Shown here in pieces: positions 1 to 64,000 of a stretch of 64,000 nucleotides of DNA. The number at the start of each line of letters is the position of its first letter. The stretch's first letter is position 1. The notes beneath the pieces were generated by a model. It saw only the letters and a list, made by a program, of their open reading frames with translations. It had not been told where the DNA came from and did no database searches. The stretch is from Roseovarius nanhaiticus (GTDB taxonomy: Bacteria; Pseudomonadota; Alphaproteobacteria; Rhodobacterales; Rhodobacteraceae), in contig NZ_FTNV01000001.1 in NCBI RefSeq assembly GCF_900156535.1, positions 1,798,001 through 1,862,000 on the forward strand. Direction: 5' to 3'. A program made the translations under genes and the position numbers.

Positions 1-75
1 CTGAGTGACCGGCGCTACCGCGTGGCGGCTGGCGCCAAGAAAATCGCGCGGGCCGAGGGAGTGCCCGCAGAATGA
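1..75 (+). CDS. ccmF: Cytochrome c maturation protein CcmF, C-terminal fragment
   Basis: Only the last 24 codons are in the window; the gene begins upstream of base 1. The tail contains LSDRRYRV, which resembles the end of CcmF, the membrane protein that works with CcmH to ligate haem to apocytochrome c in the periplasm. Its TGA stop overlaps the next start in an ATGA (72-75), so it is translationally coupled to ccmH. The family call rests on this short tail plus the neighbour. Confidence 0.7.
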   Translation: MSDRRYRVAAGAKKIARAEGVPAE

Positions 76-521
76 AACGTCTGGCCCTAATTCTGGCGCT
101 GATCGCCAGCCCGCTCTGGGCCGTGCAGCCCGATGAGGTGCTGGACGATCCCGCGCTGGAGGCGCGCGCGCGCGCGCTGTCCGAAGGGCTGCGCTGCCTC
201 GTCTGCCGGAACGAGAATATTGACGCGTCCAACGCGCAGCTGGCGCGCGATCTGCGCCTTTTGGTGCGCGAGCGTCTGGTGGCTGGCGACACCGACGAGG
301 AGGCCATTTCTTTCATCGTCGATCGCTATGGCGAATACGTCCTGCTCAACCCTCCGGCATCTGGCAGCACCTGGGTGCTGTGGCTGGCGGGGCCTGCCAT
401 GCTGCTTCTGGGCGGCGGGATCGCGGCGGTCTATATCCGCCGCCGGGGCCGCGCCACGCCCGAAGACGATCAACTGACCGACGCCGAAGAGGCGCGGCTG
501 CGCGATATTCTGAACGGATGA
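72..521 (+). CDS. ccmH: Cytochrome c-type biogenesis protein CcmH
   Basis: A 149-residue thiol oxidoreductase-like subunit of cytochrome c maturation that keeps the apocytochrome CXXCH cysteines reduced for haem attachment. A signal peptide covers about residues 1-17. The diagnostic RCLVC motif (C42, C45) follows in a small helical domain, then a transmembrane helix at about 101-121 and a charged cytoplasmic tail. Length is normal for the short alphaproteobacterial CcmH/CycL. It is coupled by ATGA overlaps both to ccmF upstream and, potentially, to the next gene at 518. Confidence 0.93.
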   Translation: MKRLALILALIASPLWAVQPDEVLDDPALEARARALSEGLRCLVCRNENIDASNAQLARDLRLLVRERLVAGDTDEEAISFIVDRYGEYVLLNPPASGSTWVLWLAGPAMLLLGGGIAAVYIRRRGRATPEDDQLTDAEEARLRDILNG

Positions 522-538
522 AACCCGAGAAGAGCCCC

Positions 539-1318
539 ATGAGCCGATACAGCGCCATCACCTACGAGGAGGAGGGTGGCATCGCCGTCCTGCGTCTCAA
601 TCGGCCGGACAAGATGAACTCGCTCAGCGCCCAGATGCGGTCCGAGATCACCGATGCGGTCGGCGCCGCTGGAAAATCCGCGCGCGTTCTTGTCATCACG
701 GGCGAGGGGCGCGCGTTTTGCGCCGGTCAGGATCTGAGCGATGTGGGCAATGCCGCCTCGCTCGATCTGGAGCGCGTGCTGCGCGATGAGTACGCGCCGA
801 TGCTGCGCATGATCTGGGACTGCCCCATTCCTACGGTTGCCGCCGTGAACGGCGTTGCTGCAGGGGCAGGGGCCAACCTGGCATTGGCCGCCGATGTCAC
901 CATCGCCGCCCAGAGTGCGAGGTTTATACAGGCTTTCACCCGGATCGGCCTGATGCCCGACGCGGGCGGCACCTATTGGCTGCCGCGCCAGATGGGCGCC
1001 GCTAAGGCGATGGGTGCGGCTCTCTTTGCCGAGCCGATCAGCGCGAAGGATGCCTCGGACTGGGGCATGATCTGGGAGGCGGTGCCGGATATAGACTTTA
1101 ACGCGCATTGGCGCGCGCGCGCCGCGCATCTGGCAAACGGCCCAACCGAAGCGTACCGCCATCTGAAATCCGCGCTGCGCGGAAGCTGGAGCCAGAGTGC
1201 CGAAGCGCAACTGGATATAGAGGCGCGCTTGCAGGGCGCCTGCGCGCAGACCCGCGATTTTCAGGAGGGCGTCGTCGCCTTTCTAGCGAAGCGCAAGCCC
1301 GAATTCGAAGGCCGCTAA
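539..1318 (+). CDS. Enoyl-CoA hydratase/isomerase, PaaG-like
   Basis: A 259-residue crotonase-fold protein. It shows the oxyanion-hole segment GEGRAFCAGQDL, the second CoA-binding loop GVAAGAGANLALAAD and the segment IGLMPDAGGTYWLPR, which resembles PaaG/PaaF-type enoyl-CoA isomerases of phenylacetate or fatty acid degradation. An in-frame ATG at 518 overlaps the ccmH stop; ATG 539 was chosen because MSRYSAI fits a usual crotonase N-terminus. No paa or fad neighbours are present, so the substrate is open. Position behind ccmH suggests read-through from the ccm operon. Confidence 0.85.
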   Translation: MSRYSAITYEEEGGIAVLRLNRPDKMNSLSAQMRSEITDAVGAAGKSARVLVITGEGRAFCAGQDLSDVGNAASLDLERVLRDEYAPMLRMIWDCPIPTVAAVNGVAAGAGANLALAADVTIAAQSARFIQAFTRIGLMPDAGGTYWLPRQMGAAKAMGAALFAEPISAKDASDWGMIWEAVPDIDFNAHWRARAAHLANGPTEAYRHLKSALRGSWSQSAEAQLDIEARLQGACAQTRDFQEGVVAFLAKRKPEFEGR

Positions 1319-1862
1319 GCGGTTCGTCAGCGACGCCGCGCGCGACACGATCAACGCGGACACCAGTATCATTGCTCAGTCGATAAAGGGCCAGCGCGGT
1401 GAACCACTTCGGCGTATCTGCCTGCGGGGCAAGCGCCTCCTGCACAAGACGGGCACTGCGATGGGACAACTCTCTGCCGGGGTGCGGCCGGCTTGGTCGT
1501 GGCGTTCAGCGCGGAGGGCCAAAGCATGACAACAGCGCACGCCGCCCTCGCTTTCGGCCGGTTTGAAGCGCGTTTTCAAAGGTTTGGCATTCCCGCGCCG
1601 CATGGCGCTGGCCACGCGTCAATCCTGTCCGCATCTGACGAAAATCACAGCGATCGACATGGCACGATATGCCACCGCGCCCCCCGCCGCCGGAACTGGC
1701 GGTCACCGCAATAGGCATCGTCTCTTTGATCAGCTGCAAGCCGATGCCAAGGCGCAGGGGCGGCGCAATTGCGAAGCGCAGACCAAGGCCAAACCAACTG
1801 CGCGCCTGCAAGCCGAGGTGGATGCAAAGCTTGCGGGGCGACGGGGCGATTAAGCAGGCATG
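1319..1862. other. Gene-free stretch with possible decayed minus-strand coding sequence
   Basis: Between the hydratase stop and the gltA terminator there is no convincing gene. On the minus strand, bases 1469 down to about 1319 read as a protein-like segment (start MSHRSARLVQEAL, later FTALALYRLSND), but the frame runs on into the hydratase gene without a sensible end. It may be a remnant. The small frames on both strands further right have Arg-rich shadow-like composition. Confidence 0.35.
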
Positions 1863-1892
1863 AAAATGGCGCAACCGATATCGATTGCGCCA
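1863..1892 (-). terminator. Rho-independent terminator of gltA
   Basis: Near-perfect 26-bp palindrome (1867-1892): 8-bp outer arms TGGCGCAA/TTGCGCCA, one mismatch, then CGATATCG. Read on the minus strand it is followed by TTTTC, just downstream of the gltA stop at 1936. Confidence 0.65.
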
Positions 1893-1935
1893 CTCTATCT
1901 CTGGATGGGGGAGATGTAGGCCCCGCCATCTGCGG

Positions 1936-3231
1936 TCAGCGGTTTTCGATATCGACGTAATCGCGCAAGGCAGAACCAGCGTAAAGCTGACGCGGGCGAC
2001 CGATCTTCAGCTGCGGATCGGCGATCATCTCTTTCCACTGGGAAATCCAGCCGACCGTGCGCGACACGGCGAAGATCGCGGTGAACATCGAGGTAGGAAA
2101 GCCCATCGCTTCGAGGATGATCCCCGAGTAGAAATCGACATTGGGAAACAGCTTCTTGTCGGCGAAATAGGGATCCGCCAGTGCCTGCTTTTCCAGCTCC
2201 TTGGCGACTTGAAGGGTCGGATTGTCCTCAATGCCCATGAGGTCCAGAACCTCGTCCGCCGATTGCTTCATCACCTTCGCGCGTGGATCGAAATTCTTGT
2301 AGACGCGGTGGCCAAAGCCCATCAGGCGGAAGGGATCGTTCTTGTCCTTGGCGCGGGCGATGTATTCGGGGATGCGGTCCACTGTCCCGATCTCGCGCAG
2401 CATCTCGAGGCAGGCCTGATTGGCGCCGCCATGCGCCGGCCCCCAGAGGCAGGCGATGCCGGCCGCGATGCAGGCAAACGGGTTCGCGCCCGAGGACGAA
2501 GCAAGGCGCACCGTCGAGGTCGAGGCATTTTGCTCGTGATCTGCGTGGAGGGTAAAGATGCGATCCATCGCGCGGCTGAGGATCGGGTTTACTTCATAAT
2601 CCTCGGACGGAACGGCAAAGCACATGCGCAGGAAGTTCGAGGCGTAATCAATATCGTTGCGGGGATAAACGAAAGGCTGGCCGATCGTGTACTTATAGGC
2701 CATTGCAGCGATTGTCGGCATCTTGGCAATCATGCGTACGGATGCCACTTCGCGCTGCCAAGGATCGTTGATATCGGTGCTGTCGTGATAGAATGCCGAC
2801 AGCGCGCCGACTACACCCACCATGATCGCCATGGGCGGCGCATCGCGGCGGAAACCGCGGAAAAGAAACTGCATCTGCTCGTGCAGCATCGTGTGGTTTG
2901 TCACGCGATGCTCGAAATCCTCCAGCTGTGCAGCCGAGGGCAGTTCGCCGTAAAGGAGCAGGTAACAGACCTCGAGATAATGGGATTTTTCTGCCAATTG
3001 ATCGATCGGATAGCCGCGGTGCAACAGCTCACCCTTCTCGCCGTCGATGAACGTGATCGTGCTGTCGCAGCTTGCCGTCGAGGTGAATCCGGGATCGTAG
3101 GTAAACACCCCAGCCTGGCCATATAGCTTGCGAATATCGATCACGTCGGGGCCCGCCGTCGGCGAATGCACCGGGAATTCATATTCCTTGCCGTCGATGC
3201 GGAGCGTTGCTGTCTTCTTGTCGTCGGCCAT
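1936..3231 (-). CDS. gltA: Citrate synthase
   Basis: A 431-residue type II (hexameric, NADH-sensitive type length) citrate synthase that condenses oxaloacetate and acetyl-CoA at the entry of the TCA cycle. Visible family landmarks are the N-terminal beta domain, the catalytic His region [15 protein letters not shown], the second catalytic His in [13 protein letters not shown] and the C-terminal ISQWKEM segment. The start at MADDKK (3231) was preferred over an upstream frame start at 3255 because GGGAGA lies at a proper distance. It lies just downstream of gltX on the same strand. Confidence 0.96.
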
Positions 3232-3307
3232 GAGGCATTCTCCCTTTTGCAGCACTCAAACCGGCGTTCCGGTCAGGGCTGGATAAACTAATGGCCTTAG
3301 GGCGAGG

Positions 3308-4726
3308 TTAATCGCCGCCCTGACCTGCATCCTCGAGGCGGGCGACCGTTTCGGCCTGTCCCAGCACCAGCATCATGTCAAAGACACTGGGCGTCGCGCT
3401 GCGCCCGGCCAGTGCGGCCCTCAATGGGCCCGCCATCTTGCCGAATTTCATATCCCGCGCGGCGGCAAAGTCATTCATGAACGCCTCAAGATCTGCCCGG
3501 TTCCACTTAGCATTTCGCAACTGCGGCGTCAATTCTAACAGCATACCACGGGATACCGAATCGAGTTGCGAGGCCGCCTTTTCGTCCATCTGGACAGGCC
3601 GGGACGCAAGAATAAATTGCGCTTTTTCAATAAGTTCCGGATAGGTTCTCGCGCGTTCTTTGAGATGCGGCATCGCCTCCAGAAACATCGCCGCCTGCTC
3701 GGGTGTGAGGCGCGGAGCGTCTGTGACGGCCAAGAAATCTTCAAGCTGATGCAGCAGTGCAGCATCTGGCGTGCTCGCCATATGTTGACCACAGATATTC
3801 TCGAGCTTCTTGAAGTCAAACCGCGCTGCGGATTTGCCAATTCCGTCCAGATCGAACCACTCCAGCGCTTCGTCATCGGTGAAGAATTCGGCATCCCCGT
3901 GGCTCCAGCCCAGACGCGCGAGGTAGTTGCGCATGCCCGCGGCAGGATAGCCCATCTGGCGGTATTCATTGGTCCCAAGCGCGCCATGACGCTTGCTCAG
4001 CTTCTTGCCGTCGGCGCCATGGATCAGGGGGATATGCGCATAGACGGGCAGGGGCCAGCCCATGGCGGTATAAATGAGCATCTGGCGCGCGGCGTTGTTG
4101 AGGTGATCGTCGCCCCTGATGACATGGGTGACGCCCATGTCATGGTCGTCCACCGCCACTGCCAGCATGTAAACCGGCGTGCCGTCCGAGCGCAGCAGTA
4201 CCATATCGTCCAGCTGATCGTTACGAATGGTCACATCGCCCTGCACCGCATCATGAATGACCGTGCTGCCCTCAAGCGGAGCCTTGATGCGAATGACATA
4301 AGGCAGGTCGGGATGCGTCGCCGGATCCGCATCGCGCCACGGGCTGCGATAGAGGGTCGAGCGGCCCTCTTCCTTGGCCTTGTCGCGAAAAGCCTGGATC
4401 TCGTCCTGCGTGGCAAAGCATTTATAGGCTTGGCCCGCCTCCAGCATCTGGCGCGCGACCTCGGCATGGCGCGGCGCACGCTCGAACTGGCTGACGACCT
4501 CGCCATCATGATCGAGGCCCATCCACGCCATCCCGTCGAGGATCGCCTGCGTCGCCTCGGGGGTGGAGCGGGCGCGGTCCGTGTCCTCGATCCGCAGGAG
4601 GAACGTGCCGCCATTGGCCCGCGCATAAAGCCAATTGAAGAGCGCCGTCCGTGCGCCCCCGATATGCAGATAGCCAGTGGGCGAGGGGGCAAAACGGGTG
4701 ACGGGCCGTTGGGACATGGGGCGCAT
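3308..4726 (-). CDS. gltX: Glutamate--tRNA ligase
   Basis: A 472-residue class I aminoacyl-tRNA synthetase that charges tRNA-Glu (and in many alphaproteobacteria tRNA-Gln, for later amidation). The N-terminal signature [20 protein letters not shown] holds the HIGH-like motif; the KMSKS-like loop is KKLSKRHG near residue 240; a helical anticodon-binding domain follows. ATG 4726 has a GAAAGG Shine-Dalgarno; a second ATG at 4717 is possible. It is divergent from the ComEC gene across 68 bp. Confidence 0.96.
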
Positions 4727-4794
4727 TAACCTTTCGGTAACGATGTCGGGGATAGGTTCGGCGTCTGTCTACCTATCGGCGGGAAGGGAAACAA

Positions 4795-6876
4795 GTGGCG
4801 GCGCTTCGGCAGTCCTTTGCGCAGCTGCTGCTATTGCAGCGCGGGCACCTGATCGGCTGGGCGCCGGTTTGCCTTGCCACAGGCATCGGGCTCTACTTCT
4901 CGCTTCCGGTCGAGCCGGGCTGGCCCGCCTACGCGGCGCTGGCGACGCTTGGCCTGTCAATGCTGATGCTTTCGCGCTGGATCGGGCAGGCAGCGGCGCC
5001 GCTTGCCATCGGCGTGGCCCTCATCCTTGCAGGTGCGATTCTGGCAGGCGCGCGGGCGCATCACGTGGCGGGGCCGGTGCTGGGCTGGCGCTATTACGGG
5101 CCGATCGAGGGGCGCGTCGTCGGGATCGACCGCTCGGCCTCGGACGCGGTGCGCGTGACGCTGGACCGGGTCAAGCTGGCGCGCGTACCGCCGCACCGCA
5201 CGCCGGGCCGGATACGCCTGTCGCTTCATTCCAAGATCGAAGGCGCCGCGCCGCGCCCCGGCCTCTACATGGGTGCCACAGGCCACCTGTCGCCGCCCTC
5301 GGGCCCGGTGGAACCTGGCGGTTTTGATTTCCAAAGACATGCGTGGTTTCAGGGGCTTGGCGCCGTCGGTTACACGCGGGTGCCGCTCGTCGCGCTGGCG
5401 CCGCCCGAGGGCGGTCAGTGGATGTTCCGCATCCGCATGGCGCTGTCGGCGCGGGTGCAGGCCGCGCTTGGGGGCGAGACTGGCGGATTTGCCGCGGCCA
5501 TCATGACAGGCGACCGCTCGGGGATGGGGCAGGACACGCTGACGGCGCTGCGCGTGTCGAACCTTGCGCATCTTCTGGCGATTTCGGGCCTCCATATGGG
5601 CCTGCTAACCGCCTTCGTCTTTGCGGCTCTGCGTTACGGGCTGGCGCTCATCCCCTTCATCGCCCTGCGCGCCCCGGTCAAGCCTGTCGCCGCCGCGCTG
5701 GCCCTTGTCGTTGCGGCCTTTTACCTGGGCCTGTCGGGCGGCAGCATCGCGACCGAGCGCGCCTTTATCATGGTCGCCGTCATGCTGGTCGCTGTCATGC
5801 TGGATCGCCGCGCGCTCAGCCTTCGCGCTGTGGCGCTCGCGGCGCTGATCGTTCTTGTCCTGCGGCCCGAGGCGCTGATGGGCCCCGGCTTTCAGATGAG
5901 CTTTGCCGCGACCACGGCCCTCATCGCGGTTTTCGGTTGGCTGCAGCACGACGCACTGCCGCGCGGGCCAAAATGGTTGCGCCCTGTCATTGCGGTCGTT
6001 GTATCGTCGGGGGTGGCCGGCTTTGCCACAGCCCCCATCGCGGCCGCCCATTTCAACCAGATCGCGCATTATGGGCTGATCGCGAACCTTGCCTCTGTTC
6101 CTTTGATGGGCGTGCTCGTCATGCCGGCGGCGGTGCTTTCGGTCTGCCTCATGCCCTTCGGCCTCGAGTGGGTCGGGCTCTGGATCATGGGGCTCGGCCT
6201 CGATTGGATCCTTCTGGTCGCGCACTGGATTTCCATGCAGGAGGGGGCGCGCGGGATGGTACCCAGTCCCGGGCCTCTGGTGCTGCCTCTATTGTCGCTG
6301 GGCGCGCTGACGGTGATCCTCTGGCAAGGTCGCGCGCGGCTGATAGGCGCACTCCCCATCGCGGTGGCCTTTTTGCTATGGGCCGGGGTAGAGCGCCCCC
6401 GCGTGCTGATTGCTGACACAGGCGGGCTGGTGGGTATCATGACACCGGAGGGGCGCGCGCTCAGTACCGCCAAGGGCGACGGATTCGCAGCTCTCAACTG
6501 GCTGGAAAACGATGGAGATCCAGCAACGCAGGAAGAGGCTGCAGCGCGTTGGCCCGCCGCGCAGCAGGCCGAGGATTGGCCGGACATTCTGGCGCTTCGT
6601 GGTAAGCGCGGGCTACAAGAGGTCGCGGGATGCGGCGACGCAGAGTGGATTGTCCTGAACATCAGCGCGCCCGAAGACTGGCATCGGGGGCGGGCTGGCC
6701 CGGATGCACCGCCTTGCCACATCCTGGACCCGAAGGCGCTGCGTGTAACGGGCGCATTGGCTATGCATGGCTCGGATCTGTCGGTTATCACTGCCCGCCA
6801 AGTCACAGGTGCGCGCCTGTGGAATACAGCCCGAAGCAGCCCCGAAAAGCGCTCAAAGATCGCTTCAAATCAGTAA
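4795..6876 (+). CDS. ComEC/Rec2-family membrane protein
   Basis: A 693-residue polytopic membrane protein with the N-terminal DUF4131-like region, an OB-like soluble loop and the Competence domain signature [14 protein letters not shown] near residue 260, followed by about eight hydrophobic helices. ComEC forms the inner-membrane channel for single-stranded DNA uptake. The GTG start has GGGAAGGGA upstream. The C-terminal soluble part (about residues 540-690) is shorter and lacks an obvious metallo-beta-lactamase HxHxDH motif, as in many alphaproteobacterial ComEC proteins. Its 3' end overlaps lexA by 7 nt in convergent orientation. Confidence 0.88.
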
Positions 6877-7568
6877 GTGCGAATGAGCCCGACAAGCCGG
6901 CCCTGAACCTTGACCTTGTGATCCGGTAGAACACGCGTCTCGTAAGCCGGGTTTGCAGCCTCGAGCGCGATAGCCCCGCCACGGCGGAAGAACCGCTTGA
7001 GCGTCGCTTCCTGATCCTCGACCAGAGCCACAACGATATCGCCGTTATCGGCGGTCGATGTCTCGCGAATGACCACAACATCGCCGTCATTGATGCCGGC
7101 GTCGATCATCGAGTCGCCTTTGACTTCCAGAGCGTAATGCTCGCCCGCGCCTGCGATCATGCCGCCCGGCACGGCCACATTGTGCGATGCATGCTGAATT
7201 GCCTCAATTGGCACACCCGCCGCGATACGGCCCATCACCGGGATCTCAAGCGCGTCGACCACAACGCTCCGCGCATTGGCGGGCGGCGCCTCATCAGGCA
7301 AATCGCCGTCAATGACCTGTGCGGCAAAGCCATGCGACGCGCTACCACCGAGTGACTCGGGCAGTTTGACGATCTCCAGCGCACGCGCACGATGCGCGAG
7401 ACGCCGGATGAAGCCACGCTCTTCCAGTGCTGTGATAAGGCGATGGATACCGGATTTGGAGCGCAGGTTCAGAGCGTCTTTCATCTCATCGAAACTGGGC
7501 GGTACCCCGTCGCGCTGCACGCGTTTGTTGATGTATTCCAGCAAATCCAGTTGCTTTTTCGTCAGCAT
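6870..7568 (-). CDS. lexA: LexA SOS repressor
   Basis: A 232-residue SOS transcriptional repressor and self-cleaving protease. The N-terminal winged helix begins [13 protein letters not shown]; the cleavage site is A117-G118 in the IAAGVP segment; the catalytic dyad is S153 (GDSM) and K191 (ATLKRF). It carries the longer linker usual in alphaproteobacteria. An SOS box lies 34 bp upstream of the start, so the gene should be autoregulated. It sits downstream of moeA on the same strand and converges on comEC with a 7-nt overlap. Confidence 0.97.
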
Positions 7569-7601
7569 TGCATGTGTTCCTCCGGGGTTGTATCCGCCTT
7601 T

Positions 7602-7616
7602 GTTCTATTCATGTTC
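7602..7616. promoter_or_regulatory. LexA (SOS) box upstream of lexA
   Basis: Exact match to the alphaproteobacterial LexA operator GTTC-N7-GTTC (GTTC 7602-7605, GTTC 7613-7616, spacer TATTCAT). It is 34 bp upstream of the lexA start, and close behind the moeA stop codon. Confidence 0.85.
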
Positions 7617-7639
7617 CTGTTTTGTGTCAACGGCGTTGA

Positions 7640-8812
7640 TCAAATTGGAAGTATTTGGACGGTTTCGCCGGCAAGAGCGGCGGGCGCATGCGCTTGTCGC
7701 ACCAAAAGTGCGTTCGCATCGGCCAGCACCGACAGAAGGGCGCTATCCTGGCTTGCTGCGGGGGTTACTGTGCCGTTCGTTACGCGTGCGCGCATGTAGT
7801 GCGCCCGGCGCCCATTGGCAGGCAAGTCCGTGCCCAGCCTCGCCTCTTGATATGAAGGTGCCATGGCGCCCAAACCCATCATCGCACGCAACATGGGGAG
7901 CATGAAGATATGCCCGCAAACCATTGCTGAAACAGGATTTCCGGGGAGACCAAGCATGACGGCCTCGCCCATGCGCCCCGCCATCAGCGGTTTGCCGGGA
8001 CGCATGGCGATTTTATAAAAAGCGCGCTCCATCCCTTGGGCCTGCGCGACCGCGCCCACAAGGTCATGATCGCCGACCGATGCGCCCCCGACTGTCACAA
8101 TCAAATCAGCGTCCTTGGCAAGCGAAAAGGCCGACTTGAGCGAGGCTTCGGTGTCGCGCGCGATAGGAAGGATGCGGGCCTTGGCACCTTCCGCTTCGGC
8201 GAGGGCGGCAAGACCGAAGATGTTGGATGCGGTGATCTGATCCGGGCCCGGCGCCTCGCCTGGCATGACCAGTTCGTCCCCTGTGGCGATTATGGCAACC
8301 GTGGGTTGGCAAGTGACCCAAACCTCGCCAATGCCCATTGCAGCAAGCAGCGCCACGTCACTGGGGCCAAGGCGACGCGGTGCACTCACCTCGTGGCCGG
8401 CCTTGAAATCGGCGCCGGCGGGGCGGATATGCGTGCCGCTCTCCAAGTCTGAATTGAGAGTTAATTGAGATGAGCTTCGTGTCACATCCTCTTGAATAAT
8501 AACGCGATCGGCGCCGGGCGGAAGAGGGGCTCCCGTAAAGATGCGCAGCGCCTCTCCGGTGCCGAGACGGCCCTCCCATCTGTGGCCCGCCGCGGCCTCG
8601 CCCACGACGTTCAGCACCGCGCCCGGATGCGCGTGGCTGGACCCTAATGCATAGCCATCCATCGTCGAGGCCGCGAAGGGCGGCTGGTCGCGCAGAGCCG
8701 AAACAGGCTTGGCCAAGACGCGCCCTGCAGCCGCGCGGAGTGGAACCAACTCCGCCTCGCGTGGAGGGCTCAGCGCGAAGAGGTGCGACAGGGCCTCGTC
8801 AACGCTTATCAC
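7640..8812 (-). CDS. moeA: Molybdopterin molybdenumtransferase MoeA
   Basis: A 390-residue protein that inserts molybdate into adenylylated molybdopterin to make molybdenum cofactor. Family landmarks are PFAASTMDGYAL near residue 45, GVSVGDHD-type loop (here GGASVGDHD), IATGDELV and GLPGNPVSAMV. It follows moaC by 38 bp on the same strand, forming the trpGDC-moaC-moeA-lexA arrangement. A complete-looking gene of normal length with both the MPT-binding central domain and the C-terminal beta-barrel domain. Confidence 0.94.
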   Translation of the reverse strand: MISVDEALSHLFALSPPREAELVPLRAAAGRVLAKPVSALRDQPPFAASTMDGYALGSSHAHPGAVLNVVGEAAAGHRWEGRLGTGEALRIFTGAPLPPGADRVIIQEDVTRSSSQLTLNSDLESGTHIRPAGADFKAGHEVSAPRRLGPSDVALLAAMGIGEVWVTCQPTVAIIATGDELVMPGEAPGPDQITASNIFGLAALAEAEGAKARILPIARDTEASLKSAFSLAKDADLIVTVGGASVGDHDLVGAVAQAQGMERAFYKIAMRPGKPLMAGRMGEAVMLGLPGNPVSAMVCGHIFMLPMLRAMMGLGAMAPSYQEARLGTDLPANGRRAHYMRARVTNGTVTPAASQDSALLSVLADANALLVRQAHAPAALAGETVQILPI

Positions 8813-8850
8813 TGTGCGACTCCATTTGCCCTGAGTGCAGACATCGACAT

Positions 8851-9327
8851 TCAGATCGCCTCGTATCGGCCTGATTTTCCGCCATCTTTCAGAACAACGC
8901 GCAAGCCGCCAATTTCCATCGCACGATCGACAGCCTTGGCCATGTCATAGACCGTCAGGGCTGCAACGCCAGCAGCTGTCAGCGCTTCCATTTCGACGCC
9001 GGTCTGACCTGTGGTCTTGACCGTCGCCGCGATCTGCAGGCCAGGCAGGTCCGGATCGAGAGTAAGGTCCACACTTGCCTTGGAAATGGGCAGGGGATGG
9101 CAGAGCGGAATGAGGTCCGATGTACGCTTGGCGCCCATGATCCCGGCAAGGCGCGCAACCGCGATCACGTCGCCCTTCTTGGCGCGGCCTTCTGCAATGA
9201 TATCATAGGTTTCGCGCGCCATACTGATATGGCATGCGGCGGTCGCCACGCGGGCCGTCACGGCCTTGTCCGACACGTCGACCATGTGGGCGTCGCCCTT
9301 GTCGTCGAAATGTGTGAGGCCGCTCAT
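8851..9327 (-). CDS. moaC: Cyclic pyranopterin monophosphate synthase MoaC
   Basis: A 158-residue enzyme that, together with MoaA, turns GTP into cyclic pyranopterin monophosphate, the first stage of molybdenum cofactor synthesis. The conserved [10 protein letters not shown] and [15 protein letters not shown] motifs carry the active-site residues. The start codon abuts the trpC stop (9328), so it is probably cotranscribed with the trp genes. Confidence 0.96.
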
Positions 9328-10143
9328 TCACATGCCCCCGGCGGTGAGCGGATTGGCCAGGATGTGACGTGTTGCGCTGGCGACATCATCGGCGCGCATA
9401 AGCGTCTCGCCGATCAAGAAGCATCGGGCACCGTAGCGGGCGATATCGGCCAAGTCTTCGGGTGTTTCCAAAGCACTCTCGCAGATGATCAGCCGGTCCT
9501 CGGGAACGTAGCGCGCAAGGGTCCGCGTCGTATCAAGAGTGGTCTCGAACGTATTGAGATCGCGGTTATTAATACCAATGAGGGGCGATGTCAAAGCCTC
9601 GGCGCGCTTCAGTTCCTCGGCGTTATGCACCTCGATAATCGCGTCCATCCCCCAGTCCGACGCCGCCTGTTCCAGCGCGGCGGCTTCGGCATCGGTGACG
9701 CTGGCCATGATGATCAGGATGCAATCGGCTCCGAGGCTGCGCGCCTCGACGACCTGATACGTGTCGTACATGAAATCTTTGCGCAGGACGGGTAGCTCGC
9801 AGGCCTCGCGTGCCTGGGTCAAGTACTCCTTGGCGCCTTGGAAACTGGGCGTGTCCGTCAACACCGACAGGCAGGCGGCGCCGCCCTCGGCATAGGCTGC
9901 GGCAAGCGCGGCGGGGTCGAAATCCTCGCGGATGAGGCCTTTGGAAGGGCTTGCCTTCTTGATCTCGGCGATAAGACCGTAGCCGCCGTTCGCGGCGTTG
10001 AGAAGCGCCTCGTGGAAGGGGCGCACAGGCGGGGCGGCGCGGGCGCGGTCCTCCATTTCTTCAAGCGGAACATCTGCCTTGGTTGCGGCAACCTCTTCAA
10101 GTTTATAGGCTTTGATCTTTTCGAGGATCGTGGGCGTTGTCAT
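9328..10143 (-). CDS. trpC: Indole-3-glycerol phosphate synthase
   Basis: A 271-residue single-domain TIM-barrel enzyme that closes the indole ring of CdRP in tryptophan synthesis. Motifs seen are [17 protein letters not shown] and IGINNRDL, which carry the catalytic Lys and substrate-binding residues. Not fused to TrpF. It overlaps trpD by 4 nt (ATGA), indicating translational coupling. Confidence 0.96.
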
Positions 10144-11162
10144 GACGTCTCCGATGTAATTTTGGCAAGCTTTGCGAGGCAGTTACGTGCCGCGCCGCTG
10201 TCGATGCTATGGGCAGCCTGCGCAGCGCCCTCGGTCAGCGACTCTGCGTGGCCTGCGACCAAAAGTGCCGCCGCGGAATTCAGGAGCACGGCGTCGCGAT
10301 AGGCGCCCTGCGACCCGTCCAATAGCGCACGGAAGGCGGCACCATTTTCCTGTGGCGTACCGCCTAGGATATCCTCAAACGGGTGCAGCGGCAGGCCCGC
10401 CTCCTCGGGATGCACCTCGAATTCGGCGATGCTTCCGTCTTCGTTCAGGGCCGCGACCCAGCTGTGCCCGCTAATGGCCAACTCGTCCGTGCCATCGCTG
10501 CCATGCACCAGCCACGCGCGGGTGGATCCCAGTCGGCCCAGTGTTTCGGCCATGGGACGGATCAGGTCGCGGCGATAGGCGCCGGTCAATTGGCGTTTTA
10601 CGCCCGCAGGGTTGGTGAGCGGCCCGAGAATGTTGAAGATGGTGCGCGTGCCCAACTCGGCCCGGACGGGTCCGACATGCGCCATGGCCGGGTGGTGCAT
10701 AGGCGCCATCATGAAGGCGATTCCCGCCTCTTTCAGCGCTTTTTCAACGACTTCCGGGCCGATCATCACGTTGACGCCCATCTGCCCCAGCGCATCCGCC
10801 GCGCCCGATTTCGAGCTGAGATTGCGGTTGCCATGCTTCGCCACCGGCACACCAGCGCCCGCCACGACAAAGGCCGTCGCGGTCGAGATATTGAGCGTGC
10901 CCTTGCCGTCGCCGCCGGTGCCGACGATGTCCATCGCGCCTTCGGGCGCGTGCACCTTGTTGCATTTGGCGCGCATCACGGCGGCGGCCGCGGCGTATTC
11001 ATCCACCGTCTCGCCGCGCGTGCGCAGCGCCATCAGAAAGCCGCCGATCTGGCTGGGCGTTGCCTCGCCATCGAAGAGGATGCCAAAGGCCTGCTCGGCC
11101 TGCGCGCGGCTGAGCGGGCCATTCGCGGCGGCGTCAATGAGGGGTTTGAGCGCGTCGCTCAT
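10140..11162 (-). CDS. trpD: Anthranilate phosphoribosyltransferase
   Basis: A 340-residue enzyme that joins anthranilate to PRPP. The PRPP-binding glycine loop [14 protein letters not shown] and the downstream [15 protein letters not shown] segment are clear. It overlaps trpC downstream and trpG upstream by 4 nt each, so trpGDC is a tightly coupled operon. Confidence 0.96.
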
Positions 11163-11752
11163 GCGGGCACCTGTTGCAACTCGGGAAGCGTGTCGAGGAA
11201 ATTCTTGAGCAGGGCATGGCCGTGCTGCGATGCGATGGATTCAGGATGGAACTGCACGCCCTCGATGGGCAGCTCGCGGTGGCGCAGGCCCATGATGGTG
11301 CCGTCCTCCAGATGTGCTGTCACCTCCAGGCACTCGGGCAGGCTCGCGCGTTCGACCACGAGGGAGTGATAGCGCGTCGCCTCGAAGGGCGAGGGCAGGC
11401 CGGCAAAGACGCCCTGGCCTTCGTGATGCATCAGCCCCATTTTGCCATGGACGATTTCGGAGTGTCGAATGACGCGCCCGCCAAAGGCCTGCCCGATGGT
11501 CTGATGACCGAGACAAACACCCAAGAGGGGAATTCCCTCGCGCGCGGCGGCCAGCGTCAGGGGCAGGCAAATGCCCGCCTGATCCGGATCGCACGGGCCG
11601 GGCGACAGCAAGATCCCCGAGGGCTTCATCGCCAATGCGGCCTCGACGTTCAGCGCGTCGTTGCGGCGCACGACCACTTCCGCGCCCAGCTCGCCGACGT
11701 AATGGACCAGATTATAGGTAAAGCTGTCGTAATTATCGATGAGCAGCAGCAT
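11159..11752 (-). CDS. trpG: Anthranilate synthase component II (glutamine amidotransferase)
   Basis: A 197-residue class I glutamine amidotransferase that supplies ammonia to TrpE. The catalytic triad is visible as C80 (LLGVCLGHQ), H169 and E171 (VQFHPES). The start at [11 protein letters not shown] (11752) was chosen because the open frame upstream, to 11980, has no family similarity. TrpE is encoded separately, about 2.3 kb away on the same strand. The same subunit can in some bacteria also serve p-aminobenzoate synthesis. Confidence 0.95.
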
Positions 11753-11931
11753 CTTGGCAGATCCGTGTTTGAATTGCCCCGCTGTGCCCGCGCCCCATGA
11801 TTTGGGGTGGAGGCCGGGGGGCCGGTCGCGGTATACTTGTTCAGGCTTGGTCCCGAGGGTCAAGGGGCCGAAAGCCCGAAACGCTGCGGCAGACAGTGAC
11901 ATTCGGGCGCGATTGCAGGAGGGCCAAAGGC

Positions 11932-13413
11932 ATGGCGAGCGGATTTTTGTCTGGGTTGGTGGCGGGTGCGGCCGTCTCAACCGTGGCGCTTGGCGCGGCT
12001 TCGGTGCTGACAGGCGGCGCCGAAGGGCGGCTGCCGGAAACGGCGGCGGTCGAGGTGCCCGCAGGCTCGGAGTTCAACCAGTCGCTGGTCGATGGCCCGG
12101 CGCAGATGCCGCAGGCCGATGGCGCGCCCGCGCTATCGGGCGAGGCGCCGCAGGTGGATGCCGCCGCGCCCGATGATCTGAGCGCCATCGGTGCGGGCGG
12201 CACGCAGCCCTCCCAGCGCCCCCAGCCGGGCAGCATCGACGCCGATTTGAGCGCGCCGCAGGTGCCCACGGGCGGCAGTGGTATCACGCCCAGCCAGCCG
12301 GATGGCGCCAGCATCGCTGCACCGGACATGCAGGCGGATCCCGCTCTCGATCGCGCACAGGAGGCGCAGGGCGCTGAGAGCGCAGGGATCTCGACAGATC
12401 CCGCGCAGCCCAGTGTGCCGGAGGTCGAAACCGGAGCGGGCCTGGTGAGCGATATGGACCAGGGTTCTGCTGCGGAAATGGCTGAGCCAGGCTCGGACAT
12501 GCTTGAACCGGACATGCCCGCGCCGGAACTGCGTGACCCGGACACCACTGATCCCGAACCCGCCGCGCCCGAAATCGCCTCGGCCCTGCCGCAGCCCGAG
12601 ATGGACGCAGAAGACACCCGATCCAGCACCATTGGCGATATCGCCACCAATATCGAAACCGGCCGCCTGCCGTCTGTCGGCGCCGAGCCCGAGGGGACAA
12701 GCGGGGATGCGCCCGTTGATGAGCCCGTCGATACGCGCGCCATCATTCGCAACGCCGCACCTTTCGACAATTCCGAGGGCAAGCCGCTGATGTCGATCGT
12801 GCTGATCGACGATGGCAGCAGCCCCATTGGCCTTGAGGCGCTGGACGCTTTTCCCTATCCGCTGAGCTTTGCGGTCGAGGCCACCGCGCCGGGCGCGTCC
12901 GAAAGGATGGAGCGTTATCGCAATGCGGGCTTCGAGGTGCTTGCCATCGCCGATCTGCCCGAGGGCGCCGATGCGCGCGACACCGAGACCGTCATGCAGA
13001 CCGTCCTTGCTGCCGTGCCGGATGCGGTGGGCATCCTCGAAGGCACCGGAACGGGCCTGCAGATCAGCCGCGACGCAAGCGAGCAACTGGCTCCGATCCT
13101 GCTCGAGTCGGGCCATGGCCTCGTGCTTTTTGCCAAGGGGCTGGGCACCGCGCCCAAGCTGATTGCGCGCGAGGGGGTTCCGGTGGGAACGGTCTTTCGC
13201 GATTTCGACAGCAACGACCAAAGCCCGACGGTCATCCGCCGCTTCCTGGACCAGGCCGCCTTCAAGGCGGGCCGTGAGGAGGAGGGCGGCGTGATCATGC
13301 TGGGCCGCCTGCGCGCCGACACGATCAGCGCGCTCTTGCTATGGGGTCTGCAGGACCGCGCCAGCAGCGTGGCACTAGCGCCCGTCTCGGCGGTGCTTTT
13401 GGACGGCAGCTAG
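11932..13413 (+). CDS. Divergent polysaccharide deacetylase family protein (YibQ-like)
   Basis: A 493-residue protein with an N-terminal membrane anchor or uncleaved signal (about residues 1-28), a long acidic, Pro/Ala-rich low-complexity linker (about 30-270) and a C-terminal YibQ/DUF610-like NodB-fold domain beginning at [11 protein letters not shown]. The family is predicted periplasmic and linked to cell envelope polysaccharide; activity is unproven. ATG 11932 has GGAGG at good spacing; an earlier frame start at 11797 was rejected. It sits alone on the plus strand between trpG and rluE and overlaps rluE convergently by 4 nt. Confidence 0.8.
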
Positions 13414-13946
13414 GCCTCGCGCCATGTGCCGGGCGCGATCCCGTCCAGTGACCACTCCCCGATGCGCCAACGCACGAGGCGCAAGGTGGGATGCCCAACA
13501 TGCGCCGTCATGCGGCGCACCTGCCGGTTGCGGCCTTCGGTGATCGTCAGCTCGATCCAGCTGTCTGGCACGGATTTGCGAAAGCGTACGGGCGGCACGC
13601 GCGGCCACAGCTCTGGCGGCGCGATCCGGCGCACTGTGGCGGGCCGCGTCGGCCCGTCCTTGAGCGTAACGCCTTGGGTAAGCGCGATCAGCGCCGCATT
13701 GTCCGGCACGCCCTCGACCTGCGCGAGATACGTCTTGGGTTTCTTGAACTTCGGATCCGCAATCCGCGCTTGTAGCTTGCCATCATCAGTCAGGAGCAAA
13801 AGACCCTCGCTGTCCCGGTCAAGCCGCCCGGCAGGATAGACGCCCGGCACGTCCACATAGGCGGCCAGCGTCGGATGGCCGCTGCCTTCATCGGTAAATT
13901 GCGACAGGACGCCATGAGGTTTGTTGAAGAGGATCAGGCGGGGCAT
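13410..13946 (-). CDS. Pseudouridine synthase, RluE/RsuA family
   Basis: A 178-residue pseudouridine synthase of the RsuA/RluE branch without the S4 domain, as in RluE, which modifies U2457 of 23S rRNA. The catalytic motif [14 protein letters not shown] puts the nucleophilic aspartate at D43; [10 protein letters not shown] is the second family motif. The start at [12 protein letters not shown] was chosen over a longer open frame (to 14126) that runs into trpE. Most likely RluE by length and lack of S4, but the target base is inferred. Confidence 0.88.
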
Positions 13947-13957
13947 CAGTGCCTCGT

Positions 13958-13979
13958 GCAAATTTCGCACGAAATTTGC
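13958..13979. repeat. Perfect inverted repeat upstream of the pseudouridine synthase gene
   Basis: Ten-base arms GCAAATTTCG / CGAAATTTGC separated by 2 nt, lying 11 bp upstream of the 13946 start. A related GCGAAATTCGC sequence follows at about 13992-14003. There is no T-run, so it is more likely an operator or RNA hairpin than a terminator. Confidence 0.5.
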
Positions 13980-14010
13980 CTGCCGAACTTCATGCGAAAT
14001 TCGCTTTGCA

Positions 14011-15519
14011 TCAGCTGTTGCCGCTGCCGCCGAAGCGGGCCGCATCCGCCGCCGCGCGGCGGATGGCATTGGATTTATGGACCGTCTCCATATATTCCGC
14101 CTCGGGGTCGCTGTCATAGACGACACCGCCCCCGGCCTGAATATAGAGCTGCGCGTCCTTGACCACCGCTGTGCGCAGCGCGATGCAGATATCCATATCG
14201 CCCCCGGCGCTGAAATAGCCCACGCCGCCGCCGTAGACGCCGCGCTTTTCCGGCTCCAGCTCGTCGATGATCTCCATCGCGCGCACCTTGGGCGCGCCCG
14301 AGACCGTCCCGGCGGGTAGGCCGGCCAAGAGCGCGCTCAGCGCGTCCTGATCCTCGGCCAACTCGCCCACGACGTTCGAGACGATATGCATGACGTGGCT
14401 GTACCGCTCGATGATGAATTCCTCGGTCGGGCGCACGGTGCCCACCTTGCAGACGCGGCCCGTGTCGTTTCGCCCCAGATCCAGGAGCATCAGATGCTCG
14501 GCCAGCTCCTTGGTGTCGGCCATCAGATCCGCCTCGTTCGCGCGGTCTTCCTCGGGCGTGGCGCCGCGGGGGCGGGTGCCTGCAATGGGGCGGATCGTGA
14601 CCTCATTGCCAAAGACGCGCACGAGGATCTCGGGGCTGGCGCCGATCACCTGGAAGCCGCCGAAATTGAAGTAGAACATGAAGGGCGAGGGGTTCGTTCG
14701 CCGCAAGCTGCGATACAGCGCGAAGGGCGGCTGTGCAAAGGGTTGCGTCCAGCGCTGGCTGGGCACGACCTGAAAGATATCGCCCGCCTTGATATATTCC
14801 TTGGCCTGTTCCACCGCGGCCTTGTAGCCCTCGCGCGTGAAGTTCGATACCGCCTCGCCATCCTCGGCGGCCTCTCCCAGCCCTCGGCTTTGGGGCAGGG
14901 CGCGGTCCAGATCGCGCACGGCATCCATCACCCGCTCGGCGGCGCGCGCATGGGCGGCGCGGGCGCTGGTGCCCGGCTCGTGCCATGCAGGGGCGACGAC
15001 AATCACCTCGCCCTTCACCCCGTCCAGCACGGCGATGACCGAGGGGCGCAGCATCAGCGCATCGGGCAGGCCCAGCGGATCGGGATTCACATTCGGCAAA
15101 TGCTCGACCAGGCGGATCATGTCGTAGCCCAGATACCCGAAGAGGCCCGCACTGGCGGCGGGCAGATCGCCCGGCAGGTCAATCTTGCTCTCGGCGATCA
15201 GCGCGCGCAGATTCTTCAGCGGATTGCCGTCCTGCGTTTCCCACGCCTCGGGATCGAAGCGGGCGGCGCGGTTGATTCGGCTGGCCTTGCCGTGGCACTG
15301 CCAGACGAGGTCCGGCTTCATTCCGATGATCGAATAGCGTCCGCGCACCTCGCCGCCGGTGACCGATTCCAGCATGAACGCATCGGAGGCGCCGCCCGCA
15401 AGCTTCATCATCAGCGATACGGGCGTATCGAGATCGGCTGCAAGGCGGGTATAGACCAGCTGGCTTTTGCCCGCGTCATAGCCTGCGGCGAAATCCTCAA
15501 ATGCTGGGGTCAGCTCCAT
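14011..15519 (-). CDS. trpE: Anthranilate synthase component I
   Basis: A 502-residue chorismate-binding enzyme that makes anthranilate using ammonia from TrpG. The C-terminal signature includes ISPEI-type [25 protein letters not shown] and [25 protein letters not shown] (15519) is the sensible start; the frame open to 15894 upstream lies inside ppiD. It is 13 bp downstream of ppiD and 64 bp upstream of rluE, all on the minus strand. No trp leader peptide was seen in front of it. Confidence 0.96.
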
Positions 15520-15532
15520 TGTCCTGCCGTCC

Positions 15533-17374
15533 TTACTGGAAATTGGCGTGAACGGCGGCGATCGCCTGCTGGTCCAGCGTGATGCCTGCGCGGGTGCGGA
15601 TATCCTCGGCCAGCGCCTGGTAGAGATCCTGCGCGATGTCGCCCGCCGCCGAATCCTGCAAGGTCGTACGCAAGCGGTCCATCTCGCCGCCCGCCGTCTG
15701 GGGAACCGTAGTGCCGTCGAGGCGGACGATGTAGAGACGGCCATCACCAGCCACCGTCTCGACCTCGCCTTCTTCCATGCCGAAGATGGTGGGGATCGTA
15801 CCCGGAGGCGTGCCCGCCTGAAAGCCTTGGCGCGTGATGCCCTCGGCGGTGCGCGGGCTGAGGCCCACATCCTCGAAGCTGGCACCGTTCTCAAGTTCGG
15901 TCACGATGCTCTCGGCTTGGTCGCGCAGCGCCTCGATCAGCGCATCGCGGGCCCATGCGGCGGCCACCTGCTGTTCCACCTCTTCCAGGGGCTGCACCGT
16001 CGGCTCGACCACCTCGTCGAGGCGCATGGCAAAGATACCGCCATCGCCGAGGGGCATGACTTCGGGAAAATCATCCTCTTGCAGTTCGGCGGCGGCCTCG
16101 CGGAAGGCGGCGTAGCCTGCGATGCCCTCGCTCATGCCCGGGCGCCAGTCGATGGTGCCGACCTCCATCTGGGTTTCGGCCCCGAGGTTTTCGATGGTGG
16201 CGCCGCCTGCCAGACGGTCGCTGATATCCTCGACCGAGGCGTCGATAACGCGCGCTGCGCGGTCGTTGGCCAGCGCATCGCGCAGCTCACTCTCGGCCTC
16301 CTCGAAGGAAGTGATCTGTTCTTGCAATACGGCGTTGATGCGGAAAAGGGCCGGGCCTAGATTTGTCTGAACCGGACCCACGACATCGCCCGATGCGGCG
16401 CTGAACACGGGCGCGCCCGCGGCGCCCAGCTCGGCCTCGTCCACATCGCCCATATCCACATCCTGCAAGGTCAGTCCGCGCGCCTCGACCAGCGCGTCGA
16501 AGGTGGTCTCGCCGGCGTCCAGCTGCGCACGCGCCTCATCGGCGGCCTCGGCGCTGGAATAGACCAGACGCTCGACCAGGCGCCGCTCGGGTTGATTGAA
16601 CTCAGCCTCGCGCGCCTCATACGCCTCGCGCAGCGCGGCCTCGTCCACCTCGACCTCGTCGATGATCATCTCGGGCGTCAGCCAGGCATAGGTGATGCGC
16701 TGCGTCTCGGGCGTGGTGAACTGAGGGATGTTGGCCTGATAGTAGGTCTCGAGATCCTCGTCAGTAGGCACCGGCAGGCCGGTCTTGAGATCGCTGCGCC
16801 CGATCGAGGCGAAGGTCACGGCGCGCTCCTCGGCGATATAGTCCAGTAGCGTATCGGTATAGGCGTCCGGAGTGTTGATTCCCGCGATCACGGCGCCTTG
16901 CACCAACGTGCTGGCGGTCTCGGCGCGCACGTCTTCCTCGAACTCGGTCTCGCTCAGACCAGCGCGCTCCAAGGCAAATCGGTATCCCTCGCGGTCGAAC
17001 TGGCCGTTCACACCCTGGAATCCGGGAATGTCCATGATCTGGCGCCCCAGCGCGGCATCGCCGATGGAGATGCCCATGCGCGCCGACTCATCCTCGAGTG
17101 CGGCCTGGCTTACAAGGCGCGACAAGACCTGTTGCGGCAGGCCCTGCGCCTGCGCCTCGGAAAAGGGCAGGGGCCGGCCTGTCTCGGCGACGACCGCGTT
17201 GACCTCCTGCCGCAGGGCGCGGGCATAGTCATTGATCCCGATCTCGGTATCGCCGACCGTGCCAATGCGGGTAATGTTGCCGCCCAGATTGGTCACGCCA
17301 AAGCCGCCAAGGCCAAGGATCAGAAGGCCCATCAGGACCCACATCGCGGATTTGGAAATGCTGCTGGATCGCAT
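15533..17374 (-). CDS. Peptidyl-prolyl cis-trans isomerase, PpiD/SurA type
   Basis: A 613-residue periplasmic folding factor anchored by one N-terminal transmembrane helix (about residues 10-30), followed by a SurA_N_3-like chaperone region and a parvulin (PPIC/rotamase) domain around 240-370, then a long C-terminal region. This is the PpiD arrangement. The parvulin domain is diverged and may be inactive, as is common in PpiD. It lies between an aminotransferase gene and trpE on the same strand. Confidence 0.87.
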   Translation of the reverse strand: MRSSSISKSAMWVLMGLLILGLGGFGVTNLGGNITRIGTVGDTEIGINDYARALRQEVNAVVAETGRPLPFSEAQAQGLPQQVLSRLVSQAALEDESARMGISIGDAALGRQIMDIPGFQGVNGQFDREGYRFALERAGLSETEFEEDVRAETASTLVQGAVIAGINTPDAYTDTLLDYIAEERAVTFASIGRSDLKTGLPVPTDEDLETYYQANIPQFTTPETQRITYAWLTPEMIIDEVEVDEAALREAYEAREAEFNQPERRLVERLVYSSAEAADEARAQLDAGETTFDALVEARGLTLQDVDMGDVDEAELGAAGAPVFSAASGDVVGPVQTNLGPALFRINAVLQEQITSFEEAESELRDALANDRAARVIDASVEDISDRLAGGATIENLGAETQMEVGTIDWRPGMSEGIAGYAAFREAAAELQEDDFPEVMPLGDGGIFAMRLDEVVEPTVQPLEEVEQQVAAAWARDALIEALRDQAESIVTELENGASFEDVGLSPRTAEGITRQGFQAGTPPGTIPTIFGMEEGEVETVAGDGRLYIVRLDGTTVPQTAGGEMDRLRTTLQDSAAGDIAQDLYQALAEDIRTRAGITLDQQAIAAVHANFQ

Positions 17375-17425
17375 GTTTTGGGCGCCTTTGTCGGGAATGG
17401 AGTGCGGTTTCGCGTTGCGGTTTGT

Positions 17426-18640
17426 CTATGCGTTCGGTGCTTTAGGGGCAAGGGGCCAGCCGCCATCCTCATATACGCCAAGCCCGGCAAGCCGGTCGAA
17501 GAGCGTGTCGATCCCGGCGCGGTCCACATTGGCAAAGGCGATACGGAAATGGCGCGCGCCAGAGGGATCGCCATTGGGCGTGAACATCGTGCCGGGCAGG
17601 GTCAGCACACCCGCATCGCGCACAAGGCGCGGGGCCAGAGCGTCCGAGCCTTCCGCGAATGGATGCGCGAGATAGGCGAAATAGGCGCCGACGCCTTTGA
17701 GTTCCCAGCCTTGGGCGGCGAGTTTCGGCATTCCATCCGCGATGGCGGCGCGGCGGTCCAGAATCTCGGCCCGCTCGCCTGCCAGCCATTGCGCGAGGTT
17801 CTGCATTCCCCAGAGCGCGCCGATCTGGCCCAGCTGATTGGGGCAGATCGCCACGCAATCGAGGAATTTCTCGGCCTCCATCAGCCGCGCGGGCGACGTG
17901 ACCATCGCGCCGACGCGGTGGCCGGTCAGCCGGTACGCCTTGGAGAAGGAGTAGAGCTGGATCAGCGTCCGGTCCCAATCGGGATCGGTGAAGAGGTCAT
18001 GCGGCGCGCCGGTTCTGGCGTCGAAATCGCGATAGGTTTCGTCGACCATCAAGGCGATGCCGCGCGACTTTGCCAGCTCGTAGAAGGCGCGGACCAGATC
18101 CGCCGGGTATTCCACCCCGCCCGGATTGTTCGGCGTGACCAGCACGATGGCGCGGGTGCGCGGTGTGATAAGCGCGGCGGCCTCCTCGGGATCGGGCAGA
18201 AGGCCCGCGCGCGCGGGCAGCGGCAGGGTACGCACGCCGTTCATGTCGCACCACATTTTATGGTTGAAATACCATGGGGTTGGAAGAATGACTTCATCCC
18301 CTTCGTCGCAAAGCGTCGCCAGCGCCGCGCAGAAGGCCTGATTGCAGCCCGAGGTGATGGCGACATTGCCCGCAGAGATGGCCCCGCCATAGGCCGCACT
18401 CCACTGCGCCGCCACTTCGGCGCGCAGGTCGTCGCGGCCCAGCACCGCGCCATAAAGATGCGCGTCCGCCTCATTCATCGACGCTTCGGCCATCGCGCGC
18501 CGCAGCCCCTCGGGCGGCACTTCGACCGGGGCGGCCTGGCTGACATTGATCAGCGGGCGGTCGGGTGTGAACTCCACCCCTGCCAACCAACGGCGGGCTT
18601 CCATGACGGGCGGGGCGAAACTATGCGCGGTGCGGCTCAT
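17426..18640 (-). CDS. Pyridoxal phosphate-dependent class I/II aminotransferase
   Basis: A 404-residue fold-type I aminotransferase. The Schiff-base lysine is K234 in SFSKAYRLTGHR; NNPGG near 171 and VDETYRDF near 200 supply PLP and substrate contacts; a C-terminal Arg is in HFRIAF. It resembles the aspartate aminotransferase-like group; the substrate cannot be read from sequence. It is 14 bp downstream of gpt and 51 bp upstream of ppiD. Confidence 0.9.
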   Translation of the reverse strand: MSRTAHSFAPPVMEARRWLAGVEFTPDRPLINVSQAAPVEVPPEGLRRAMAEASMNEADAHLYGAVLGRDDLRAEVAAQWSAAYGGAISAGNVAITSGCNQAFCAALATLCDEGDEVILPTPWYFNHKMWCDMNGVRTLPLPARAGLLPDPEEAAALITPRTRAIVLVTPNNPGGVEYPADLVRAFYELAKSRGIALMVDETYRDFDARTGAPHDLFTDPDWDRTLIQLYSFSKAYRLTGHRVGAMVTSPARLMEAEKFLDCVAICPNQLGQIGALWGMQNLAQWLAGERAEILDRRAAIADGMPKLAAQGWELKGVGAYFAYLAHPFAEGSDALAPRLVRDAGVLTLPGTMFTPNGDPSGARHFRIAFANVDRAGIDTLFDRLAGLGVYEDGGWPLAPKAPNA

Positions 18641-18654
18641 GTCGATGTATTTCC

Positions 18655-19155
18655 TTATTTGCCGCGATAGGGCTGGACGTATTGCAGGGCGAGATCCCAG
18701 GGGAAGAAGATCCAGGTATCCTGGCTCACCTCGGTGACGAAGGTCTGGACGCGCTCCTTGGCCATGGGCTTGGCATAGACCGTGGCGATATGCGCTTTCG
18801 GCATGTGCGCGCGTACCACATCGAGGGTGCGCCCGGTATCGACCAGATCGTCAATCACGAGAATGCCGGTGCCGTCCCCGATGATGTCCATATCGGGCGA
18901 TTTCAGGATCTGCGCCGCGCCTTGGGTCTGGTGATCATAGCTTTTGACGCTGATCGTATCGACGGTGCGGATATCAAGCTCGCGCGCGACGATCATCGCA
19001 GGCGCCATGCCGCCGCGCGTGATGGCAACGACCGCCCGCCATGCCCCGTCATCCGGCCCCTTGCCGTCAAGGCGCCACGCCAGCGCGCGCGCGTCGCGGT
19101 GCAGCTGGTCCCAGCTGACATGAAAGCCTTTTTCGTGGGGCAGGGGTTCGTACAT
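18655..19155 (-). CDS. gpt: Xanthine phosphoribosyltransferase
   Basis: A 166-residue purine salvage enzyme that makes XMP/GMP from xanthine or guanine and PRPP. The PRPP-binding motif [13 protein letters not shown] is at about residues 98-110, and the C-terminal WIFFPWD is typical for E. coli-type Gpt. Short 14-bp gaps on both sides place it in the same run as lysE and the aminotransferase. Confidence 0.92.
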
Positions 19156-19169
19156 GGAATGCCTTTCGG

Positions 19170-19769
19170 TCAGATCGCGATGCGGGCGGCCATGGCGCCC
19201 AGCAACAGCGCGGCGCAGCGATCAAATTTCGATTTCAGCCGGATATAGCCGGCGCGCATCGGCGCCGTGGTCAGGATCATCGCGGCCATGGCATACCACG
19301 CCAACTCCAGCGCCAGATGATTGGCGAGGACCATCGCCGACGTGGTCCAGTCAAGATCCGCGGGCAGGATCGTGGAGAAGATGGAGCCGATGAAAAACAC
19401 GAGCTTGGGATTTGCCAGATTGGTGATGAGGCCCAGCCGGAATCCCTGCGCGATGCCGGGCAGGGCGGTGTCCACGGGCTTGTCCGCGCCGCGCCAAAGT
19501 CCGATGGCAAGCCAGATCAGATAGGCCGCGCCCAGCAGCTTGAGCGCGGTATACGCGGCGGGAATTGCGGCAAAAATCGCGCTGAGGCCCAGCAACGCAA
19601 CGAGGGACCACAGCACGGCCGAAAGCGACAATCCCAGCCCGGTCATCAATCCTGCGCGCCGCCCGCCGACAAAGGACGAGCGTATCATCGCGATGAAAGC
19701 GGGGCCGGGGCTGGCAAGCGCGCCGAGTATGGCCGCGTTGAACAGAAGGAGCGTCGCCGCGTCCATCAT
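19170..19769 (-). CDS. LysE family amino-acid exporter
   Basis: A 199-residue inner-membrane protein with about six hydrophobic segments and the LysE/RhtB N-terminal pattern, here [17 protein letters not shown], matching the conserved PGP motif. Proteins of this family export amino acids such as lysine, homoserine or threonine; the substrate is not predictable. It starts 6 bp after the fabI stop. A second ATG at 19766 is equally possible as the start. Confidence 0.87.
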
Positions 19770-19775
19770 CGCCCT

Positions 19776-20582
19776 CTAGGTATTGTCGATATCGGGCGCG
19801 TCGACGGCCTTCATGCCGACCACGTGATAGCCCGCGTCGACATGCAGGTTCTCCCCGGTGGTGCCGCTGCCCAGATCGCTCAGCAGATAGAGCGCGGCCT
19901 TGCCCACATCGTCGATGGTCACGTTGCGGCGCAGGGGCGAGTTCAGCTCGTTCCATTTCAGGATATAGCGGAAATCACCGATGCCCGACGCCGCCAGTGT
20001 CTTGATGGGTCCGGCGGAAATGGCGTTGACGCGAATGCCGTCGCGGCCCAGATCCTCGGCCAGATACTTGACGGACGCCTCGAGTGCCGCCTTGGCGATG
20101 CCCATCACATTGTAATGCGGCATGACCTGCTCGGCGCCGTAATAGGTGAGGGTCAGCATCGAGCCGCCTTCGCCCATCAGCTTTTCCGCGCGCTTGGCCA
20201 CGGCGGTAAAGCTGTAGCAGCTGACATCCATCGTATCGAGAAAGTTCTGGCGGCTGGTGTCGATATAGCGCCCGCGCAGCTCGTTTTTGTCGGAAAAGCC
20301 GATGGCGTGAACCAGGAAGTCGATCTTGCCCCAGACACGCTCGATTTCGGCGAAGGCCGCGTCGATCGAGGCGGGATCGCTGACGTTGCAATCGATCATA
20401 ACGTCCGAGCCGAGGGATTTTGCCAGCGGCTCGACCCGCTTCTTGAATGCGTCGCCCATATAGGTAAAGGCCAGCTCGGCCCCCGCGTCGGCGCAGGCCT
20501 GGGCGATGCCCCAGGCGATGGATTTGTCATTGGCGAGGCCCATGATAACGCCGCGCTTGCCCGCCATAAGGTTGTTTGACAT
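19776..20582 (-). CDS. fabI: Enoyl-[acyl-carrier-protein] reductase (NADH) FabI
   Basis: A 268-residue short-chain dehydrogenase-fold enzyme for the last reduction of each fatty acid elongation cycle. The FabI-type cofactor site MGLANDKSIAWGIA and the Y157-x6-K164 catalytic pair (in YNVMGIAK) are clear, with the second tyrosine in LTYYGAEQ. It is the first gene of the minus-strand run fabI-lysE-gpt-aminotransferase-ppiD-trpE-rluE, and is divergent from pdxH. It is the classic target of triclosan. Confidence 0.96.
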   Translation of the reverse strand: MSNNLMAGKRGVIMGLANDKSIAWGIAQACADAGAELAFTYMGDAFKKRVEPLAKSLGSDVMIDCNVSDPASIDAAFAEIERVWGKIDFLVHAIGFSDKNELRGRYIDTSRQNFLDTMDVSCYSFTAVAKRAEKLMGEGGSMLTLTYYGAEQVMPHYNVMGIAKAALEASVKYLAEDLGRDGIRVNAISAGPIKTLAASGIGDFRYILKWNELNSPLRRNVTIDDVGKAALYLLSDLGSGTTGENLHVDAGYHVVGMKAVDAPDIDNT

Positions 20583-20758
20583 ATCCCGTTCCCGACCCGA
20601 TTAGCTACCTTTTCTGACCTTTAGGCGATTGGCCGGGGTGCATCAAGGGTTGCCGTGCCGGGCGGCCGCCGCGCGGTGCTGGAAATGGTGCGGGCTTTGC
20701 GCCATATCTCGATCATGTGCAGCAAAGGGCGCGGGCAGTATGCAAGGGAGCGGACAAG

Positions 20759-21364
20759 ATGAGCGATAGAACAGGCAAATTCGCGGGCGACGACCCTTTC
20801 GCCATCGCGCGCCGCTGGCTGAAGGAGGCCGAGCAGACCGAGCCGAACGATCCCAATGCCATTGCGTTGGCCACCGTCGACCCGGACGGCCTGCCGAACA
20901 TGCGTATGGTCTTGCTCAAGGAGATCGCGGACGACGGCTTTGTCTTTTATACCAACTATGACAGCGCCAAGGGGCAGGAGTTGGCCGCCAGCGGCAAGGC
21001 GGGTTTCGTCATGCATTGGAAAACGCTGCGCCGCCAGATCCGCGTGCGCGGTCCCGTCTCGCGGCAGGACGGCCCGGAGGCGGATGCCTATTATGCGTCG
21101 CGCTCGCTAAAAAGCCGGCTGGGCGCGTGGGCGTCGCAGCAGTCGCGCCCGCTGTCCAGCCGCGGGGCGCTGATGGCCGAGGTCGCCAAAGTGTCGGCGC
21201 GCCATGGGTTGAACCCGCCGCGCCCGCCTTTCTGGGGTGGCTTCAAGATCACGCCTGTCGAGATCGAGTTTTGGGCCGATGGTGACTATCGCCTGCACGA
21301 TCGCTTTGTCTGGCGCCGCGCAGAAGAGAGCGCGACGTGGGATATCACGCGCCTGAACCCCTGA
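20759..21364 (+). CDS. pdxH: Pyridoxamine 5'-phosphate oxidase
   Basis: A 201-residue FMN-dependent enzyme that oxidises pyridoxamine or pyridoxine phosphate to pyridoxal phosphate. Motifs include the FMN-binding RMVLLKEI and [12 protein letters not shown], and the C-terminal [13 protein letters not shown]...RLNP signature. MSDRTGKF at 20759 has GGGAG 9 nt upstream and was preferred over a 14-residue extension. Divergent from fabI. Confidence 0.95.
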
Positions 21365-21575
21365 AGTGCCGCACTCTCTGCGGGGGCGGTTGGCGATGCC
21401 CGGCGGCTGACCGCCGCCGCATTGTGACGTTTTAGCGATATTTCGCCCAAAATTACAGGGCATGCGGGTTTTGGGTGTAGCAATGCACGCTAAACGTGCA
21501 AAGGTAACGGAACGGGCATGGACGGATAAGTCAGTCGCGCTTATACGAGAGCCTGTTTTGTGGGAGTGCGCGTAT

Positions 21576-22157
21576 ATGGGCATGTTCGATGTCAAGCAGA
21601 CCGGCGCGGCGTGGGCCGCAACGAATGCCGATGACAAGGCCGACAGCGTCACCCGCCGCGTGCAGGGGCGCGTCAAATGGTTCGATCCGGTGCGCGGCTT
21701 CGGCTTTGTCCTCTCAGAGGATGGCGGCGCGGACATCCTGCTGCACGCCAATGTGCTGCGCAGTTTCGGCCAAAGCTCGGTCGCGGATGCGGCCTTGGTC
21801 GAGCTTGACGTGCAGGCGACCGAGCGCGGTGTCCAGGCGACGGCCGTCCATAAAATCGTGCCGCCGGAAACAACAAATTTGCCTGCGATGCCTGATTTCG
21901 AGGATATCGATCCCGAGACATTGGCGAACGCCCCCCTGCTTCCGGCGCGGGTCAAATGGTTCGACAAGGCCAAAGGCTTCGGCTTTGCCAACACCTTTGG
22001 CGAGGACGCGGATGTGTTCGTTCATATCGAGGTGCTGCGCCGCGCTGGCCTGGCGGATCTGCAACCAGGCGAGGCGTTGGCGATGCGTGTGATCGATGGT
22101 AAGCGGGGTCGCATGGCCAGTGAGGTCAACGGCTGGGAGAGCGCTGTTCCATCATGA
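21576..22157 (+). CDS. Cold-shock protein with two cold-shock domains
   Basis: A 193-residue nucleic acid-binding protein with two cold-shock (OB-fold) domains: residues about 30-95 with [13 protein letters not shown] and 123-188 with [13 protein letters not shown], joined by a linker rich in Pro and acidic residues. The second RNP motif is DILLH in copy 1 and DVFVH in copy 2. Two-domain Csps are usual in alphaproteobacteria. ATG 21576 follows GGGAG; about 210 bp of upstream leader may form the 5' UTR. It overlaps the next gene by 4 nt. Confidence 0.93.
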
Positions 22158-22618
22158 AATTCGCCGCGGTTCTTCTATCGCTCATCCTCTGCGCGCCCGC
22201 GTTCGCGGAGGAGTGCAGCCCCGATGTCGTGCAGTTGCGCGGAGAGTGGGGGCAGGCGCGCTTCGCAGTCGAGCTTGCCGACGATGAGGCCGAGCGCGCC
22301 CAGGGGCTGATGCACCGCGAATCGATGCCGCAATCGGCGGGCATGCTCTTTGTCTATCCCGAGCCGCGCATGGTTGGGTTCTGGATGAAGAACACACTGA
22401 TTCCGCTGGACATGATATTCGTCGATTCCACGGGCACAGTGCAGCGCGTGCATTCCAACGCGGTTCCGGGTGATCTGACCCCGATCATGGGCGGGTCGGA
22501 CACTATTCTGGCCGTGCTCGAGATCAATGGCGGCCTTTCGCGCAAATTGGGAATCGCCCCCGGCACCCAGCTGCGTCATCCGGCCTTCGCGCCTGATCGC
22601 GCGGCTTGGAGCTGTTAG
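22154..22618 (+). CDS. DUF192 family exported protein
   Basis: A 154-residue protein with a Sec signal peptide (cleavage after about residue 18, APAFA) and the DUF192 fold, marked by [27 protein letters not shown] and a C-terminal VLEINGG segment. Function unknown; some homologues are lipid- or envelope-associated. Translationally coupled to the cold-shock gene (ATGA), an association common in Rhodobacterales. Confidence 0.9.
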
Positions 22619-22684
22619 GCGGGTTTGCCGCGTCATTCGCCCTTTTCATCGGCGTGATTCCTGCGTATGCACCGGCGTATGGTT

Positions 22685-22761
<77 letters not shown>

Positions 22762-23377
22762 TAATCTTTCCTTTATCACGTGACGCCGTCCTGAGTGCGG
22801 CAGGCAAAGCGCGGGCCGCGCGCGGCCCAATGGGCGCTTGCCTGTGGCGCGGATACATCTAAACCGCAGGTTGCGCGATTTTTGTCACGGATGCACGCGG
22901 CCGCGAGATGCGCACAGGCCTGCCGTGCGGAGGCGCGGGATAACCTTGAACCTTTTTGTGAAGCGTTCGCCCTAAACCAGCCGAAAAACAGCGGTTTTGA
23001 AAACCACGCTTCCCTCGCGTCATCTGCGCGTCGCCTGTGGATATGCTGTGCATGAATCGGCTGGCCCAAGCCGGGGTCCGAAGGCGCCGAAAAGGTCAAC
23101 GGAAAAGAGATGAATTTTGGGTAAATTTGGCGTTGACTGGGTATGTCCAAATGCGTCAGGTTGTGCAGGTCGCTGACGCACACACAAGATATAGTGGGCC
23201 GAGGGCGGCAAGGGACATTCTCGATACCGGCCGGATACAAGGCTAGCAGACGGGTGCCGATGGGCGCGCGGCAGCTGTATTTCGGGGTGCGCCCAGTGGT
23301 CAGGGCCTGACGCGGAACGGCGCGTTTGGACAGTCAACAACAGCAATTGGTACCCAAGCGGGGCGAGAGGCAGCGAC
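22762..23377. other. Long leader/promoter region of nrdJ
   Basis: No gene is supported in this 616-bp stretch; open frames on both strands have no recognisable families. It holds a NrdR-box-like site (23182-23197) overlapping a possible -10 (TATAGT, 23190-23195). I looked for a cobalamin riboswitch B12 box, expected for some B12-enzyme systems, and did not see one. Confidence 0.5.
23182..23197. promoter_or_regulatory. NrdR-box-like operator upstream of nrdJ
   Basis: ACACAAGATATAGTGG matches the 16-bp NrdR consensus acaCwAtATaTwGtgt at about 14 positions. NrdR is the ATP/dATP-sensing repressor of ribonucleotide reductase genes. The site lies about 180 bp upstream of the nrdJ start. NrdR normally binds paired boxes; a convincing second box was not found at the expected spacing. 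Confidence 0.6.
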
Positions 23378-26300
23378 ATGAAAATCGACAGAAAGTTCAC
23401 GAAGGCCGGTCAGGACGCATATGCGGAGATGGACTTCACCGTGACCTCCTCGGAGATTCGCAATCCGAATGGCAGCTCGGTCTTCAAGCTGGACAATGTC
23501 GAAGTGCCCGCGGGCTGGAGCCAAGTCGCCAGCGACGTCATTGCGCAGAAGTATTTCCGCAAGGCGGGCGTTCCCGTGCGTCTGAAGAAGGTCAAGGAAA
23601 AGGGCGTCCCGGAATTTCTGTGGCGCTCGGTCCCCGATGGCGAGAATGTCGAGACCACGGGCGAGACGTCGGCCAAGCAAGTGTTCGATCGCCTTGCCGG
23701 CGCCTGGACATATTGGGGTTGGAAGGGAGGCTATTTCACCACCGAGGAAGACGCGCAGGCCTATTTCGACGAGATGCGCGTGATGCTGGCGGGCCAGATG
23801 GGCGCGCCCAACAGCCCCCAGTGGTTCAACACCGGCCTGCATTGGGCCTACGGCATCGACGGTCCGGGGCAGGGGCACTACTATGTCGACTACAAGACCG
23901 GCAAGCTGACCAAATCCTCCTCGGCCTACGAGCATCCGCAGCCGCATGCCTGCTTCATCCAGTCGGTCGCCGATGATCTCGTCGGCGATGGCGGTATCAT
24001 GGATCTCTGGGTCCGCGAGGCGCGCCTCTTCAAATACGGTTCCGGCACCGGCACCAACTTCTCGAGCTTGCGCGCTGCGAACGAGCCGCTGTCTGGTGGC
24101 GGCAAGTCCTCGGGCCTCATGGGCTTTCTGAAAATCGGTGACCGTGCAGCAGGCGCGATCAAGTCGGGCGGCACCACGCGCCGCGCGGCCAAGATGGTGA
24201 TTTGCGATGCCGACCATCCCGATATCGAGGAATTCATCAACTGGAAGGTCAAGGAAGAGCAGAAGGTTGCCAGCATCGTCGCCGGCTCCAAGATGCACGA
24301 GGCCAAGCTGAACGATATCTTCGCCGCGATCCGCGCCTGGGATGGCAGCCTGGAGGATTCGGTTGACCCCAAGAAGAACGCGGGCCTCAAGGATGCCATT
24401 CGCGGCGCCAAGAAGTGCTCGATCCCCGAGACATACGTCAAGCGCGTGCTGGACTATGCCAAGCAGGGCTATGAGAGCATCGAATTCCCGACCTACGACA
24501 CCGACTGGGATAGCGAGGCCTATGCAAGCGTTTCGGGCCAGAACTCCAACAACTCGATCCGCGTCACCGACGCCTTCCTGAAGGCCGTCAAGGACGATGC
24601 AGATTGGGCGCTCTTGAACCGCACCGACGGCAGCGTTGCCAAGACGATCAAGGCGCGCGATTTGTGGGAAGACGTGGGTCATGCCGCATGGGCCTGCGCC
24701 GATCCGGGCATCCAGTATCACGACACGGTCAACGCGTGGCACACATGCCCCGAGGATGGCGAGATCCGCGGATCGAACCCCTGCTCGGAATACATGTTCC
24801 TCGACGATACGGCCTGCAACCTGGCGTCCATGAACCTCTTGAAGTTCTACGACGATGGCCGTTTCGACGCCGAAGCTTACATGCACGCATCGCGCCTCTG
24901 GACCATCACGCTGGAAATCTCGGTGATGATGGCGCAGTTCCCGTCCAAGGAAATCGCGCAGCGCAGCTATGACTTCCGCACGCTGGGCCTGGGATATGCC
25001 AATATCGGTGGCCTCTTGATGAACATGGGCCTCGGCTATGACAGCGACGAAGGCCGCGCCCTTGGCGGCGCGCTGAGCGCGATCATGACCGGTGTTGCCT
25101 ATGCGACCTCCGCCGAGATGGCGGGCGAGCTGGGTGCCTTCGCTGGCTACCAGCGCAACGCCAAGCACATGCTGCGCGTCATCCGCAACCACCGCAACGC
25201 CGCCTACGGCAAGGAGGATGGCTATGAGGGGCTGGAAGTGAAGCCCGTCCCGCTGGACATCGCGGGTTGCCCCGACAGCCGTCTTGTCGAGCTGGCCATG
25301 TCCACCTGGGACGAGGCGCTGGCACTGGGCGAGCAGCACGGCTACCGCAACGCGCAATCCACCGTCATCGCGCCGACCGGCACGATTGGCCTTGTCATGG
25401 ATTGCGACACGACCGGGATCGAGCCTGACTTTGCCCTCGTGAAGTTCAAGAAGCTGGCCGGCGGGGGTTACTTCAAGATTATCAACCAGTCGGTGCCCGC
25501 CGCCCTCGAAATGCTGGGCTATGGCTCGGCGCAGATCGAGGAGATCATCAGCTATGCCGTGGGCCACGGCACCATCGGGAACGCGCCCGGCATCAACCAC
25601 ACCTCGCTGGTGGGTCACGGCTTCGGCCCGAACGAGCTGGCCAAGGTGGATGCGGCGCTGGGCAGTGCCTTCGACATCCGCTTCGTCTTCAACCAGTGGA
25701 CGCTGGGCGCCGAGTTCTGCACCAATGTGCTCGGCATCCCCGAGGCCAAGCTGAACGACCCGGCCTTCGATCTGCTGGCGCATCTGGGCTATTCCAAGAA
25801 GGATATCGACGCGGCCAATGACCATGTCTGCGGGACAATGACGCTTGAGGGCGCACCGCATCTGCGCGAAGAGCATTACAGCGTCTTCGATTGCGCCAAC
25901 CCCTGCGGCAAGAAGGGCAAGCGTTACCTCAGCGTTAACAGCCACATCACCATGATGGCAGCCGCGCAGTCCTTCATCTCGGGCGCGATCTCCAAGACGA
26001 TCAACATGGCCAATGACGCCACGATCGAGGATTGTCAGAAGGCGTATGAGCTCAGCTGGTCCTTGGGCGTCAAGGCAAATGCGCTTTACCGCGACGGCTC
26101 CAAGCTGTCGCAGCCTCTGGCCTCCGCGCTGGTCGAGGATGACGATGAGGCGGCCGAGATTTTGGAGAGCGGCAGCAACCACGACAAGGCGGTCACACTG
26201 GCCGAGAAGATCGTGGAAAAGATCGTCATCAAGGAAGTGAACAAGTCGCACCGCGAGAAGATGCCTGAGCGCCGCAAGGGCTATACCCAGAAGGCGGTCA

Positions 26301-27076
26301 TCGGTGGTCACAAGGTCTACCTGCGCACAGGCGAATATGCCGACGGCCAGCTGGGCGAGATCTTCATCGACATGCACAAGGAAGGTGCGGGCTTCCGCGC
26401 GATGATGAACAACTTCGCCATCGCCGTGTCCGTGGGCTTGCAATATGGCGTGCCTCTCGAAGAGTTCGTCGATGCCTTCACCTTCACCAAGTTCGAGCCG
26501 TCGGGCATGGTGCAGGGCAATGACAGCATCAAGAACGCGACCTCGATCCTCGACTACATCTTCCGCGAGTTGGCGGTCAGCTATCTCGACCGGACCGACC
26601 TTGCGCATGTGAAGCCCTCGGGCCACAGCTTTGACGATCTGGGCCGGGGCGAAGAGGAAGGCGTGCGCAATATCAGCGAGATGAGCGAGGCGGCGGCGTC
26701 GAAGTCGCTCGAAGTGCTCAAGCAGATCAGCTCGACCGGCTATCTGCGCAAGCGTCTGCCCCAAGACCTCTACGTGCTGAATGGCGGGCAGGCCCGTGCG
26801 GCCAGTGCGACCGGTGCGGCCAGTGCCGATCCGGTCAGCAGTCTGCAAACCCTGGTCCCCGAAACGGCGGGCGCGGCAATGGCCACGGCCACCGTGACCA
26901 GCCAGGTCTCGAGCGCGACAATGACCTCGGGCGCGATGTCGATGGATGCGCGCACCAAGGCCAAGATGCAGGGTTACGAGGGCGAAGCCTGCGGCGATTG
27001 CGGCAACTACACGCTGGTGCGCAACGGCACCTGCATGAAGTGCAACACCTGCGGCGCGACCTCGGGCTGCAGCTGA
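23378..27076 (+). CDS. nrdJ: Adenosylcobalamin-dependent ribonucleotide reductase (class II)
   Basis: A 1232-residue class II ribonucleotide reductase that makes dNTP precursors with a B12-generated thiyl radical, with or without oxygen. The active-site block [21 protein letters not shown]-type region lies near residue 467, the [19 protein letters not shown] phosphate-binding segment follows, and the C-terminus ends in a cysteine-rich zinc-ribbon (CGDC...CMKCNTC...C). The long form is typical of alphaproteobacteria. Preceded by a NrdR-box-like site and followed by a strong terminator, so it is a single-gene unit. Confidence 0.95.
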
Positions 27077-27105
27077 TCGCGGGGGATGTCCCTCGACACC
27101 GGACC

Positions 27106-27138
27106 AAAGGGGCGCTCTAGTGGCGCCCCTTTTTTATT
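27106..27138 (+). terminator. Rho-independent terminator of nrdJ
   Basis: Ten-base stem AAAGGGGCGC / GCGCCCCTTT with a 7-nt loop, followed by TTTATT, 30 bp after the nrdJ stop. Confidence 0.9.
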
Positions 27139-27265
27139 GTGGGCAATGCAGACGCGCGCATATTCGTTTGGTGACCGTCAACTGCGAGGGGCCGTGTGAG
27201 CGCCTCTTCGTCGACTGGCGTAGCCCAGAGGATCCAACAACCGCACTCGCTCAATCCCGAATGCG

Positions 27266-27682
27266 CTATCCGTGATCCGTCAGGCACGCGGCATGATCGC
27301 GCAGAACCTCAAGCACGCGGCAGTCGGCGACCGTGTCACGGCTGCATTCACACAGCATGCGCTTAAGCTCTTTGCGCAGCGCCTCCAGCCGGGTGATGCG
27401 GACCTCGACCTCCTTGAGTTGGCGCAGGGCGATGCTGTCGACATCGGCGCAGGACCGGTTCGGGTTGTCGGACAGGTCCAGCAACTCGCGGATCGCGTCG
27501 AGCGTAAAGCCAAGTTGCCGCGCGTGACGGATGAATGACAGGCGGTCAAGCTCTGCGTCGCCGTAGCGGCGCTGACCGCCTTCCGTGCGTCCCGGCTCAG
27601 GCATGAGGCCGATCTGCTCGTAATAGCGGATGGTCTGCACTTTGGTGCCGGTGCGCTTGGCGAGCGTGCCTATGGACAGCAT
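27266..27682 (-). CDS. MerR-family heavy-metal-responsive regulator
   Basis: A 138-residue MerR-type activator. The N-terminal winged helix-turn-helix contains VQTIRYYEQIGLM and GGQRRYGDAE; a coiled-coil dimer helix follows. The effector region has C78, C111, C113, C121 and C133, a pattern like ZntR/CadR/PbrR proteins that sense Zn, Cd, Pb or Hg with Cys ligands. It is divergent from a permease gene that has a 19-bp-spacer MerR promoter. Metal identity is not decided by sequence. Confidence 0.9.
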   Translation of the reverse strand: MLSIGTLAKRTGTKVQTIRYYEQIGLMPEPGRTEGGQRRYGDAELDRLSFIRHARQLGFTLDAIRELLDLSDNPNRSCADVDSIALRQLKEVEVRITRLEALRKELKRMLCECSRDTVADCRVLEVLRDHAACLTDHG

Positions 27683-27699
27683 GACGGGCCTCCTTATTT

Positions 27700-27714
27700 C
27701 TACAGCCCATGTAG
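27700..27714. promoter_or_regulatory. Dyad CTACA-N5-TGTAG upstream of the MerR gene
   Basis: A perfect 5-bp inverted repeat, 17 bp upstream of the regulator start. Read on the minus strand, AACCTACATGGGCTGTAG resembles the AACCTAAAGTGGCTAGAG operator of the permease promoter, so it may be the autoregulatory site. Confidence 0.45.
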
Positions 27715-27716
27715 GT

Positions 27717-27815
27717 TTTAGGCCGGCGGTTCACAAGGCGCCCGAAAGGGGCGTCAGGTTAACTGAAGACCTGCCGTCTCACGCTTGGCTTTAGGCCGGT
27801 ATTTGTAAGGCGCCC
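27717..27815. repeat. Imperfect direct repeat pair in the control region
   Basis: Two copies of TTTAGGCCGG(N6-7)AAGGCGCCC: bases 27717-27743 (27 nt) and 27790-27815 (26 nt), start to start 73 bp. Flanking blocks match exactly while the middle differs. Meaning unknown; it may reflect a duplicated regulatory segment. Confidence 0.5.
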
Positions 27816-27944
27816 TGCACGTCGAACCTGCCGCCGCCGCCCGTCGCCGTGTGTGCGTGCGCCAGCCAAACCCGGTATTCGGCCAAGTTTGCAGCGCGCA
27901 TGGCCAAGGCCGGTCAGCCGATTGGAAAATATCATGAAAGGCGG

Positions 27945-27975
27945 TTGAACCTAAAGTGGCTAGAGGTCCTATATG
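27945..27975 (+). promoter_or_regulatory. MerR-type promoter with 19-bp spacer
   Basis: -35 TTGAAC (27945-27950) and -10 TATATG (27970-27975) separated by 19 bp, the elongated spacing that MerR-family activators correct. The spacer carries the dyad ACCTAAAG-TGG-CTAGAGGT-like sequence centred between them. The start codon of the permease is 25 bp beyond the -10. Confidence 0.75.
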
Positions 27976-28000
27976 CTGAGTCGTTGATGGAGATGATGAG

Positions 28001-29179
28001 ATGACCGAAAGCCGCGCCGACGCAAAACCGACCTCCTGTAACGTGGGAGGCTTCGTCCTGCCGGGCGATCCGCCTCCGCGGGCTGCGTCTGCGGCGGCGT
28101 GCTGTGGTGGGGGGGCGCAGACGGTTCAGGTCTCGTGTTGTGGCCCATCGGCAAGCCAGGATGCACCGCTCTGGCGGCGCTTCGACTGGATGCTGTGGGG
28201 CTCGGGTGCGGTCATCCTTGTGTCATACCTTGCGGCGTTCGTAATGCCCCATGACGCGCCACTTGGTCTCGGTGTCTTTACGCATGGCGTGCAGGAAATG
28301 ATGAACCTGATGTGGTGGGGCATCTTGGTCGGCATGCTGGCCGTCGGCCTGATCGACCGCGTGCCCCGGCAATTCGTCATCGGCATCATCGGGCGCGATC
28401 AGGGCGCGACGAGCCTTGTCAGGGCGGTGCTGGCCGGCGTTCTGCTCGATTTGTGCAATCATGGCGTGCTGATGGTTGGCGCCAAGCTGTACGAGCGCGG
28501 CGCGAGCCTTGGCCAGGTGTTCGCCTTCCTCATCGCCTCACCGTGGAATTCGCTGTCGTTGACCATCATCATCGGCGTGCTGATGGGCTGGGAGTGGATG
28601 GCGATCTTCCTCGTTGCCTCGCTGGTCATTGCCTTCGCCACTGGCCTTGCCGTCGAGGCATTGGAGCGCGCGGGGCGGGTCAAGCCGAACCCGAACCGGG
28701 TTGAGTTGCCGGGCGACTTCCATCTCTGGCGTGAGGCAAAGGCGGGTCTGCGCAAGACGCGCTATGATGCGGCCTTCGTGCAGGACATCGCGCGCCGTTC
28801 CGTCACCGCCAGCCGCATGGTCCTGCGCTGGCTTTTCTTTGGGGTCGTGCTGGCTGCGCTGATCCAGGCGACCGTGCCGACCGAGATTTTCGAGACGTGG
28901 TTCGGCGCCACGCTTATCGGCCTTTTTACCACGCTGCTTGCCGCCACGATCATCGAGGTCTGCTCGGAAGGGTCGGTGCCGATCGCCGCAGACCTGATGA
29001 CGCGCGCCGCTGCGCCGGGCAATGCCTTCACCTTCCTGATGGCAGGCGTGGCCACCGACTATACCGAGATCCTCGTGCTGAGGGAGGTGACGGGGCGGCT
29101 GAAGGCGGCTCTGCTCTTGCCGCTCCTGACCGTGCCTCAAGTCCTTGTGATCGGCTGGGCGTTGAACGTCGCAGGATGA
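28001..29179 (+). CDS. YraQ/ArsP-family permease with Cys-rich N-terminus
   Basis: A 392-residue inner-membrane protein with about eight to ten hydrophobic helices in two halves, matching the permease (DUF318/YraQ) family that includes the organoarsenical exporter ArsP. Conserved-looking pieces are LLDLCNHGVLMVGAKLYERG and EVCSEGSVPIAADL. A soluble N-terminus carries C13, the pair C34-C35 and the pair C46-C47, suitable for metal binding. Controlled by a MerR promoter and followed 31 bp later by a DUF411 gene, so metal or metalloid export is likely; the substrate is unknown. Confidence 0.82.
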   Translation: MTESRADAKPTSCNVGGFVLPGDPPPRAASAAACCGGGAQTVQVSCCGPSASQDAPLWRRFDWMLWGSGAVILVSYLAAFVMPHDAPLGLGVFTHGVQEMMNLMWWGILVGMLAVGLIDRVPRQFVIGIIGRDQGATSLVRAVLAGVLLDLCNHGVLMVGAKLYERGASLGQVFAFLIASPWNSLSLTIIIGVLMGWEWMAIFLVASLVIAFATGLAVEALERAGRVKPNPNRVELPGDFHLWREAKAGLRKTRYDAAFVQDIARRSVTASRMVLRWLFFGVVLAALIQATVPTEIFETWFGATLIGLFTTLLAATIIEVCSEGSVPIAADLMTRAAAPGNAFTFLMAGVATDYTEILVLREVTGRLKAALLLPLLTVPQVLVIGWALNVAG

Positions 29180-29210
29180 AGACGCAGAAAAACACGATAG
29201 GAGATTGATC

Positions 29211-29684
29211 ATGCAGAAACTGACCCGCCGCGGCATGCTGTTGGGCGCCGCTAGCCTCGCAGCCGCCGCGCCGCATGTCGGCCTTGCCGGGGCCGCGCCT
29301 AAAATCCATGTGTTGAAAGACCGCAATTGCGGCTGTTGCGGTGCTTGGGTGGATATCCTGCGCGCCGATGGCTTTGATGTCTCGAGCGAGAACAGCTTTG
29401 GCACTCTTCTGATCCGCCACAAACTGGACAACGGTATTCCGCAGGCCATGACGTCCTGCCACACCGGCGAGATTGCAGGCTATTTCATCGAAGGCCACGT
29501 CCCACCCGCCGATATTCGCACGCTGCTGGACGAGCGCCCGGATGCGGTTGGCCTGGCCGTGCCGGGGATGCCCTATGGCTCGCCCGGAATGGGCCCCGAG
29601 GACAAGCGCGAAGCCTATGACGTGTATCTGATCCGGCGGGATGGCAGCACCGAAATCTTTGCGCGCTACGAGGCGGCAGCCTGA
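29211..29684 (+). CDS. DUF411 metal-binding protein, TAT-exported
   Basis: A 157-residue DUF411 protein, a family often found in copper or mercury resistance loci. A twin-arginine signal (LTRRGMLLGAASLA, residues 4-17) targets it to the periplasm. Likely metal ligands are C40, C42, C43 in NCGCCGAW and C83-H84 in TSCHTG. ATG 29211 has AGGAG upstream; a TTG at 29205 was rejected. It is the second gene of the MerR-controlled operon with the permease. Confidence 0.85.
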   Translation: MQKLTRRGMLLGAASLAAAAPHVGLAGAAPKIHVLKDRNCGCCGAWVDILRADGFDVSSENSFGTLLIRHKLDNGIPQAMTSCHTGEIAGYFIEGHVPPADIRTLLDERPDAVGLAVPGMPYGSPGMGPEDKREAYDVYLIRRDGSTEIFARYEAAA

Positions 29685-29779
29685 CACCGCTCGGCGCCTG
29701 TGGGCATGGACGTGACGCATCGCGCCAAACGAGGCGGCGATTGCCGGTGGCACGTGGGGTGTGTCGCCGTAACTTGGCC

Positions 29780-30697
29780 TCAGCCGCTTTCTGTCCCGAG
29801 CAAAGTCTCAAAGCGGTGTTCGACCAGTTCCAGAAAGCGTGAGGCCACCCGAGAGGGCCGGCGCAGCGCCGGCAGCAAAAGATCGTATCGAAACCGCTGC
29901 TCGGGATCGAGAAGCCGTGTCGATACCCGCCCCGCACTGGCAAAATGCGTCGCCGTGACAGGCTCGACAATGGAAATCCCGGCGCCGCTGGCAACAAGCT
30001 CGCAAATGGAGGCGGATAACTGCGCCTCGGCGACGATCCGTGGCCGGGCGTTTCCAGATGCCAGAAACATATCGGTCTCCGAGCGGGTGCCGATTTCGGC
30101 GCCGAGCGCTATGAAAGGCTGCTGGTCGAAGTCCGATGGGGCAAGACTGTCCTTTCGCTCCAATGCGTGACCACGGGGCAGCACGGCCAGCATTGGCGCG
30201 GTAAAGATGGGCGCGCGGGTGACGGCGGGATGATCGCTCTCAAGCGCCGCGAACCCGAGATCGAACTGTTGCGAGCTGAGATGGCGCAGCACGGCCTGCG
30301 AGCTGCGGGCGCGCAGCGAGACGGTGATGCCCGGCTCTTCGGCAACGAACTGCGCGATCACGTCCGGCAGAAGTTTGAGCGCAAGCGCAGGCATGCCAGC
30401 GACCAACAGGCTGCCTTTGCGGAAATCGCGAATATCCTCGATCACGCGCGAAATTTCGGCCATGCCGACGAAGGATCGCTCGACCTCTTCATAAAGGGCC
30501 AGCGCCTCGGATGTGGGAATGACCTGCCGTGCGCGCCGCTCGAACAGGGCGAAACCGGCGGCACTTTCGAGATCGGCGATCAGCTTGCTGATGGAGGGCT
30601 GTGTCGTCGCCAGAACCTCGGCGGCCGACGTGATTTTGCCGGTCTCTATGACCGCGCGAAAGGCTTCGATCTGGCGATGGGTGAGACGCGGAAGCAT
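29780..30697 (-). CDS. LysR-family transcriptional regulator of the adjacent catabolic operon
   Basis: A 305-residue LysR regulator: N-terminal helix-turn-helix (LTHRQIEAFRAVIETG...TQPSISKLIADLE) and a C-terminal periplasmic-binding-protein-like effector domain. It is divergent from the FAD dehydrogenase operon and resembles NocR/OccR-type opine regulators in context. ATG 30697 is used; TTG 30703 has slightly better ribosome-binding spacing. A 6-bp dyad with LysR-like spacing overlaps its start region. Confidence 0.9.
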   Translation of the reverse strand: MLPRLTHRQIEAFRAVIETGKITSAAEVLATTQPSISKLIADLESAAGFALFERRARQVIPTSEALALYEEVERSFVGMAEISRVIEDIRDFRKGSLLVAGMPALALKLLPDVIAQFVAEEPGITVSLRARSSQAVLRHLSSQQFDLGFAALESDHPAVTRAPIFTAPMLAVLPRGHALERKDSLAPSDFDQQPFIALGAEIGTRSETDMFLASGNARPRIVAEAQLSASICELVASGAGISIVEPVTATHFASAGRVSTRLLDPEQRFRYDLLLPALRRPSRVASRFLELVEHRFETLLGTESG

Positions 30698-30704
30698 CCG
30701 CAAT

Positions 30705-30727
30705 ATATACCCTGGGAGAATGTATAT
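30705..30727. promoter_or_regulatory. LysR-type operator dyad ATATAC-N11-GTATAT
   Basis: Perfect 6-bp inverted arms with an 11-bp spacer, fitting the T-N11-A rule for LysR sites, between the divergent regulator and the dehydrogenase operon (start 30790). Confidence 0.6.
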
Positions 30728-30789
30728 CGCAAATATTAAGATTATTCTTATGCCTGCGGATCTGTCATAACGTCAGGCGGAGGACAGTC

Positions 30790-31929
30790 ATGGATCGCAA
30801 CGCGCCCGATATCAACTTGCCTGACATCACCGTCATCGGAGGCGGCGTCGTCGGTCTTTCGGTTGCGCTTGGCCTGCTGCTGGACGGGCGGCGGGTGCAG
30901 GTGCTGGACGGGGCCGATGGCGATGCACGCGCGTCGCAGGGCAATTTCGGGCTGGTCTGGGGGCAGGGCAAGGGATGGGATTACCCGCCCTATGCCCGGT
31001 GGACCGCCGATGCACTGGCCGCTTGGCCCGATTTCGCGCAGCGGCTGCAGGATGCGTCGGGCATCGATGTGGCGCTGGATCAATGCGGCGGGTTCGAGTT
31101 TTTCACCTCGGAGGAGGAGCTGCGCGCATTCACGGGCATGCTAACGCAACAGCAGACGCATCTGGGCAACCGATTTGCCTATGATACGCTCAGCGGGGAT
31201 GATTTGCGCCGGGACATGCCGGGCATAGGGCCGGACGTGGTGGGCGCCACCTATTCGGACGCCGACGGGCATGTGAACCCGCTGCGCCTGCTGCGCGCGC
31301 TGCGGCGCGCTGTGCTGGCCGCCGGAGGGCGCATCAGCGCCGGCGCGCATGTGACGGGCGTTGCGGCGCAGCCCGGTGGCGGCTTTGAGATCGCAGTTTC
31401 CGGCGCCGCGCCGGTCCGCGTCGACAGGGTGGTTCTCTGCGCCGGGTTGGGAACAGCGCCGCTGGCCGCGGATCTGGGATTTGCCACCAGGGTCGCACCG
31501 CAGCGGGGCGAGCTGCTGATCACCGAGAAGCTGGCGGACCGCCTGCCGTTCCTGTCCAGCACGATCCGGCAGGCCGATGAGGGGGGTCTCCAGATCGGCG
31601 GGACCAAGGCGGATGCCGGCCATGACGATAGCGAAACGCTGGATGTGATGGCGGGGCTGGCGGCGCATGCCGTGGCCGTCCTGCCCGCCCTTGCCGATCT
31701 GCGCGTGATCCGCTCATGGGGCGCGCTGCGGGTCATGTCGCCGGATGGATTTCCCGTCTATGCGCGCTCGGCCACTTGTCCCGGCGCGTTTCTGGTCACC
31801 TGTCACAGCGGCATCACGCTTGCGCCGCTGCATGCGGCCGTTCTGCCCGGCTGGATCGAAGGGCGCAGCGATGCACCGGAACTGGAGGCATTCGATGAAC
31901 GTCGTTTCGCGCTTTCAAGCGCCGCCTGA
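30790..31929 (+). CDS. FAD-dependent dehydrogenase, DAO family (opine/amino-acid dehydrogenase beta-type subunit)
   Basis: A 379-residue D-amino-acid-oxidase-fold flavoprotein with the dinucleotide-binding GGGVVGLSVAL near residue 18 and a C-terminal CHSGITLAP segment typical of the family. In multi-subunit opine oxidases (OoxB/NoxB), hydrogen cyanide synthase (HcnC) and D-hydroxyproline dehydrogenase this subunit oxidises the amine C-N bond. It is the first gene of an operon with a [2Fe-2S] subunit and a second flavoprotein, then an ABC transporter and RidA. Substrate not determinable. Confidence 0.85.
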   Translation: MDRNAPDINLPDITVIGGGVVGLSVALGLLLDGRRVQVLDGADGDARASQGNFGLVWGQGKGWDYPPYARWTADALAAWPDFAQRLQDASGIDVALDQCGGFEFFTSEEELRAFTGMLTQQQTHLGNRFAYDTLSGDDLRRDMPGIGPDVVGATYSDADGHVNPLRLLRALRRAVLAAGGRISAGAHVTGVAAQPGGGFEIAVSGAAPVRVDRVVLCAGLGTAPLAADLGFATRVAPQRGELLITEKLADRLPFLSSTIRQADEGGLQIGGTKADAGHDDSETLDVMAGLAAHAVAVLPALADLRVIRSWGALRVMSPDGFPVYARSATCPGAFLVTCHSGITLAPLHAAVLPGWIEGRSDAPELEAFDERRFALSSAA

Positions 31930-32212
31930 GGCGGGCGCGCGGGTCAGCTTCGATTTCGAGGGCACGCCCGTCACCGCGCCCGCTGGCGCATCCGTGGCCG
32001 CCGCCCTGCTGGCGCAGTCCGGCGCATTCACCCGGCAGACCGCGAGCGGCGCGCCGCGCGCGCCCTATTGCATGATGGGCGTGTGTTTCGAGTGCCTGGT
32101 GGAGGTGGACGGCAGGTCCAACGTGCAGGCCTGCCTGACACCCGTGCGCGAGGGCATGCGCGTCAGGCGCCAGATCGGCCTGCGCGGGCTGGCCGGGGAG
32201 GGCGCAGGATGA
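31895..32212 (+). CDS. Small [2Fe-2S] subunit of the dehydrogenase
   Basis: A 105-residue ferredoxin-like protein. Cysteines C59, C64, C67 and C80 (pattern C-x4-C-x2-C-x12-C) match the plant-type [2Fe-2S] site of HcnA/OoxC-like subunits that connect the two flavoproteins. It starts 35 bp before the end of the upstream gene and overlaps the next by 4 nt, so the three subunits are tightly coupled. Confidence 0.87.
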   Translation: MNVVSRFQAPPEAGARVSFDFEGTPVTAPAGASVAAALLAQSGAFTRQTASGAPRAPYCMMGVCFECLVEVDGRSNVQACLTPVREGMRVRRQIGLRGLAGEGAG

Positions 32213-33600
32213 CGCACCCCGATATCATCATCATCGGAGCGGGACCCGCCGGTATGACGGCGGCCCGCATCGCCGCCGAGGGCGGTCTGCAGGTTCTGCT
32301 GCTGGATGAGCAGCCGCGCGCCGGGGGGCAGATCTTCCGCGACGCGGCGCAAAACGGCGATCGCCGCGCCTGGCTGGGCCAGGAGTACCGGGCGGGCGCC
32401 GCGCTTGCCCTGGCGCTGGATCATCCGCATATCGACCACCGCCCCGGCGCCCGCGTCTGGCGGATCGAGGCCGGTCCGCGCGTCGTCTGGTCGAATGGCG
32501 AGGCCAGCCATGTCGCCGCCGCGCCGCATGTCCTCATTGCCAGCGGCGCGCAGGAGCGGCCCGTGCCGTTTCCGGGCTGGACGCTTCCGGGTGTCATGAC
32601 CGCCGGCGCGGCGCAGATCCTGATGAAGACGTCGGGCATGCTGCCGCGGCGCGCAGTTCTGGCGGGGTCGGGGCCCTTGCTCTATCTGGTGGCGGCGCAG
32701 ATGATCGCTGCGGGCTGCCCGCCCCTGGCGCTGGTCGAGACGCAGAGCCTGCCCATGCTGCTGCGCGCGGCGCCGCACTTGCCAAAAGCGCTCTTTGGCG
32801 CGAAAACGCTTGTGAAGGGGCTTGGCCTGCTGGCCAGGATTCGCGCGGCGGGCGTGCCGCGCCATACTGGCGCCTCGAACTTCTGCGCCAGCGAGGATCA
32901 AGATGGCAGGATCGCGTTCAGGTTTCAAGCCAAGGGGCGCGCGCAGCGCATCGCCTGTGACCTTTTGCTGACGCATCAGGGCGTGATCCCATCGACCCAT
33001 ATCAGCCGATCTGCCGGAATCGATCATGCGTGGAGCCGCGCGCAGGTCGCGTTTCAGCCTGTCTGCGATGACTGGGGCCGCACCGGGCGGGACGGGCTTT
33101 ATGTTGCCGGCGATGGCGCCGGGATCGGCGGCGCGGATGCGGCGGCGGCGGCGGGCGAGATGGCCGCGCTGGACATATTGCGCAGCAGCGGCCGCATCAG
33201 CGAGGATGCGCGCGACCAGCGATCGGCGCCTGCGCGCGCGGCGCTGTTTCGGGCGCGCGCCATCCGGCCCTTTCTGGATGCCGCCTACAGCCCGCCCGCC
33301 GACATCCTGTCGCCCCCCGACGAGACCATCGTGTGCCGCTGCGAGGAGCTGAGCGCAGGCGCAATCCGGCAGGGCATCGCCGAAGGCGCAGGCGGCCCGC
33401 GCCAGATCAAGACGGCGCTGCGCGCGGGCATGGGCCCTTGCCAAGGCCGCATGTGCGAGGGCACCATACGCGGCATCCTTGCAAATGGCGACGCATCCGA
33501 AATGGCGCGCATCGATCCACCCAGGGCGCGCACGCCGGTCACGCCGGTCCGCCTCGGAGAATTGGCCACCCTGAAAACCCGACTGGAGCAAAGCGCATGA
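32209..33600 (+). CDS. NAD(P)/FAD-binding oxidoreductase, alpha-type subunit (OoxA/HcnB-like)
   Basis: A 463-residue pyridine nucleotide-disulfide-type flavoprotein: FAD motif IIGAGPAGMTAA (about 8-19), a second dinucleotide-binding GSGPLLYLVA near 158, a YVAGDGAGIGG segment, and a C-terminal BFD-like cluster region with VCRCEE near 375 and GPCQGRMC near 410. This matches the alpha subunit of opine oxidase, HcnB and hydroxyproline dehydrogenase. The ATGA overlaps at both ends support a stoichiometric complex. Confidence 0.86.
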   Translation: MTHPDIIIIGAGPAGMTAARIAAEGGLQVLLLDEQPRAGGQIFRDAAQNGDRRAWLGQEYRAGAALALALDHPHIDHRPGARVWRIEAGPRVVWSNGEASHVAAAPHVLIASGAQERPVPFPGWTLPGVMTAGAAQILMKTSGMLPRRAVLAGSGPLLYLVAAQMIAAGCPPLALVETQSLPMLLRAAPHLPKALFGAKTLVKGLGLLARIRAAGVPRHTGASNFCASEDQDGRIAFRFQAKGRAQRIACDLLLTHQGVIPSTHISRSAGIDHAWSRAQVAFQPVCDDWGRTGRDGLYVAGDGAGIGGADAAAAAGEMAALDILRSSGRISEDARDQRSAPARAALFRARAIRPFLDAAYSPPADILSPPDETIVCRCEELSAGAIRQGIAEGAGGPRQIKTALRAGMGPCQGRMCEGTIRGILANGDASEMARIDPPRARTPVTPVRLGELATLKTRLEQSA

Positions 33601-34367
33601 GCGATCCCGCCGCATTGAAGGTCAAGGACCTCCACAAGAGCTTTGGCGCACATGACGTCATCAAGGGTGTCTCGCTCGAGGCGCAAAAGGGCGAGGTGAT
33701 CGCGATCCTCGGCGCGTCCGGTTCGGGCAAAAGCACGTTCCTGCGCTGCATCAACCTGCTGGAGACCCCCAATTCTGGCGAGGTTTGGCTGGCTGGCGAG
33801 CAAATGCGGATGACACGCAACCGCCGCGGCGAGACGGTGCCCGAGGATATCCGCCAGGTCGAGCGGATGCGCGCGAAGCTGGCCATGGTGTTCCAGGGCT
33901 TCAACCTTTGGTCGCACATGACGGTCATGGAGAATGTCCTCGAAGGGCCGCTCTATGTGCAAAAGACGCCGAAGGCCGAGGCCCGCGAAAAGGCGGCGGC
34001 TTTGCTGGAGAAGGTCGGCCTGTCGGACCGCGCTGACTATTACCCCGCGCATTTGTCGGGCGGCCAGCAGCAGCGCGTGGCGATCGCGCGCGCGCTGGCG
34101 ATGGACCCCGATGTGATGCTCTTCGACGAGCCGACCTCGGCGCTCGATCCCGAATTGGTGGGCGAGGTGCTGAGCGTGATGCGCGATCTGGCCGATGAGG
34201 GCCGCACGATGCTGGTGGTCACGCATGAGATGGGCTTTGCCCGCGACGTGTCGTCCAAGACCGTGTTCCTGCACCAGGGCGAGGTCTGCGAGCAGGGCCC
34301 GCCCGCGCAACTCTTTTCCAACCCGGAAACGCCTGAATTTCAGGCGTTTCTATCCCGCATGAACTGA
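33597..34367 (+). CDS. Polar amino-acid/opine ABC transporter ATP-binding protein (HisP/OccP-like)
   Basis: A 256-residue ATPase with Walker A GASGSGKST, signature LSGGQQQR and Walker B MLFDEPTSALD. The FQGFNLWSHMTVMENV stretch is typical of HisP, OccP and NocP transporters for histidine, arginine or opines. It overlaps the flavoprotein gene by 4 nt, so uptake and oxidation genes are one unit. Confidence 0.92.
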   Translation: MSDPAALKVKDLHKSFGAHDVIKGVSLEAQKGEVIAILGASGSGKSTFLRCINLLETPNSGEVWLAGEQMRMTRNRRGETVPEDIRQVERMRAKLAMVFQGFNLWSHMTVMENVLEGPLYVQKTPKAEAREKAAALLEKVGLSDRADYYPAHLSGGQQQRVAIARALAMDPDVMLFDEPTSALDPELVGEVLSVMRDLADEGRTMLVVTHEMGFARDVSSKTVFLHQGEVCEQGPPAQLFSNPETPEFQAFLSRMN

Positions 34368-34397
34368 CCCTGACGAACACAGCAAAAGGATATTCCA

Positions 34398-35189
34398 ATG
34401 TTTCGCAGAACCCTGATGACCACCGCCGCCGCAGCCGCCCTGGGGCTGATGGCACTCCCCGTCGCCGCGCAGGATACTCTGCGCATCGGCGTCGAGGGCG
34501 CCTATCCTCCGTTCTCGTCCAAAGAGGCGGACGGCACGTTGGTTGGCTTCGACATCGAGATCGCGCAGGCGCTCTGCGCCGAGATGCAGCGCGAATGCGA
34601 GCTGGTCGAGCAGGAATGGGACGGCATGATCCCCGCGCTCAAGGCGCGCAAGTTCGATGCCATCGTCGCGTCCATGTCGATCACCGAAGAGCGCAAGCGC
34701 CAGATCGACTTCTCGGACAAGTATTACCAGACACCCGCGCGCATCGTCGCGCCGAAGGATGCGGATTTCGAAGGCACGCCCGAGGGCCTGGCCGGCAAGC
34801 GCATCGGCGTTCAGCGCGGCGCGACGCATCAGTGCTACGCCGAAAAGACGTTCCCCGATGCCGAGATCGTCCTTTACGGCACGCAAGAAGAGGTGTTCCG
34901 TGACCTGGCCCTGGGCCGCATCGACGTGCAGCTCTCGGACAGCATGATCGCGCAAGAGGCGTTTCTGGCCAAGGAAGAGGGCGCCGATTACGCCTTTCTC
35001 GGCGGCGATCACAACGATCTGGAATGCTATGGCGAGGGCGTCGGGATTGCCGTGCGCCAGGGCGAGGAAGAGCTGAAGCAGGCGCTGAGCGATGCCATTC
35101 TGGCGATCCGCGAGGACGGCACCTATGCGCAGATCAACGACAAGTATTTCCCCTTCGACATTTACGGCGCTCGCCCCGAGGGCCGGTAA
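34398..35189 (+). CDS. Periplasmic polar amino-acid/opine-binding protein
   Basis: A 263-residue solute-binding protein of the HisJ/OccT group, signal peptide ending near residue 23 (PVAAQ). The family block IGVEGAYPPFSSKEADGTLVGFDIEIA is present (shown only in part here), with the later QRGATHQCYAEK segment. It collects substrate for the permeases downstream. A strong hairpin follows it (35197-35224), probably raising its level over the permeases. Confidence 0.92.
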   Translation: MFRRTLMTTAAAAALGLMALPVAAQDTLRIGVEGAYPPFSSKEADGTLVGFDIEIAQALCAEMQRECELVEQEWDGMIPALKARKFDAIVASMSITEERKRQIDFSDKYYQTPARIVAPKDADFEGTPEGLAGKRIGVQRGATHQCYAEKTFPDAEIVLYGTQEEVFRDLALGRIDVQLSDSMIAQEAFLAKEEGADYAFLGGDHNDLECYGEGVGIAVRQGEEELKQALSDAILAIREDGTYAQINDKYFPFDIYGARPEGR

Positions 35190-35196
35190 ACCACCC

Positions 35197-35224
35197 GCCG
35201 GAGCGGCCCCCGTGCCGCTCCGGC
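35197..35224 (+). other. Intra-operon hairpin after the binding-protein gene
   Basis: Perfect 11-bp stem GCCGGAGCGGC / GCCGCTCCGGC with 6-nt loop and no T-run, between the binding protein and the first permease gene. Such hairpins commonly protect the upstream mRNA from 3' exonucleases. Confidence 0.7.
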
Positions 35225-35249
35225 CACCCATGACCCCGAAGGACGCGCG

Positions 35250-35939
35250 ATGGACCTCATACTGGAATATCGATCCCAGCTGATCGACGGCACGTTGATG
35301 ACGATCCAGCTGGCGCTGTCATCGCTGGCAATCGCGCTGGTCTTTGGCCTGCTGGGCGCCTGGGCCAAACTTTCGGCCAGCCGCGCGGCCCGGCGCATTG
35401 CGGGGCTTTATACGACGGTCGTGCGCGGCGTGCCCGATCTGGTGCTGATCCTGCTGGTCTTTTTCGGCGGTCAGGTGACGCTGAACAATATCGGCGCCGC
35501 CACGGGCCTTTGGGGCTATATCGAGGTCAGCCAGTTCGCCGCCGGCGCCTGCACCATCGGCGTCATTTTCGGCGCCTATTTCACCGAGACATTTCGCGGC
35601 GCCATCATGGCCATCCCGCGCGGCCAGATCGAGGCCGGCATCAGCTGCGGCATGCCCAGATCGCTGATCTTTCGCCATATCATCTGGCCCCAGATGGTGC
35701 GTTTCGCGCTGCCCGGTTTCACCAATAACTGGCTGGTCCAGCTGAAAACGACGGCGCTCGTCTCGGTGATCGGGTTGCAGGATCTGGTTTACAATGCCTT
35801 CACCGCGGGCCGCTCCACCGGGCAGCTTTTTACGTTTATGGCGGCCGCTTTTGTCATCTATTTGGCGCTGACCGGGATCTCGGATCTGGTCCTGCGCGCG
35901 GTCGAGCGGCGCTATAGCCGCGGTGTGGTGAGGGCATAA
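35250..35939 (+). CDS. ABC transporter permease (HisQ/OccQ-like)
   Basis: A 229-residue inner-membrane permease with about five helices and the EAA loop IPRGQIEAGISCGMPRSLIFRHI-type motif (residues near 110-132). Works with the second permease, the ATPase and the binding protein. Start has GAAGGACGC upstream; next gene begins 2 bp after the stop. Confidence 0.91.
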   Translation: MDLILEYRSQLIDGTLMTIQLALSSLAIALVFGLLGAWAKLSASRAARRIAGLYTTVVRGVPDLVLILLVFFGGQVTLNNIGAATGLWGYIEVSQFAAGACTIGVIFGAYFTETFRGAIMAIPRGQIEAGISCGMPRSLIFRHIIWPQMVRFALPGFTNNWLVQLKTTALVSVIGLQDLVYNAFTAGRSTGQLFTFMAAAFVIYLALTGISDLVLRAVERRYSRGVVRA

Positions 35940-35941
35940 CG

Positions 35942-36694
35942 ATGGAAGCGCTGCTGGACTTCATCCCCCTCGATATCGCGCTCATCGCCGAGAATTTCGA
36001 CCGGTTCCTTTATGGCGTGTGGACCACGCTGAACCTGACCTTTCTGGCGCTGCTTCTGGGCGGGCTGCTGGCGATACCGATGGCGATCGCGCGGGCCTCC
36101 GCGCATCCGGTCTTTAACCCTCTGGTCCAGACCTACACCTATGTCTTTCGCGGCACGCCGCTGTTGGTGCAGACCTACCTGATCTATTACGGCGTCGGCC
36201 AGTTCGAGGTGATCCGCGAAAGTTTCCTGTGGGATCCGATCCTGTCATCGGCCTGGTGGTGCGCGCTGATCGCCTTCACGCTCAACACCGCCGCCTACAC
36301 GACCGAGCTGTTGCGCGGCGCCATCGCCGACACGCCCAAGGGCGAGGTCGAGGCCGCCATCGCGACAGGCCATTCCTATCGCAGCCGCATGCGCCGCATC
36401 ATCCTGCCATCGGCCTTTCGCCGCGCGATCCCCGCCTATTCCAACGAGGTGATCTTCATGCTGCATGGCTCGGTTATCGCCAGTACGATCACGCTGCAGG
36501 ATATTCTGGGCGTCGGGCGCTGGCTGAACGGGCGCTATTACCTTGCCTATGAGGGGTTCATCACTGCTGCGGTCCTTTATTTTCTGATCGTTCTGTGCAT
36601 CGCATGGGCCTTCCGCTGGTTCGAGCGGCGCTATCTGCGCCACTTGGCCACCCGGCAAACCACCGCAGTTCCCACCGCCGATCCGGCGGCCTGA
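35942..36694 (+). CDS. ABC transporter permease (HisM/OccM-like)
   Basis: A 250-residue second permease of the polar amino-acid type, with the TTELLRGAIADTPKGEVEAA EAA-loop region and several membrane segments. Forms the heterodimeric channel with the upstream permease. Followed 18 bp later by a RidA gene. Confidence 0.91.
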   Translation: MEALLDFIPLDIALIAENFDRFLYGVWTTLNLTFLALLLGGLLAIPMAIARASAHPVFNPLVQTYTYVFRGTPLLVQTYLIYYGVGQFEVIRESFLWDPILSSAWWCALIAFTLNTAAYTTELLRGAIADTPKGEVEAAIATGHSYRSRMRRIILPSAFRRAIPAYSNEVIFMLHGSVIASTITLQDILGVGRWLNGRYYLAYEGFITAAVLYFLIVLCIAWAFRWFERRYLRHLATRQTTAVPTADPAA

Positions 36695-36712
36695 CCCTAA
36701 GGAGACCTATCC

Positions 36713-37057
36713 ATGATCGAACGTATCGAAACCGGCCCGCGCATGAGCCGCATCGTCAAACATTCGGGCACTGTCTACCTCTGTGGGCAGGTCGGCAGCG
36801 GCGCGGATGTCGCCGAGCAGACGCGCGATTGCCTTGCGCGTGTCGATGCCCTTCTGGCCAAGGCCGGCTCGTCACGCGAGCACATTTTGCAGGCCATCGT
36901 GTGGCTGGCCGATATGTCGGATTTCGATGCGATGAACGAGGTGTGGGACGCGTGGGTGCCCGAAGGTCACGCACCGGCCCGCGCCTGCGGTGAGGCAAAG
37001 CTGGCGAATGCGGACCTGCTCGTCGAGGTCATCGTGACGGCGGCGGTGCGCGACTGA
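36713..37057 (+). CDS. RidA family enamine/imine deaminase
   Basis: A 114-residue YjgF/YER057c/UK114 protein that hydrolyses reactive imines and enamines to ketones and ammonia. The C-terminal [10 protein letters not shown] contains the expected conserved Arg and Cys. Placement at the end of an amine dehydrogenase operon makes sense, since the dehydrogenase would release an imine. A GC-rich inverted repeat lies at about 37090-37120 but is not a clear terminator. Confidence 0.9.
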
Positions 37058-37357
37058 CGCTAAGGTCGGGCCTGCGGGCAGTGGGCCAACGCGCTGTGTC
37101 AGCGGGCCGCCGTGACAGCGGCGGGCTTTCCTGAAGTCGCTCGATGATCCCGCATCCGATCCGGGTGTGGGATATTCGGTTGCTCAGCCGGGCAATCCTG
37201 CGCATCTTGACGTTGGCTATCGTAACCATTCGGATGCAAAATGAGGCGGGGATAAACATTCGATATCGCGCAATAATTCAGAAGTGATATCGAGCCCTTT
37301 GACAAGGTTTCGGCATGACAAAAAGTGCCGCTGCGCCATCCGCAAAAGGAGACTCCC
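37058..37357. other. Intergenic region upstream of the thiolase gene
   Basis: 300 bp without a gene. It holds two GATATC-centred palindromes (CGATATCG at 37261-37268; TGATATCGA at 37285-37293), about 24 bp centre to centre, and a TTGACA (37299-37304) without a good -10 partner. These could be an operator for the aromatic island or thiolase. Confidence 0.4.
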
Positions 37358-38542
37358 ATGACCAGATCCGTCGTCATCGCCTCAGGCGTTCGCACCGCCA
37401 TCGGAACGTTCGGCGGTGCGCTATCGGGGCATAGCCCATGCGATCTGGGCGCCGCCGTGGCTGCCGAGGCCATTGCGCGCGCCGGGGTCGAGCCGGGCGA
37501 TGTGCAGCAAACCGTGCTGGGCAATGTTCTGCACACCCAGCCCGAAGATATGTATATCAGCCGCGTCGTCGCCATGCGCGCAGGCGTGCCCGAGACCTCC
37601 CCGGCGCTGACGCTGAACCGGCTTTGCGGCTCGGGCCTGCAGGCGGTGGTGACCGCAGCCGAGCAGATCGTGCTCGGCAATGCCGATATCACGCTGGCCG
37701 GCGGCGCCGAGAGCATGAGCCGCGCGGGCCATTTGCTGACCCAGGCGCGCCACGGCGCCAAGATGGGCGACGTGCGTGCCGTGGACATGATGATCGGCGG
37801 TCTCACAGATCCGTTCGGCAATGGCCATATGGGCGTGACCGCCGAAAACATCGCGGCCCGGCATGGCATCGACCGCGCCGCGCAGGACGCCTTCGCCCTC
37901 GAATCGCACCGCCGCGCTGCTGCCGCGATTGCCGAAGGCCGGTTTGCCGATCAAATCCTGCCGCTGACGGTCAAGCAGGGCCGCAACGAGATCACATTCG
38001 ACACCGATGAGCATGTGCGCAGTGATCTGACGCCCGAGCGTCTGTCGGGCCTGCGCCCCGCCTTCGCCAAAGAGGGCAGCGTCACCGCGGGCAACGCTAG
38101 CGGCATCAACGACGGCGCCGCCGCGCTGGTGCTAATGGAGGAAGGCGCGGCTGAGGGCAGGGGCGCCAAGCCGCTCGCTCGCATCGTTTCCTACGGCCTT
38201 GGCGGCGTTGCGCCGGAAATCATGGGCATGGGCCCGGTGCCCGCGACGCGTCAGGCGCTGGCGCGCGCGGGGCTGCGTGTGAGCGATCTCGACGTGATCG
38301 AGAGCAACGAGGCTTTTGCCGCGCAGGCCTGCGCGGTAACGGCGGAGCTGGGCTTTGATCCGGCTCGCGTCAATCCCAATGGCGGCGCCGTTGCCTTGGG
38401 CCATCCTATCGGCGCATCGGGCGCGATCATCCTGGTCAAATTGCTGCATGAATTGCAGCGCGGTGGCGGCCGTTACGGCCTTGCCACCATGTGCATCGGC
38501 GGCGGGCAGGGCATCGCGGTCGTCGTCGAGCGCATGGCATGA
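37358..38542 (+). CDS. Acetyl-CoA acyltransferase / beta-ketothiolase (BktB-like)
   Basis: A 394-residue thiolase. Catalytic residues are C90 (LNRLCGSGLQ), a His in GHPIGASGA and a Cys in MCIGGGQG near the C-terminus. The sequence follows Cupriavidus BktB-type thiolases more closely than PcaF (starting MTRSVVIASGVRTAIGTFGG). In the aromatic island it could split acetoacetyl-CoA or beta-ketoadipyl-CoA into central metabolites. AAAGGAGA precedes ATG 37358. It converges on the LysR gene 38562-39452. Confidence 0.9.
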   Translation: MTRSVVIASGVRTAIGTFGGALSGHSPCDLGAAVAAEAIARAGVEPGDVQQTVLGNVLHTQPEDMYISRVVAMRAGVPETSPALTLNRLCGSGLQAVVTAAEQIVLGNADITLAGGAESMSRAGHLLTQARHGAKMGDVRAVDMMIGGLTDPFGNGHMGVTAENIAARHGIDRAAQDAFALESHRRAAAAIAEGRFADQILPLTVKQGRNEITFDTDEHVRSDLTPERLSGLRPAFAKEGSVTAGNASGINDGAAALVLMEEGAAEGRGAKPLARIVSYGLGGVAPEIMGMGPVPATRQALARAGLRVSDLDVIESNEAFAAQACAVTAELGFDPARVNPNGGAVALGHPIGASGAIILVKLLHELQRGGGRYGLATMCIGGGQGIAVVVERMA

Positions 38543-38561
38543 GGTGCCAGCGCGCCGCGCC

Positions 38562-39452
38562 CTAGAAAATCTTGCGCGCGACCCGCTGGGCGATGTTTAT
38601 GAAATGGCGCACATGCACGCCCTGCTCGTCCAGTCGGTAATTCACCGACAGGGCAGTCTGCGCCAAATCCGGCTCGATCCGCAGGAACTTGATCCCGTTG
38701 CGCTTGGCATTGCCGACCGAGGCGGGAACGATGCAGACGCCTTCGCCAATGGCCACGAGGCTGAGCGCGGTCTGAAGGTCCATGGTAAAGACGCGGTTGC
38801 GGATCTCGACCCCCTTGGCCGCGCAGGCGTCCAGAACGAAATCTGCGTAGCTGGGGCGCGGATATTCGGGATAAAGGATCATGTTGTACTGGGCGATCTG
38901 CGCAAGGCTGGCGCTGCGCCGCGGCCCGGTGTCGATCGTATCGGGAGCGGCCAAGACCAGTGGCTCTTCGCCCAGCTTCTTGACAGTGATCTCGACATCG
39001 ACAAGCGTGGGGCGCGCAAAGGCGACGTCAATGGCCCGGTTGACCAGCTGCCGGTGTAGCTGCGCGTTGTTCATGGGCAAAAGCGACAGGTTGATCTGCG
39101 GGTAATTCGCGCGAAAGGATTTGATGATGTTGGGCAGGATCCCGTAAGTCGCGGAGCCGACGAAACCGATCCTCAGCCGCCCCTCGGCGCCTTGGCCGAT
39201 GCGCCGAACTTCCAGTTCGGTATCCTCGATCTGGCTGAGGATATCGCGGCCCCGCACGTGCAGACGCTCCCCGGCCTGCGTCAGGGTGATCGAGCTGCGG
39301 CCACGACTGAAGAGAACCGCGCCCATATCCTCTTCCATCTGCTTGATCTGGCGCGACAGGGGCGGTTGCGCAATGCCCAGCCGCTCGGCCGCGCGGCCGA
39401 AATGCAGCTCGTCGGCGACGGCCATGAAATAGGTCAGCTGTTTGAGGTTCAT
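38562..39452 (-). CDS. LysR-family regulator (CatR/BenM-like context)
   Basis: A 296-residue LysR regulator beginning MNLKQLTYFMAVADELHFGRAAERL, with the effector domain following. Its position beside the catechol dioxygenase and ben genes suggests it senses muconate or benzoate like CatR, CatM or BenM. No cofactor residue decides this. It lies downstream of the dioxygenase terminator on the same strand. Confidence 0.88.
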   Translation of the reverse strand: MNLKQLTYFMAVADELHFGRAAERLGIAQPPLSRQIKQMEEDMGAVLFSRGRSSITLTQAGERLHVRGRDILSQIEDTELEVRRIGQGAEGRLRIGFVGSATYGILPNIIKSFRANYPQINLSLLPMNNAQLHRQLVNRAIDVAFARPTLVDVEITVKKLGEEPLVLAAPDTIDTGPRRSASLAQIAQYNMILYPEYPRPSYADFVLDACAAKGVEIRNRVFTMDLQTALSLVAIGEGVCIVPASVGNAKRNGIKFLRIEPDLAQTALSVNYRLDEQGVHVRHFINIAQRVARKIF

Positions 39453-39553
39453 GCATCACTTTCCAACAGTCGGACGACTGTATCCCAGGTTTGTCGGAAA
39501 GGCGTTAACTTTTTGCGGCGATCTCGCCGCTTTGACCGGTCTTGCATCCCAAC

Positions 39554-39585
39554 AAAAAAGAGCGGCCCTCGGGGGGCCGCTCTTT
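39554..39585 (-). terminator. Rho-independent terminator of the dioxygenase gene
   Basis: Stem of about 12 bp around AAAGAGCGGCCC / GGGCCGCTCTTT with a 5-nt loop. On the minus strand it ends in TTTTTT, 28 bp below the dioxygenase stop. Confidence 0.85.
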
Positions 39586-39612
39586 CGCTTGGTATCATAA
39601 GGGACGCGGCGA

Positions 39613-40479
39613 TCAGGCCGCCTTGGCTGCGGCTTCGGCCTTGAGTTTGAAGTCGAACTTCATGTGCAGGTCCGTGCCCAGCGATGGATCGGCCTTTTCG
39701 AACTTGCCGATCAGGCTGTCTTTGACGGCAAACACGCTGTCATCCTCCAGCCAGCCGCTATCGGCGTCAAAGATCTGGCTGACCAGGGGGCGATAGCCCT
39801 CCTTGGAAATGATGAAATGCATATGGCCGGGGCGCATCGCGTGGTGGCCCATATAGCGCAGTAGCTCGCCCGCGGTCTCATTGTCGGGGATGGGGTAGGG
39901 GACGGGGCGCACGGCGACAAACGCGTAATGGCCGTTCTCGTCCGTCTCGAAGCGACCGCGCAGGTTATATTCGGGCTGATCGGGATCGAGATTCTCGTAG
40001 ATGCCGTTGGGCGCGTCCTGCCAGACATCCATCGTCACACCGGCCAGCGGATTGCCGTCGGTGTCGTGGATATAGCCTTCGTAATAGGCGGTTTCCTCGT
40101 TGTCGAAATGCTTGATGATCGTCGACGCACCCTTGGGCAGGACGGGGGGATTCTCGCGGTAGAAGGGGCCAAGGACGGTCGACGCGCTCTCGCCCTTTTC
40201 AACAGGGTTGGTCAGCATGTCGGCCAGCACTTCGATGCCAAGGATATCGCCCAGAAGGATGAATTCCTGGCGGTTGTCGTCACAGGTCTGGCCCGCACGC
40301 TTGAGGAATTCGCAGGCCTGGATGAATTCGCTGTGCTGCAAGTTCACCTCCTTGCAGAAGTCGTGCATGTGGCGGATGAGCGCGGACATGATCTCGCGCT
40401 GGCGGTCGCTGATATCGCCATTCTTGCCCAGTGCGGCGACGACGACGTCGGTGATGTTGTCTTGTGATACGATGCCCAT
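39613..40479 (-). CDS. catA: Intradiol ring-cleavage dioxygenase (catechol/hydroxyquinol 1,2-dioxygenase type)
   Basis: A 288-residue non-haem Fe(III) intradiol dioxygenase. Iron ligands expected are Y161, Y195, H219 and H221 (in MRPGHMHF). It opens catechol to cis,cis-muconate. Features such as an N-terminal ITDVVVAAL, QEFILLGDILG and a C-terminal DDSVFAVKDSLIGKFE resemble hydroxyquinol or chlorocatechol dioxygenases, so strict CatA identity is not certain. ATG 40479 has GAGGAGC at proper spacing. It is divergent from the ben/pca-like operon. Confidence 0.85.
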   Translation of the reverse strand: MGIVSQDNITDVVVAALGKNGDISDRQREIMSALIRHMHDFCKEVNLQHSEFIQACEFLKRAGQTCDDNRQEFILLGDILGIEVLADMLTNPVEKGESASTVLGPFYRENPPVLPKGASTIIKHFDNEETAYYEGYIHDTDGNPLAGVTMDVWQDAPNGIYENLDPDQPEYNLRGRFETDENGHYAFVAVRPVPYPIPDNETAGELLRYMGHHAMRPGHMHFIISKEGYRPLVSQIFDADSGWLEDDSVFAVKDSLIGKFEKADPSLGTDLHMKFDFKLKAEAAAKAA

Positions 40480-40577
40480 TTGGATGCTCCTCAAACGATA
40501 CGGACTGACACATGAGGGCGCATGCGTCCCTCCTCCCTAGTGCTGCGCCACCTTCGACCAAATGACCGCCCGGCCCA

Positions 40578-40593
40578 ATACCCGGACCGGTAT
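40578..40593. promoter_or_regulatory. Possible LysR half-site pair ATAC-N8-GTAT
   Basis: ATAC and GTAT in inverted order with 8 bp between, in the divergent dioxygenase / 126-aa-gene promoter. BenM/CatM sites are ATAC-N7-GTAT, so this is one base off and remains tentative. Another ATAC half-site follows at about 40600. Confidence 0.3.
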
Positions 40594-40695
40594 CAGGCGA
40601 TACTTTGACCGGACGGCGCGGATGCTGTCGGGTCGACGGTGAACGCCCGCGGCGCGCCCCAGGGCCCTGCGGAACGCGAAAGAAGGACGCTGCGC

Positions 40696-41076
40696 ATGAT
40701 CGACACACTCAAGACAATGCAAGAGGCGCTGAACGGCACGCCCCATCTGCGGCGGCTGGGCCGGCTATTCTCGGAAACGGTCCTCTTGGGCGTGGACGAG
40801 GACGAGTATTACCTGACCTTCGAGAAGGGCGAGCTGGTGGACATCTCCGAAGGCCCCAGCCGCAAGACGCCTTACAGGTTCTCGTATCACACGGACAAGG
40901 ACGCGCTGCAGAGGTTCTGGGAGCCGCTGCCGGCGCCCGGATTTCACGACATTTTTGGCCTGGTCAAGATCGGGCGCGGGCGCATTGCCGGGGATATCCT
41001 GGTGCTGGTCAAGAACCTGCGCTTCTTCAAGGAATTCATGATGTTGCCGCGCGACATGAAGGGAGGCCAGTCATGA
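40696..41076 (+). CDS. Small SCP2-like protein of the benzoate operon
   Basis: A 126-residue protein I cannot name firmly. It has an alternating beta pattern (VLLGVDEDEYYLTFEKGELVD) and a helix-rich tail rather like SCP2 sterol-binding domains. No signal peptide. ATG 40696 follows GAAGGA. It overlaps the next gene, an enol-lactonase-like hydrolase, by 4 nt, so it may act with that enzyme or bind an aromatic or lipid ligand. It is not CatC (which is about 95 residues with different motifs). Confidence 0.7.
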   Translation: MIDTLKTMQEALNGTPHLRRLGRLFSETVLLGVDEDEYYLTFEKGELVDISEGPSRKTPYRFSYHTDKDALQRFWEPLPAPGFHDIFGLVKIGRGRIAGDILVLVKNLRFFKEFMMLPRDMKGGQS

Positions 41077-41921
41077 GCGTCGAGCCAATCACCGGCCGCT
41101 ACCTGACGGCCATGGTCGAGGGCGCCCCGCGCCGTATCTATTTCGAGGAGGCGGGTGAGGGTACTCCGGTGCTCTGCCTGCACACGGCGGGCGCGGACAC
41201 GCGGCAGTGGCGCCATCTGATGAACGACGCCGAGATCACCGCGCAGCACCGCCTGATCGCCTTCGACATGCCGCTGCACGGCAAATCCCTGCCGCCCGAA
41301 GGGTTCGAGACCGAAGAGTACCTGCTGACCACAGACGCCTATATCGAGACGATCCTGGCGGTGATGGACGGCCTCGGCCTGGATAAGCCGATCCTTGCGG
41401 GCTGTTCGATGGGCGGGCGCATCGCGCTGCAACTGGCCGCGCTGCACCCGGATCGCTTTGCCGGCTTCATCGCCATCGAGGCCAGCGATTTTCAGCCCGC
41501 TTGGTACGATATCGACTGGTTCCACCGCCCCGATGCGCATGGCGGTGAAATGGGTGCGGCGCTGGTCTCGGCCAATATCAGCCCCCATGCCCCCAATTCC
41601 GAGCGATGGAACACGCTCTGGATGTTCATGCAATCGGGGCCGGGCGTCTTTCGCGGTGACCTCAGCTTTTATACCCGCGACGACAGCCTGATCGCGCGCC
41701 TCGGCCAGATCGACACCGCAAAAACGCCGGTGCATATCATCGTCGGCGCCTACGATCTGACCTGTACGCCCGAAGATGCCAAGCGGACGGCAGATGCCAT
41801 CCCCGGCGCCACGCTCGCCGTCATGGACGAGTTGGGCCATTTCCCGATGTCCGAACATCCCGAAGGCTTCCGTCCATTTTTCATCGAGGCATTGGCCAAG
41901 ATGCCGAAGAGCGCCGCCTAA
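41073..41921 (+). CDS. Alpha/beta hydrolase, 3-oxoadipate enol-lactonase-like
   Basis: A 282-residue alpha/beta hydrolase with nucleophile elbow GCSMGG (S112), acid in VGAYDLTC and His in DELGHFPMSE. In this cluster it most likely opens beta-ketoadipate enol-lactone, the PcaD step, though this is inferred from context. Coupled to the upstream gene by ATGA and abutting benE downstream. Confidence 0.8.
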   Translation: MSVEPITGRYLTAMVEGAPRRIYFEEAGEGTPVLCLHTAGADTRQWRHLMNDAEITAQHRLIAFDMPLHGKSLPPEGFETEEYLLTTDAYIETILAVMDGLGLDKPILAGCSMGGRIALQLAALHPDRFAGFIAIEASDFQPAWYDIDWFHRPDAHGGEMGAALVSANISPHAPNSERWNTLWMFMQSGPGVFRGDLSFYTRDDSLIARLGQIDTAKTPVHIIVGAYDLTCTPEDAKRTADAIPGATLAVMDELGHFPMSEHPEGFRPFFIEALAKMPKSAA

Positions 41922-43139
41922 GTGAGCGCCCCCGCCGATACCAGCGCGGCCCCGGCGCATGGCCGCAGCCTGATGCGCGATGCTTCGGCCTCGGCCATCG
42001 CGGCGGGGTTCCTGGCGGTGCTGGTATCGAATGCGGGACCGCTCTTGATCTTCTTGCAGTCGGCGCGGGCAATGGGCGTGTCCGAGACGGTGTTTTCCGG
42101 GTGGGTCGCCGCGATCTCGCTGACGGCGGGGCTGGCCTCGATCGGGCTGAGCCTTGCGTTTCGGGCGCCCGTTCTGGTGGCCTGGTCGGCGCCGGGCGTG
42201 GTCCTGTTGGGCACCGTGGGGCCGGGCCTGCCGTTTTCGGATATCGTGGGTGCCTATCTGGTCTCGGCGGCCATTATCCTGATCATCGGGGTCAGCGGGC
42301 TCTTTGACCGGCTTTTGTCCCTGGTCCCTCCGGCAGTGGCGAGCGGGATGATGGCGGGTATCCTTTTCACCTTCGGCGCCAGCGCGATGGGCGGCTTTGC
42401 GACGGCGCCGCTGATGGTGGGCATTCTCTTGCTGGCCTTCGTGGTGCTGTCGGTCATTACGCCGCGTTTTGCGCTGATCTGGCTGCTTGCGGGCGTTCTG
42501 ATCCTGACATTTGCGTCCGCTGAGAGCGGACAGGGCGCGCCGCGGATCTTTCCGCAATTGACCGCGACGTGGCCGACCTTTTCGACTGCCGCGCTTTTGG
42601 GGCTGGCGCTGCCGCTGACGCTGACCACGTTGACGGGGCAGTTCCTGGCCGGGCTCGCGATCTTGCGGACATACGATTTTCACCTGCCCGCGCGGCCCGT
42701 GCTGGTGGTGGCCAGCCTTGCCTCGTTTGCCGGGGCTTTTTTCGGCGGGATCACCACTGCGCTGGCGTCAATCACCATGGCCCTTGGCGCCAGCGCCGAG
42801 GCGCATCCCGATCCGCGCCGCCGCTATGTGGCGGGCGTAGCAACGGGCGGCTTTTTCGTGCTCTGCGCCATCTTCGCTGGCACCATCGGCTGGGCCATGC
42901 TGCGCATCCCCGCCGAGCTGATCGCACTCTTGGCCGGTCTGGCCCTTCTTGGCGCCATCGCCAAGGGGCTGTCGGACATGCTGGGCAGCGGGGCCGATAT
43001 GCAGGCAGGCCTGCTGACCTTCATCACAACGGCCTCGGGTGTGACCATTCTCGATATAGGCTCGGCGTTCTGGGGCATCCTCGTCGGTGTCATCGCCGTT
43101 CACACGGCCCGTCTGACCAACCGCCTGCGCGGCGCCTGA
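41922..43139 (+). CDS. benE: Benzoate/proton symporter BenE
   Basis: A 405-residue membrane transporter with about 12 hydrophobic segments and the family motifs FLAVLVSNAGPLLIF, VAWSAPGVVLL, LTLTTLTGQFLAGLAILR and GGITTALASITMALG. BenE imports benzoate with protons. The start is GTG at 41922, directly after the hydrolase TAA. Followed 38 bp later by a BKACE gene. Confidence 0.92.
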   Translation: MSAPADTSAAPAHGRSLMRDASASAIAAGFLAVLVSNAGPLLIFLQSARAMGVSETVFSGWVAAISLTAGLASIGLSLAFRAPVLVAWSAPGVVLLGTVGPGLPFSDIVGAYLVSAAIILIIGVSGLFDRLLSLVPPAVASGMMAGILFTFGASAMGGFATAPLMVGILLLAFVVLSVITPRFALIWLLAGVLILTFASAESGQGAPRIFPQLTATWPTFSTAALLGLALPLTLTTLTGQFLAGLAILRTYDFHLPARPVLVVASLASFAGAFFGGITTALASITMALGASAEAHPDPRRRYVAGVATGGFFVLCAIFAGTIGWAMLRIPAELIALLAGLALLGAIAKGLSDMLGSGADMQAGLLTFITTASGVTILDIGSAFWGILVGVIAVHTARLTNRLRGA

Positions 43140-43177
43140 ATGCGCGCTCCTTCACCTTCAACGACAGGACGATCCAC

Positions 43178-44023
43178 ATGACAAACCCATGTATCCTATG
43201 TGTCGCGATCACCGGCTCCTTGCCGACCAAAGAGAACAACCCCGCCGTGCCGATCACGATCGAAGAGCAGATCGAAAGCACGCATGAGGCCTTCGAGGCG
43301 GGCGCGAGCATCGCCCATTGCCATGTGCGCGACGATGCGGGCAAACCCACCGCCGACCCCGAGCGCTTTGGCCGCCTTCTGGAAGGGTTGCGGCAGCATT
43401 GTCCCGGCATGATCGTCCAGCTGTCGACCGGCGGGCGCTCGGGCGCGGGGCACGAGCGGGGCGGCATGCTGCCGCTGCGGCCCGACATGGCGTCGCTCTC
43501 TGTCGGGTCCAACAACTTTCCGACCCGCGTTTACGAGAACGCGCCCGACCTGGTCGATTGGCTGGCCGGCGAGATGCGCACCTATGATGTGCTGCCCGAG
43601 ATCGAGGCGTTCGATCTAAGCCATATTCATCAGGCTGTGGCGATGCATGCCGACGGACGTCTGCCGCGCAAGCTCTATGTGCAGTTCGTGATGGGCGTAA
43701 AGAATGCGACGCCCGTCGACCGCGATATCTTTGACTACTACGTCAAGACGATGCAGCGCATCGCGCCGGATGCCAACTGGTGCGCGGCGGGGATCGGGCG
43801 CCACCAGCTGACGGTGAATGAATGGGCTATCGCGGCAGGCGGGCACACCCGTACCGGCCTTGAGGATAACGTGCGCCTCGACAAGGACCGGCTGGCGCCC
43901 TCGAACGCGGCATTGGTCGCCCGCGCCGCAGCGCTTTGCGAGAAATACGAGCGCCCCGTCGCCACGTGGCAGCAAGCCCGCGATATCCTGGGTCTGGCGC
44001 AGCCGCGCCAGGGCGCCCGGTAA
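43178..44023 (+). CDS. Beta-keto acid cleavage enzyme (BKACE, DUF849 family)
   Basis: A 281-residue TIM-barrel metalloenzyme of the family of 3-keto-5-aminohexanoate cleavage enzyme (Kce). The zinc-binding H47-x-H49 (IAHCHVRDD), QLSTGGRSG and the later THTRTGLEDN-type HTRTGLEDNVRLDK segment are conserved. BKACE enzymes react a beta-keto acid with acetyl-CoA to give acetoacetate and a shortened acyl-CoA. Its place in a benzoate/catechol cluster suggests it acts on beta-ketoadipate. ATG 43178 was chosen because the upstream open frame overlaps benE. Confidence 0.9.
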   Translation: MTNPCILCVAITGSLPTKENNPAVPITIEEQIESTHEAFEAGASIAHCHVRDDAGKPTADPERFGRLLEGLRQHCPGMIVQLSTGGRSGAGHERGGMLPLRPDMASLSVGSNNFPTRVYENAPDLVDWLAGEMRTYDVLPEIEAFDLSHIHQAVAMHADGRLPRKLYVQFVMGVKNATPVDRDIFDYYVKTMQRIAPDANWCAAGIGRHQLTVNEWAIAAGGHTRTGLEDNVRLDKDRLAPSNAALVARAAALCEKYERPVATWQQARDILGLAQPRQGAR

Positions 44024-44148
44024 CGAGTTCGCGCCTTTGGGTATCAGGCCTTACCGAAGCGGTATTGGACTTGGCCCCCGCAGAGGCGCAACCTCTTAAC
44101 CAGCACAAAGAGCGCTAAGACAAGCGAAGATCAAAAGGGGATACGGCT

Positions 44149-45309
44149 TTGCCCAAGATCGAGAACATCAGCACGAGGATCGTCGATTTGCCCACCATCC
44201 GGGGGCATGTCCTGTCGATGGCGACGATGACGGTTCAGTCCGTGGTGCTGGTGCATGTCCACTTCTCGGATGGCTCGGTCGGTATCGGCGAGGGCACGTC
44301 CATTGGCGGGCTCAGCTATGGCGCCGAAAGCCCCGAAAGCATCGCCTCGGCGATCGAGACCTATATCGCCCCGGCCATCATCGGCCGCGACGGCGATAAC
44401 GTGAACGCCGCCCGCCACGCCGCTGAGCGCGCGGTCACGGGCAACCCCATCGCGCGCTGCGCAGTCGAAAACGCCCTTTGGGACGGCCTCGGCAAGCGCG
44501 CGGGCAAGTCCGTGGCCGAGCTTTTCGGCGGTGCGCTGCATACCGGACTGGAAGTGGCGTGGACGCTGGCCTCGGGCAATGCGGCGCAGGATATCGAAGA
44601 GGCCATGTCGATGCTCGAGCAACGCCGCCATCGCCAGTTCAAGCTGAAGGTCGGCAAGCGCGCGGTGCGCGAAGATATCGCACACGTGGCCCGCATCAAA
44701 AGCGCGCTGGGCGACCGGGCCAAGGTAACGGTCGACGTCAATCAGGCCTGGAGCCTTCATGACGCCCGCATCGGCCTGGCCGGTCTGCAGGAAATCGGCG
44801 TCGACATGGTCGAGCAGCCCATCGCGGCCTGCCATCGCCATGCGCTGGGCACGCTGACGCGTGACTACCAGATCGCCGTCATGGCCGATGAGGCGCTGCG
44901 CGGTCCCGAGGATGCGCTGAACCACGCGTGCGAGCATGCGGCGGACGCTTTTGCGGTCAAGATCGCGCAATCGGGCGGCCTCAGCCGTGCGGCAGAGGTG
45001 ATCGCCATCGGGCAGGCCGCCGGCATTGGCCTTTATGGCGGGACCATGCTGGAATCGGGCGTTGGCACTGCCGCTGCGCTGCAACTTTTTGCGACTGTGG
45101 GCCATCTGGCCTGGGGGACCGAGCTGTTTGGTCCGCTCCTGTTCAAGGACGACATTTTGACGACCCCGCTGGTTTATTCGGACTTCCAAGTCCATGTTCC
45201 GGCGGGACATGGCAGCGGCGTGACGCTGGATCAGGACAAGGTTGATTTCTACACGCGGGGCAAAACCCGGGCGGTGCCTACGCACACACACATGAAGGCA
45301 AGCGTCTGA
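44149..45309 (+). CDS. catB: Muconate cycloisomerase
   Basis: A 386-residue enolase-superfamily enzyme that turns cis,cis-muconate into muconolactone. Catalytic K165/K167 (FKLKVGK), metal ligands D196, E222 and D247, and K271 are all present. No ATG is available at the family N-terminus; a TTG at 44149 with AAGGGG upstream starts MPKIENISTRIVDLP. It sits between BKACE and benA. Confidence 0.93.
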   Translation: MPKIENISTRIVDLPTIRGHVLSMATMTVQSVVLVHVHFSDGSVGIGEGTSIGGLSYGAESPESIASAIETYIAPAIIGRDGDNVNAARHAAERAVTGNPIARCAVENALWDGLGKRAGKSVAELFGGALHTGLEVAWTLASGNAAQDIEEAMSMLEQRRHRQFKLKVGKRAVREDIAHVARIKSALGDRAKVTVDVNQAWSLHDARIGLAGLQEIGVDMVEQPIAACHRHALGTLTRDYQIAVMADEALRGPEDALNHACEHAADAFAVKIAQSGGLSRAAEVIAIGQAAGIGLYGGTMLESGVGTAAALQLFATVGHLAWGTELFGPLLFKDDILTTPLVYSDFQVHVPAGHGSGVTLDQDKVDFYTRGKTRAVPTHTHMKASV

Positions 45310-45357
45310 AACCCGGAGGAGGGGACAGACAGTGACCAACGAGGAGGAGAAGACATC

Positions 45358-46752
45358 ATGCTGACACTGCCAAAACTGGACGAGCTTGATCGCCGTTTGG
45401 AGAACATCGTCGAGGACGATCCCGAGAATGGCGTCTTTCGCGCACGCCGCGACATGTTCACCGATCCGGACCTTTTCGAGCTGGAGATGAAGCACATCTT
45501 CGAGGGCAACTGGATCTACATGGCGCATGAAAGCCAGATCCCGAACCCCGGTGACTATTTCACGCTGCATATGGGCCGCACGCCTGTCGTCATCACCCGA
45601 GACAAGGACGGCGAGCTGCACGCGCTGGTCAATGCCTGCTCGCACCGGGGCGCCATGCTCTGCCGTTTCAAGCGCCGCAACCAAAAGACATTTACCTGCC
45701 CCTTCCACGGCTGGACCTTCTCGAACACCGGCAAGCTTCTGAAGGTCAAGGACCCCAAGGGCGCAGGATATCCCGAGCAGTTCAACCAGGATGGCAGCCA
45801 CGATCTGACGCGCGTTGCCAAATTCGGCAATTATCGCGGTTTCCTCTTCGGCTCGCTCAACCCTGATGTGGAAGAGCTGGAGGATTACCTGGGCGAGGCC
45901 AAGAAGATGATCGACATGGTCGCCGACCAGTCGCCCGACGGTCTCGAAGTGCTGCGCGGCGCGTCAACCTACACCTACGATGGCAACTGGAAGCTGCAGG
46001 CCGAAAACGGCGCCGATGGCTATCACGTCTCGGCCGTGCATTGGAACTATGTGGCCACCACCGGCCGCCGCACGCAGGACGGCAAGGAAGACAAGATCAA
46101 GGCCACCGATGCGTCCAAATGGGCCAAGCAGAAGGGCGGCTTTCATTCCTATGTGAACGGTCACCTGCTGCTCTGGACGACCTGGGCCGACCCTACCAAT
46201 CGCCCCAACTACGCCAAGCTGGGCGAGTGGACCGAGCAGTTCGGCAAGGAAAAGGCCGAGTGGATGACGGGCGTTCTGCGCAACCTTTGCCTCTATCCCA
46301 ACGTCTTCCTGATGGACCAGTTCTCTAGCCAGCTGCGTATTTTCCGGCCCATTTCGGTCGATCAGACCGAAGTGACGATCTATTGCATCGCCCCCAAGGG
46401 CGAGAGCAAGGAAAGCCGCGCGCATCGCATCCGCCAATACGAGGATTTCTTCAACGCCTCTGGCATGGCGACGCCGGACGATACCGAGGAATTCCGTGCA
46501 ACCCAGCGCGGCTATCAGGGCAGTGCCCACGCCAAGTGGAACGACCTGACCCGCGGAGCGACCCAGTGGATCGAAGGCCCCGACGAGGACGCCAAGGCGC
46601 TGGGGATCAACCCGATCCTGTCGGGTGCGCGCACCGAGGATGAGGGCCTTTTCGTGATCCAGCACAGCCAATGGGCCGAGCGGATGCGGGACGCGGTCAG
46701 CGCCGAGCGCGAGACCCTTTCGGGCGAAGAACAGCAAGTGGCAGCGGAGTGA
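45358..46752 (+). CDS. benA: Benzoate 1,2-dioxygenase large subunit
   Basis: A 464-residue Rieske oxygenase alpha subunit. The Rieske cluster ligands are C94, H96, C114 and H117 (CSHRG and CPFHGWTF); the mononuclear iron site lies in the [10 protein letters not shown] region. With BenB and BenC it converts benzoate to the cis-diol carboxylate. Strong family features and the BenBCD neighbours support benzoate as substrate, though toluate oxygenases (XylX) are close relatives. Confidence 0.95.
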
Positions 46753-46757
46753 ATGAT

Positions 46758-47288
46758 ATGAGCACCAACACCATGGAAAAACCCGCCTCGGACGCCAAAG
46801 CGATCAGCTATGACGAGATCCAGCAATTCCTCTTTGCCGAGGCGCGTTGCCTTGATGATCGGGACTGGGATGCGTGGCTGGAATTCTACCACGACGATTG
46901 TGAATTCTGGATGCCCGCCTGGGATGATTTCGACACGCTGACCGAGGATCCGCAATCGGAGATGTCGCTGATCTGGTATCCGGACAAGTCCGGCATCGAG
47001 GATCGTGTGTTCCGCATCAAGACGGACCGCTCTTCGGCCACGTCGCTGCCCGAGCCGCGCACGGCGCATTACCTCGCCAATATCGAGGTGCTTTCGCGCG
47101 AGGGCACGCAGATCAAGCTGCGCTTCAACTGGCAAACGCTCAGCTTCCGCTACGGCCAGACCGACCGGCATTGGGGTACGTCGTTCTATACGCTGGATGT
47201 CAGCGGCAAGACGCCCCTGATCGCGGCCAAGAAAGTGGTGCTCAAGGACGATCACATTCACCACGTCGTCGACGTGTATCACACCTGA
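46758..47288 (+). CDS. benB: Benzoate 1,2-dioxygenase small subunit
   Basis: A 176-residue beta subunit of the ring-hydroxylating oxygenase, an SnoaL/NTF2-like fold protein that stabilises the alpha3beta3 complex. ATG 46758 lies 5 bp after the benA stop. Followed by a 92-bp gap with a strong hairpin before benC. Confidence 0.93.
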   Translation: MSTNTMEKPASDAKAISYDEIQQFLFAEARCLDDRDWDAWLEFYHDDCEFWMPAWDDFDTLTEDPQSEMSLIWYPDKSGIEDRVFRIKTDRSSATSLPEPRTAHYLANIEVLSREGTQIKLRFNWQTLSFRYGQTDRHWGTSFYTLDVSGKTPLIAAKKVVLKDDHIHHVVDVYHT

Positions 47289-47334
47289 GCCCGGCCAGTT
47301 TCCCGGACCAGACCCACCATCACGTCAAGACCTG

Positions 47335-47361
47335 CGCGATCCGGCCCGATGCCGGATCGCG
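47335..47361 (+). other. Hairpin between benB and benC
   Basis: Perfect 11-bp arms CGCGATCCGGC / GCCGGATCGCG with a 5-nt loop, ending 6 bp before the benC Shine-Dalgarno GGAGG. No T-run. It may tune the ratio of reductase to oxygenase. Confidence 0.65.
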
Positions 47362-47380
47362 GCGGGGGAGGAGTATGCAA

Positions 47381-48397
47381 ATGGCCTATCAGGTCGCACT
47401 GAATTTCGAGGATGGCGTCACCCGCGTGATCGACGTGGATGAGGACGAGAAAGTCACCGACGCCGCCTTCCGCAACAAGATCAACTTGCCCATGGATTGC
47501 CGCGATGGCGTCTGCGGCACCTGCAAATGCAAGTGCGAAGAGGGTGAGTACGAGCTTGAGTTCTACATGGACGAGGCGATGACCGAGGAAGAGGCCGAAG
47601 AGCGCTTTGTTCTCGCGTGTCAGATGACGGTCGAGAGCGATTGCATCATTTCTGTCCCGGTCTCGTCCGAGATCTGCAAGACCGGCGCGCAGACCGTTCG
47701 CGGCGCCGTGCAGGCCATCGACGCGCTGTCGGACACCTCCTACAACCTCACGGTCAAGCTGCAGAAGGCGATGGGTTTCCTGCCCGGCCAATACGTCAAT
47801 ATCAGCGTGCCGGGCACCGACGCGCACCGCTCCTACTCATTTTCGTCGCGCCCCGGCGCCGAGGAGGCGACGTTTCTTATCCGCAACCTCAAGGGCGGCG
47901 TGATGTCCAGCTATCTCGAAGCCGGATCGACCGGCGACGAGGTCGAGCTGACCGGCCCGATGGGCGCGTTCTATCTGCGCAACCTGGAGCGGCCCCAGCT
48001 GTGGCTGGCGGGCGGCACCGGCCTGGCGCCGTTTCTGTCGATGCTGGAGGCGTTGGCCGAACAGGGGACCGAGCAGCAGATCACGCTCTATTACGCCGTG
48101 ACGAACGCCGCTGACCTGGTGGAATTGGCGCGCGTGCAGGAGTTGGCCGAAAAGATCGGCACGGTGCGGGTGATCACGATCCTCGCGTCGGACGATGACG
48201 ATCACGAGCGCAAGGGGTTTGTCACCGATCACGTCACCGCGGACGAGCTGAATGGCGGCGATGTCGATGTGTATCTGTGCGGCCCGCCCCCGATGGTCGA
48301 GGCAGTGCGCCAGCATTTCAAATCGCTGGGCACGGAGCCTGCAAATTTCTACTTCGAAAAATTCACGCCCAATGATGCGCTCGAGGCTGCTGCATGA
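47381..48397 (+). CDS. benC: Benzoate 1,2-dioxygenase electron transfer component
   Basis: A 338-residue NADH reductase with an N-terminal [2Fe-2S] ferredoxin domain (C40, C45, C48, C80), an FAD domain with RSYSFSS and a C-terminal NAD domain with GGTGLAPFLSM and YLCGPPPMVEA. ATG 47381 gives normal spacing to GGAGG at 47367-47371; ATG 47375 is an alternative. Coupled by ATGA to benD. Confidence 0.94.
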   Translation: MAYQVALNFEDGVTRVIDVDEDEKVTDAAFRNKINLPMDCRDGVCGTCKCKCEEGEYELEFYMDEAMTEEEAEERFVLACQMTVESDCIISVPVSSEICKTGAQTVRGAVQAIDALSDTSYNLTVKLQKAMGFLPGQYVNISVPGTDAHRSYSFSSRPGAEEATFLIRNLKGGVMSSYLEAGSTGDEVELTGPMGAFYLRNLERPQLWLAGGTGLAPFLSMLEALAEQGTEQQITLYYAVTNAADLVELARVQELAEKIGTVRVITILASDDDDHERKGFVTDHVTADELNGGDVDVYLCGPPPMVEAVRQHFKSLGTEPANFYFEKFTPNDALEAAA

Positions 48398-49173
48398 TGG
48401 CACGTTTCGAAGGAAAATGCGCCGTCATCACGGGCGCAGGGCAGGGCATCGGCCGCCGCGTGGCCGAGCGTATGGCAGCCGAGGGCGCCGAAGTGCTGGT
48501 GGTCGACCGCTCGGACGCGCGCCACGATACGGTCGCGTCCATCAAGGACGCGGGGGGCACGGCGCACGAGCTGGCCGTCGATCTGGAAACCTACGAGGGC
48601 TGCAAAGCGGCCATCGCCAAGGCGGTCGAGTTGTGGAGCCGGGTCGATATCCTGGTGAACAATGTCGGCGGCACCATCTGGGCCAAGCCGTTCGAGTATT
48701 ACGAGCCCGCGCAGATCGAGGCCGAGATCAGCCGCTCGCTGATGCCGACGCTATATGGCTGTCACGCTGCGCTTGAGCCGATGCTGAAGGCCGGGTCGGG
48801 CGTCATCGTCAATGTCAGCTCGATCGCCACGCGCGGCCTGAACCGCGTGCCCTACGGCGCGGCCAAGGGCGGCGTGAATGCGATCACCGTCAACCTCGCC
48901 TGGGAAGTGGCCGAGCGCGGCATCCGCGTCGTTGCCACCGCGCCCGGCGGAACCGAGGCACCGCCCCGGCCCGTGCCGCGCAATCCCAACGCTTCGGAAG
49001 AACAGCGCGAGGACTGGTACCAGACGCTGGTCGATCAGACGCTGCAATCAAGTTTCATGAAACGCTATGGCACGCTCGATGAACAGGCAGGGGCGATCTT
49101 GTTCCTGGCCTCGGATGACGCGTCATACATCACCGGCGTCACGCTGCCTGTCGGCGGCGGCGACCTCGGATAA
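48394..49173 (+). CDS. benD: Benzoate diol dehydrogenase BenD
   Basis: A 259-residue short-chain dehydrogenase that oxidises the benzoate cis-diol carboxylate and releases CO2 to give catechol. The cofactor motif TGAGQGIG, NNVGG, and the YGAAK catalytic Tyr-Lys are present. Overlaps benC by 4 nt. It completes benABCD. Confidence 0.94.
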   Translation: MMARFEGKCAVITGAGQGIGRRVAERMAAEGAEVLVVDRSDARHDTVASIKDAGGTAHELAVDLETYEGCKAAIAKAVELWSRVDILVNNVGGTIWAKPFEYYEPAQIEAEISRSLMPTLYGCHAALEPMLKAGSGVIVNVSSIATRGLNRVPYGAAKGGVNAITVNLAWEVAERGIRVVATAPGGTEAPPRPVPRNPNASEEQREDWYQTLVDQTLQSSFMKRYGTLDEQAGAILFLASDDASYITGVTLPVGGGDLG

Positions 49174-49215
49174 CGGGTCCAACAGACCAATCTGTTTTCA
49201 GGGAGGAAACACAAC

Positions 49216-50391
49216 ATGAAGAAACTGACACAAACGGCCGCGGCGGCGCTGATTGCCGCACTCGGCACATCCTCGGCCTATGCCGAAGAGATCAAAGTGG
49301 GGCTGCTTTTGCCCTATTCCGGCGTCTATGCGTCGCTGGGCAACGAGATCGAGGCGGGCTTTCGCCTTGGCCTCGAGACATTCGGCGGCGAGACCGACGA
49401 CACGTTCGAGATCGTGACCGAAGACACTGAAGTGAAGCCGCCTGTCGCACTGGGCAAGGCCAAGAAACTGGTCCTGCAGGACGAGGTTGACGTGATGGTC
49501 GGCATCGTCAGCTCGGGCGTTCTGGGCGCCGTGCGGGACTTCGTCGACGGCGCCAAGGTGCCGCTGATCGTCGCCAACGCAGGCAACGATGAGGCCACCG
49601 GCGAGGCATGCAGTGCCTATATCACGCGCCTTTCGTTCTCGAACCAGCAGGTCAACCGCCCGATGGGCCAGCACCTTTATGATCAAGGTGTGCGCAAGGT
49701 CTTTACCATGGCATCGGACTATGCGGCCGGCCACCAGATGATCGGCGCCTTCGCCGAGGCATTCGAGGCCGCCGGCGGCGAGATCGTCGGACAGGAATTC
49801 ACCCCCTTCCAGAAAACGCAGGATTTCGGCCCCTATATGGCCAATGCACAGGCCAGCGGCGCGGATGCGGTCTATGTCTTCTATGCGGGCGGCGAGGCGA
49901 TTTCCTTCGTCAAGCAGTATGACAGCTTTGGTCTCAAGGCCGATCTGCCGCTTTATGGTGCGGGCTTTTTGACATCGCCCCTCTACGTCAACGCAGAAGG
50001 CCCGGCGGCCATCGGCGTGATCGCGGCGCTGCACTACGTGCCGACCATCGAAAACGAGGCCAACAGCGTCTTTGTAGAGGCTTTCAAGGCACAGAACGAC
50101 CGCGCGCCCTCCGAATTTGCGGTGCATGGCTATGACGCGGCCCGCGCACTTGTGATGGCCTCCGCTGGCGGGGCAAGCGACCGCGAGGCGCTGGCCACCG
50201 CGCTGAGCAAGACCTCCTTCGACGGCCCGCGCGGTGCGACCTCGATCGACCCGGCGACCAACAATATCGTCCAGCCGATCTATGTCTACGAGACCGTCGC
50301 CAATGAAAATGGCGAAGGCCTGACCCAGAAGGTGCTGGCCACGCTGCCCGCAACTGCGGATCCGGCCAACGGCTGCTCGCTGGCCAACTGA
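49216..50391 (+). CDS. Liv-type ABC transporter substrate-binding protein
   Basis: A 391-residue periplasmic binding protein of the LivK family with a signal peptide (about residues 1-23, ending SSAYA). The fold suits branched-chain amino acids or aromatic acids; its place directly after benD suggests benzoate or related compounds. A stem-loop follows before livH. Confidence 0.9.
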   Translation: MKKLTQTAAAALIAALGTSSAYAEEIKVGLLLPYSGVYASLGNEIEAGFRLGLETFGGETDDTFEIVTEDTEVKPPVALGKAKKLVLQDEVDVMVGIVSSGVLGAVRDFVDGAKVPLIVANAGNDEATGEACSAYITRLSFSNQQVNRPMGQHLYDQGVRKVFTMASDYAAGHQMIGAFAEAFEAAGGEIVGQEFTPFQKTQDFGPYMANAQASGADAVYVFYAGGEAISFVKQYDSFGLKADLPLYGAGFLTSPLYVNAEGPAAIGVIAALHYVPTIENEANSVFVEAFKAQNDRAPSEFAVHGYDAARALVMASAGGASDREALATALSKTSFDGPRGATSIDPATNNIVQPIYVYETVANENGEGLTQKVLATLPATADPANGCSLAN

Positions 50392-50403
50392 GACAGGCAA
50401 TCG

Positions 50404-50429
50404 GGCCGCGTGCCATTCGGCGCGCGGCC
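50404..50429 (+). other. Intra-operon hairpin after the Liv-type binding protein
   Basis: An 11-bp stem GGCCGCGTGCC / GGCGCGCGGCC (one G-U pair) with a 4-nt ATTC loop between the binding protein and LivH-like permease. Similar in place to the 35197-35224 hairpin. Confidence 0.6.
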
Positions 50430-50458
50430 TCTCTCAATTTTCCGAAAGGTGACGCAAG

Positions 50459-51322
50459 ATGGATGTCGGTTTCTGGCTCTTTCAAACGCTGAACGCATTG
50501 CAGCTGTCGATGCTGCTCTTCCTGCTTTCCGTCGGGCTGACGGTCATTTTCGGATTGATGCATTTCGTGAACCTCGCCCACGGGTCCCTCTACGCGTTCG
50601 GCGCCTATGTCGCCGCTAGCACAGCAGGCGTGGTCGGCTATTGGGGCGCGTTCATCCTGGGGCCCATCGCTGTCGCTGCGATCGGGTTCATCCTCTACGC
50701 AACGCTGATCCGGCGGATGCGCAAATCCGGCCCGATGGCCCAGGTTCTGGTCACCTTCGGTCTGATCTTCGCCCTGTTGGACATCACGCGGATCATCTGG
50801 GGCGATCTGGCACTGGGCATCCAGCTGCCGCCGATCCTGTCGGGGCGCCTCTCGCTGGGCGCGCTGGAATATCCGCTTTACCGCGTGTTCATCATCGTTC
50901 TGGGTCTCGTTATCTTCGCTGCATTGTCCCTGGTCCTCAGCCGCACGCAGATCGGCGCCATGATCCGGGCCGGCGTCGACAATGACAACATGGCCGCCTG
51001 CCTTGGCATCAATGTCGAGAAGCTTTTTTTCGCGGTCTTCTGCGTCGGCTGCGCGTTGGCTGGCCTTGCGGGTGTCGTCGCGGCGCCCATCTTGTCGGTC
51101 ACGCCCGATATGGGCCTTCAGATCCTAATCCCGACGCTGATCGTCATCGTGATCGGCGGGCTTGGCTCGCTCAAGGGCGCGTTCATCGGCTCGCTGATCT
51201 ACGGCTTCGTGCAGACTTTTGGTGCGGTTCTGGTGCCGTCGCTGGCCTCGGTCATCGTCTATGCGCTGCTGGCGGTCGTGCTGGTGACGCGGCCCACTGG
51301 CCTCTTTCCGGCAAAGGTGTAA
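50459..51322 (+). CDS. LivH-type ABC permease
   Basis: A 287-residue inner-membrane permease with about eight helices; the start FGLMHFVNLAHGSLYAFGAY-type motif and the LGINVEKLFFAVF region match LivH. It works with LivM and two ATPases to transport the substrate of the preceding binding protein. Confidence 0.92.
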   Translation: MDVGFWLFQTLNALQLSMLLFLLSVGLTVIFGLMHFVNLAHGSLYAFGAYVAASTAGVVGYWGAFILGPIAVAAIGFILYATLIRRMRKSGPMAQVLVTFGLIFALLDITRIIWGDLALGIQLPPILSGRLSLGALEYPLYRVFIIVLGLVIFAALSLVLSRTQIGAMIRAGVDNDNMAACLGINVEKLFFAVFCVGCALAGLAGVVAAPILSVTPDMGLQILIPTLIVIVIGGLGSLKGAFIGSLIYGFVQTFGAVLVPSLASVIVYALLAVVLVTRPTGLFPAKV

Positions 51323-51325
51323 CTC

Positions 51326-52330
51326 ATGTTCAGGCACACTCCTCTTCGTATCGTGACATTGCTGTCCCTTGTTGCGGGCATGATCGTCGCGGCCTTCACC
51401 GCAGGCTATTTCGGGCTTGAAATCCTCGCCGAGATCATCGTCCTGGCCATCCTCGTCGTCGCGCTCGATCTGGTGGCGGGCTTCGGCGGCATGGTCTCGC
51501 TCTGCCACGGAGCCCTCTTGGGCTTTGGCGCATACGCCTTCGCGGTGCTCACCGGGCATTTCGGCTGGGACGCGTTTCCCGCGATGGCGGCGGCAATTGC
51601 GCTGACCGGCATGACCGGCTGGATTATCGGCGCGATCTGCTCGGGCAGTCACGGGATCTATTTTATCATGGTCACGCTGGCCTTCGGGCAAATGGCCTAT
51701 TCCTTTGTTTTCGGCAGCACCTTTCTGGGCGGCGATGACGGCCTCGGGGGGATTTCGCGCCCCGATCTGTCGGCGATCGGCGTCAATCTGAACGACAGCC
51801 GGAGCTTCGTGCTCTACGCGCTGGTCTGCGCGGTGATCGCCTACCTTTTCGCCGCAGCCTTCTTGCGCTCGGGCGTCGGGCGCAGCCTTGTGGGCGTCAA
51901 GCAAAGCGAGCAGCGCATGCGCGCGCTCGGCCTCGTGCCGTGGCGCACCAAGGCGCATGCTTTCGGGGTGTCGGGCCTTATCGCAGGTTTGGCGGGTGTT
52001 CTGGCGGCGCAGCACATCATGTATATCTCGCCGGGCCTCTTGTCCTGGACAGTATCGGGCGAGGCACTGGTCGTCGTTATCCTGGGCGGTCTAGGCACGC
52101 TCGTCGGCCCGATAGTGGGCGCCGTGGCCTTCGTCTTGATCAAGCATGAGGTCAGCGCCATTACACCCTACTGGCACCTTGTCGTAGGTATCATTCTCAT
52201 CGCCGTCGTGATGAGCCGGGCCAACGGCATGTTCGGCTTTGTCGAGGCGCGCCTCGAGGCGCGGCGCAAACGGTCGATACCAGGCAGCAAGGCGACGAGC
52301 GATCTGGAAGGGGAGGTGCGCGATGCTTGA
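51326..52330 (+). CDS. LivM-type ABC permease
   Basis: A 334-residue second permease with helices across the length and the conserved GGMVSLCHGALLGFGAYAF and VVILGGLGTLVGPIVGA stretches. Its last bases overlap the next ATPase gene by 8 nt. Confidence 0.92.
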   Translation: MFRHTPLRIVTLLSLVAGMIVAAFTAGYFGLEILAEIIVLAILVVALDLVAGFGGMVSLCHGALLGFGAYAFAVLTGHFGWDAFPAMAAAIALTGMTGWIIGAICSGSHGIYFIMVTLAFGQMAYSFVFGSTFLGGDDGLGGISRPDLSAIGVNLNDSRSFVLYALVCAVIAYLFAAAFLRSGVGRSLVGVKQSEQRMRALGLVPWRTKAHAFGVSGLIAGLAGVLAAQHIMYISPGLLSWTVSGEALVVVILGGLGTLVGPIVGAVAFVLIKHEVSAITPYWHLVVGIILIAVVMSRANGMFGFVEARLEARRKRSIPGSKATSDLEGEVRDA

Positions 52331-53066
52331 GGTCAAGGGACTGGACAAGAGCTTCGGCGCGATCCACGTCACGCGGGACGTGTCGCTGAAGCTGGAAAAG
52401 GGCGAACGGCGCGTGATCCTCGGCCCCAACGGGGCGGGCAAGACGACGCTTTTCAATCAGCTGGTGGGCGAGCTGACGCCCGACAAGGGCAGTGTCATGC
52501 TGGACGGCGAGGATATCACGCCGCTGGGCGTTGCGGCGCGCGCGGGCAAGGGTCTGTCGCGCAGCTATCAGAAAAACACGCTGTTCGACGAGCTGAGCCT
52601 GCGCGACAATCTCAGCCTGGCGGCCGCGATCCGCACCGGGGCCAGCCGCTCGTTCTTTCGCGACTCGCTGAGCGATAAGGGCGTGGCCGAGATTGTGGCC
52701 GAGGTCGCCCATCAGGTGCATCTGACGCCACATCTGGATCTGATGGTGTCCGAAGTCTCCTACGGCATCCGGCGCCAGCTGGAGGTTGGGATCGCCTTGG
52801 CCACGCGGCCCCGCGTGATCCTCATGGACGAGCCGACCTCGGGCATCGGCCCCGAGATGAGCCATGCATTCCACGCCATGCTGAACGATCTGCCGCGCGA
52901 TCTGACGCTGCTCATCATTGAGCATGACATGGATTTGGCCTTTGACGTGGCCGATAGCATCACTGTTCTGAACTATGGCGAGGTCGTCTTTGACGGCACG
53001 CCCGAGGCGGCGCAGGGCTCGCCCATGTTGAAAGAGATTTATCTGGGGAGTTGGGAAGATGCTTGA
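52323..53066 (+). CDS. LivG-type ABC ATPase
   Basis: A 247-residue ATPase with Walker A GPNGAGKTT, a diverged signature motif region (VSYGIRRQLEVG, where LivG usually has a weaker LSGGQ) and Walker B RVILMDEPTSGIG. It starts inside livM (overlap 8 nt) and overlaps livF by 8 nt. Confidence 0.93.
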   Translation: MLEVKGLDKSFGAIHVTRDVSLKLEKGERRVILGPNGAGKTTLFNQLVGELTPDKGSVMLDGEDITPLGVAARAGKGLSRSYQKNTLFDELSLRDNLSLAAAIRTGASRSFFRDSLSDKGVAEIVAEVAHQVHLTPHLDLMVSEVSYGIRRQLEVGIALATRPRVILMDEPTSGIGPEMSHAFHAMLNDLPRDLTLLIIEHDMDLAFDVADSITVLNYGEVVFDGTPEAAQGSPMLKEIYLGSWEDA

Positions 53067-53754
53067 ACTCAAAGGAATCGAGTCGGGCTATGGCGATACC
53101 CAGGTCCTCTACGGCGTTGACTTCAATGCGCAGACGGGCCGGGTTCTGGCCGTTCTGGGCCGCAATGGCGCAGGCAAAAGCACTACATTGAAAACCATCA
53201 TGGGCTTGTTGCCGCTGCGCGCGGGCACGATCTCGCTGGACGGGACGGTGATGAACGGCACCGCGCCCTACGATGTGGCCCGCGCCGGCATCGGCTATGT
53301 GCCCGAGACGCGCGATATCTTCCCGTCCCTGACCGTGCGCGAAAATCTCGAATTGGCGGCCTCGCGGGGGCGGTCCGGCGATTGGACCATGCAGACGGTC
53401 ACCGACCTCTTCCCGCGCCTTGGCGAGCGGATGGACAATGGCGGCCAGCAACTTTCGGGCGGCGAGCAGCAGATGTTGTCCATCGCCCGCGCGCTTCTGC
53501 TCAATCCGCGTCTTTTGATCCTCGATGAGCCGACCGAGGGCCTCGCCCCGATCATCGTCAAGCTGATCCACGACAAGCTGCAGGACCTGCGCAGTGCGGG
53601 CCTGTCGATGGTTCTGGTCGAGCAGAATTTCGGCTTTGCGACGTCGCTGGCCGATGACGTGGCCATCGTGTCGCGCGGGCAAGTCGTCTGGACCGGGACG
53701 CCAGAGGGCATTCGCGCCGATACCGAAATGCAGCACAAATGGCTGGGGGTCTGA
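53059..53754 (+). CDS. LivF-type ABC ATPase
   Basis: A 231-residue ATPase with Walker A GRNGAGKST, signature LSGGEQQM and Walker B LLILDEPTEGLAP. It completes the five-gene Liv-type transporter. There is no clear terminator in the 86 bp before the convergent RES gene. Confidence 0.93.
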   Translation: MLELKGIESGYGDTQVLYGVDFNAQTGRVLAVLGRNGAGKSTTLKTIMGLLPLRAGTISLDGTVMNGTAPYDVARAGIGYVPETRDIFPSLTVRENLELAASRGRSGDWTMQTVTDLFPRLGERMDNGGQQLSGGEQQMLSIARALLLNPRLLILDEPTEGLAPIIVKLIHDKLQDLRSAGLSMVLVEQNFGFATSLADDVAIVSRGQVVWTGTPEGIRADTEMQHKWLGV

Positions 53755-53840
53755 CGCGCAGCGGCGTTGACCGCGGATAAGAAGGTTTTTGTCAGCGACC
53801 TTCAGCGGGTATCTGACACGGCCGGAGTGGGGGAACTTCG

Positions 53841-54539
53841 TCAGGCCGCGATGTGCTGCGCCTCATACTCGGGTGAGCCCGTCCACCTGAGCGACCAGGA
53901 TGCACCGGGTCGCACGTTCTGAACCGCCTGGGGATCAAAGCAGACCAGGCAATTTCCTTCGGGCGCGCGAACCGACGGATAAACCAGCCCCCGCGCGCCA
54001 GCCCGGCGCAATTCCAGCGCCAGTCGCTGGCCTTCGGGGTATCCGGTGGCCGGATCGGGATGGAGCGCAGGATGATCGGGGGTGTCCGCCATGTCGTCGA
54101 AACTGCCGATGAAATCCGCGTGCAACTCGATATAGCGCGCCTCGTCGTGGAAATATCCGGTAAAGCCCAGTTCGCGGGTGCGGTGATAGGCGACCTCGGC
54201 AATTGAGACGAGGACGTTCCACGCGCAGTACCATGCGCCGCGATCTTCGCCATTAAAGCGATTGCCGCCCTTGCGCGTATAGGTGAAGGCCGCGTTGACG
54301 TGGCTGTCGCCGTAAACGCGCAGGTCGGCGGCGCGCCGGCGCCAGGCAAGCTCGCGCGGGTCCAGATGCGCGTTGCGGCCCCGCTCGGCCACAAGGCGCG
54401 CGTTGGTCATGCCTTCGATATCGGCCAGGATATCGGCTTCGGCATCGCTATCAACCAGACCGCGCAGCGTAGGCGGCTTGTGATAGGTCGCAGGCAACAG
54501 ACGGACGAGGCCGCGATCCGAGAGGTATTTCCGCCTCAC
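53841..54539 (-). CDS. RES-domain toxin
   Basis: A 232-residue RES family protein, the toxin of RES-Xre pairs, which are reported to degrade or modify NAD+. The RES signature residues appear in GRNAHLDPRELAWRR-type region (Arg), RFNGEDRGAWYCAW (Arg-Glu motif) and a C-terminal Ser segment. It starts within the last four bases of the antitoxin gene (ATGA), an order typical of the pair. Length is a bit longer than some RES toxins. Confidence 0.85.
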   Translation of the reverse strand: MRRKYLSDRGLVRLLPATYHKPPTLRGLVDSDAEADILADIEGMTNARLVAERGRNAHLDPRELAWRRRAADLRVYGDSHVNAAFTYTRKGGNRFNGEDRGAWYCAWNVLVSIAEVAYHRTRELGFTGYFHDEARYIELHADFIGSFDDMADTPDHPALHPDPATGYPEGQRLALELRRAGARGLVYPSVRAPEGNCLVCFDPQAVQNVRPGASWSLRWTGSPEYEAQHIAA

Positions 54540-54925
54540 GCGCCGCCCCGAAGCGCGTCAAGATAGGTTCGGATGGTCAGGATTTGGGGCAAGCCGCCGT
54601 CGATGGCGGTGTCGACGGGCCGCGCACCGCCAAAGAGAGGTCCGGTGTTGGCCCGCGTCATCCAGTCACTGGCCAACGGCGCCGAGAAATAAAGATCGAG
54701 CGCCTTGTAGATACCGATCAGCGCCGACAGGCGTAGCAGCTGATCCTTGGTCAAATCGCCGGAATATCCAGGCTTTTTCGCGCGCTTCCAAGTGCTGTCC
54801 GACATATCGGCCAGCCCAGCCGCCTCGCGCAATGTAAGCCCCCACGCATCCGTGATGCGCGCGTAGGCCTTGAGTGCGACAGTTGCGATGTCGGTAGGGT
54901 CGTGCTGTTCAAGAGCGATATGCAT
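54536..54925 (-). CDS. Xre/MbcA/ParS-type antitoxin
   Basis: A 129-residue antitoxin with an Xre-like helix-turn-helix (about residues 30-60, LREAAGLADMSDSTW) and a C-terminal MbcA/ParS toxin-binding segment with LFGGARPVDTAI near residue 97. It neutralises the adjacent RES toxin and presumably represses the pair. First gene of the minus-strand unit. Confidence 0.88.
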   Translation of the reverse strand: MHIALEQHDPTDIATVALKAYARITDAWGLTLREAAGLADMSDSTWKRAKKPGYSGDLTKDQLLRLSALIGIYKALDLYFSAPLASDWMTRANTGPLFGGARPVDTAIDGGLPQILTIRTYLDALRGGA

Positions 54926-55023
54926 GGCGCTTCTCCTCGGATCAATATCGGGTCATATGATCCAAAAGTAAAGTCCAAATGATCGCATCGTGCGCGTATT
55001 GGTGCGAAAGAGAGCCGGCCTGT

Positions 55024-55629
55024 CTAACGCCGATACGGATTGCGTGGGCCGCGATCCTCCGACAGCGATGCGTGGCGAGTGCGGGCCAGGTCCTCGATCG
55101 CATCGGCCAGATGCTCCCTGTCGATGTGATCATCGCCGCGCGCCACGCGAATGCGGTGGGCCGTGATCATCACATCCGCATGGCGGCAACCCTCGGGCGG
55201 CTCAAACCGATAGCTGGCAAGCTCGAGCCGCAGGCCCAGCGGATCGCGGAAATAGATCGAATCCATGAACCCACGGTCGACCGGGCCTGAATGCGATACG
55301 CCCCGCGCGTCCAGCCGCGCCGGCACCTGCCAGAACGTTGCCTGACTGACATTGAGGGCAAGGTGATGCAGACCGCCGACCGTATCGCGCACTGGGGTGG
55401 CATCGGGCGTGCGGCCCTCATTGGTGAAGATCGTAATCAGGCGGCCGTCGCCGGGATCGAAATAAAGATGCCCTTCCTCGGGATCGTCCAGATTGGGCTG
55501 ATCGAAAATGAATGGCATCCCCAGCACCCCCTCCCAGAAGTCGATCGAGGTCTGCCGGTCTGCACCGAGGATAGTAATATGATGCACGCCTTGCGTTTGA
55601 ATTTTTCGCAGCTCTTGGTCCTGGCTCAT
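55024..55629 (-). CDS. VOC superfamily metalloprotein (dioxygenase/glyoxalase-like)
   Basis: A 201-residue protein with two beta-alpha-beta-beta-beta modules of the VOC superfamily: GVHHITILG near residue 14, GGLHHLALNV near 85 and LRLELASY near 130 carry the expected His-His-Glu metal ligands. Similar single-chain proteins act as ring-cleavage dioxygenases or glyoxalases. The substrate is unknown; the aromatic island is nearby but separated by the toxin pair. Confidence 0.82.
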   Translation of the reverse strand: MSQDQELRKIQTQGVHHITILGADRQTSIDFWEGVLGMPFIFDQPNLDDPEEGHLYFDPGDGRLITIFTNEGRTPDATPVRDTVGGLHHLALNVSQATFWQVPARLDARGVSHSGPVDRGFMDSIYFRDPLGLRLELASYRFEPPEGCRHADVMITAHRIRVARGDDHIDREHLADAIEDLARTRHASLSEDRGPRNPYRR

Positions 55630-55797
55630 GTCTGGGCTTCCCCCGCAGTCAATGTGTCATGCCGGGCTGGATCATCCGGCTGTGGGTGCGATTTCGCAAT
55701 CCCGTCACGGCCTCAAGATACGGCTCAAGCGGCGGCTTTCAATGGTCGTGGGGCCGTGATGGCCATGGCGCCGCTATGGCCAAAGCCGAATGCGCGC

Positions 55798-56982
55798 TCA
55801 ACTGTCCTTGGTCGCCAAGAGCACATTGGCAGCGGCAAACAGCCGATCATGCCGCACGTTCCGCCGCGCAGGGGGCAAAGAGGTGCCGCGCCCGCGCCGC
55901 TTGGTGCGGGGTGTCTTGGGGCCGACCTCCTCCGGTTCTGCCGTGATAGGGCGGCACAGTGCGATATCGTCTAGTACCTGTTCCAGATCTTGCACCGTCG
56001 GGGCAGGAAAGGCGCGCAAGGTAAAGCCGACGCGCAGGATCGCCGCATTCTCCATCTGGTAGGCCATGTCCGACAGGATGCGCCGCATTTGCGTTTCGAC
56101 GTCGTCGCGCTCGGCCACTTGGCGGAACTCCAGCGGCAGGATGAGGCGCCCGTCCTCGGCCAGCGCGGCCGGGGGCATATCCGGTAAAAGGAAAGGTGCA
56201 AGCCGCAAGCGTATGGCGCCCAGCAGTTGCGCATAGGTTGCGGCGCCAAGTTCGCGCTTCAGCGCCCGGGCGCCGTGAATTTCGACGGCCATCAGCCCGG
56301 CGATCCGCCCGTTGCTGTCGCTGCGCGCGAGTGCCATCGCCTCGCGCCGGAAATGGCCGAGGCGTGCAAGACCGCTGACCTCATCGAACGGATCATACGT
56401 GGCGCGCTGCGCCTCGGAGATCATATGCATGCGCTCGCGCTCAAAAAACGCGGCCGCAAGGGGGATGGACGCGAGGTTGAGCGCCATCATTGGCAGAGCT
56501 GCGCCGCTGAAAAACGCGATGCACGCCTCCCAGGGCAGCAAGATCGCAGTGAGCATGTGGGATGACACGGCAAGCCCCAGCACCGCGAATTGGCGCAGGC
56601 TCCGTTTTTGGACGGTCAGGGTAGCGCGCGACCACAGATAGCCTGCCGTGCAGGACACCATCATGCCCGCCACGCCCGAGATCATGCCGGCGCCGCCGAT
56701 GGAGATGCGCGTCATGACCGCCATCGACAGACAGAGCAGCGCGCCGCGCCACCCGAGAAAGGCACCGGCAAGGGCGATTGGGACGTTGCGCATGTCCAGG
56801 ATGACACCTTCCATCAGCTCCAGAGGCGCGCTCATTTGCAGCATGGCGACGATGCCGAAAGAAAGGCCCAGAAGGGTCTGTGCCCGTGTGGTGCGCAAAT
56901 GCGCGCGCGCGACTCCGTAGAGCGATGACAGAAACACGACGAGCGCGAGGGAAGCGATGAATTGAGGCAGTAGCAACAGCAC
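55798..56982 (-). CDS. LytS-type (5TMR) membrane protein with degenerate GGDEF-like domain
   Basis: A 394-residue membrane protein. The N-terminal part has about five or six transmembrane helices and the 5TM-5TMR_LYT pattern (VILDMRNVPIALAGAFLGW, GGAGMISGVAGM). The cytoplasmic C-terminal part resembles a GGDEF fold (FDEVSGLARLGHFRREA) but no GG(D/E)EF active-site motif can be found, so it is probably not a diguanylate cyclase. The tail is basic (TKRRGRG). GTG 56982 follows GGAGGA; a TTG at 57033 is the alternative start. Confidence 0.72.
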   Translation of the reverse strand: MLLLLPQFIASLALVVFLSSLYGVARAHLRTTRAQTLLGLSFGIVAMLQMSAPLELMEGVILDMRNVPIALAGAFLGWRGALLCLSMAVMTRISIGGAGMISGVAGMMVSCTAGYLWSRATLTVQKRSLRQFAVLGLAVSSHMLTAILLPWEACIAFFSGAALPMMALNLASIPLAAAFFERERMHMISEAQRATYDPFDEVSGLARLGHFRREAMALARSDSNGRIAGLMAVEIHGARALKRELGAATYAQLLGAIRLRLAPFLLPDMPPAALAEDGRLILPLEFRQVAERDDVETQMRRILSDMAYQMENAAILRVGFTLRAFPAPTVQDLEQVLDDIALCRPITAEPEEVGPKTPRTKRRGRGTSLPPARRNVRHDRLFAAANVLLATKDS

Positions 56983-57069
56983 GGGACACGAATCCTCCGA
57001 CAAGATCCGCTCAGTATGCGCAGCCTGCGACAAGGAACGCTTAACAGCTAAAATGAGAATGACATTTCA

Positions 57070-57097
57070 ATGCAAAAGGGCGCCAGAGGCGCCCTTT
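57070..57097 (-). terminator. Rho-independent terminator of the CHAP lipoprotein gene
   Basis: Ten-base stem AAAGGGCGCC / GGCGCCCTTT with a 3-nt loop. On the minus strand it continues TTTTGC, 21 bp after the stop at 57118. Confidence 0.8.
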
Positions 57098-57117
57098 GAA
57101 CTCGAATGGGACTGCGC

Positions 57118-57675
57118 CTAGCCCTGATCGGGCGGCGGCAGGATGAAGCCATTGATCGGATAGACGCTGCCGAAGGCGTCGGGATTCGTCTCGACCCGAA
57201 CCGCAGACCAATCGCCGTTTTTCGACACGTCGATGACGGCCATATCCTGACTCACCTGGTCGCGGTGCCAGTTGGCGTGGTCTATCAGGATCCTGTCCTT
57301 TGCGATCACTTCGGACACAACTGCGACATGGCCCAGCGGCATTGACGGCGTCGAGCGGAAGGACATGACTGCGCCGACGACCGGCTGGTTCGACTGATCG
57401 AACGTGCCCTTGGCCTTGCCCCACCAGGTATGGGCGTTGCCGCGGATATTGATGCCGCTGACATTGCGGGCGAAGGGAACGCACCAGACGCGCTGGCCCT
57501 TGGCGCGCAGGGCCGATGCCTCGCGCAGGGCCATTGCCTCACGGACCGGATCGATACCGCCGAAACTTGGTGTGTCATCGACGCGCGGTGCGCCGGAACA
57601 AGCCGAAAGGGCGATGGCGGCGGCGCATAGCAGAGGCGCGGCGCGCCATACGGTTCGGCGTGTCGTGATGGTCAT
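57118..57675 (-). CDS. CHAP-domain lipoprotein (putative amidase/peptidase)
   Basis: A 185-residue exported protein. A lipoprotein signal ends in IALSAC, so it is probably anchored in the envelope. The CHAP domain has the catalytic Cys in VWCVPFARNVSG and His in LGHVAVVSE, with a downstream DHANW. Such proteins cut peptidoglycan amide bonds. MTITTRR (57675) was taken as the start over a 5-residue extension to 57690. A run of TTGGCG/CGCCAA repeats lies upstream. Confidence 0.85.
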   Translation of the reverse strand: MTITTRRTVWRAAPLLCAAAIALSACSGAPRVDDTPSFGGIDPVREAMALREASALRAKGQRVWCVPFARNVSGINIRGNAHTWWGKAKGTFDQSNQPVVGAVMSFRSTPSMPLGHVAVVSEVIAKDRILIDHANWHRDQVSQDMAVIDVSKNGDWSAVRVETNPDAFGSVYPINGFILPPPDQG

Positions 57676-57812
57676 GCAGTCCCTCGTCATTGGTTTTGCC
57701 TTGATGTGCTCTGCCTTTTGCGGGAGGCCGGTGCTCTGACGGCACGCGTGCCTTTTCCCGCGATCACGTTTTGCTACACTTTCGCGTCAAATCGAAGTGA
57801 TTTGAATCCGCT

Positions 57813-57838
57813 TGGCGAAAAACCGCCAAACTTGGCGG
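57813..57838. repeat. Alternating TTGGCG / CGCCAA repeats upstream of the CHAP gene
   Basis: Three copies: TTGGCG, then CGCCAA, then TTGGCGG; the last two form a 7-bp inverted repeat CCGCCAA-AC-TTGGCGG (57823-57838). A possible operator or small hairpin, with no known binding factor. Confidence 0.4.
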
Positions 57839-57860
57839 AACATTGCACGTGCGCCCAACG

Positions 57861-57890
57861 AAAAAAGGCCCCGCGATCCGCGAGGCCTTT
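57861..57890 (-). terminator. Rho-independent terminator of the methyltransferase operon
   Basis: Stem AAAGGCC...CGCG with 3-nt loop and one internal mismatch. On the minus strand a TTTTTT run follows, about 20 bp below the stop at 57910. Confidence 0.85.
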
Positions 57891-57909
57891 CTGTGTCATT
57901 TTGCCCGCC

Positions 57910-58968
57910 TCAGCGCCGGCGGCGCCCGCCGGTGCGGCCTGCGCGGCCGCGGCCCTCGTGACCGGCCTTCGGGGCCTGTTTGTTGAACTCGATCCAAGCA
58001 CCGCCATGCGGGTCGTTATTGGTCAGGAAGTTGGCGGCACGGATCGCCTCCATTTCCTTGCCGGGCTTGGGCATGGTGCTGCCGAGGCCGAAAAGCTGGC
58101 AGAAGGTTTCGTCATCCATGTCCTCGGGGATCTCTAGGCCCGTCGCGGCGACTTCGGCGCGCTTTTCGGCGATCTTCGAAGGCGGAACGGGCAGGGCGAC
58201 CGGGTTCATGATGGCCGAGGTCATGCCCGCACCCATCGCCATCGGCAGGAAGGCGTTGTTGATGCCGTGGCGGTTGGGCAGGCCAAAGCTGATGTTGGAC
58301 GCTCCGCAGGTGGTGTTGACGCCCAACTCTTCGCGCAGGCGCCGCACGAGGGTAAAGACCTGCAGGCCCGCGGTGCCCATCGCGCCGATCGGCATGACCA
58401 GTGGATCGACCACGATGTCATGCGCGGGGATGCCAAAATCGGCGGCACGCTCGACGATCTTCTTGGCGACGGCGAAACGCACGTCGGGATCTTCGGAGAT
58501 GCCGGTGTCGTCGTTGGAAATCGCCACGACCGGGACGTTGTATTTCTTGACCAAGGGCAACACGAATTCCAGCCGGTCCTCTTCGCCTGTGACCGAGTTC
58601 AGAAGGGGCCGGCCTTCACACGCCTTCAGCCCCGCCTCCAAAGCGGCAGGAACCGAGCTGTCGATGCAGAGCGGCAGATCGACAAGGCCCTGCACCAGTT
58701 CGACGATCTTGGTCATCAGGGGCGGCTCGGTCTCGTTCGGGTTGGGGTTCGAATTGTAGACGACGCCCGCGTTGATATCGAGCACGGTCGCGCCGCAATT
58801 GGCCTGCGCCACGGCGTCCAGCTCGATGGTCGAGAAATCGCCCGCCTCCAGCTCGGCGGCCAGTTTCTTGCGGCCGGTGGGATTGATGCGCTCGCCGATG
58901 ACGCAAAAGGGCTCGTCAAAGCCGATGACGGCGGTTTTCGTTTTGCTCTCGACGATCGTGCGGGTCAT
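57910..58968 (-). CDS. Methyltetrahydrofolate/corrinoid methyltransferase-type protein (pterin-binding, MtrH-like)
   Basis: A 352-residue DHPS-like TIM-barrel protein. The N-terminus has ERINPTGRKKLAAEL and the pterin-binding ISNDD, with LDINAGVVYN; this fits the methyltetrahydrofolate:corrinoid methyltransferases rather than dihydropteroate synthase. It ends in an Arg/Gly-rich tail (last ~18 residues), unusual for the family. With a MetF-like reductase just upstream it suggests a one-carbon transfer between a corrinoid protein and tetrahydrofolate. No corrinoid protein is seen in the window. Confidence 0.8.
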   Translation of the reverse strand: MTRTIVESKTKTAVIGFDEPFCVIGERINPTGRKKLAAELEAGDFSTIELDAVAQANCGATVLDINAGVVYNSNPNPNETEPPLMTKIVELVQGLVDLPLCIDSSVPAALEAGLKACEGRPLLNSVTGEEDRLEFVLPLVKKYNVPVVAISNDDTGISEDPDVRFAVAKKIVERAADFGIPAHDIVVDPLVMPIGAMGTAGLQVFTLVRRLREELGVNTTCGASNISFGLPNRHGINNAFLPMAMGAGMTSAIMNPVALPVPPSKIAEKRAEVAATGLEIPEDMDDETFCQLFGLGSTMPKPGKEMEAIRAANFLTNNDPHGGAWIEFNKQAPKAGHEGRGRAGRTGGRRRR

Positions 58969-58989
58969 GTTGGTTCCTTGTTTACTTGA

Positions 58990-59919
58990 TTATTGAGCCG
59001 AAGCAGGGACGCCCGAGGCGCCTGCATTATCGATGGCCCATGTCGCATTCGCCTTGATACCGCCAAGCGGGAAGAAATGCACATTGGTGATGTTGAAGTC
59101 GGGATTGGCCGCCTTGTGCGCCGCCAGCGCGCCTATGACGTCGTTCGGCTCGTAGGGCAGCAAAAGCTTGGTCACGTCCATCGCGCGCTTTTGCAGCACC
59201 TTCAGCGACGGGCCGACGCCGCAGGCGATGGCGAACTTGATCAGCGTTTGCAGCTTGGCAGGGCCGGCGATGCCGATATGGATGGGCAGGTTGATGCCAT
59301 TGGCCTTCAGCGTGTCCGCCCATTCTATGATCGGGCCCGCCTCGAAAGCGAATTGCGTGGCGATTGCCATCTCGGCATCCGACGTCTCGGAAAACGCCTG
59401 CTTCCATTTCAGCGCGGCGCTTACGTTGTCCATACCGCCCGAGGGGTCGATATCGCGGTTGCCCTCGGGATGGCCCGCGACATGCAGCCGTTTGAAGCCT
59501 GCCTTGCCGAACTCGCCCGACTCCAATAGCTGCATGGAGCTGTGATACTCGCCATGGGGCGCCGCAACGCCGCCCGCCAGCACCAGCGCCTGATCGACGC
59601 CTGCCTCGCCCTGATAGCGCGCGATCCAGTCGGCCAGCGTGGCGCGATCCTTGATGATGCGCGCGGGGAAATGCGGCATGACCGGATAGCCGTCCTTGGC
59701 CAGACGCTTGGCCGTGGCGACCATGTCCTCGATGGGCGTGCCCTCGATATGGGCGATATAGACGCGCGTGCCTTCGGGCAGCAGATCGCGGAAGTTCTCG
59801 ACCTTCTCGGCGGTGCGCGGCATCACCTCGATCGAATAATCCTTGAGTAGCGCCTCGACGGCGGCGGGCGGCGTGGCAGTCTCGGGCGCGGCGCGCTTCT
59901 TGAAGTTCAAAAGGGCCAT
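58990..59919 (-). CDS. Methylenetetrahydrofolate reductase (MetF-like)
   Basis: A 309-residue FAD TIM-barrel protein; the ATQFAFEAG and LPIHIGIAGPA segments fit the MetF family, but the N-terminal Glu motif of classic MetF (here VMPRTAEKV) differs, so it belongs to a diverged branch. It would interconvert methylene- and methyl-tetrahydrofolate. MALLNFKKR at 59919 has AAAGGAGG upstream. It lies between the virulence-factor protein gene and the methyltransferase gene. Confidence 0.82.
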   Translation of the reverse strand: MALLNFKKRAAPETATPPAAVEALLKDYSIEVMPRTAEKVENFRDLLPEGTRVYIAHIEGTPIEDMVATAKRLAKDGYPVMPHFPARIIKDRATLADWIARYQGEAGVDQALVLAGGVAAPHGEYHSSMQLLESGEFGKAGFKRLHVAGHPEGNRDIDPSGGMDNVSAALKWKQAFSETSDAEMAIATQFAFEAGPIIEWADTLKANGINLPIHIGIAGPAKLQTLIKFAIACGVGPSLKVLQKRAMDVTKLLLPYEPNDVIGALAAHKAANPDFNITNVHFFPLGGIKANATWAIDNAGASGVPASAQ

Positions 59920-59945
59920 GAAAGCCTCCTTTATCCCGGTTGGGG

Positions 59946-60266
59946 TCATGCTTCGGGGGCCGCCTGCGCGGTGTTCCATCCATCATTTGCGATCAGCGCC
60001 TTGATGCGATCGCGGTCGTATTCCGCATCCAGCCGCGCCGCCTCGGCCTCGGCCACTTCGGCGGGCTCACCCTCGACGGGGTAGGGCGCGGCCTTGCGCC
60101 ATTCGGCCAGGTAATCGTCTGTGCCGCCTGCGCCGGTTTTCATGGCCGCGCGGTCGATCGCCTGCTCGAATCGCTCGGGCAGCTGCTTCTTCGCGCCGCG
60201 GCGTCCCTTGCCGACGATGACCTGTGCGGGGATGTCCCGCCAGTAGACGATGGTGACGTCGACCAT
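59946..60266 (-). CDS. Small virulence-factor-domain protein
   Basis: A 106-residue protein starting MVDVTIVYWRDIPAQVIVGKGRRGAKKQL, which fits the short 'virulence factor' domain family often found beside MetF-like and pterin-binding methyltransferase genes in Rhodobacterales. Function unknown. The start 60266 has AGGAAGGA. It leads the three-gene minus-strand unit that ends at the 57861-57890 terminator. Confidence 0.75.
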   Translation of the reverse strand: MVDVTIVYWRDIPAQVIVGKGRRGAKKQLPERFEQAIDRAAMKTGAGGTDDYLAEWRKAAPYPVEGEPAEVAEAEAARLDAEYDRDRIKALIANDGWNTAQAAPEA

Positions 60267-60527
60267 GGTGATTCCTTCCTGATGCTGGCCCTTGTCTAAT
60301 GCACGCATTCCGCTGCCCGGCGCCTGTTTTCGACCCAACGCGCGCACTGCGCGACGCGCGCAGACTAACCGCAAGTCTCGCGGTGGGCCATCTGCGGGGA
60401 GTGCCGAAATTTTCATGATCTGCATGAGGTGCGACATGAGGCGTATGGGCGCGCCGTGCGCTGTGGGCTTGCGCGGCGCGCGCATAGGCCATACTTTGGG
60501 GGTAACTCAAAATGGAGGGCGTTCCCT

Positions 60528-61646
60528 ATGACGCCCAAGCGTCCCGAAGGTGCGGGCGCTGTCCCGAAACCGGTTGAAAGCCCCGCGCCGATACCGCCCG
60601 ATCGCCCGCCTCTCTATGCTGCGCTCGATCTGGGTACAAATAGCTGCCGGATGCTGATCGCGGAGCCCCGCGGCAGTCAGTTCCGCGTGGTCGACAGCTT
60701 CAGCAAGTCTGTTCAGCTGGGCGCCGGTCTGGAAAAGACGGGGCAGTTGTCGCGCGCCTCGATCGGGCGGACTATTCAGGCGTTGCGCGTCTGCCAACAG
60801 AAACTCAAGCGCCACAAGGTGGCATCCATGCGGCTCGTCGCGACCGAGGCCACCCGACGTGCGGGCAACGGTGCCGCGTTCATGGCGCGTGTGCGCCGCG
60901 AGACGGGGCTGACGCTGGACGTCATCACCCCGCTCGAGGAGGCGCAGCTGGCCGTTGTCAGCTGTGCGCCGCTGGTGGCGCCCGAAACCGACCAGCTCTT
61001 GGTCGTGGATATCGGCGGCGGCTCGACCGAGCTGGTCTGGATCGACCTCACCGATGTCCCCCCCGCAGACCGCAGCCGCGCGATCATGCGGCTGCATGGC
61101 GGCTTCAACGCAGGCAGCGGCGGGGACGGCCCACGCGCCCGCGTCGTCGACTGGATCAGCGTGCCATTGGGCGTCGCCACCTTGCGCGATCAGTTCCATG
61201 ATGTGGCCGACGATGCCGCGCGCTTTGCCCTCATGAGCTGGTTTTTTGAGGAGAATCTCACCGAATTCGCCCCTTACAAGAGCGAGCAATCGCGCAAGGG
61301 ATTTCAGATCGTCGGGACCAGCGGCACCGTCACCACTGTCGCGGCCAGCCATCTGAACCTCAGGCGCTACGATCGCAACAGGGTGGACGGGCTGCGCATG
61401 ACGTCCGATCAGATCGACACGGTCATTCGCGGCTATCTCGCGCTTGGCCCGGAGGGGCGGCGCAACGATCCGCGGATCGGGCTTGACCGCCATGCGCTGA
61501 TCATGTCTGGGGCAGCGATACTGCAGGCACTCTTGCGCTGCTGGCCGACGGACCGCCTCTCTGTGGCGGATCGCGGCCTGCGCGAGGGGATGCTGTATGC
61601 TCAAATGTCGGCGGATGGCGTGCTGAGCACGCAGGAGGATGCATGA
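60528..61646 (+). CDS. Ppx/GppA family phosphatase
   Basis: A 372-residue actin-fold exopolyphosphatase or guanosine pentaphosphate phosphatase. ASKHA motifs are [13 protein letters not shown] near residue 30, [13 protein letters not shown] and [11 protein letters not shown]. Both polyphosphate and pppGpp are possible substrates. ATG 60528 follows GGAGGG. It overlaps rlmE by 4 nt. Confidence 0.9.
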
Positions 61647-62359
61647 ACAAGGGACCGGACGGCAAGAACACGTCGGGGCGTGGCCAGCGTGACCTGACGA
61701 TCAAGGTCAAGTCGGCGCGCGGGCGCACGGCGTCGTCCACGCGCTGGCTGCAACGGCAGCTCAACGACCCGTACGTCAAACGCGCTCAGAACGAGGGCTA
61801 TCGTGGGCGCGCCGCCTACAAGATCATGGAACTCGACGACAAGTTCCGCTTTTTGGTGCCCGGCGCGCGCGTCGTCGACCTGGGCTGCGCGCCCGGTGGC
61901 TGGATTCAGGTGGCCGTACCGCGCATCAATGCGCTTGGCGAGAAAGGTGGCAAGGCCGTCGGCACGATCCTTGGTGTCGATCTGCAAGAGGTCGAGCCCA
62001 TCGCGGGCGCGACTATCCACCAGCTCGATTTCATGGACGAGGGCGCCGACGACAAGGTCAAGGAATGGCTGGGCGGCATGGCCGATGTGGTGATGTCCGA
62101 CATGGCCGCCTCATCCTCGGGGCACAAGCAAACGGACCATCTGCGCATCATTTCGCTCTGCGAGGCGGCCGCCTATCTGGCCTTTGACGTGCTGGAAGTG
62201 GGCGGTACCTTTGTGTCCAAGGTGCTAGCGGGCGGCGCCGAGGGCGAGTTGCAAAAGCTGCTCAAGCAGCGCTTTGACAAGGTGGCGAACGTCAAGCCGC
62301 CTGCCTCCCGCTCGGACAGCTCCGAAAAATTCGTGGTTGCGACAGGTTTCCGCGGCTGA
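61643..62359 (+). CDS. rlmE: 23S rRNA (uridine2552-2'-O)-methyltransferase
   Basis: A 238-residue FtsJ/RlmE methyltransferase that modifies the ribosomal A-loop. Motif I is [11 protein letters not shown]; the K-D-K-E tetrad is visible as K in YKIMELD, D in MSDMAAS, K in FVSKVLAG and E in [13 protein letters not shown]. Coupled by ATGA to the ppx/gppA-like gene, an association common in alphaproteobacteria. Confidence 0.95.
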
Positions 62360-62364
62360 CTGCG

Positions 62365-62556
62365 CTACCGCAGCTTTTGCCACGAGGCGGCGGCGCGGCG
62401 GGCGACGGCGGCCAAAGTGGCGGGGTCAGGCTCGGGCTCGGCCATGATGCGCGCCAGGATGCGCCGGGCACGGCCCTGCTGGCGGATCAGTTCAAACAGT
62501 CTTGCATGGCGCGCCGCGCAGATCGGTGAAGAGTGTGGAATGGCATATTGTCGCAT
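62365..62556 (-). CDS. Small hypothetical protein
   Basis: A 63-residue open frame, basic and helical (FELIRQQGRARRILARIM), convergent with rlmE (5-bp gap). No family recognised and only moderate support; it could be a shadow frame. Confidence 0.35.
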   Translation of the reverse strand: MRQYAIPHSSPICAARHARLFELIRQQGRARRILARIMAEPEPDPATLAAVARRAAASWQKLR

Positions 62557-62789
62557 GGTCCCCTCGCTGATGCTCGGCGCGTTTGCGCTTTCCTTATGCT
62601 AGGTATCCCCTGTTAATATGGAATTAGTCGGGCCCGATCGTGGCGCGCATTTGGCGCCGCGCGTTCATACGGTCGGGACAGCTGCGCGATAACGCGCTGA
62701 TCACGCAACCGTGTAGCATCCGTTTGGCCCGGCGCTGCGTAATCATCACATCGCTGATAACGGCGACATTCGTGACAGGAGAGTACAAT

Positions 62790-63266
62790 ATGATCCGCAG
62801 AACATTCATGGCCCTTGCCGCATCGACCGCACTGGCACTGCCCGCATTCGCAGCCGACAAAGATATCGTTGATACCGCAGTCGACGCTGGCACTTTCACC
62901 ACACTGGTCGCTGCCGCCGAAGCCGCAGGCCTGGTCGACACGCTGAGAGGCGACGGCCCGCTGACGGTGTTCGCCCCCACAGATGAGGCATTTGCAGCAT
63001 TGCCGGACGGCACGGTGGACGACCTGCTCAAGCCCGAGAACAAGGACAAGCTGAGCGCGATCCTGACGTATCACGTCGTTCCCGGCGCCGTCATGTCTGG
63101 TGATTTGAGCGATGGTATGACCGCCGCCACAGTCGAAGGCAGCGACGTGACCATCAAAACCGAAGGCGGCGTCATGGTGAATGAGGCCAACGTCACCAAC
63201 GCGGACATCGAAGCGTCGAACGGTGTCATTCATGTCATCGACAGCGTGCTGATGCCGTCCATGTAA
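62790..63266 (+). CDS. Fasciclin-domain exported protein
   Basis: A 158-residue protein with a Sec signal peptide (residues 1-21, ALALPAFAA) and one FAS1 domain: [28 protein letters not shown] and the ILTYHVVPG and [13 protein letters not shown] motifs. Such proteins are secreted or surface adhesins or stress-related. ATG 62790 follows AGGAGA; a longer frame start at 62640 was rejected. A strong terminator follows. Confidence 0.92.
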
Positions 63267-63308
63267 GCAATCGGCGCTCCGGCGTTGCTGTTTGCTAAAA
63301 GATGAAAA

Positions 63309-63339
63309 GCCGCCGAGAGCGATCTCGGCGGCGTTTTTT
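63309..63339 (+). terminator. Rho-independent terminator of the fasciclin gene
   Basis: Ten-base stem GCCGCCGAGA / TCTCGGCGGC with a 4-nt loop and a TTTTTT run, 42 bp after the fasciclin stop. Confidence 0.9.
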
Positions 63340-63359
63340 CCGTCTTGAGGGCGCGCGCG

Positions 63360-64000
63360 TTACGCGGATTGGCGATACTCGGTCTCGTCGGTCACGGCAA
63401 AGCGCCCGCCCTTCAGTTTGCGCAGCTTGCCCGCGCGCAGAAGCTGGCCGAAGGACCTGAGGCCGTCCTCGCGAGAGAAGTCTTCGTCCTGCGCCTCGCG
63501 CAGCTTTTGCATCAGCATCGGGCGCGAGAATTGCGGCATGCCCTCGATATCGGCCATGTAGGCAGCCGCCGCCTCCAACAGTTCAGTCAGATCGCTCGCG
63601 CCCATCTGCTCGGCGAAGGCGGCAAAATCAGGCGCATCTTGCGTCGGTTTGGACTGGGATGCACCGGGATGCTGCTGTGCTGGTTGCGCACTGATATCGG
63701 CGCGGGTGATCCGGCGCGGGCGCACGGGCGCCACGTCCGTATCGATGCGCTGCTCGGCGACCAGCTTGAGCGGTGCAGGCCGCGCGGCGGGCGCCGCATT
63801 GGGCCGGGGTGTTCCGCCGCTGGCCACGGGACGTGGACGGCGCGGGCGCACAGCGGTTTGCAGGTCGTTGCGATAAGGCTGATCGTCCACGTCGGCCTGC
63901 ATCGCACCGCCTGCGCGGCGCTCGGCGCGGGTGGCGGCGACGGCGGCGCGCAGATGTTGGATCGCGCTGCGACGCTCGCTGGATTCGGGCGTGCCCAACT
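63360..64000 (-). CDS. Hypothetical protein, 5' end outside the window
   Basis: The frame is open from the window edge (64000) down to the stop at 63360, so at least 213 residues are seen and the start is missing. The N-terminal part visible is basic and Ala/Arg-rich; a Pro-rich linker follows; the C-terminal third (about 130-210) looks globular, with DLTELLEAAAAYMADIEG and SFGQLLRAGKLRKLKGGRFA. Family not recognised. Confidence 0.65.
   Translation of the reverse strand, partial: LGTPESSERRSAIQHLRAAVAATRAERRAGGAMQADVDDQPYRNDLQTAVRPRRPRPVASGGTPRPNAAPAARPAPLKLVAEQRIDTDVAPVRPRRITRADISAQPAQQHPGASQSKPTQDAPDFAAFAEQMGASDLTELLEAAAAYMADIEGMPQFSRPMLMQKLREAQDEDFSREDGLRSFGQLLRAGKLRKLKGGRFAVTDETEYRQSA

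Follow-up and report, generated by a model that had tools for sequence, protein, structure and literature searches.

A small protein of predicted SCP2 fold and its partner hydrolase as candidates for the missing CatC step in a benzoate island of Roseovarius nanhaiticus

The benzoate island described here lies in a window of 64,000 nucleotides, the whole stretch of Roseovarius nanhaiticus DNA that was analysed and to which all coordinates refer. At its edge stands a thiolase gene (37358..38542, forward strand). The label "BktB-like", given to it in a sequence-only reading of the same DNA, is fair since the product exceeds the cut-off of NF006552 (627.1 bits for 565); its score with the BktB equivalog is 604.4 bits, below the cut-off of 725. 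Two genes on the reverse strand follow, encoding a BenM/CatM-like regulator of the LysR type (38562..39452; PF03466 and PF00126, the BenM and CatM models being matched below cut-off) and an intradiol dioxygenase in the role of CatA (39613..40494; PF00775 and PF04444). All further genes are on the forward strand. ORF126 (40696..41076) encodes a protein of 126 residues with a predicted SCP2 fold, a candidate muconolactone isomerase that would replace CatC. Its end is overlapped by 4 bases by the start of HYD (41073..41921), an alpha/beta hydrolase (PF00561) and candidate 3-oxoadipate enol-lactonase. Then come the benzoate/H+ symporter BenE (41922..43139; TIGR00843, 311.1 bits, cut-off 203.4), a BKACE, the putative 3-oxoadipate:acetyl-CoA acetyltransferase (43178..44023; PF05853; NF053568, 491.9 bits, cut-off 350; PDB 3fa5, 487.9 bits), and the muconate cycloisomerase CatB (44149..45309), which passes TIGR02534 with 472.2 bits (cut-off 334.95). 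The benzoate dioxygenase genes close the series: BenA (45358..46752; TIGR03229, 789.7 bits, cut-off 780.95), BenB (about 46773..47288) and BenC (47375..48397), respectively 78% and 70% identical to the products of the annotated benB and benC of Sulfitobacter D7, and BenD (48394..49173; NF040811, 421 bits, cut-off 380). BenABCD, the dioxygenase, CatB, the hydrolase, the BKACE and the thiolase had all been named in the sequence-only reading, and all are in frame at the positions given there. That reading was silent on the 126-residue gene that separates the dioxygenase gene from the hydrolase gene, as well as on a LIV-type ABC transporter operon located beyond its end (49216..53754, forward strand), probably for benzoate uptake. 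The permease and ATPase genes of this operon are named from position and reading only. In relatives, a LIV operon is found between benD and lysR, and its binding protein is 66-79% identical where aligned.

CatC, the textbook enzyme, is absent from the island, as had been noticed from the sequence, and also from the rest of the assembly: searched for with the PF02426 model only, it gave no match there (15 candidates scored). No PcaD over cut-off was found in the assembly either. In other genomes, strong PF02426 matches (95-130 bits) also occur where no CatB exceeds its cut-off (G046, G094, G135, G017, and G033), so that CatC-like proteins also have other uses. Weak matches (52-64 bits), none of them on a contig with CatB, are probably not CatC. 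Apart from the dioxygenase gene, no PF00775 gene was found in the genome, hence no protocatechuate 3,4-dioxygenase is available. The dioxygenase of the island scores 144 bits with the catechol 1,2-dioxygenase model TIGR02439 (cut-off 392) and is closest to hydroxyquinol 1,2-dioxygenases (212.8 bits with PDB 8r2x versus 109.7 with the catechol dioxygenase 2azq). It might be imagined from this proximity that the ring is cleaved at the level of hydroxyquinol, with a maleylacetate route in which CatC would not be needed. However, this is very improbable: catechol is the product of BenABCD, CatB is encoded next door, no maleylacetate reductase is seen among the island genes, and the same kind of cluster is present in Sulfitobacter D7, which grows on plain benzoate according to PMC9873259.

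With catechol as the substrate, attention turns to the two genes that follow the dioxygenase. ORF126 has no Pfam match up to an E value of 10 and no NCBIfam match, and the CatC family model PF02426 does not recognize it. In plasmid records it is annotated as "hypothetical protein" in 39 cases out of 42 and has no feature in the remaining three. A chance open reading frame is ruled out by the differences from the copy in genome G130 (26, 28 and 63 of 126 at the three codon positions) and by conservation in 65 loci. The structure model (pLDDT 94.9) has the SCP2 fold. This fold is known for lipid binding, not for isomerisation, and going by their titles, its PDB representatives serve as carriers or as appended domains. 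ORF126 differs from sterol carriers of this fold (2cx7, UbiJ 6h6o) in having no sequence match to PF02036, in belonging to a catabolic operon, and in having a hydrolase beside it at every checked locus fetched with ORF126. Among four distant homologues, one matches PF02036 weakly (E 0.015, 16.1 bits, cut-off 21.3). H84, D85 and K91 are found in all of 80 cat-type sequences, a set that includes repeats of the same genomes, and K57 in 78 of these 80 versus 0 of 15 distant sequences.

HYD adjoins ORF126 in 65 of 65 loci, with the 4-base overlap in 60. Its residues S112, D228 and H256, which we take from the family pattern to be a Ser-Asp-His triad, are invariant in the 27 sequences aligned. Fold comparison gives alpha/beta hydrolases, an esterase being the best match and the enol-lactonase 2xua standing at rank 4 among the structural neighbours, in a list where the overall rmsd is about 5-9; the cap (residues 141-200) is poorly predicted (pLDDT 46-59). 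HYD would thus share with PcaD/CatD enol-lactonases (2xua, TIGR02427) the fold, the triad and the supposed product. However, it reaches only 79.6 bits with TIGR02427, far below the cut-off of 255.85, and shares 28% identity with the PcaD-like protein of G130.

The distribution of these genes carries the argument. CatB exceeds its cut-off in 15 of 198 genomes of the same family, of which 12 have ORF126 without CatC, two have CatC without ORF126, one has both, and none lacks both. Fisher tests on the family genomes give p 0.029 for the exclusion of ORF126 and CatC and p 1.4e-16 for the association of CatB with ORF126, values that are descriptive only because the genomes are related. In the genome having both, the two genes belong to separate clusters; the clusters of G130 read BKACE-PcaD-like-Ben-CatA-CatC-CatB and CatA-ORF126-HYD-BKACE-CatB. 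Of the 17 CatB places over cut-off, 13 have ORF126 and four have CatC at a distance of at most 11.8 kb, and none is near both. ORF126 and CatC are mutually exclusive at CatB clusters, and the pairing of ORF126 with HYD is constant in the fetched loci. A set of 49 named genomes with ORF126, drawn from the first 50 of 65 named loci and overlapping partly with the family sample, agrees with this picture: CatB is present in 45, the four others being MAGs, and PF02426 is over cut-off in two, both times weakly and elsewhere in the genome. Against it, two of 15 genomes with a strong ORF126 within the family sample are devoid of CatB, G113 (90% complete, its contig having the same length as that of L051, one of the four MAGs) and G005 (99% complete); in the latter, the ORF126-HYD pair adjoins an apparent ABC operon of the peptide type. 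In a class-wide sample, CatB was found in 3 of 385 genomes, two of them new, and in the two CatB genomes outside the family CatC is beside CatB. On plasmids, all 13 records having CatB at 60% identity or more carry ORF126, and none of these is among the 60 records listed of 138 with CatC. In 23 plasmid records ORF126 reaches 55% or more, and ten of them do not recur in the list of 60 CatB records. Of these ten, those from Shinella (L164) and Sagittula (L200) do bear a CatB, of the 39% type or annotated, and a third, from Xanthobacter (L154), shows no CatB in its 13 kb.

Considering these data, the best explanation is that the island leads from benzoate to central metabolism and departs from the textbook catechol branch in two blocks, which are replaced. 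BenABCD would convert benzoate to catechol, the dioxygenase would open the ring, and CatB would cyclise the product to muconolactone. ORF126 and HYD would then do the work of CatC and CatD/PcaD, from muconolactone through 3-oxoadipate enol-lactone to 3-oxoadipate. Because the pair stands in the place of CatC, here and in many marine relatives, it probably performs the missing step; on the strength of co-occurrence, a probability of about 0.7 may be given to this replacement. The island shares with the textbook branch BenABCD, CatB, the regulator, the transporters and the expected intermediates. It differs in having ORF126 and HYD and no match to CatC or PcaD/CatD models, a CatA of the hydroxyquinol-dioxygenase kind, and a BKACE instead of PcaIJ/PcaF. 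Sulfitobacter D7, for which CatC is reported missing in PMC9873259, has ORF126 and HYD inside its ben cluster. In G263 (L195), a natural fusion joins distant homologues of the two proteins in a single open frame of 454 codons. No description of a CatC replacement was found in the open PMC literature, as far as its text was accessible, and PMC9873259 was the only article found to state the gap. Co-occurrence names two genes for a gap left in a marine benzoate degrader, one of them with no Pfam or NCBIfam match. If this is true, a pathway hole would be filled in many Rhodobacteraceae and some Rhizobiales, and new parts would become available for the production of muconolactone or 3-oxoadipate.

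Within the pair, ORF126 would be the muconolactone isomerase and HYD the enol-lactonase. This assignment of ORF126 is tentative, at slightly less than even odds; if correct, the SCP2 fold would gain an enzymatic role and the annotation of ORF126 would be corrected. It is rather unlikely, although several observations fit, that HYD alone converts muconolactone to 3-oxoadipate, its catalytic base moving the double bond before hydrolysis, with ORF126 as a non-catalytic, SCP2-like accessory subunit or ligand carrier. Such a role would agree with the carriers and appended domains of the PDB, with the maintenance of the pair in unrelated contexts, and with the stronger conservation of HYD among cat-type members (71-85% versus 50-71% for ORF126). 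The natural fusion of G263 (L195) is as easily understood for a subunit as for an enzyme. Against this stands the conserved polar set that ORF126 of cat clusters has of its own (K57, H84, D85, K91). It is unlikely, in turn, that an unrecognised protein encoded at another place in the genome supplies the CatC activity, ORF126 and HYD ensuring the enol-lactonase step only. The use of PF02426 alone leaves room for such a protein, and in G112 (L145) a small protein, which presumably is akin to dimeric alpha/beta-barrel monooxygenases, follows HYD. However, all 17 CatB places track either ORF126 or CatC, and two plasmid islands read whole contain no further unknown gene within the cluster.

A point against the main reading is that distant ORF126-HYD pairs are also found outside cat clusters, so that ORF126 may accompany the hydrolase family of HYD in general. 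In Rhodococcus, Peribacillus, and Agrobacterium, the gene after such a pair encodes an aldehyde dehydrogenase of succinate-semialdehyde type. It is possible, though somewhat doubtful, that ORF126 represents a new and non-homologous type of muconolactone delta-isomerase on the SCP2 fold, forming with HYD a general module from butenolides to 4-oxo acids; Rhodobacteraceae would have recruited it for CatC and CatD, and the distant pairs would convert a simple butenolide to succinic semialdehyde.

The sequence-only reading had placed the BKACE where CatC and PcaIJ would be expected. The CatC gap is better explained by ORF126 and the hydrolase: the BKACE acts later and is present in clusters that bear CatC (L141, L144, and L171), which rules it out as a CatC substitute. 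Its proposed reaction, from 3-oxoadipate and acetyl-CoA to succinyl-CoA and acetoacetate, finds support in the NF053568 equivalog match. The context also favors it: a BKACE and a PcaF-like thiolase never occur together in the fetched cat loci, and of the 45 loci (out of 65) that contain a BKACE, 19 have ScoA immediately behind it. In at least 10 of the 26 others the sequence obtained stops some 500 bases or less from the BKACE, so that absence of ScoA cannot be told. The genome's 3-oxoacid CoA-transferase would then activate acetoacetate, and a thiolase would split acetoacetyl-CoA. Regarding the CoA-transferase said to be lacking, none is encoded in the island; however, one A/B pair exists elsewhere (G000:C1:1117123-1118402). 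It exceeds the cut-offs of the joint models for PcaI/ScoA and PcaJ/ScoB, which do not tell these enzymes apart, and its subunit A shares 64% identity with the PcaI encoded next to PcaF in L170. A canonical finish may therefore be envisaged, with this pair as PcaIJ, the thiolase as PcaF and the BKACE redundant. This is quite improbable, as the closest solved relatives of the pair are SCOT subunits (3cdk, 340.4 bits), relatives found directly behind a BKACE show 79-87% identity in 18 of 19 cases, and a PcaF-like thiolase occurs in 0 of 45 BKACE loci. Sulfitobacter D7 has no BKACE in a 28-kb stretch, and PcaIJ and PcaF are the enzymes named for it in PMC9873259.

The BKACE route is not new. A BKACE has likewise been proposed as the 3-oxoadipate enzyme in the catechol cluster of R. 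eutropha H16 (catBCD-COG3246; PMC6449761) and in the protocatechuate pca-kce clusters of Methylobacterium (PMC8963497 and PMC12379598). As these texts describe them, those clusters differ from the island in that catC, or the set of pca genes leading to 3-oxoadipate, is retained. The beta-ketoadipate group of BKACEs is cited as G4 in PMC8963497; in a table of PMC4922564, beta-ketoadipate is placed under G3, and the entry of G4 is "negatively charged". The genome encodes a second BKACE (G000:C2:542030), which was discarded as a partner: it reaches 170.7 bits with NF053568 (cut-off 350) and lies beside a carnitine 3-dehydrogenase (708.8 bits, cut-off 592). Finally, the thiolase at 37358..38542 is a candidate for the cleavage of acetoacetyl-CoA; it is not conserved in the clusters of relatives, a homologue (41-42% identity) occurring in two of 65 related loci.

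The benzoate/catechol island (37358-49173 of the window) carries the gene set first read from it, that is a thiolase, a LysR regulator, an intradiol dioxygenase, a hydrolase (HYD), BenE, a BKACE enzyme, CatB and BenABCD, with a LIV-type ABC operon (49216-53754) downstream of BenD. Between the dioxygenase and HYD lies a gene of 126 codons, ORF126 (40696-41076), left unnamed in the sequence-only reading; its last 4 bases also belong to the start of HYD. That reading had also found the muconolactone isomerase CatC missing from the island. A PF02426 profile search bears this out and extends it to the whole assembly (3,698,163 bases, 14 contigs, 99.99% complete), where it gave no match (15 candidates scored). 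The enol-lactonase model TIGR02427 (PcaD) has 14 matches in the assembly, HYD being one of them, and none passes the cut-off. Upstream of the island (32200-36694), an FAD oxidoreductase weakly resembling the sarcosine oxidase alpha subunit and an ABC transporter that reads as polar-amino-acid-type apparently form an unrelated uptake operon.

Among 198 genomes of the same family, ORF126 homologues occur in 19 (15 strong, 137-281 bits; 4 weak, 30-43 bits), and PF02426 matches in 12, of which 11 are over the cut-off. CatB passes the TIGR02534 threshold in 15 of the 198, at 17 places. None of these 15 CatB genomes lacks both proteins: 12 have only ORF126, two (G023 and G171) only CatC, and one (G130) has both, in an ORF126-type and a CatC-type cluster. 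At the 17 CatB places, either ORF126 (13) or CatC (4) lies within 11.8 kb and the two are never together, an exclusion for which Fisher p values are descriptive only, the sampled genomes being related. A class-wide sample of 385 genomes adds two CatB genomes outside the family, with CatC adjoining CatB in both.

A collection of named genomes yields 65 ORF126 loci, mainly in Rhodobacteraceae and their relatives, with Mesorhizobium, Pseudaminobacter, Aquamicrobium, Roseibium and others as further hosts. HYD adjoins ORF126 in all 65, with a 4-base gene overlap in 60, and the dioxygenase is found within the fetched stretch in 61. CatB and CatC were searched in the 49 genomes of the first 50 loci, some of which also belong to the family sample (for instance L026 is G052 and L051 is G113). 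CatB exceeds the cut-off in 45 of the 49; the titles of the other four (L045, L051, L062, L074) mark them as metagenome assemblies. PF02426 passes its cut-off in two, at 60.6 and 51.9 bits and never on the CatB contig; for comparison, CatC genes adjoining CatB score 116-139 bits. In G005 (L135), a genome 99% complete in which CatB was not found, an ORF126-HYD pair 70-74% identical to that of the island neighbours genes that look like an ABC operon of the peptide type. CatB was likewise not found in G113 (L136), where a BKACE fragment (52%, residues 214-275) lies downstream of HYD. At three loci (L093, L094, L095), all in genomes where no CatB exceeds the cut-off, CatC is accompanied by a PcaD-like hydrolase and an SDR, beside a gene that seems to resemble a short-chain fatty acid transporter; might this set belong to another lactone pathway?

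On plasmids, all 13 records with a CatB at least 60% identical to that of the island also carry ORF126, and among the CatB matches listed (the best 60, with 114 further) the 47 ranked below them are not ORF126 records. The 60 CatC records listed, out of 138, include none of these 13. On the opposing side, ORF126 at 55% identity or more occurs on 23 plasmid records, ten of which are outside the best 60 CatB matches listed. Three of these ten were opened. In two of them, from Shinella (L164) and Sagittula (L200), a CatB of a different type adjoins ORF126; in a third, from Xanthobacter (L154), no cat gene lies within the 13 kb fetched. The island is itself plasmid-borne in Sulfitobacter CB2047 (pSpoCB-3, L199) and Phaeobacter inhibens (pP88_c, L201), one of them typed conjugative, and in P. 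inhibens P88 one plasmid bears two dioxygenase-ORF126-HYD sets.

The island dioxygenase (39613-40494) scores 212.8 bits to hydroxyquinol dioxygenase versus 109.7 to catechol dioxygenase, and sits amid BenABCD and CatB as the sole intradiol dioxygenase found. Because it is the only PF00775 match in the assembly, protocatechuate 3,4-dioxygenase is absent. In relatives, ORF126 comes with a dioxygenase of this type, at 59-80% identity to the island enzyme, against 27-32% for the CatA of five CatC clusters. The chemistry of BenABCD, CatB and BKACE is established. In the proposed pathway, the dioxygenase would accept catechol despite its likeness to hydroxyquinol dioxygenases, ORF126 would isomerise and HYD hydrolyse, in place of CatC and possibly PcaD; further down, a CoA-transferase would act on acetoacetate and the thiolase would cleave acetoacetyl-CoA.

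The claim that the island has no PcaI/J stands for the island, but a CoA-transferase A/B pair exists elsewhere in the genome, along with a weak third PF01144 match under the cut-off. This pair passes models common to PcaI/ScoA and PcaJ/ScoB, and its A subunit has SCOT proteins as its nearest relatives of solved structure. The assembly holds two PF05853 BKACE genes, the island copy and one adjoining carnitine 3-dehydrogenase (L149, G000:C2:533000-552900), a context fitting dehydrocarnitine cleavage, another would-be source of acetoacetate.

The suggested action of the island BKACE on 3-oxoadipate gains support from its 491.9 bits on NF053568, '3-oxoadipate:acetyl-CoA acetyltransferase' (cut-off 350); the close solved structures 3fa5, 3chv and 3no5 were all deposited without function. 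BKACE is found in 45 of the 65 related loci. A ScoA-like match begins 12-89 bases past the BKACE match in 19 of the 45; several of the other stretches end too early to show one. Of these 19 matches, 18 are 79-87% identical to the CoA-transferase A subunit of the island's own genome, and the one in L073, which is partial, is 52% identical. PcaF-like thiolases occur in two of the 65 loci, neither with BKACE. Where the cluster is of the CatC type, PcaF without BKACE is seen in L170 and L143, and BKACE without PcaF in L141, L144 and L171. On pSpoCB-3 the order is CatB-BenABCD-LIV-LysR-dioxygenase-ORF126-HYD-BKACE-ScoA-ScoB-BenE, a cluster that by its gene content would span the steps from uptake to acetoacetyl-CoA. 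Locus context thus agrees with BKACE acting on 3-oxoadipate. Such a role was already suggested, in passages of PMC6449761, for a catBCD-linked COG3246 protein of R. eutropha H16, and proposed, in passages of PMC8963497 and PMC12379598, for Methylobacterium pca clusters. With regard to BKACE, then, the island follows a variant already known. The observed gene content is confirmed and the interpretation partly supported, in that the BKACE role has support but the route is not new. For the replacement of CatC, no prior description was found in the open PMC papers searched, and it is this part that appears undescribed. The island encodes a familiar pathway in what appears to be a new form, to which one undescribed protein family is the likely key.

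According to passages of PMC9873259, benzoate can serve Sulfitobacter D7 as its only source of carbon, and every catechol-branch gene save CatC was found in this strain; PcaIJ and PcaF are among the genes that the authors name. Its plasmid p5SUD7 carries CatB-BenABCD-LIV-LysR-dioxygenase-ORF126-HYD, with BKACE absent from that 28-kb stretch. If the authors are right on PcaIJ and PcaF, the replacement of CatC would be independent of BKACE.

Distant ORF126-HYD pairs (ORF126 24-34% identical) occur in Rhodococcus, Peribacillus, Agrobacterium larrymoorei, Martelella and others. In four of five distant plasmid loci opened (L152, L153, L155, L163; Rhodococcus, Peribacillus and Agrobacterium), the next gene is an aldehyde dehydrogenase, annotated in three as succinate-semialdehyde dehydrogenase; in the fifth (Martelella, L162) it lies past an ABC operon. 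On a bold reading, a butenolide would be isomerised there and its enol-lactone hydrolysed directly to a semialdehyde, the same chemistry as from muconolactone to 3-oxoadipate. A phylum-wide sample supplied 11 further stretches that were opened. Apart from two cat clusters (L188, L189), only L196 shows a dehydrogenase of this kind, at a distance of 1.7 kb, and the remaining eight lack it, a scarcity that restricts the semialdehyde link to one branch. L195 (G263, 9400-10761, plus strand) holds a natural fusion, in which distant homologues of ORF126 and HYD are joined in a single 454-codon open frame.
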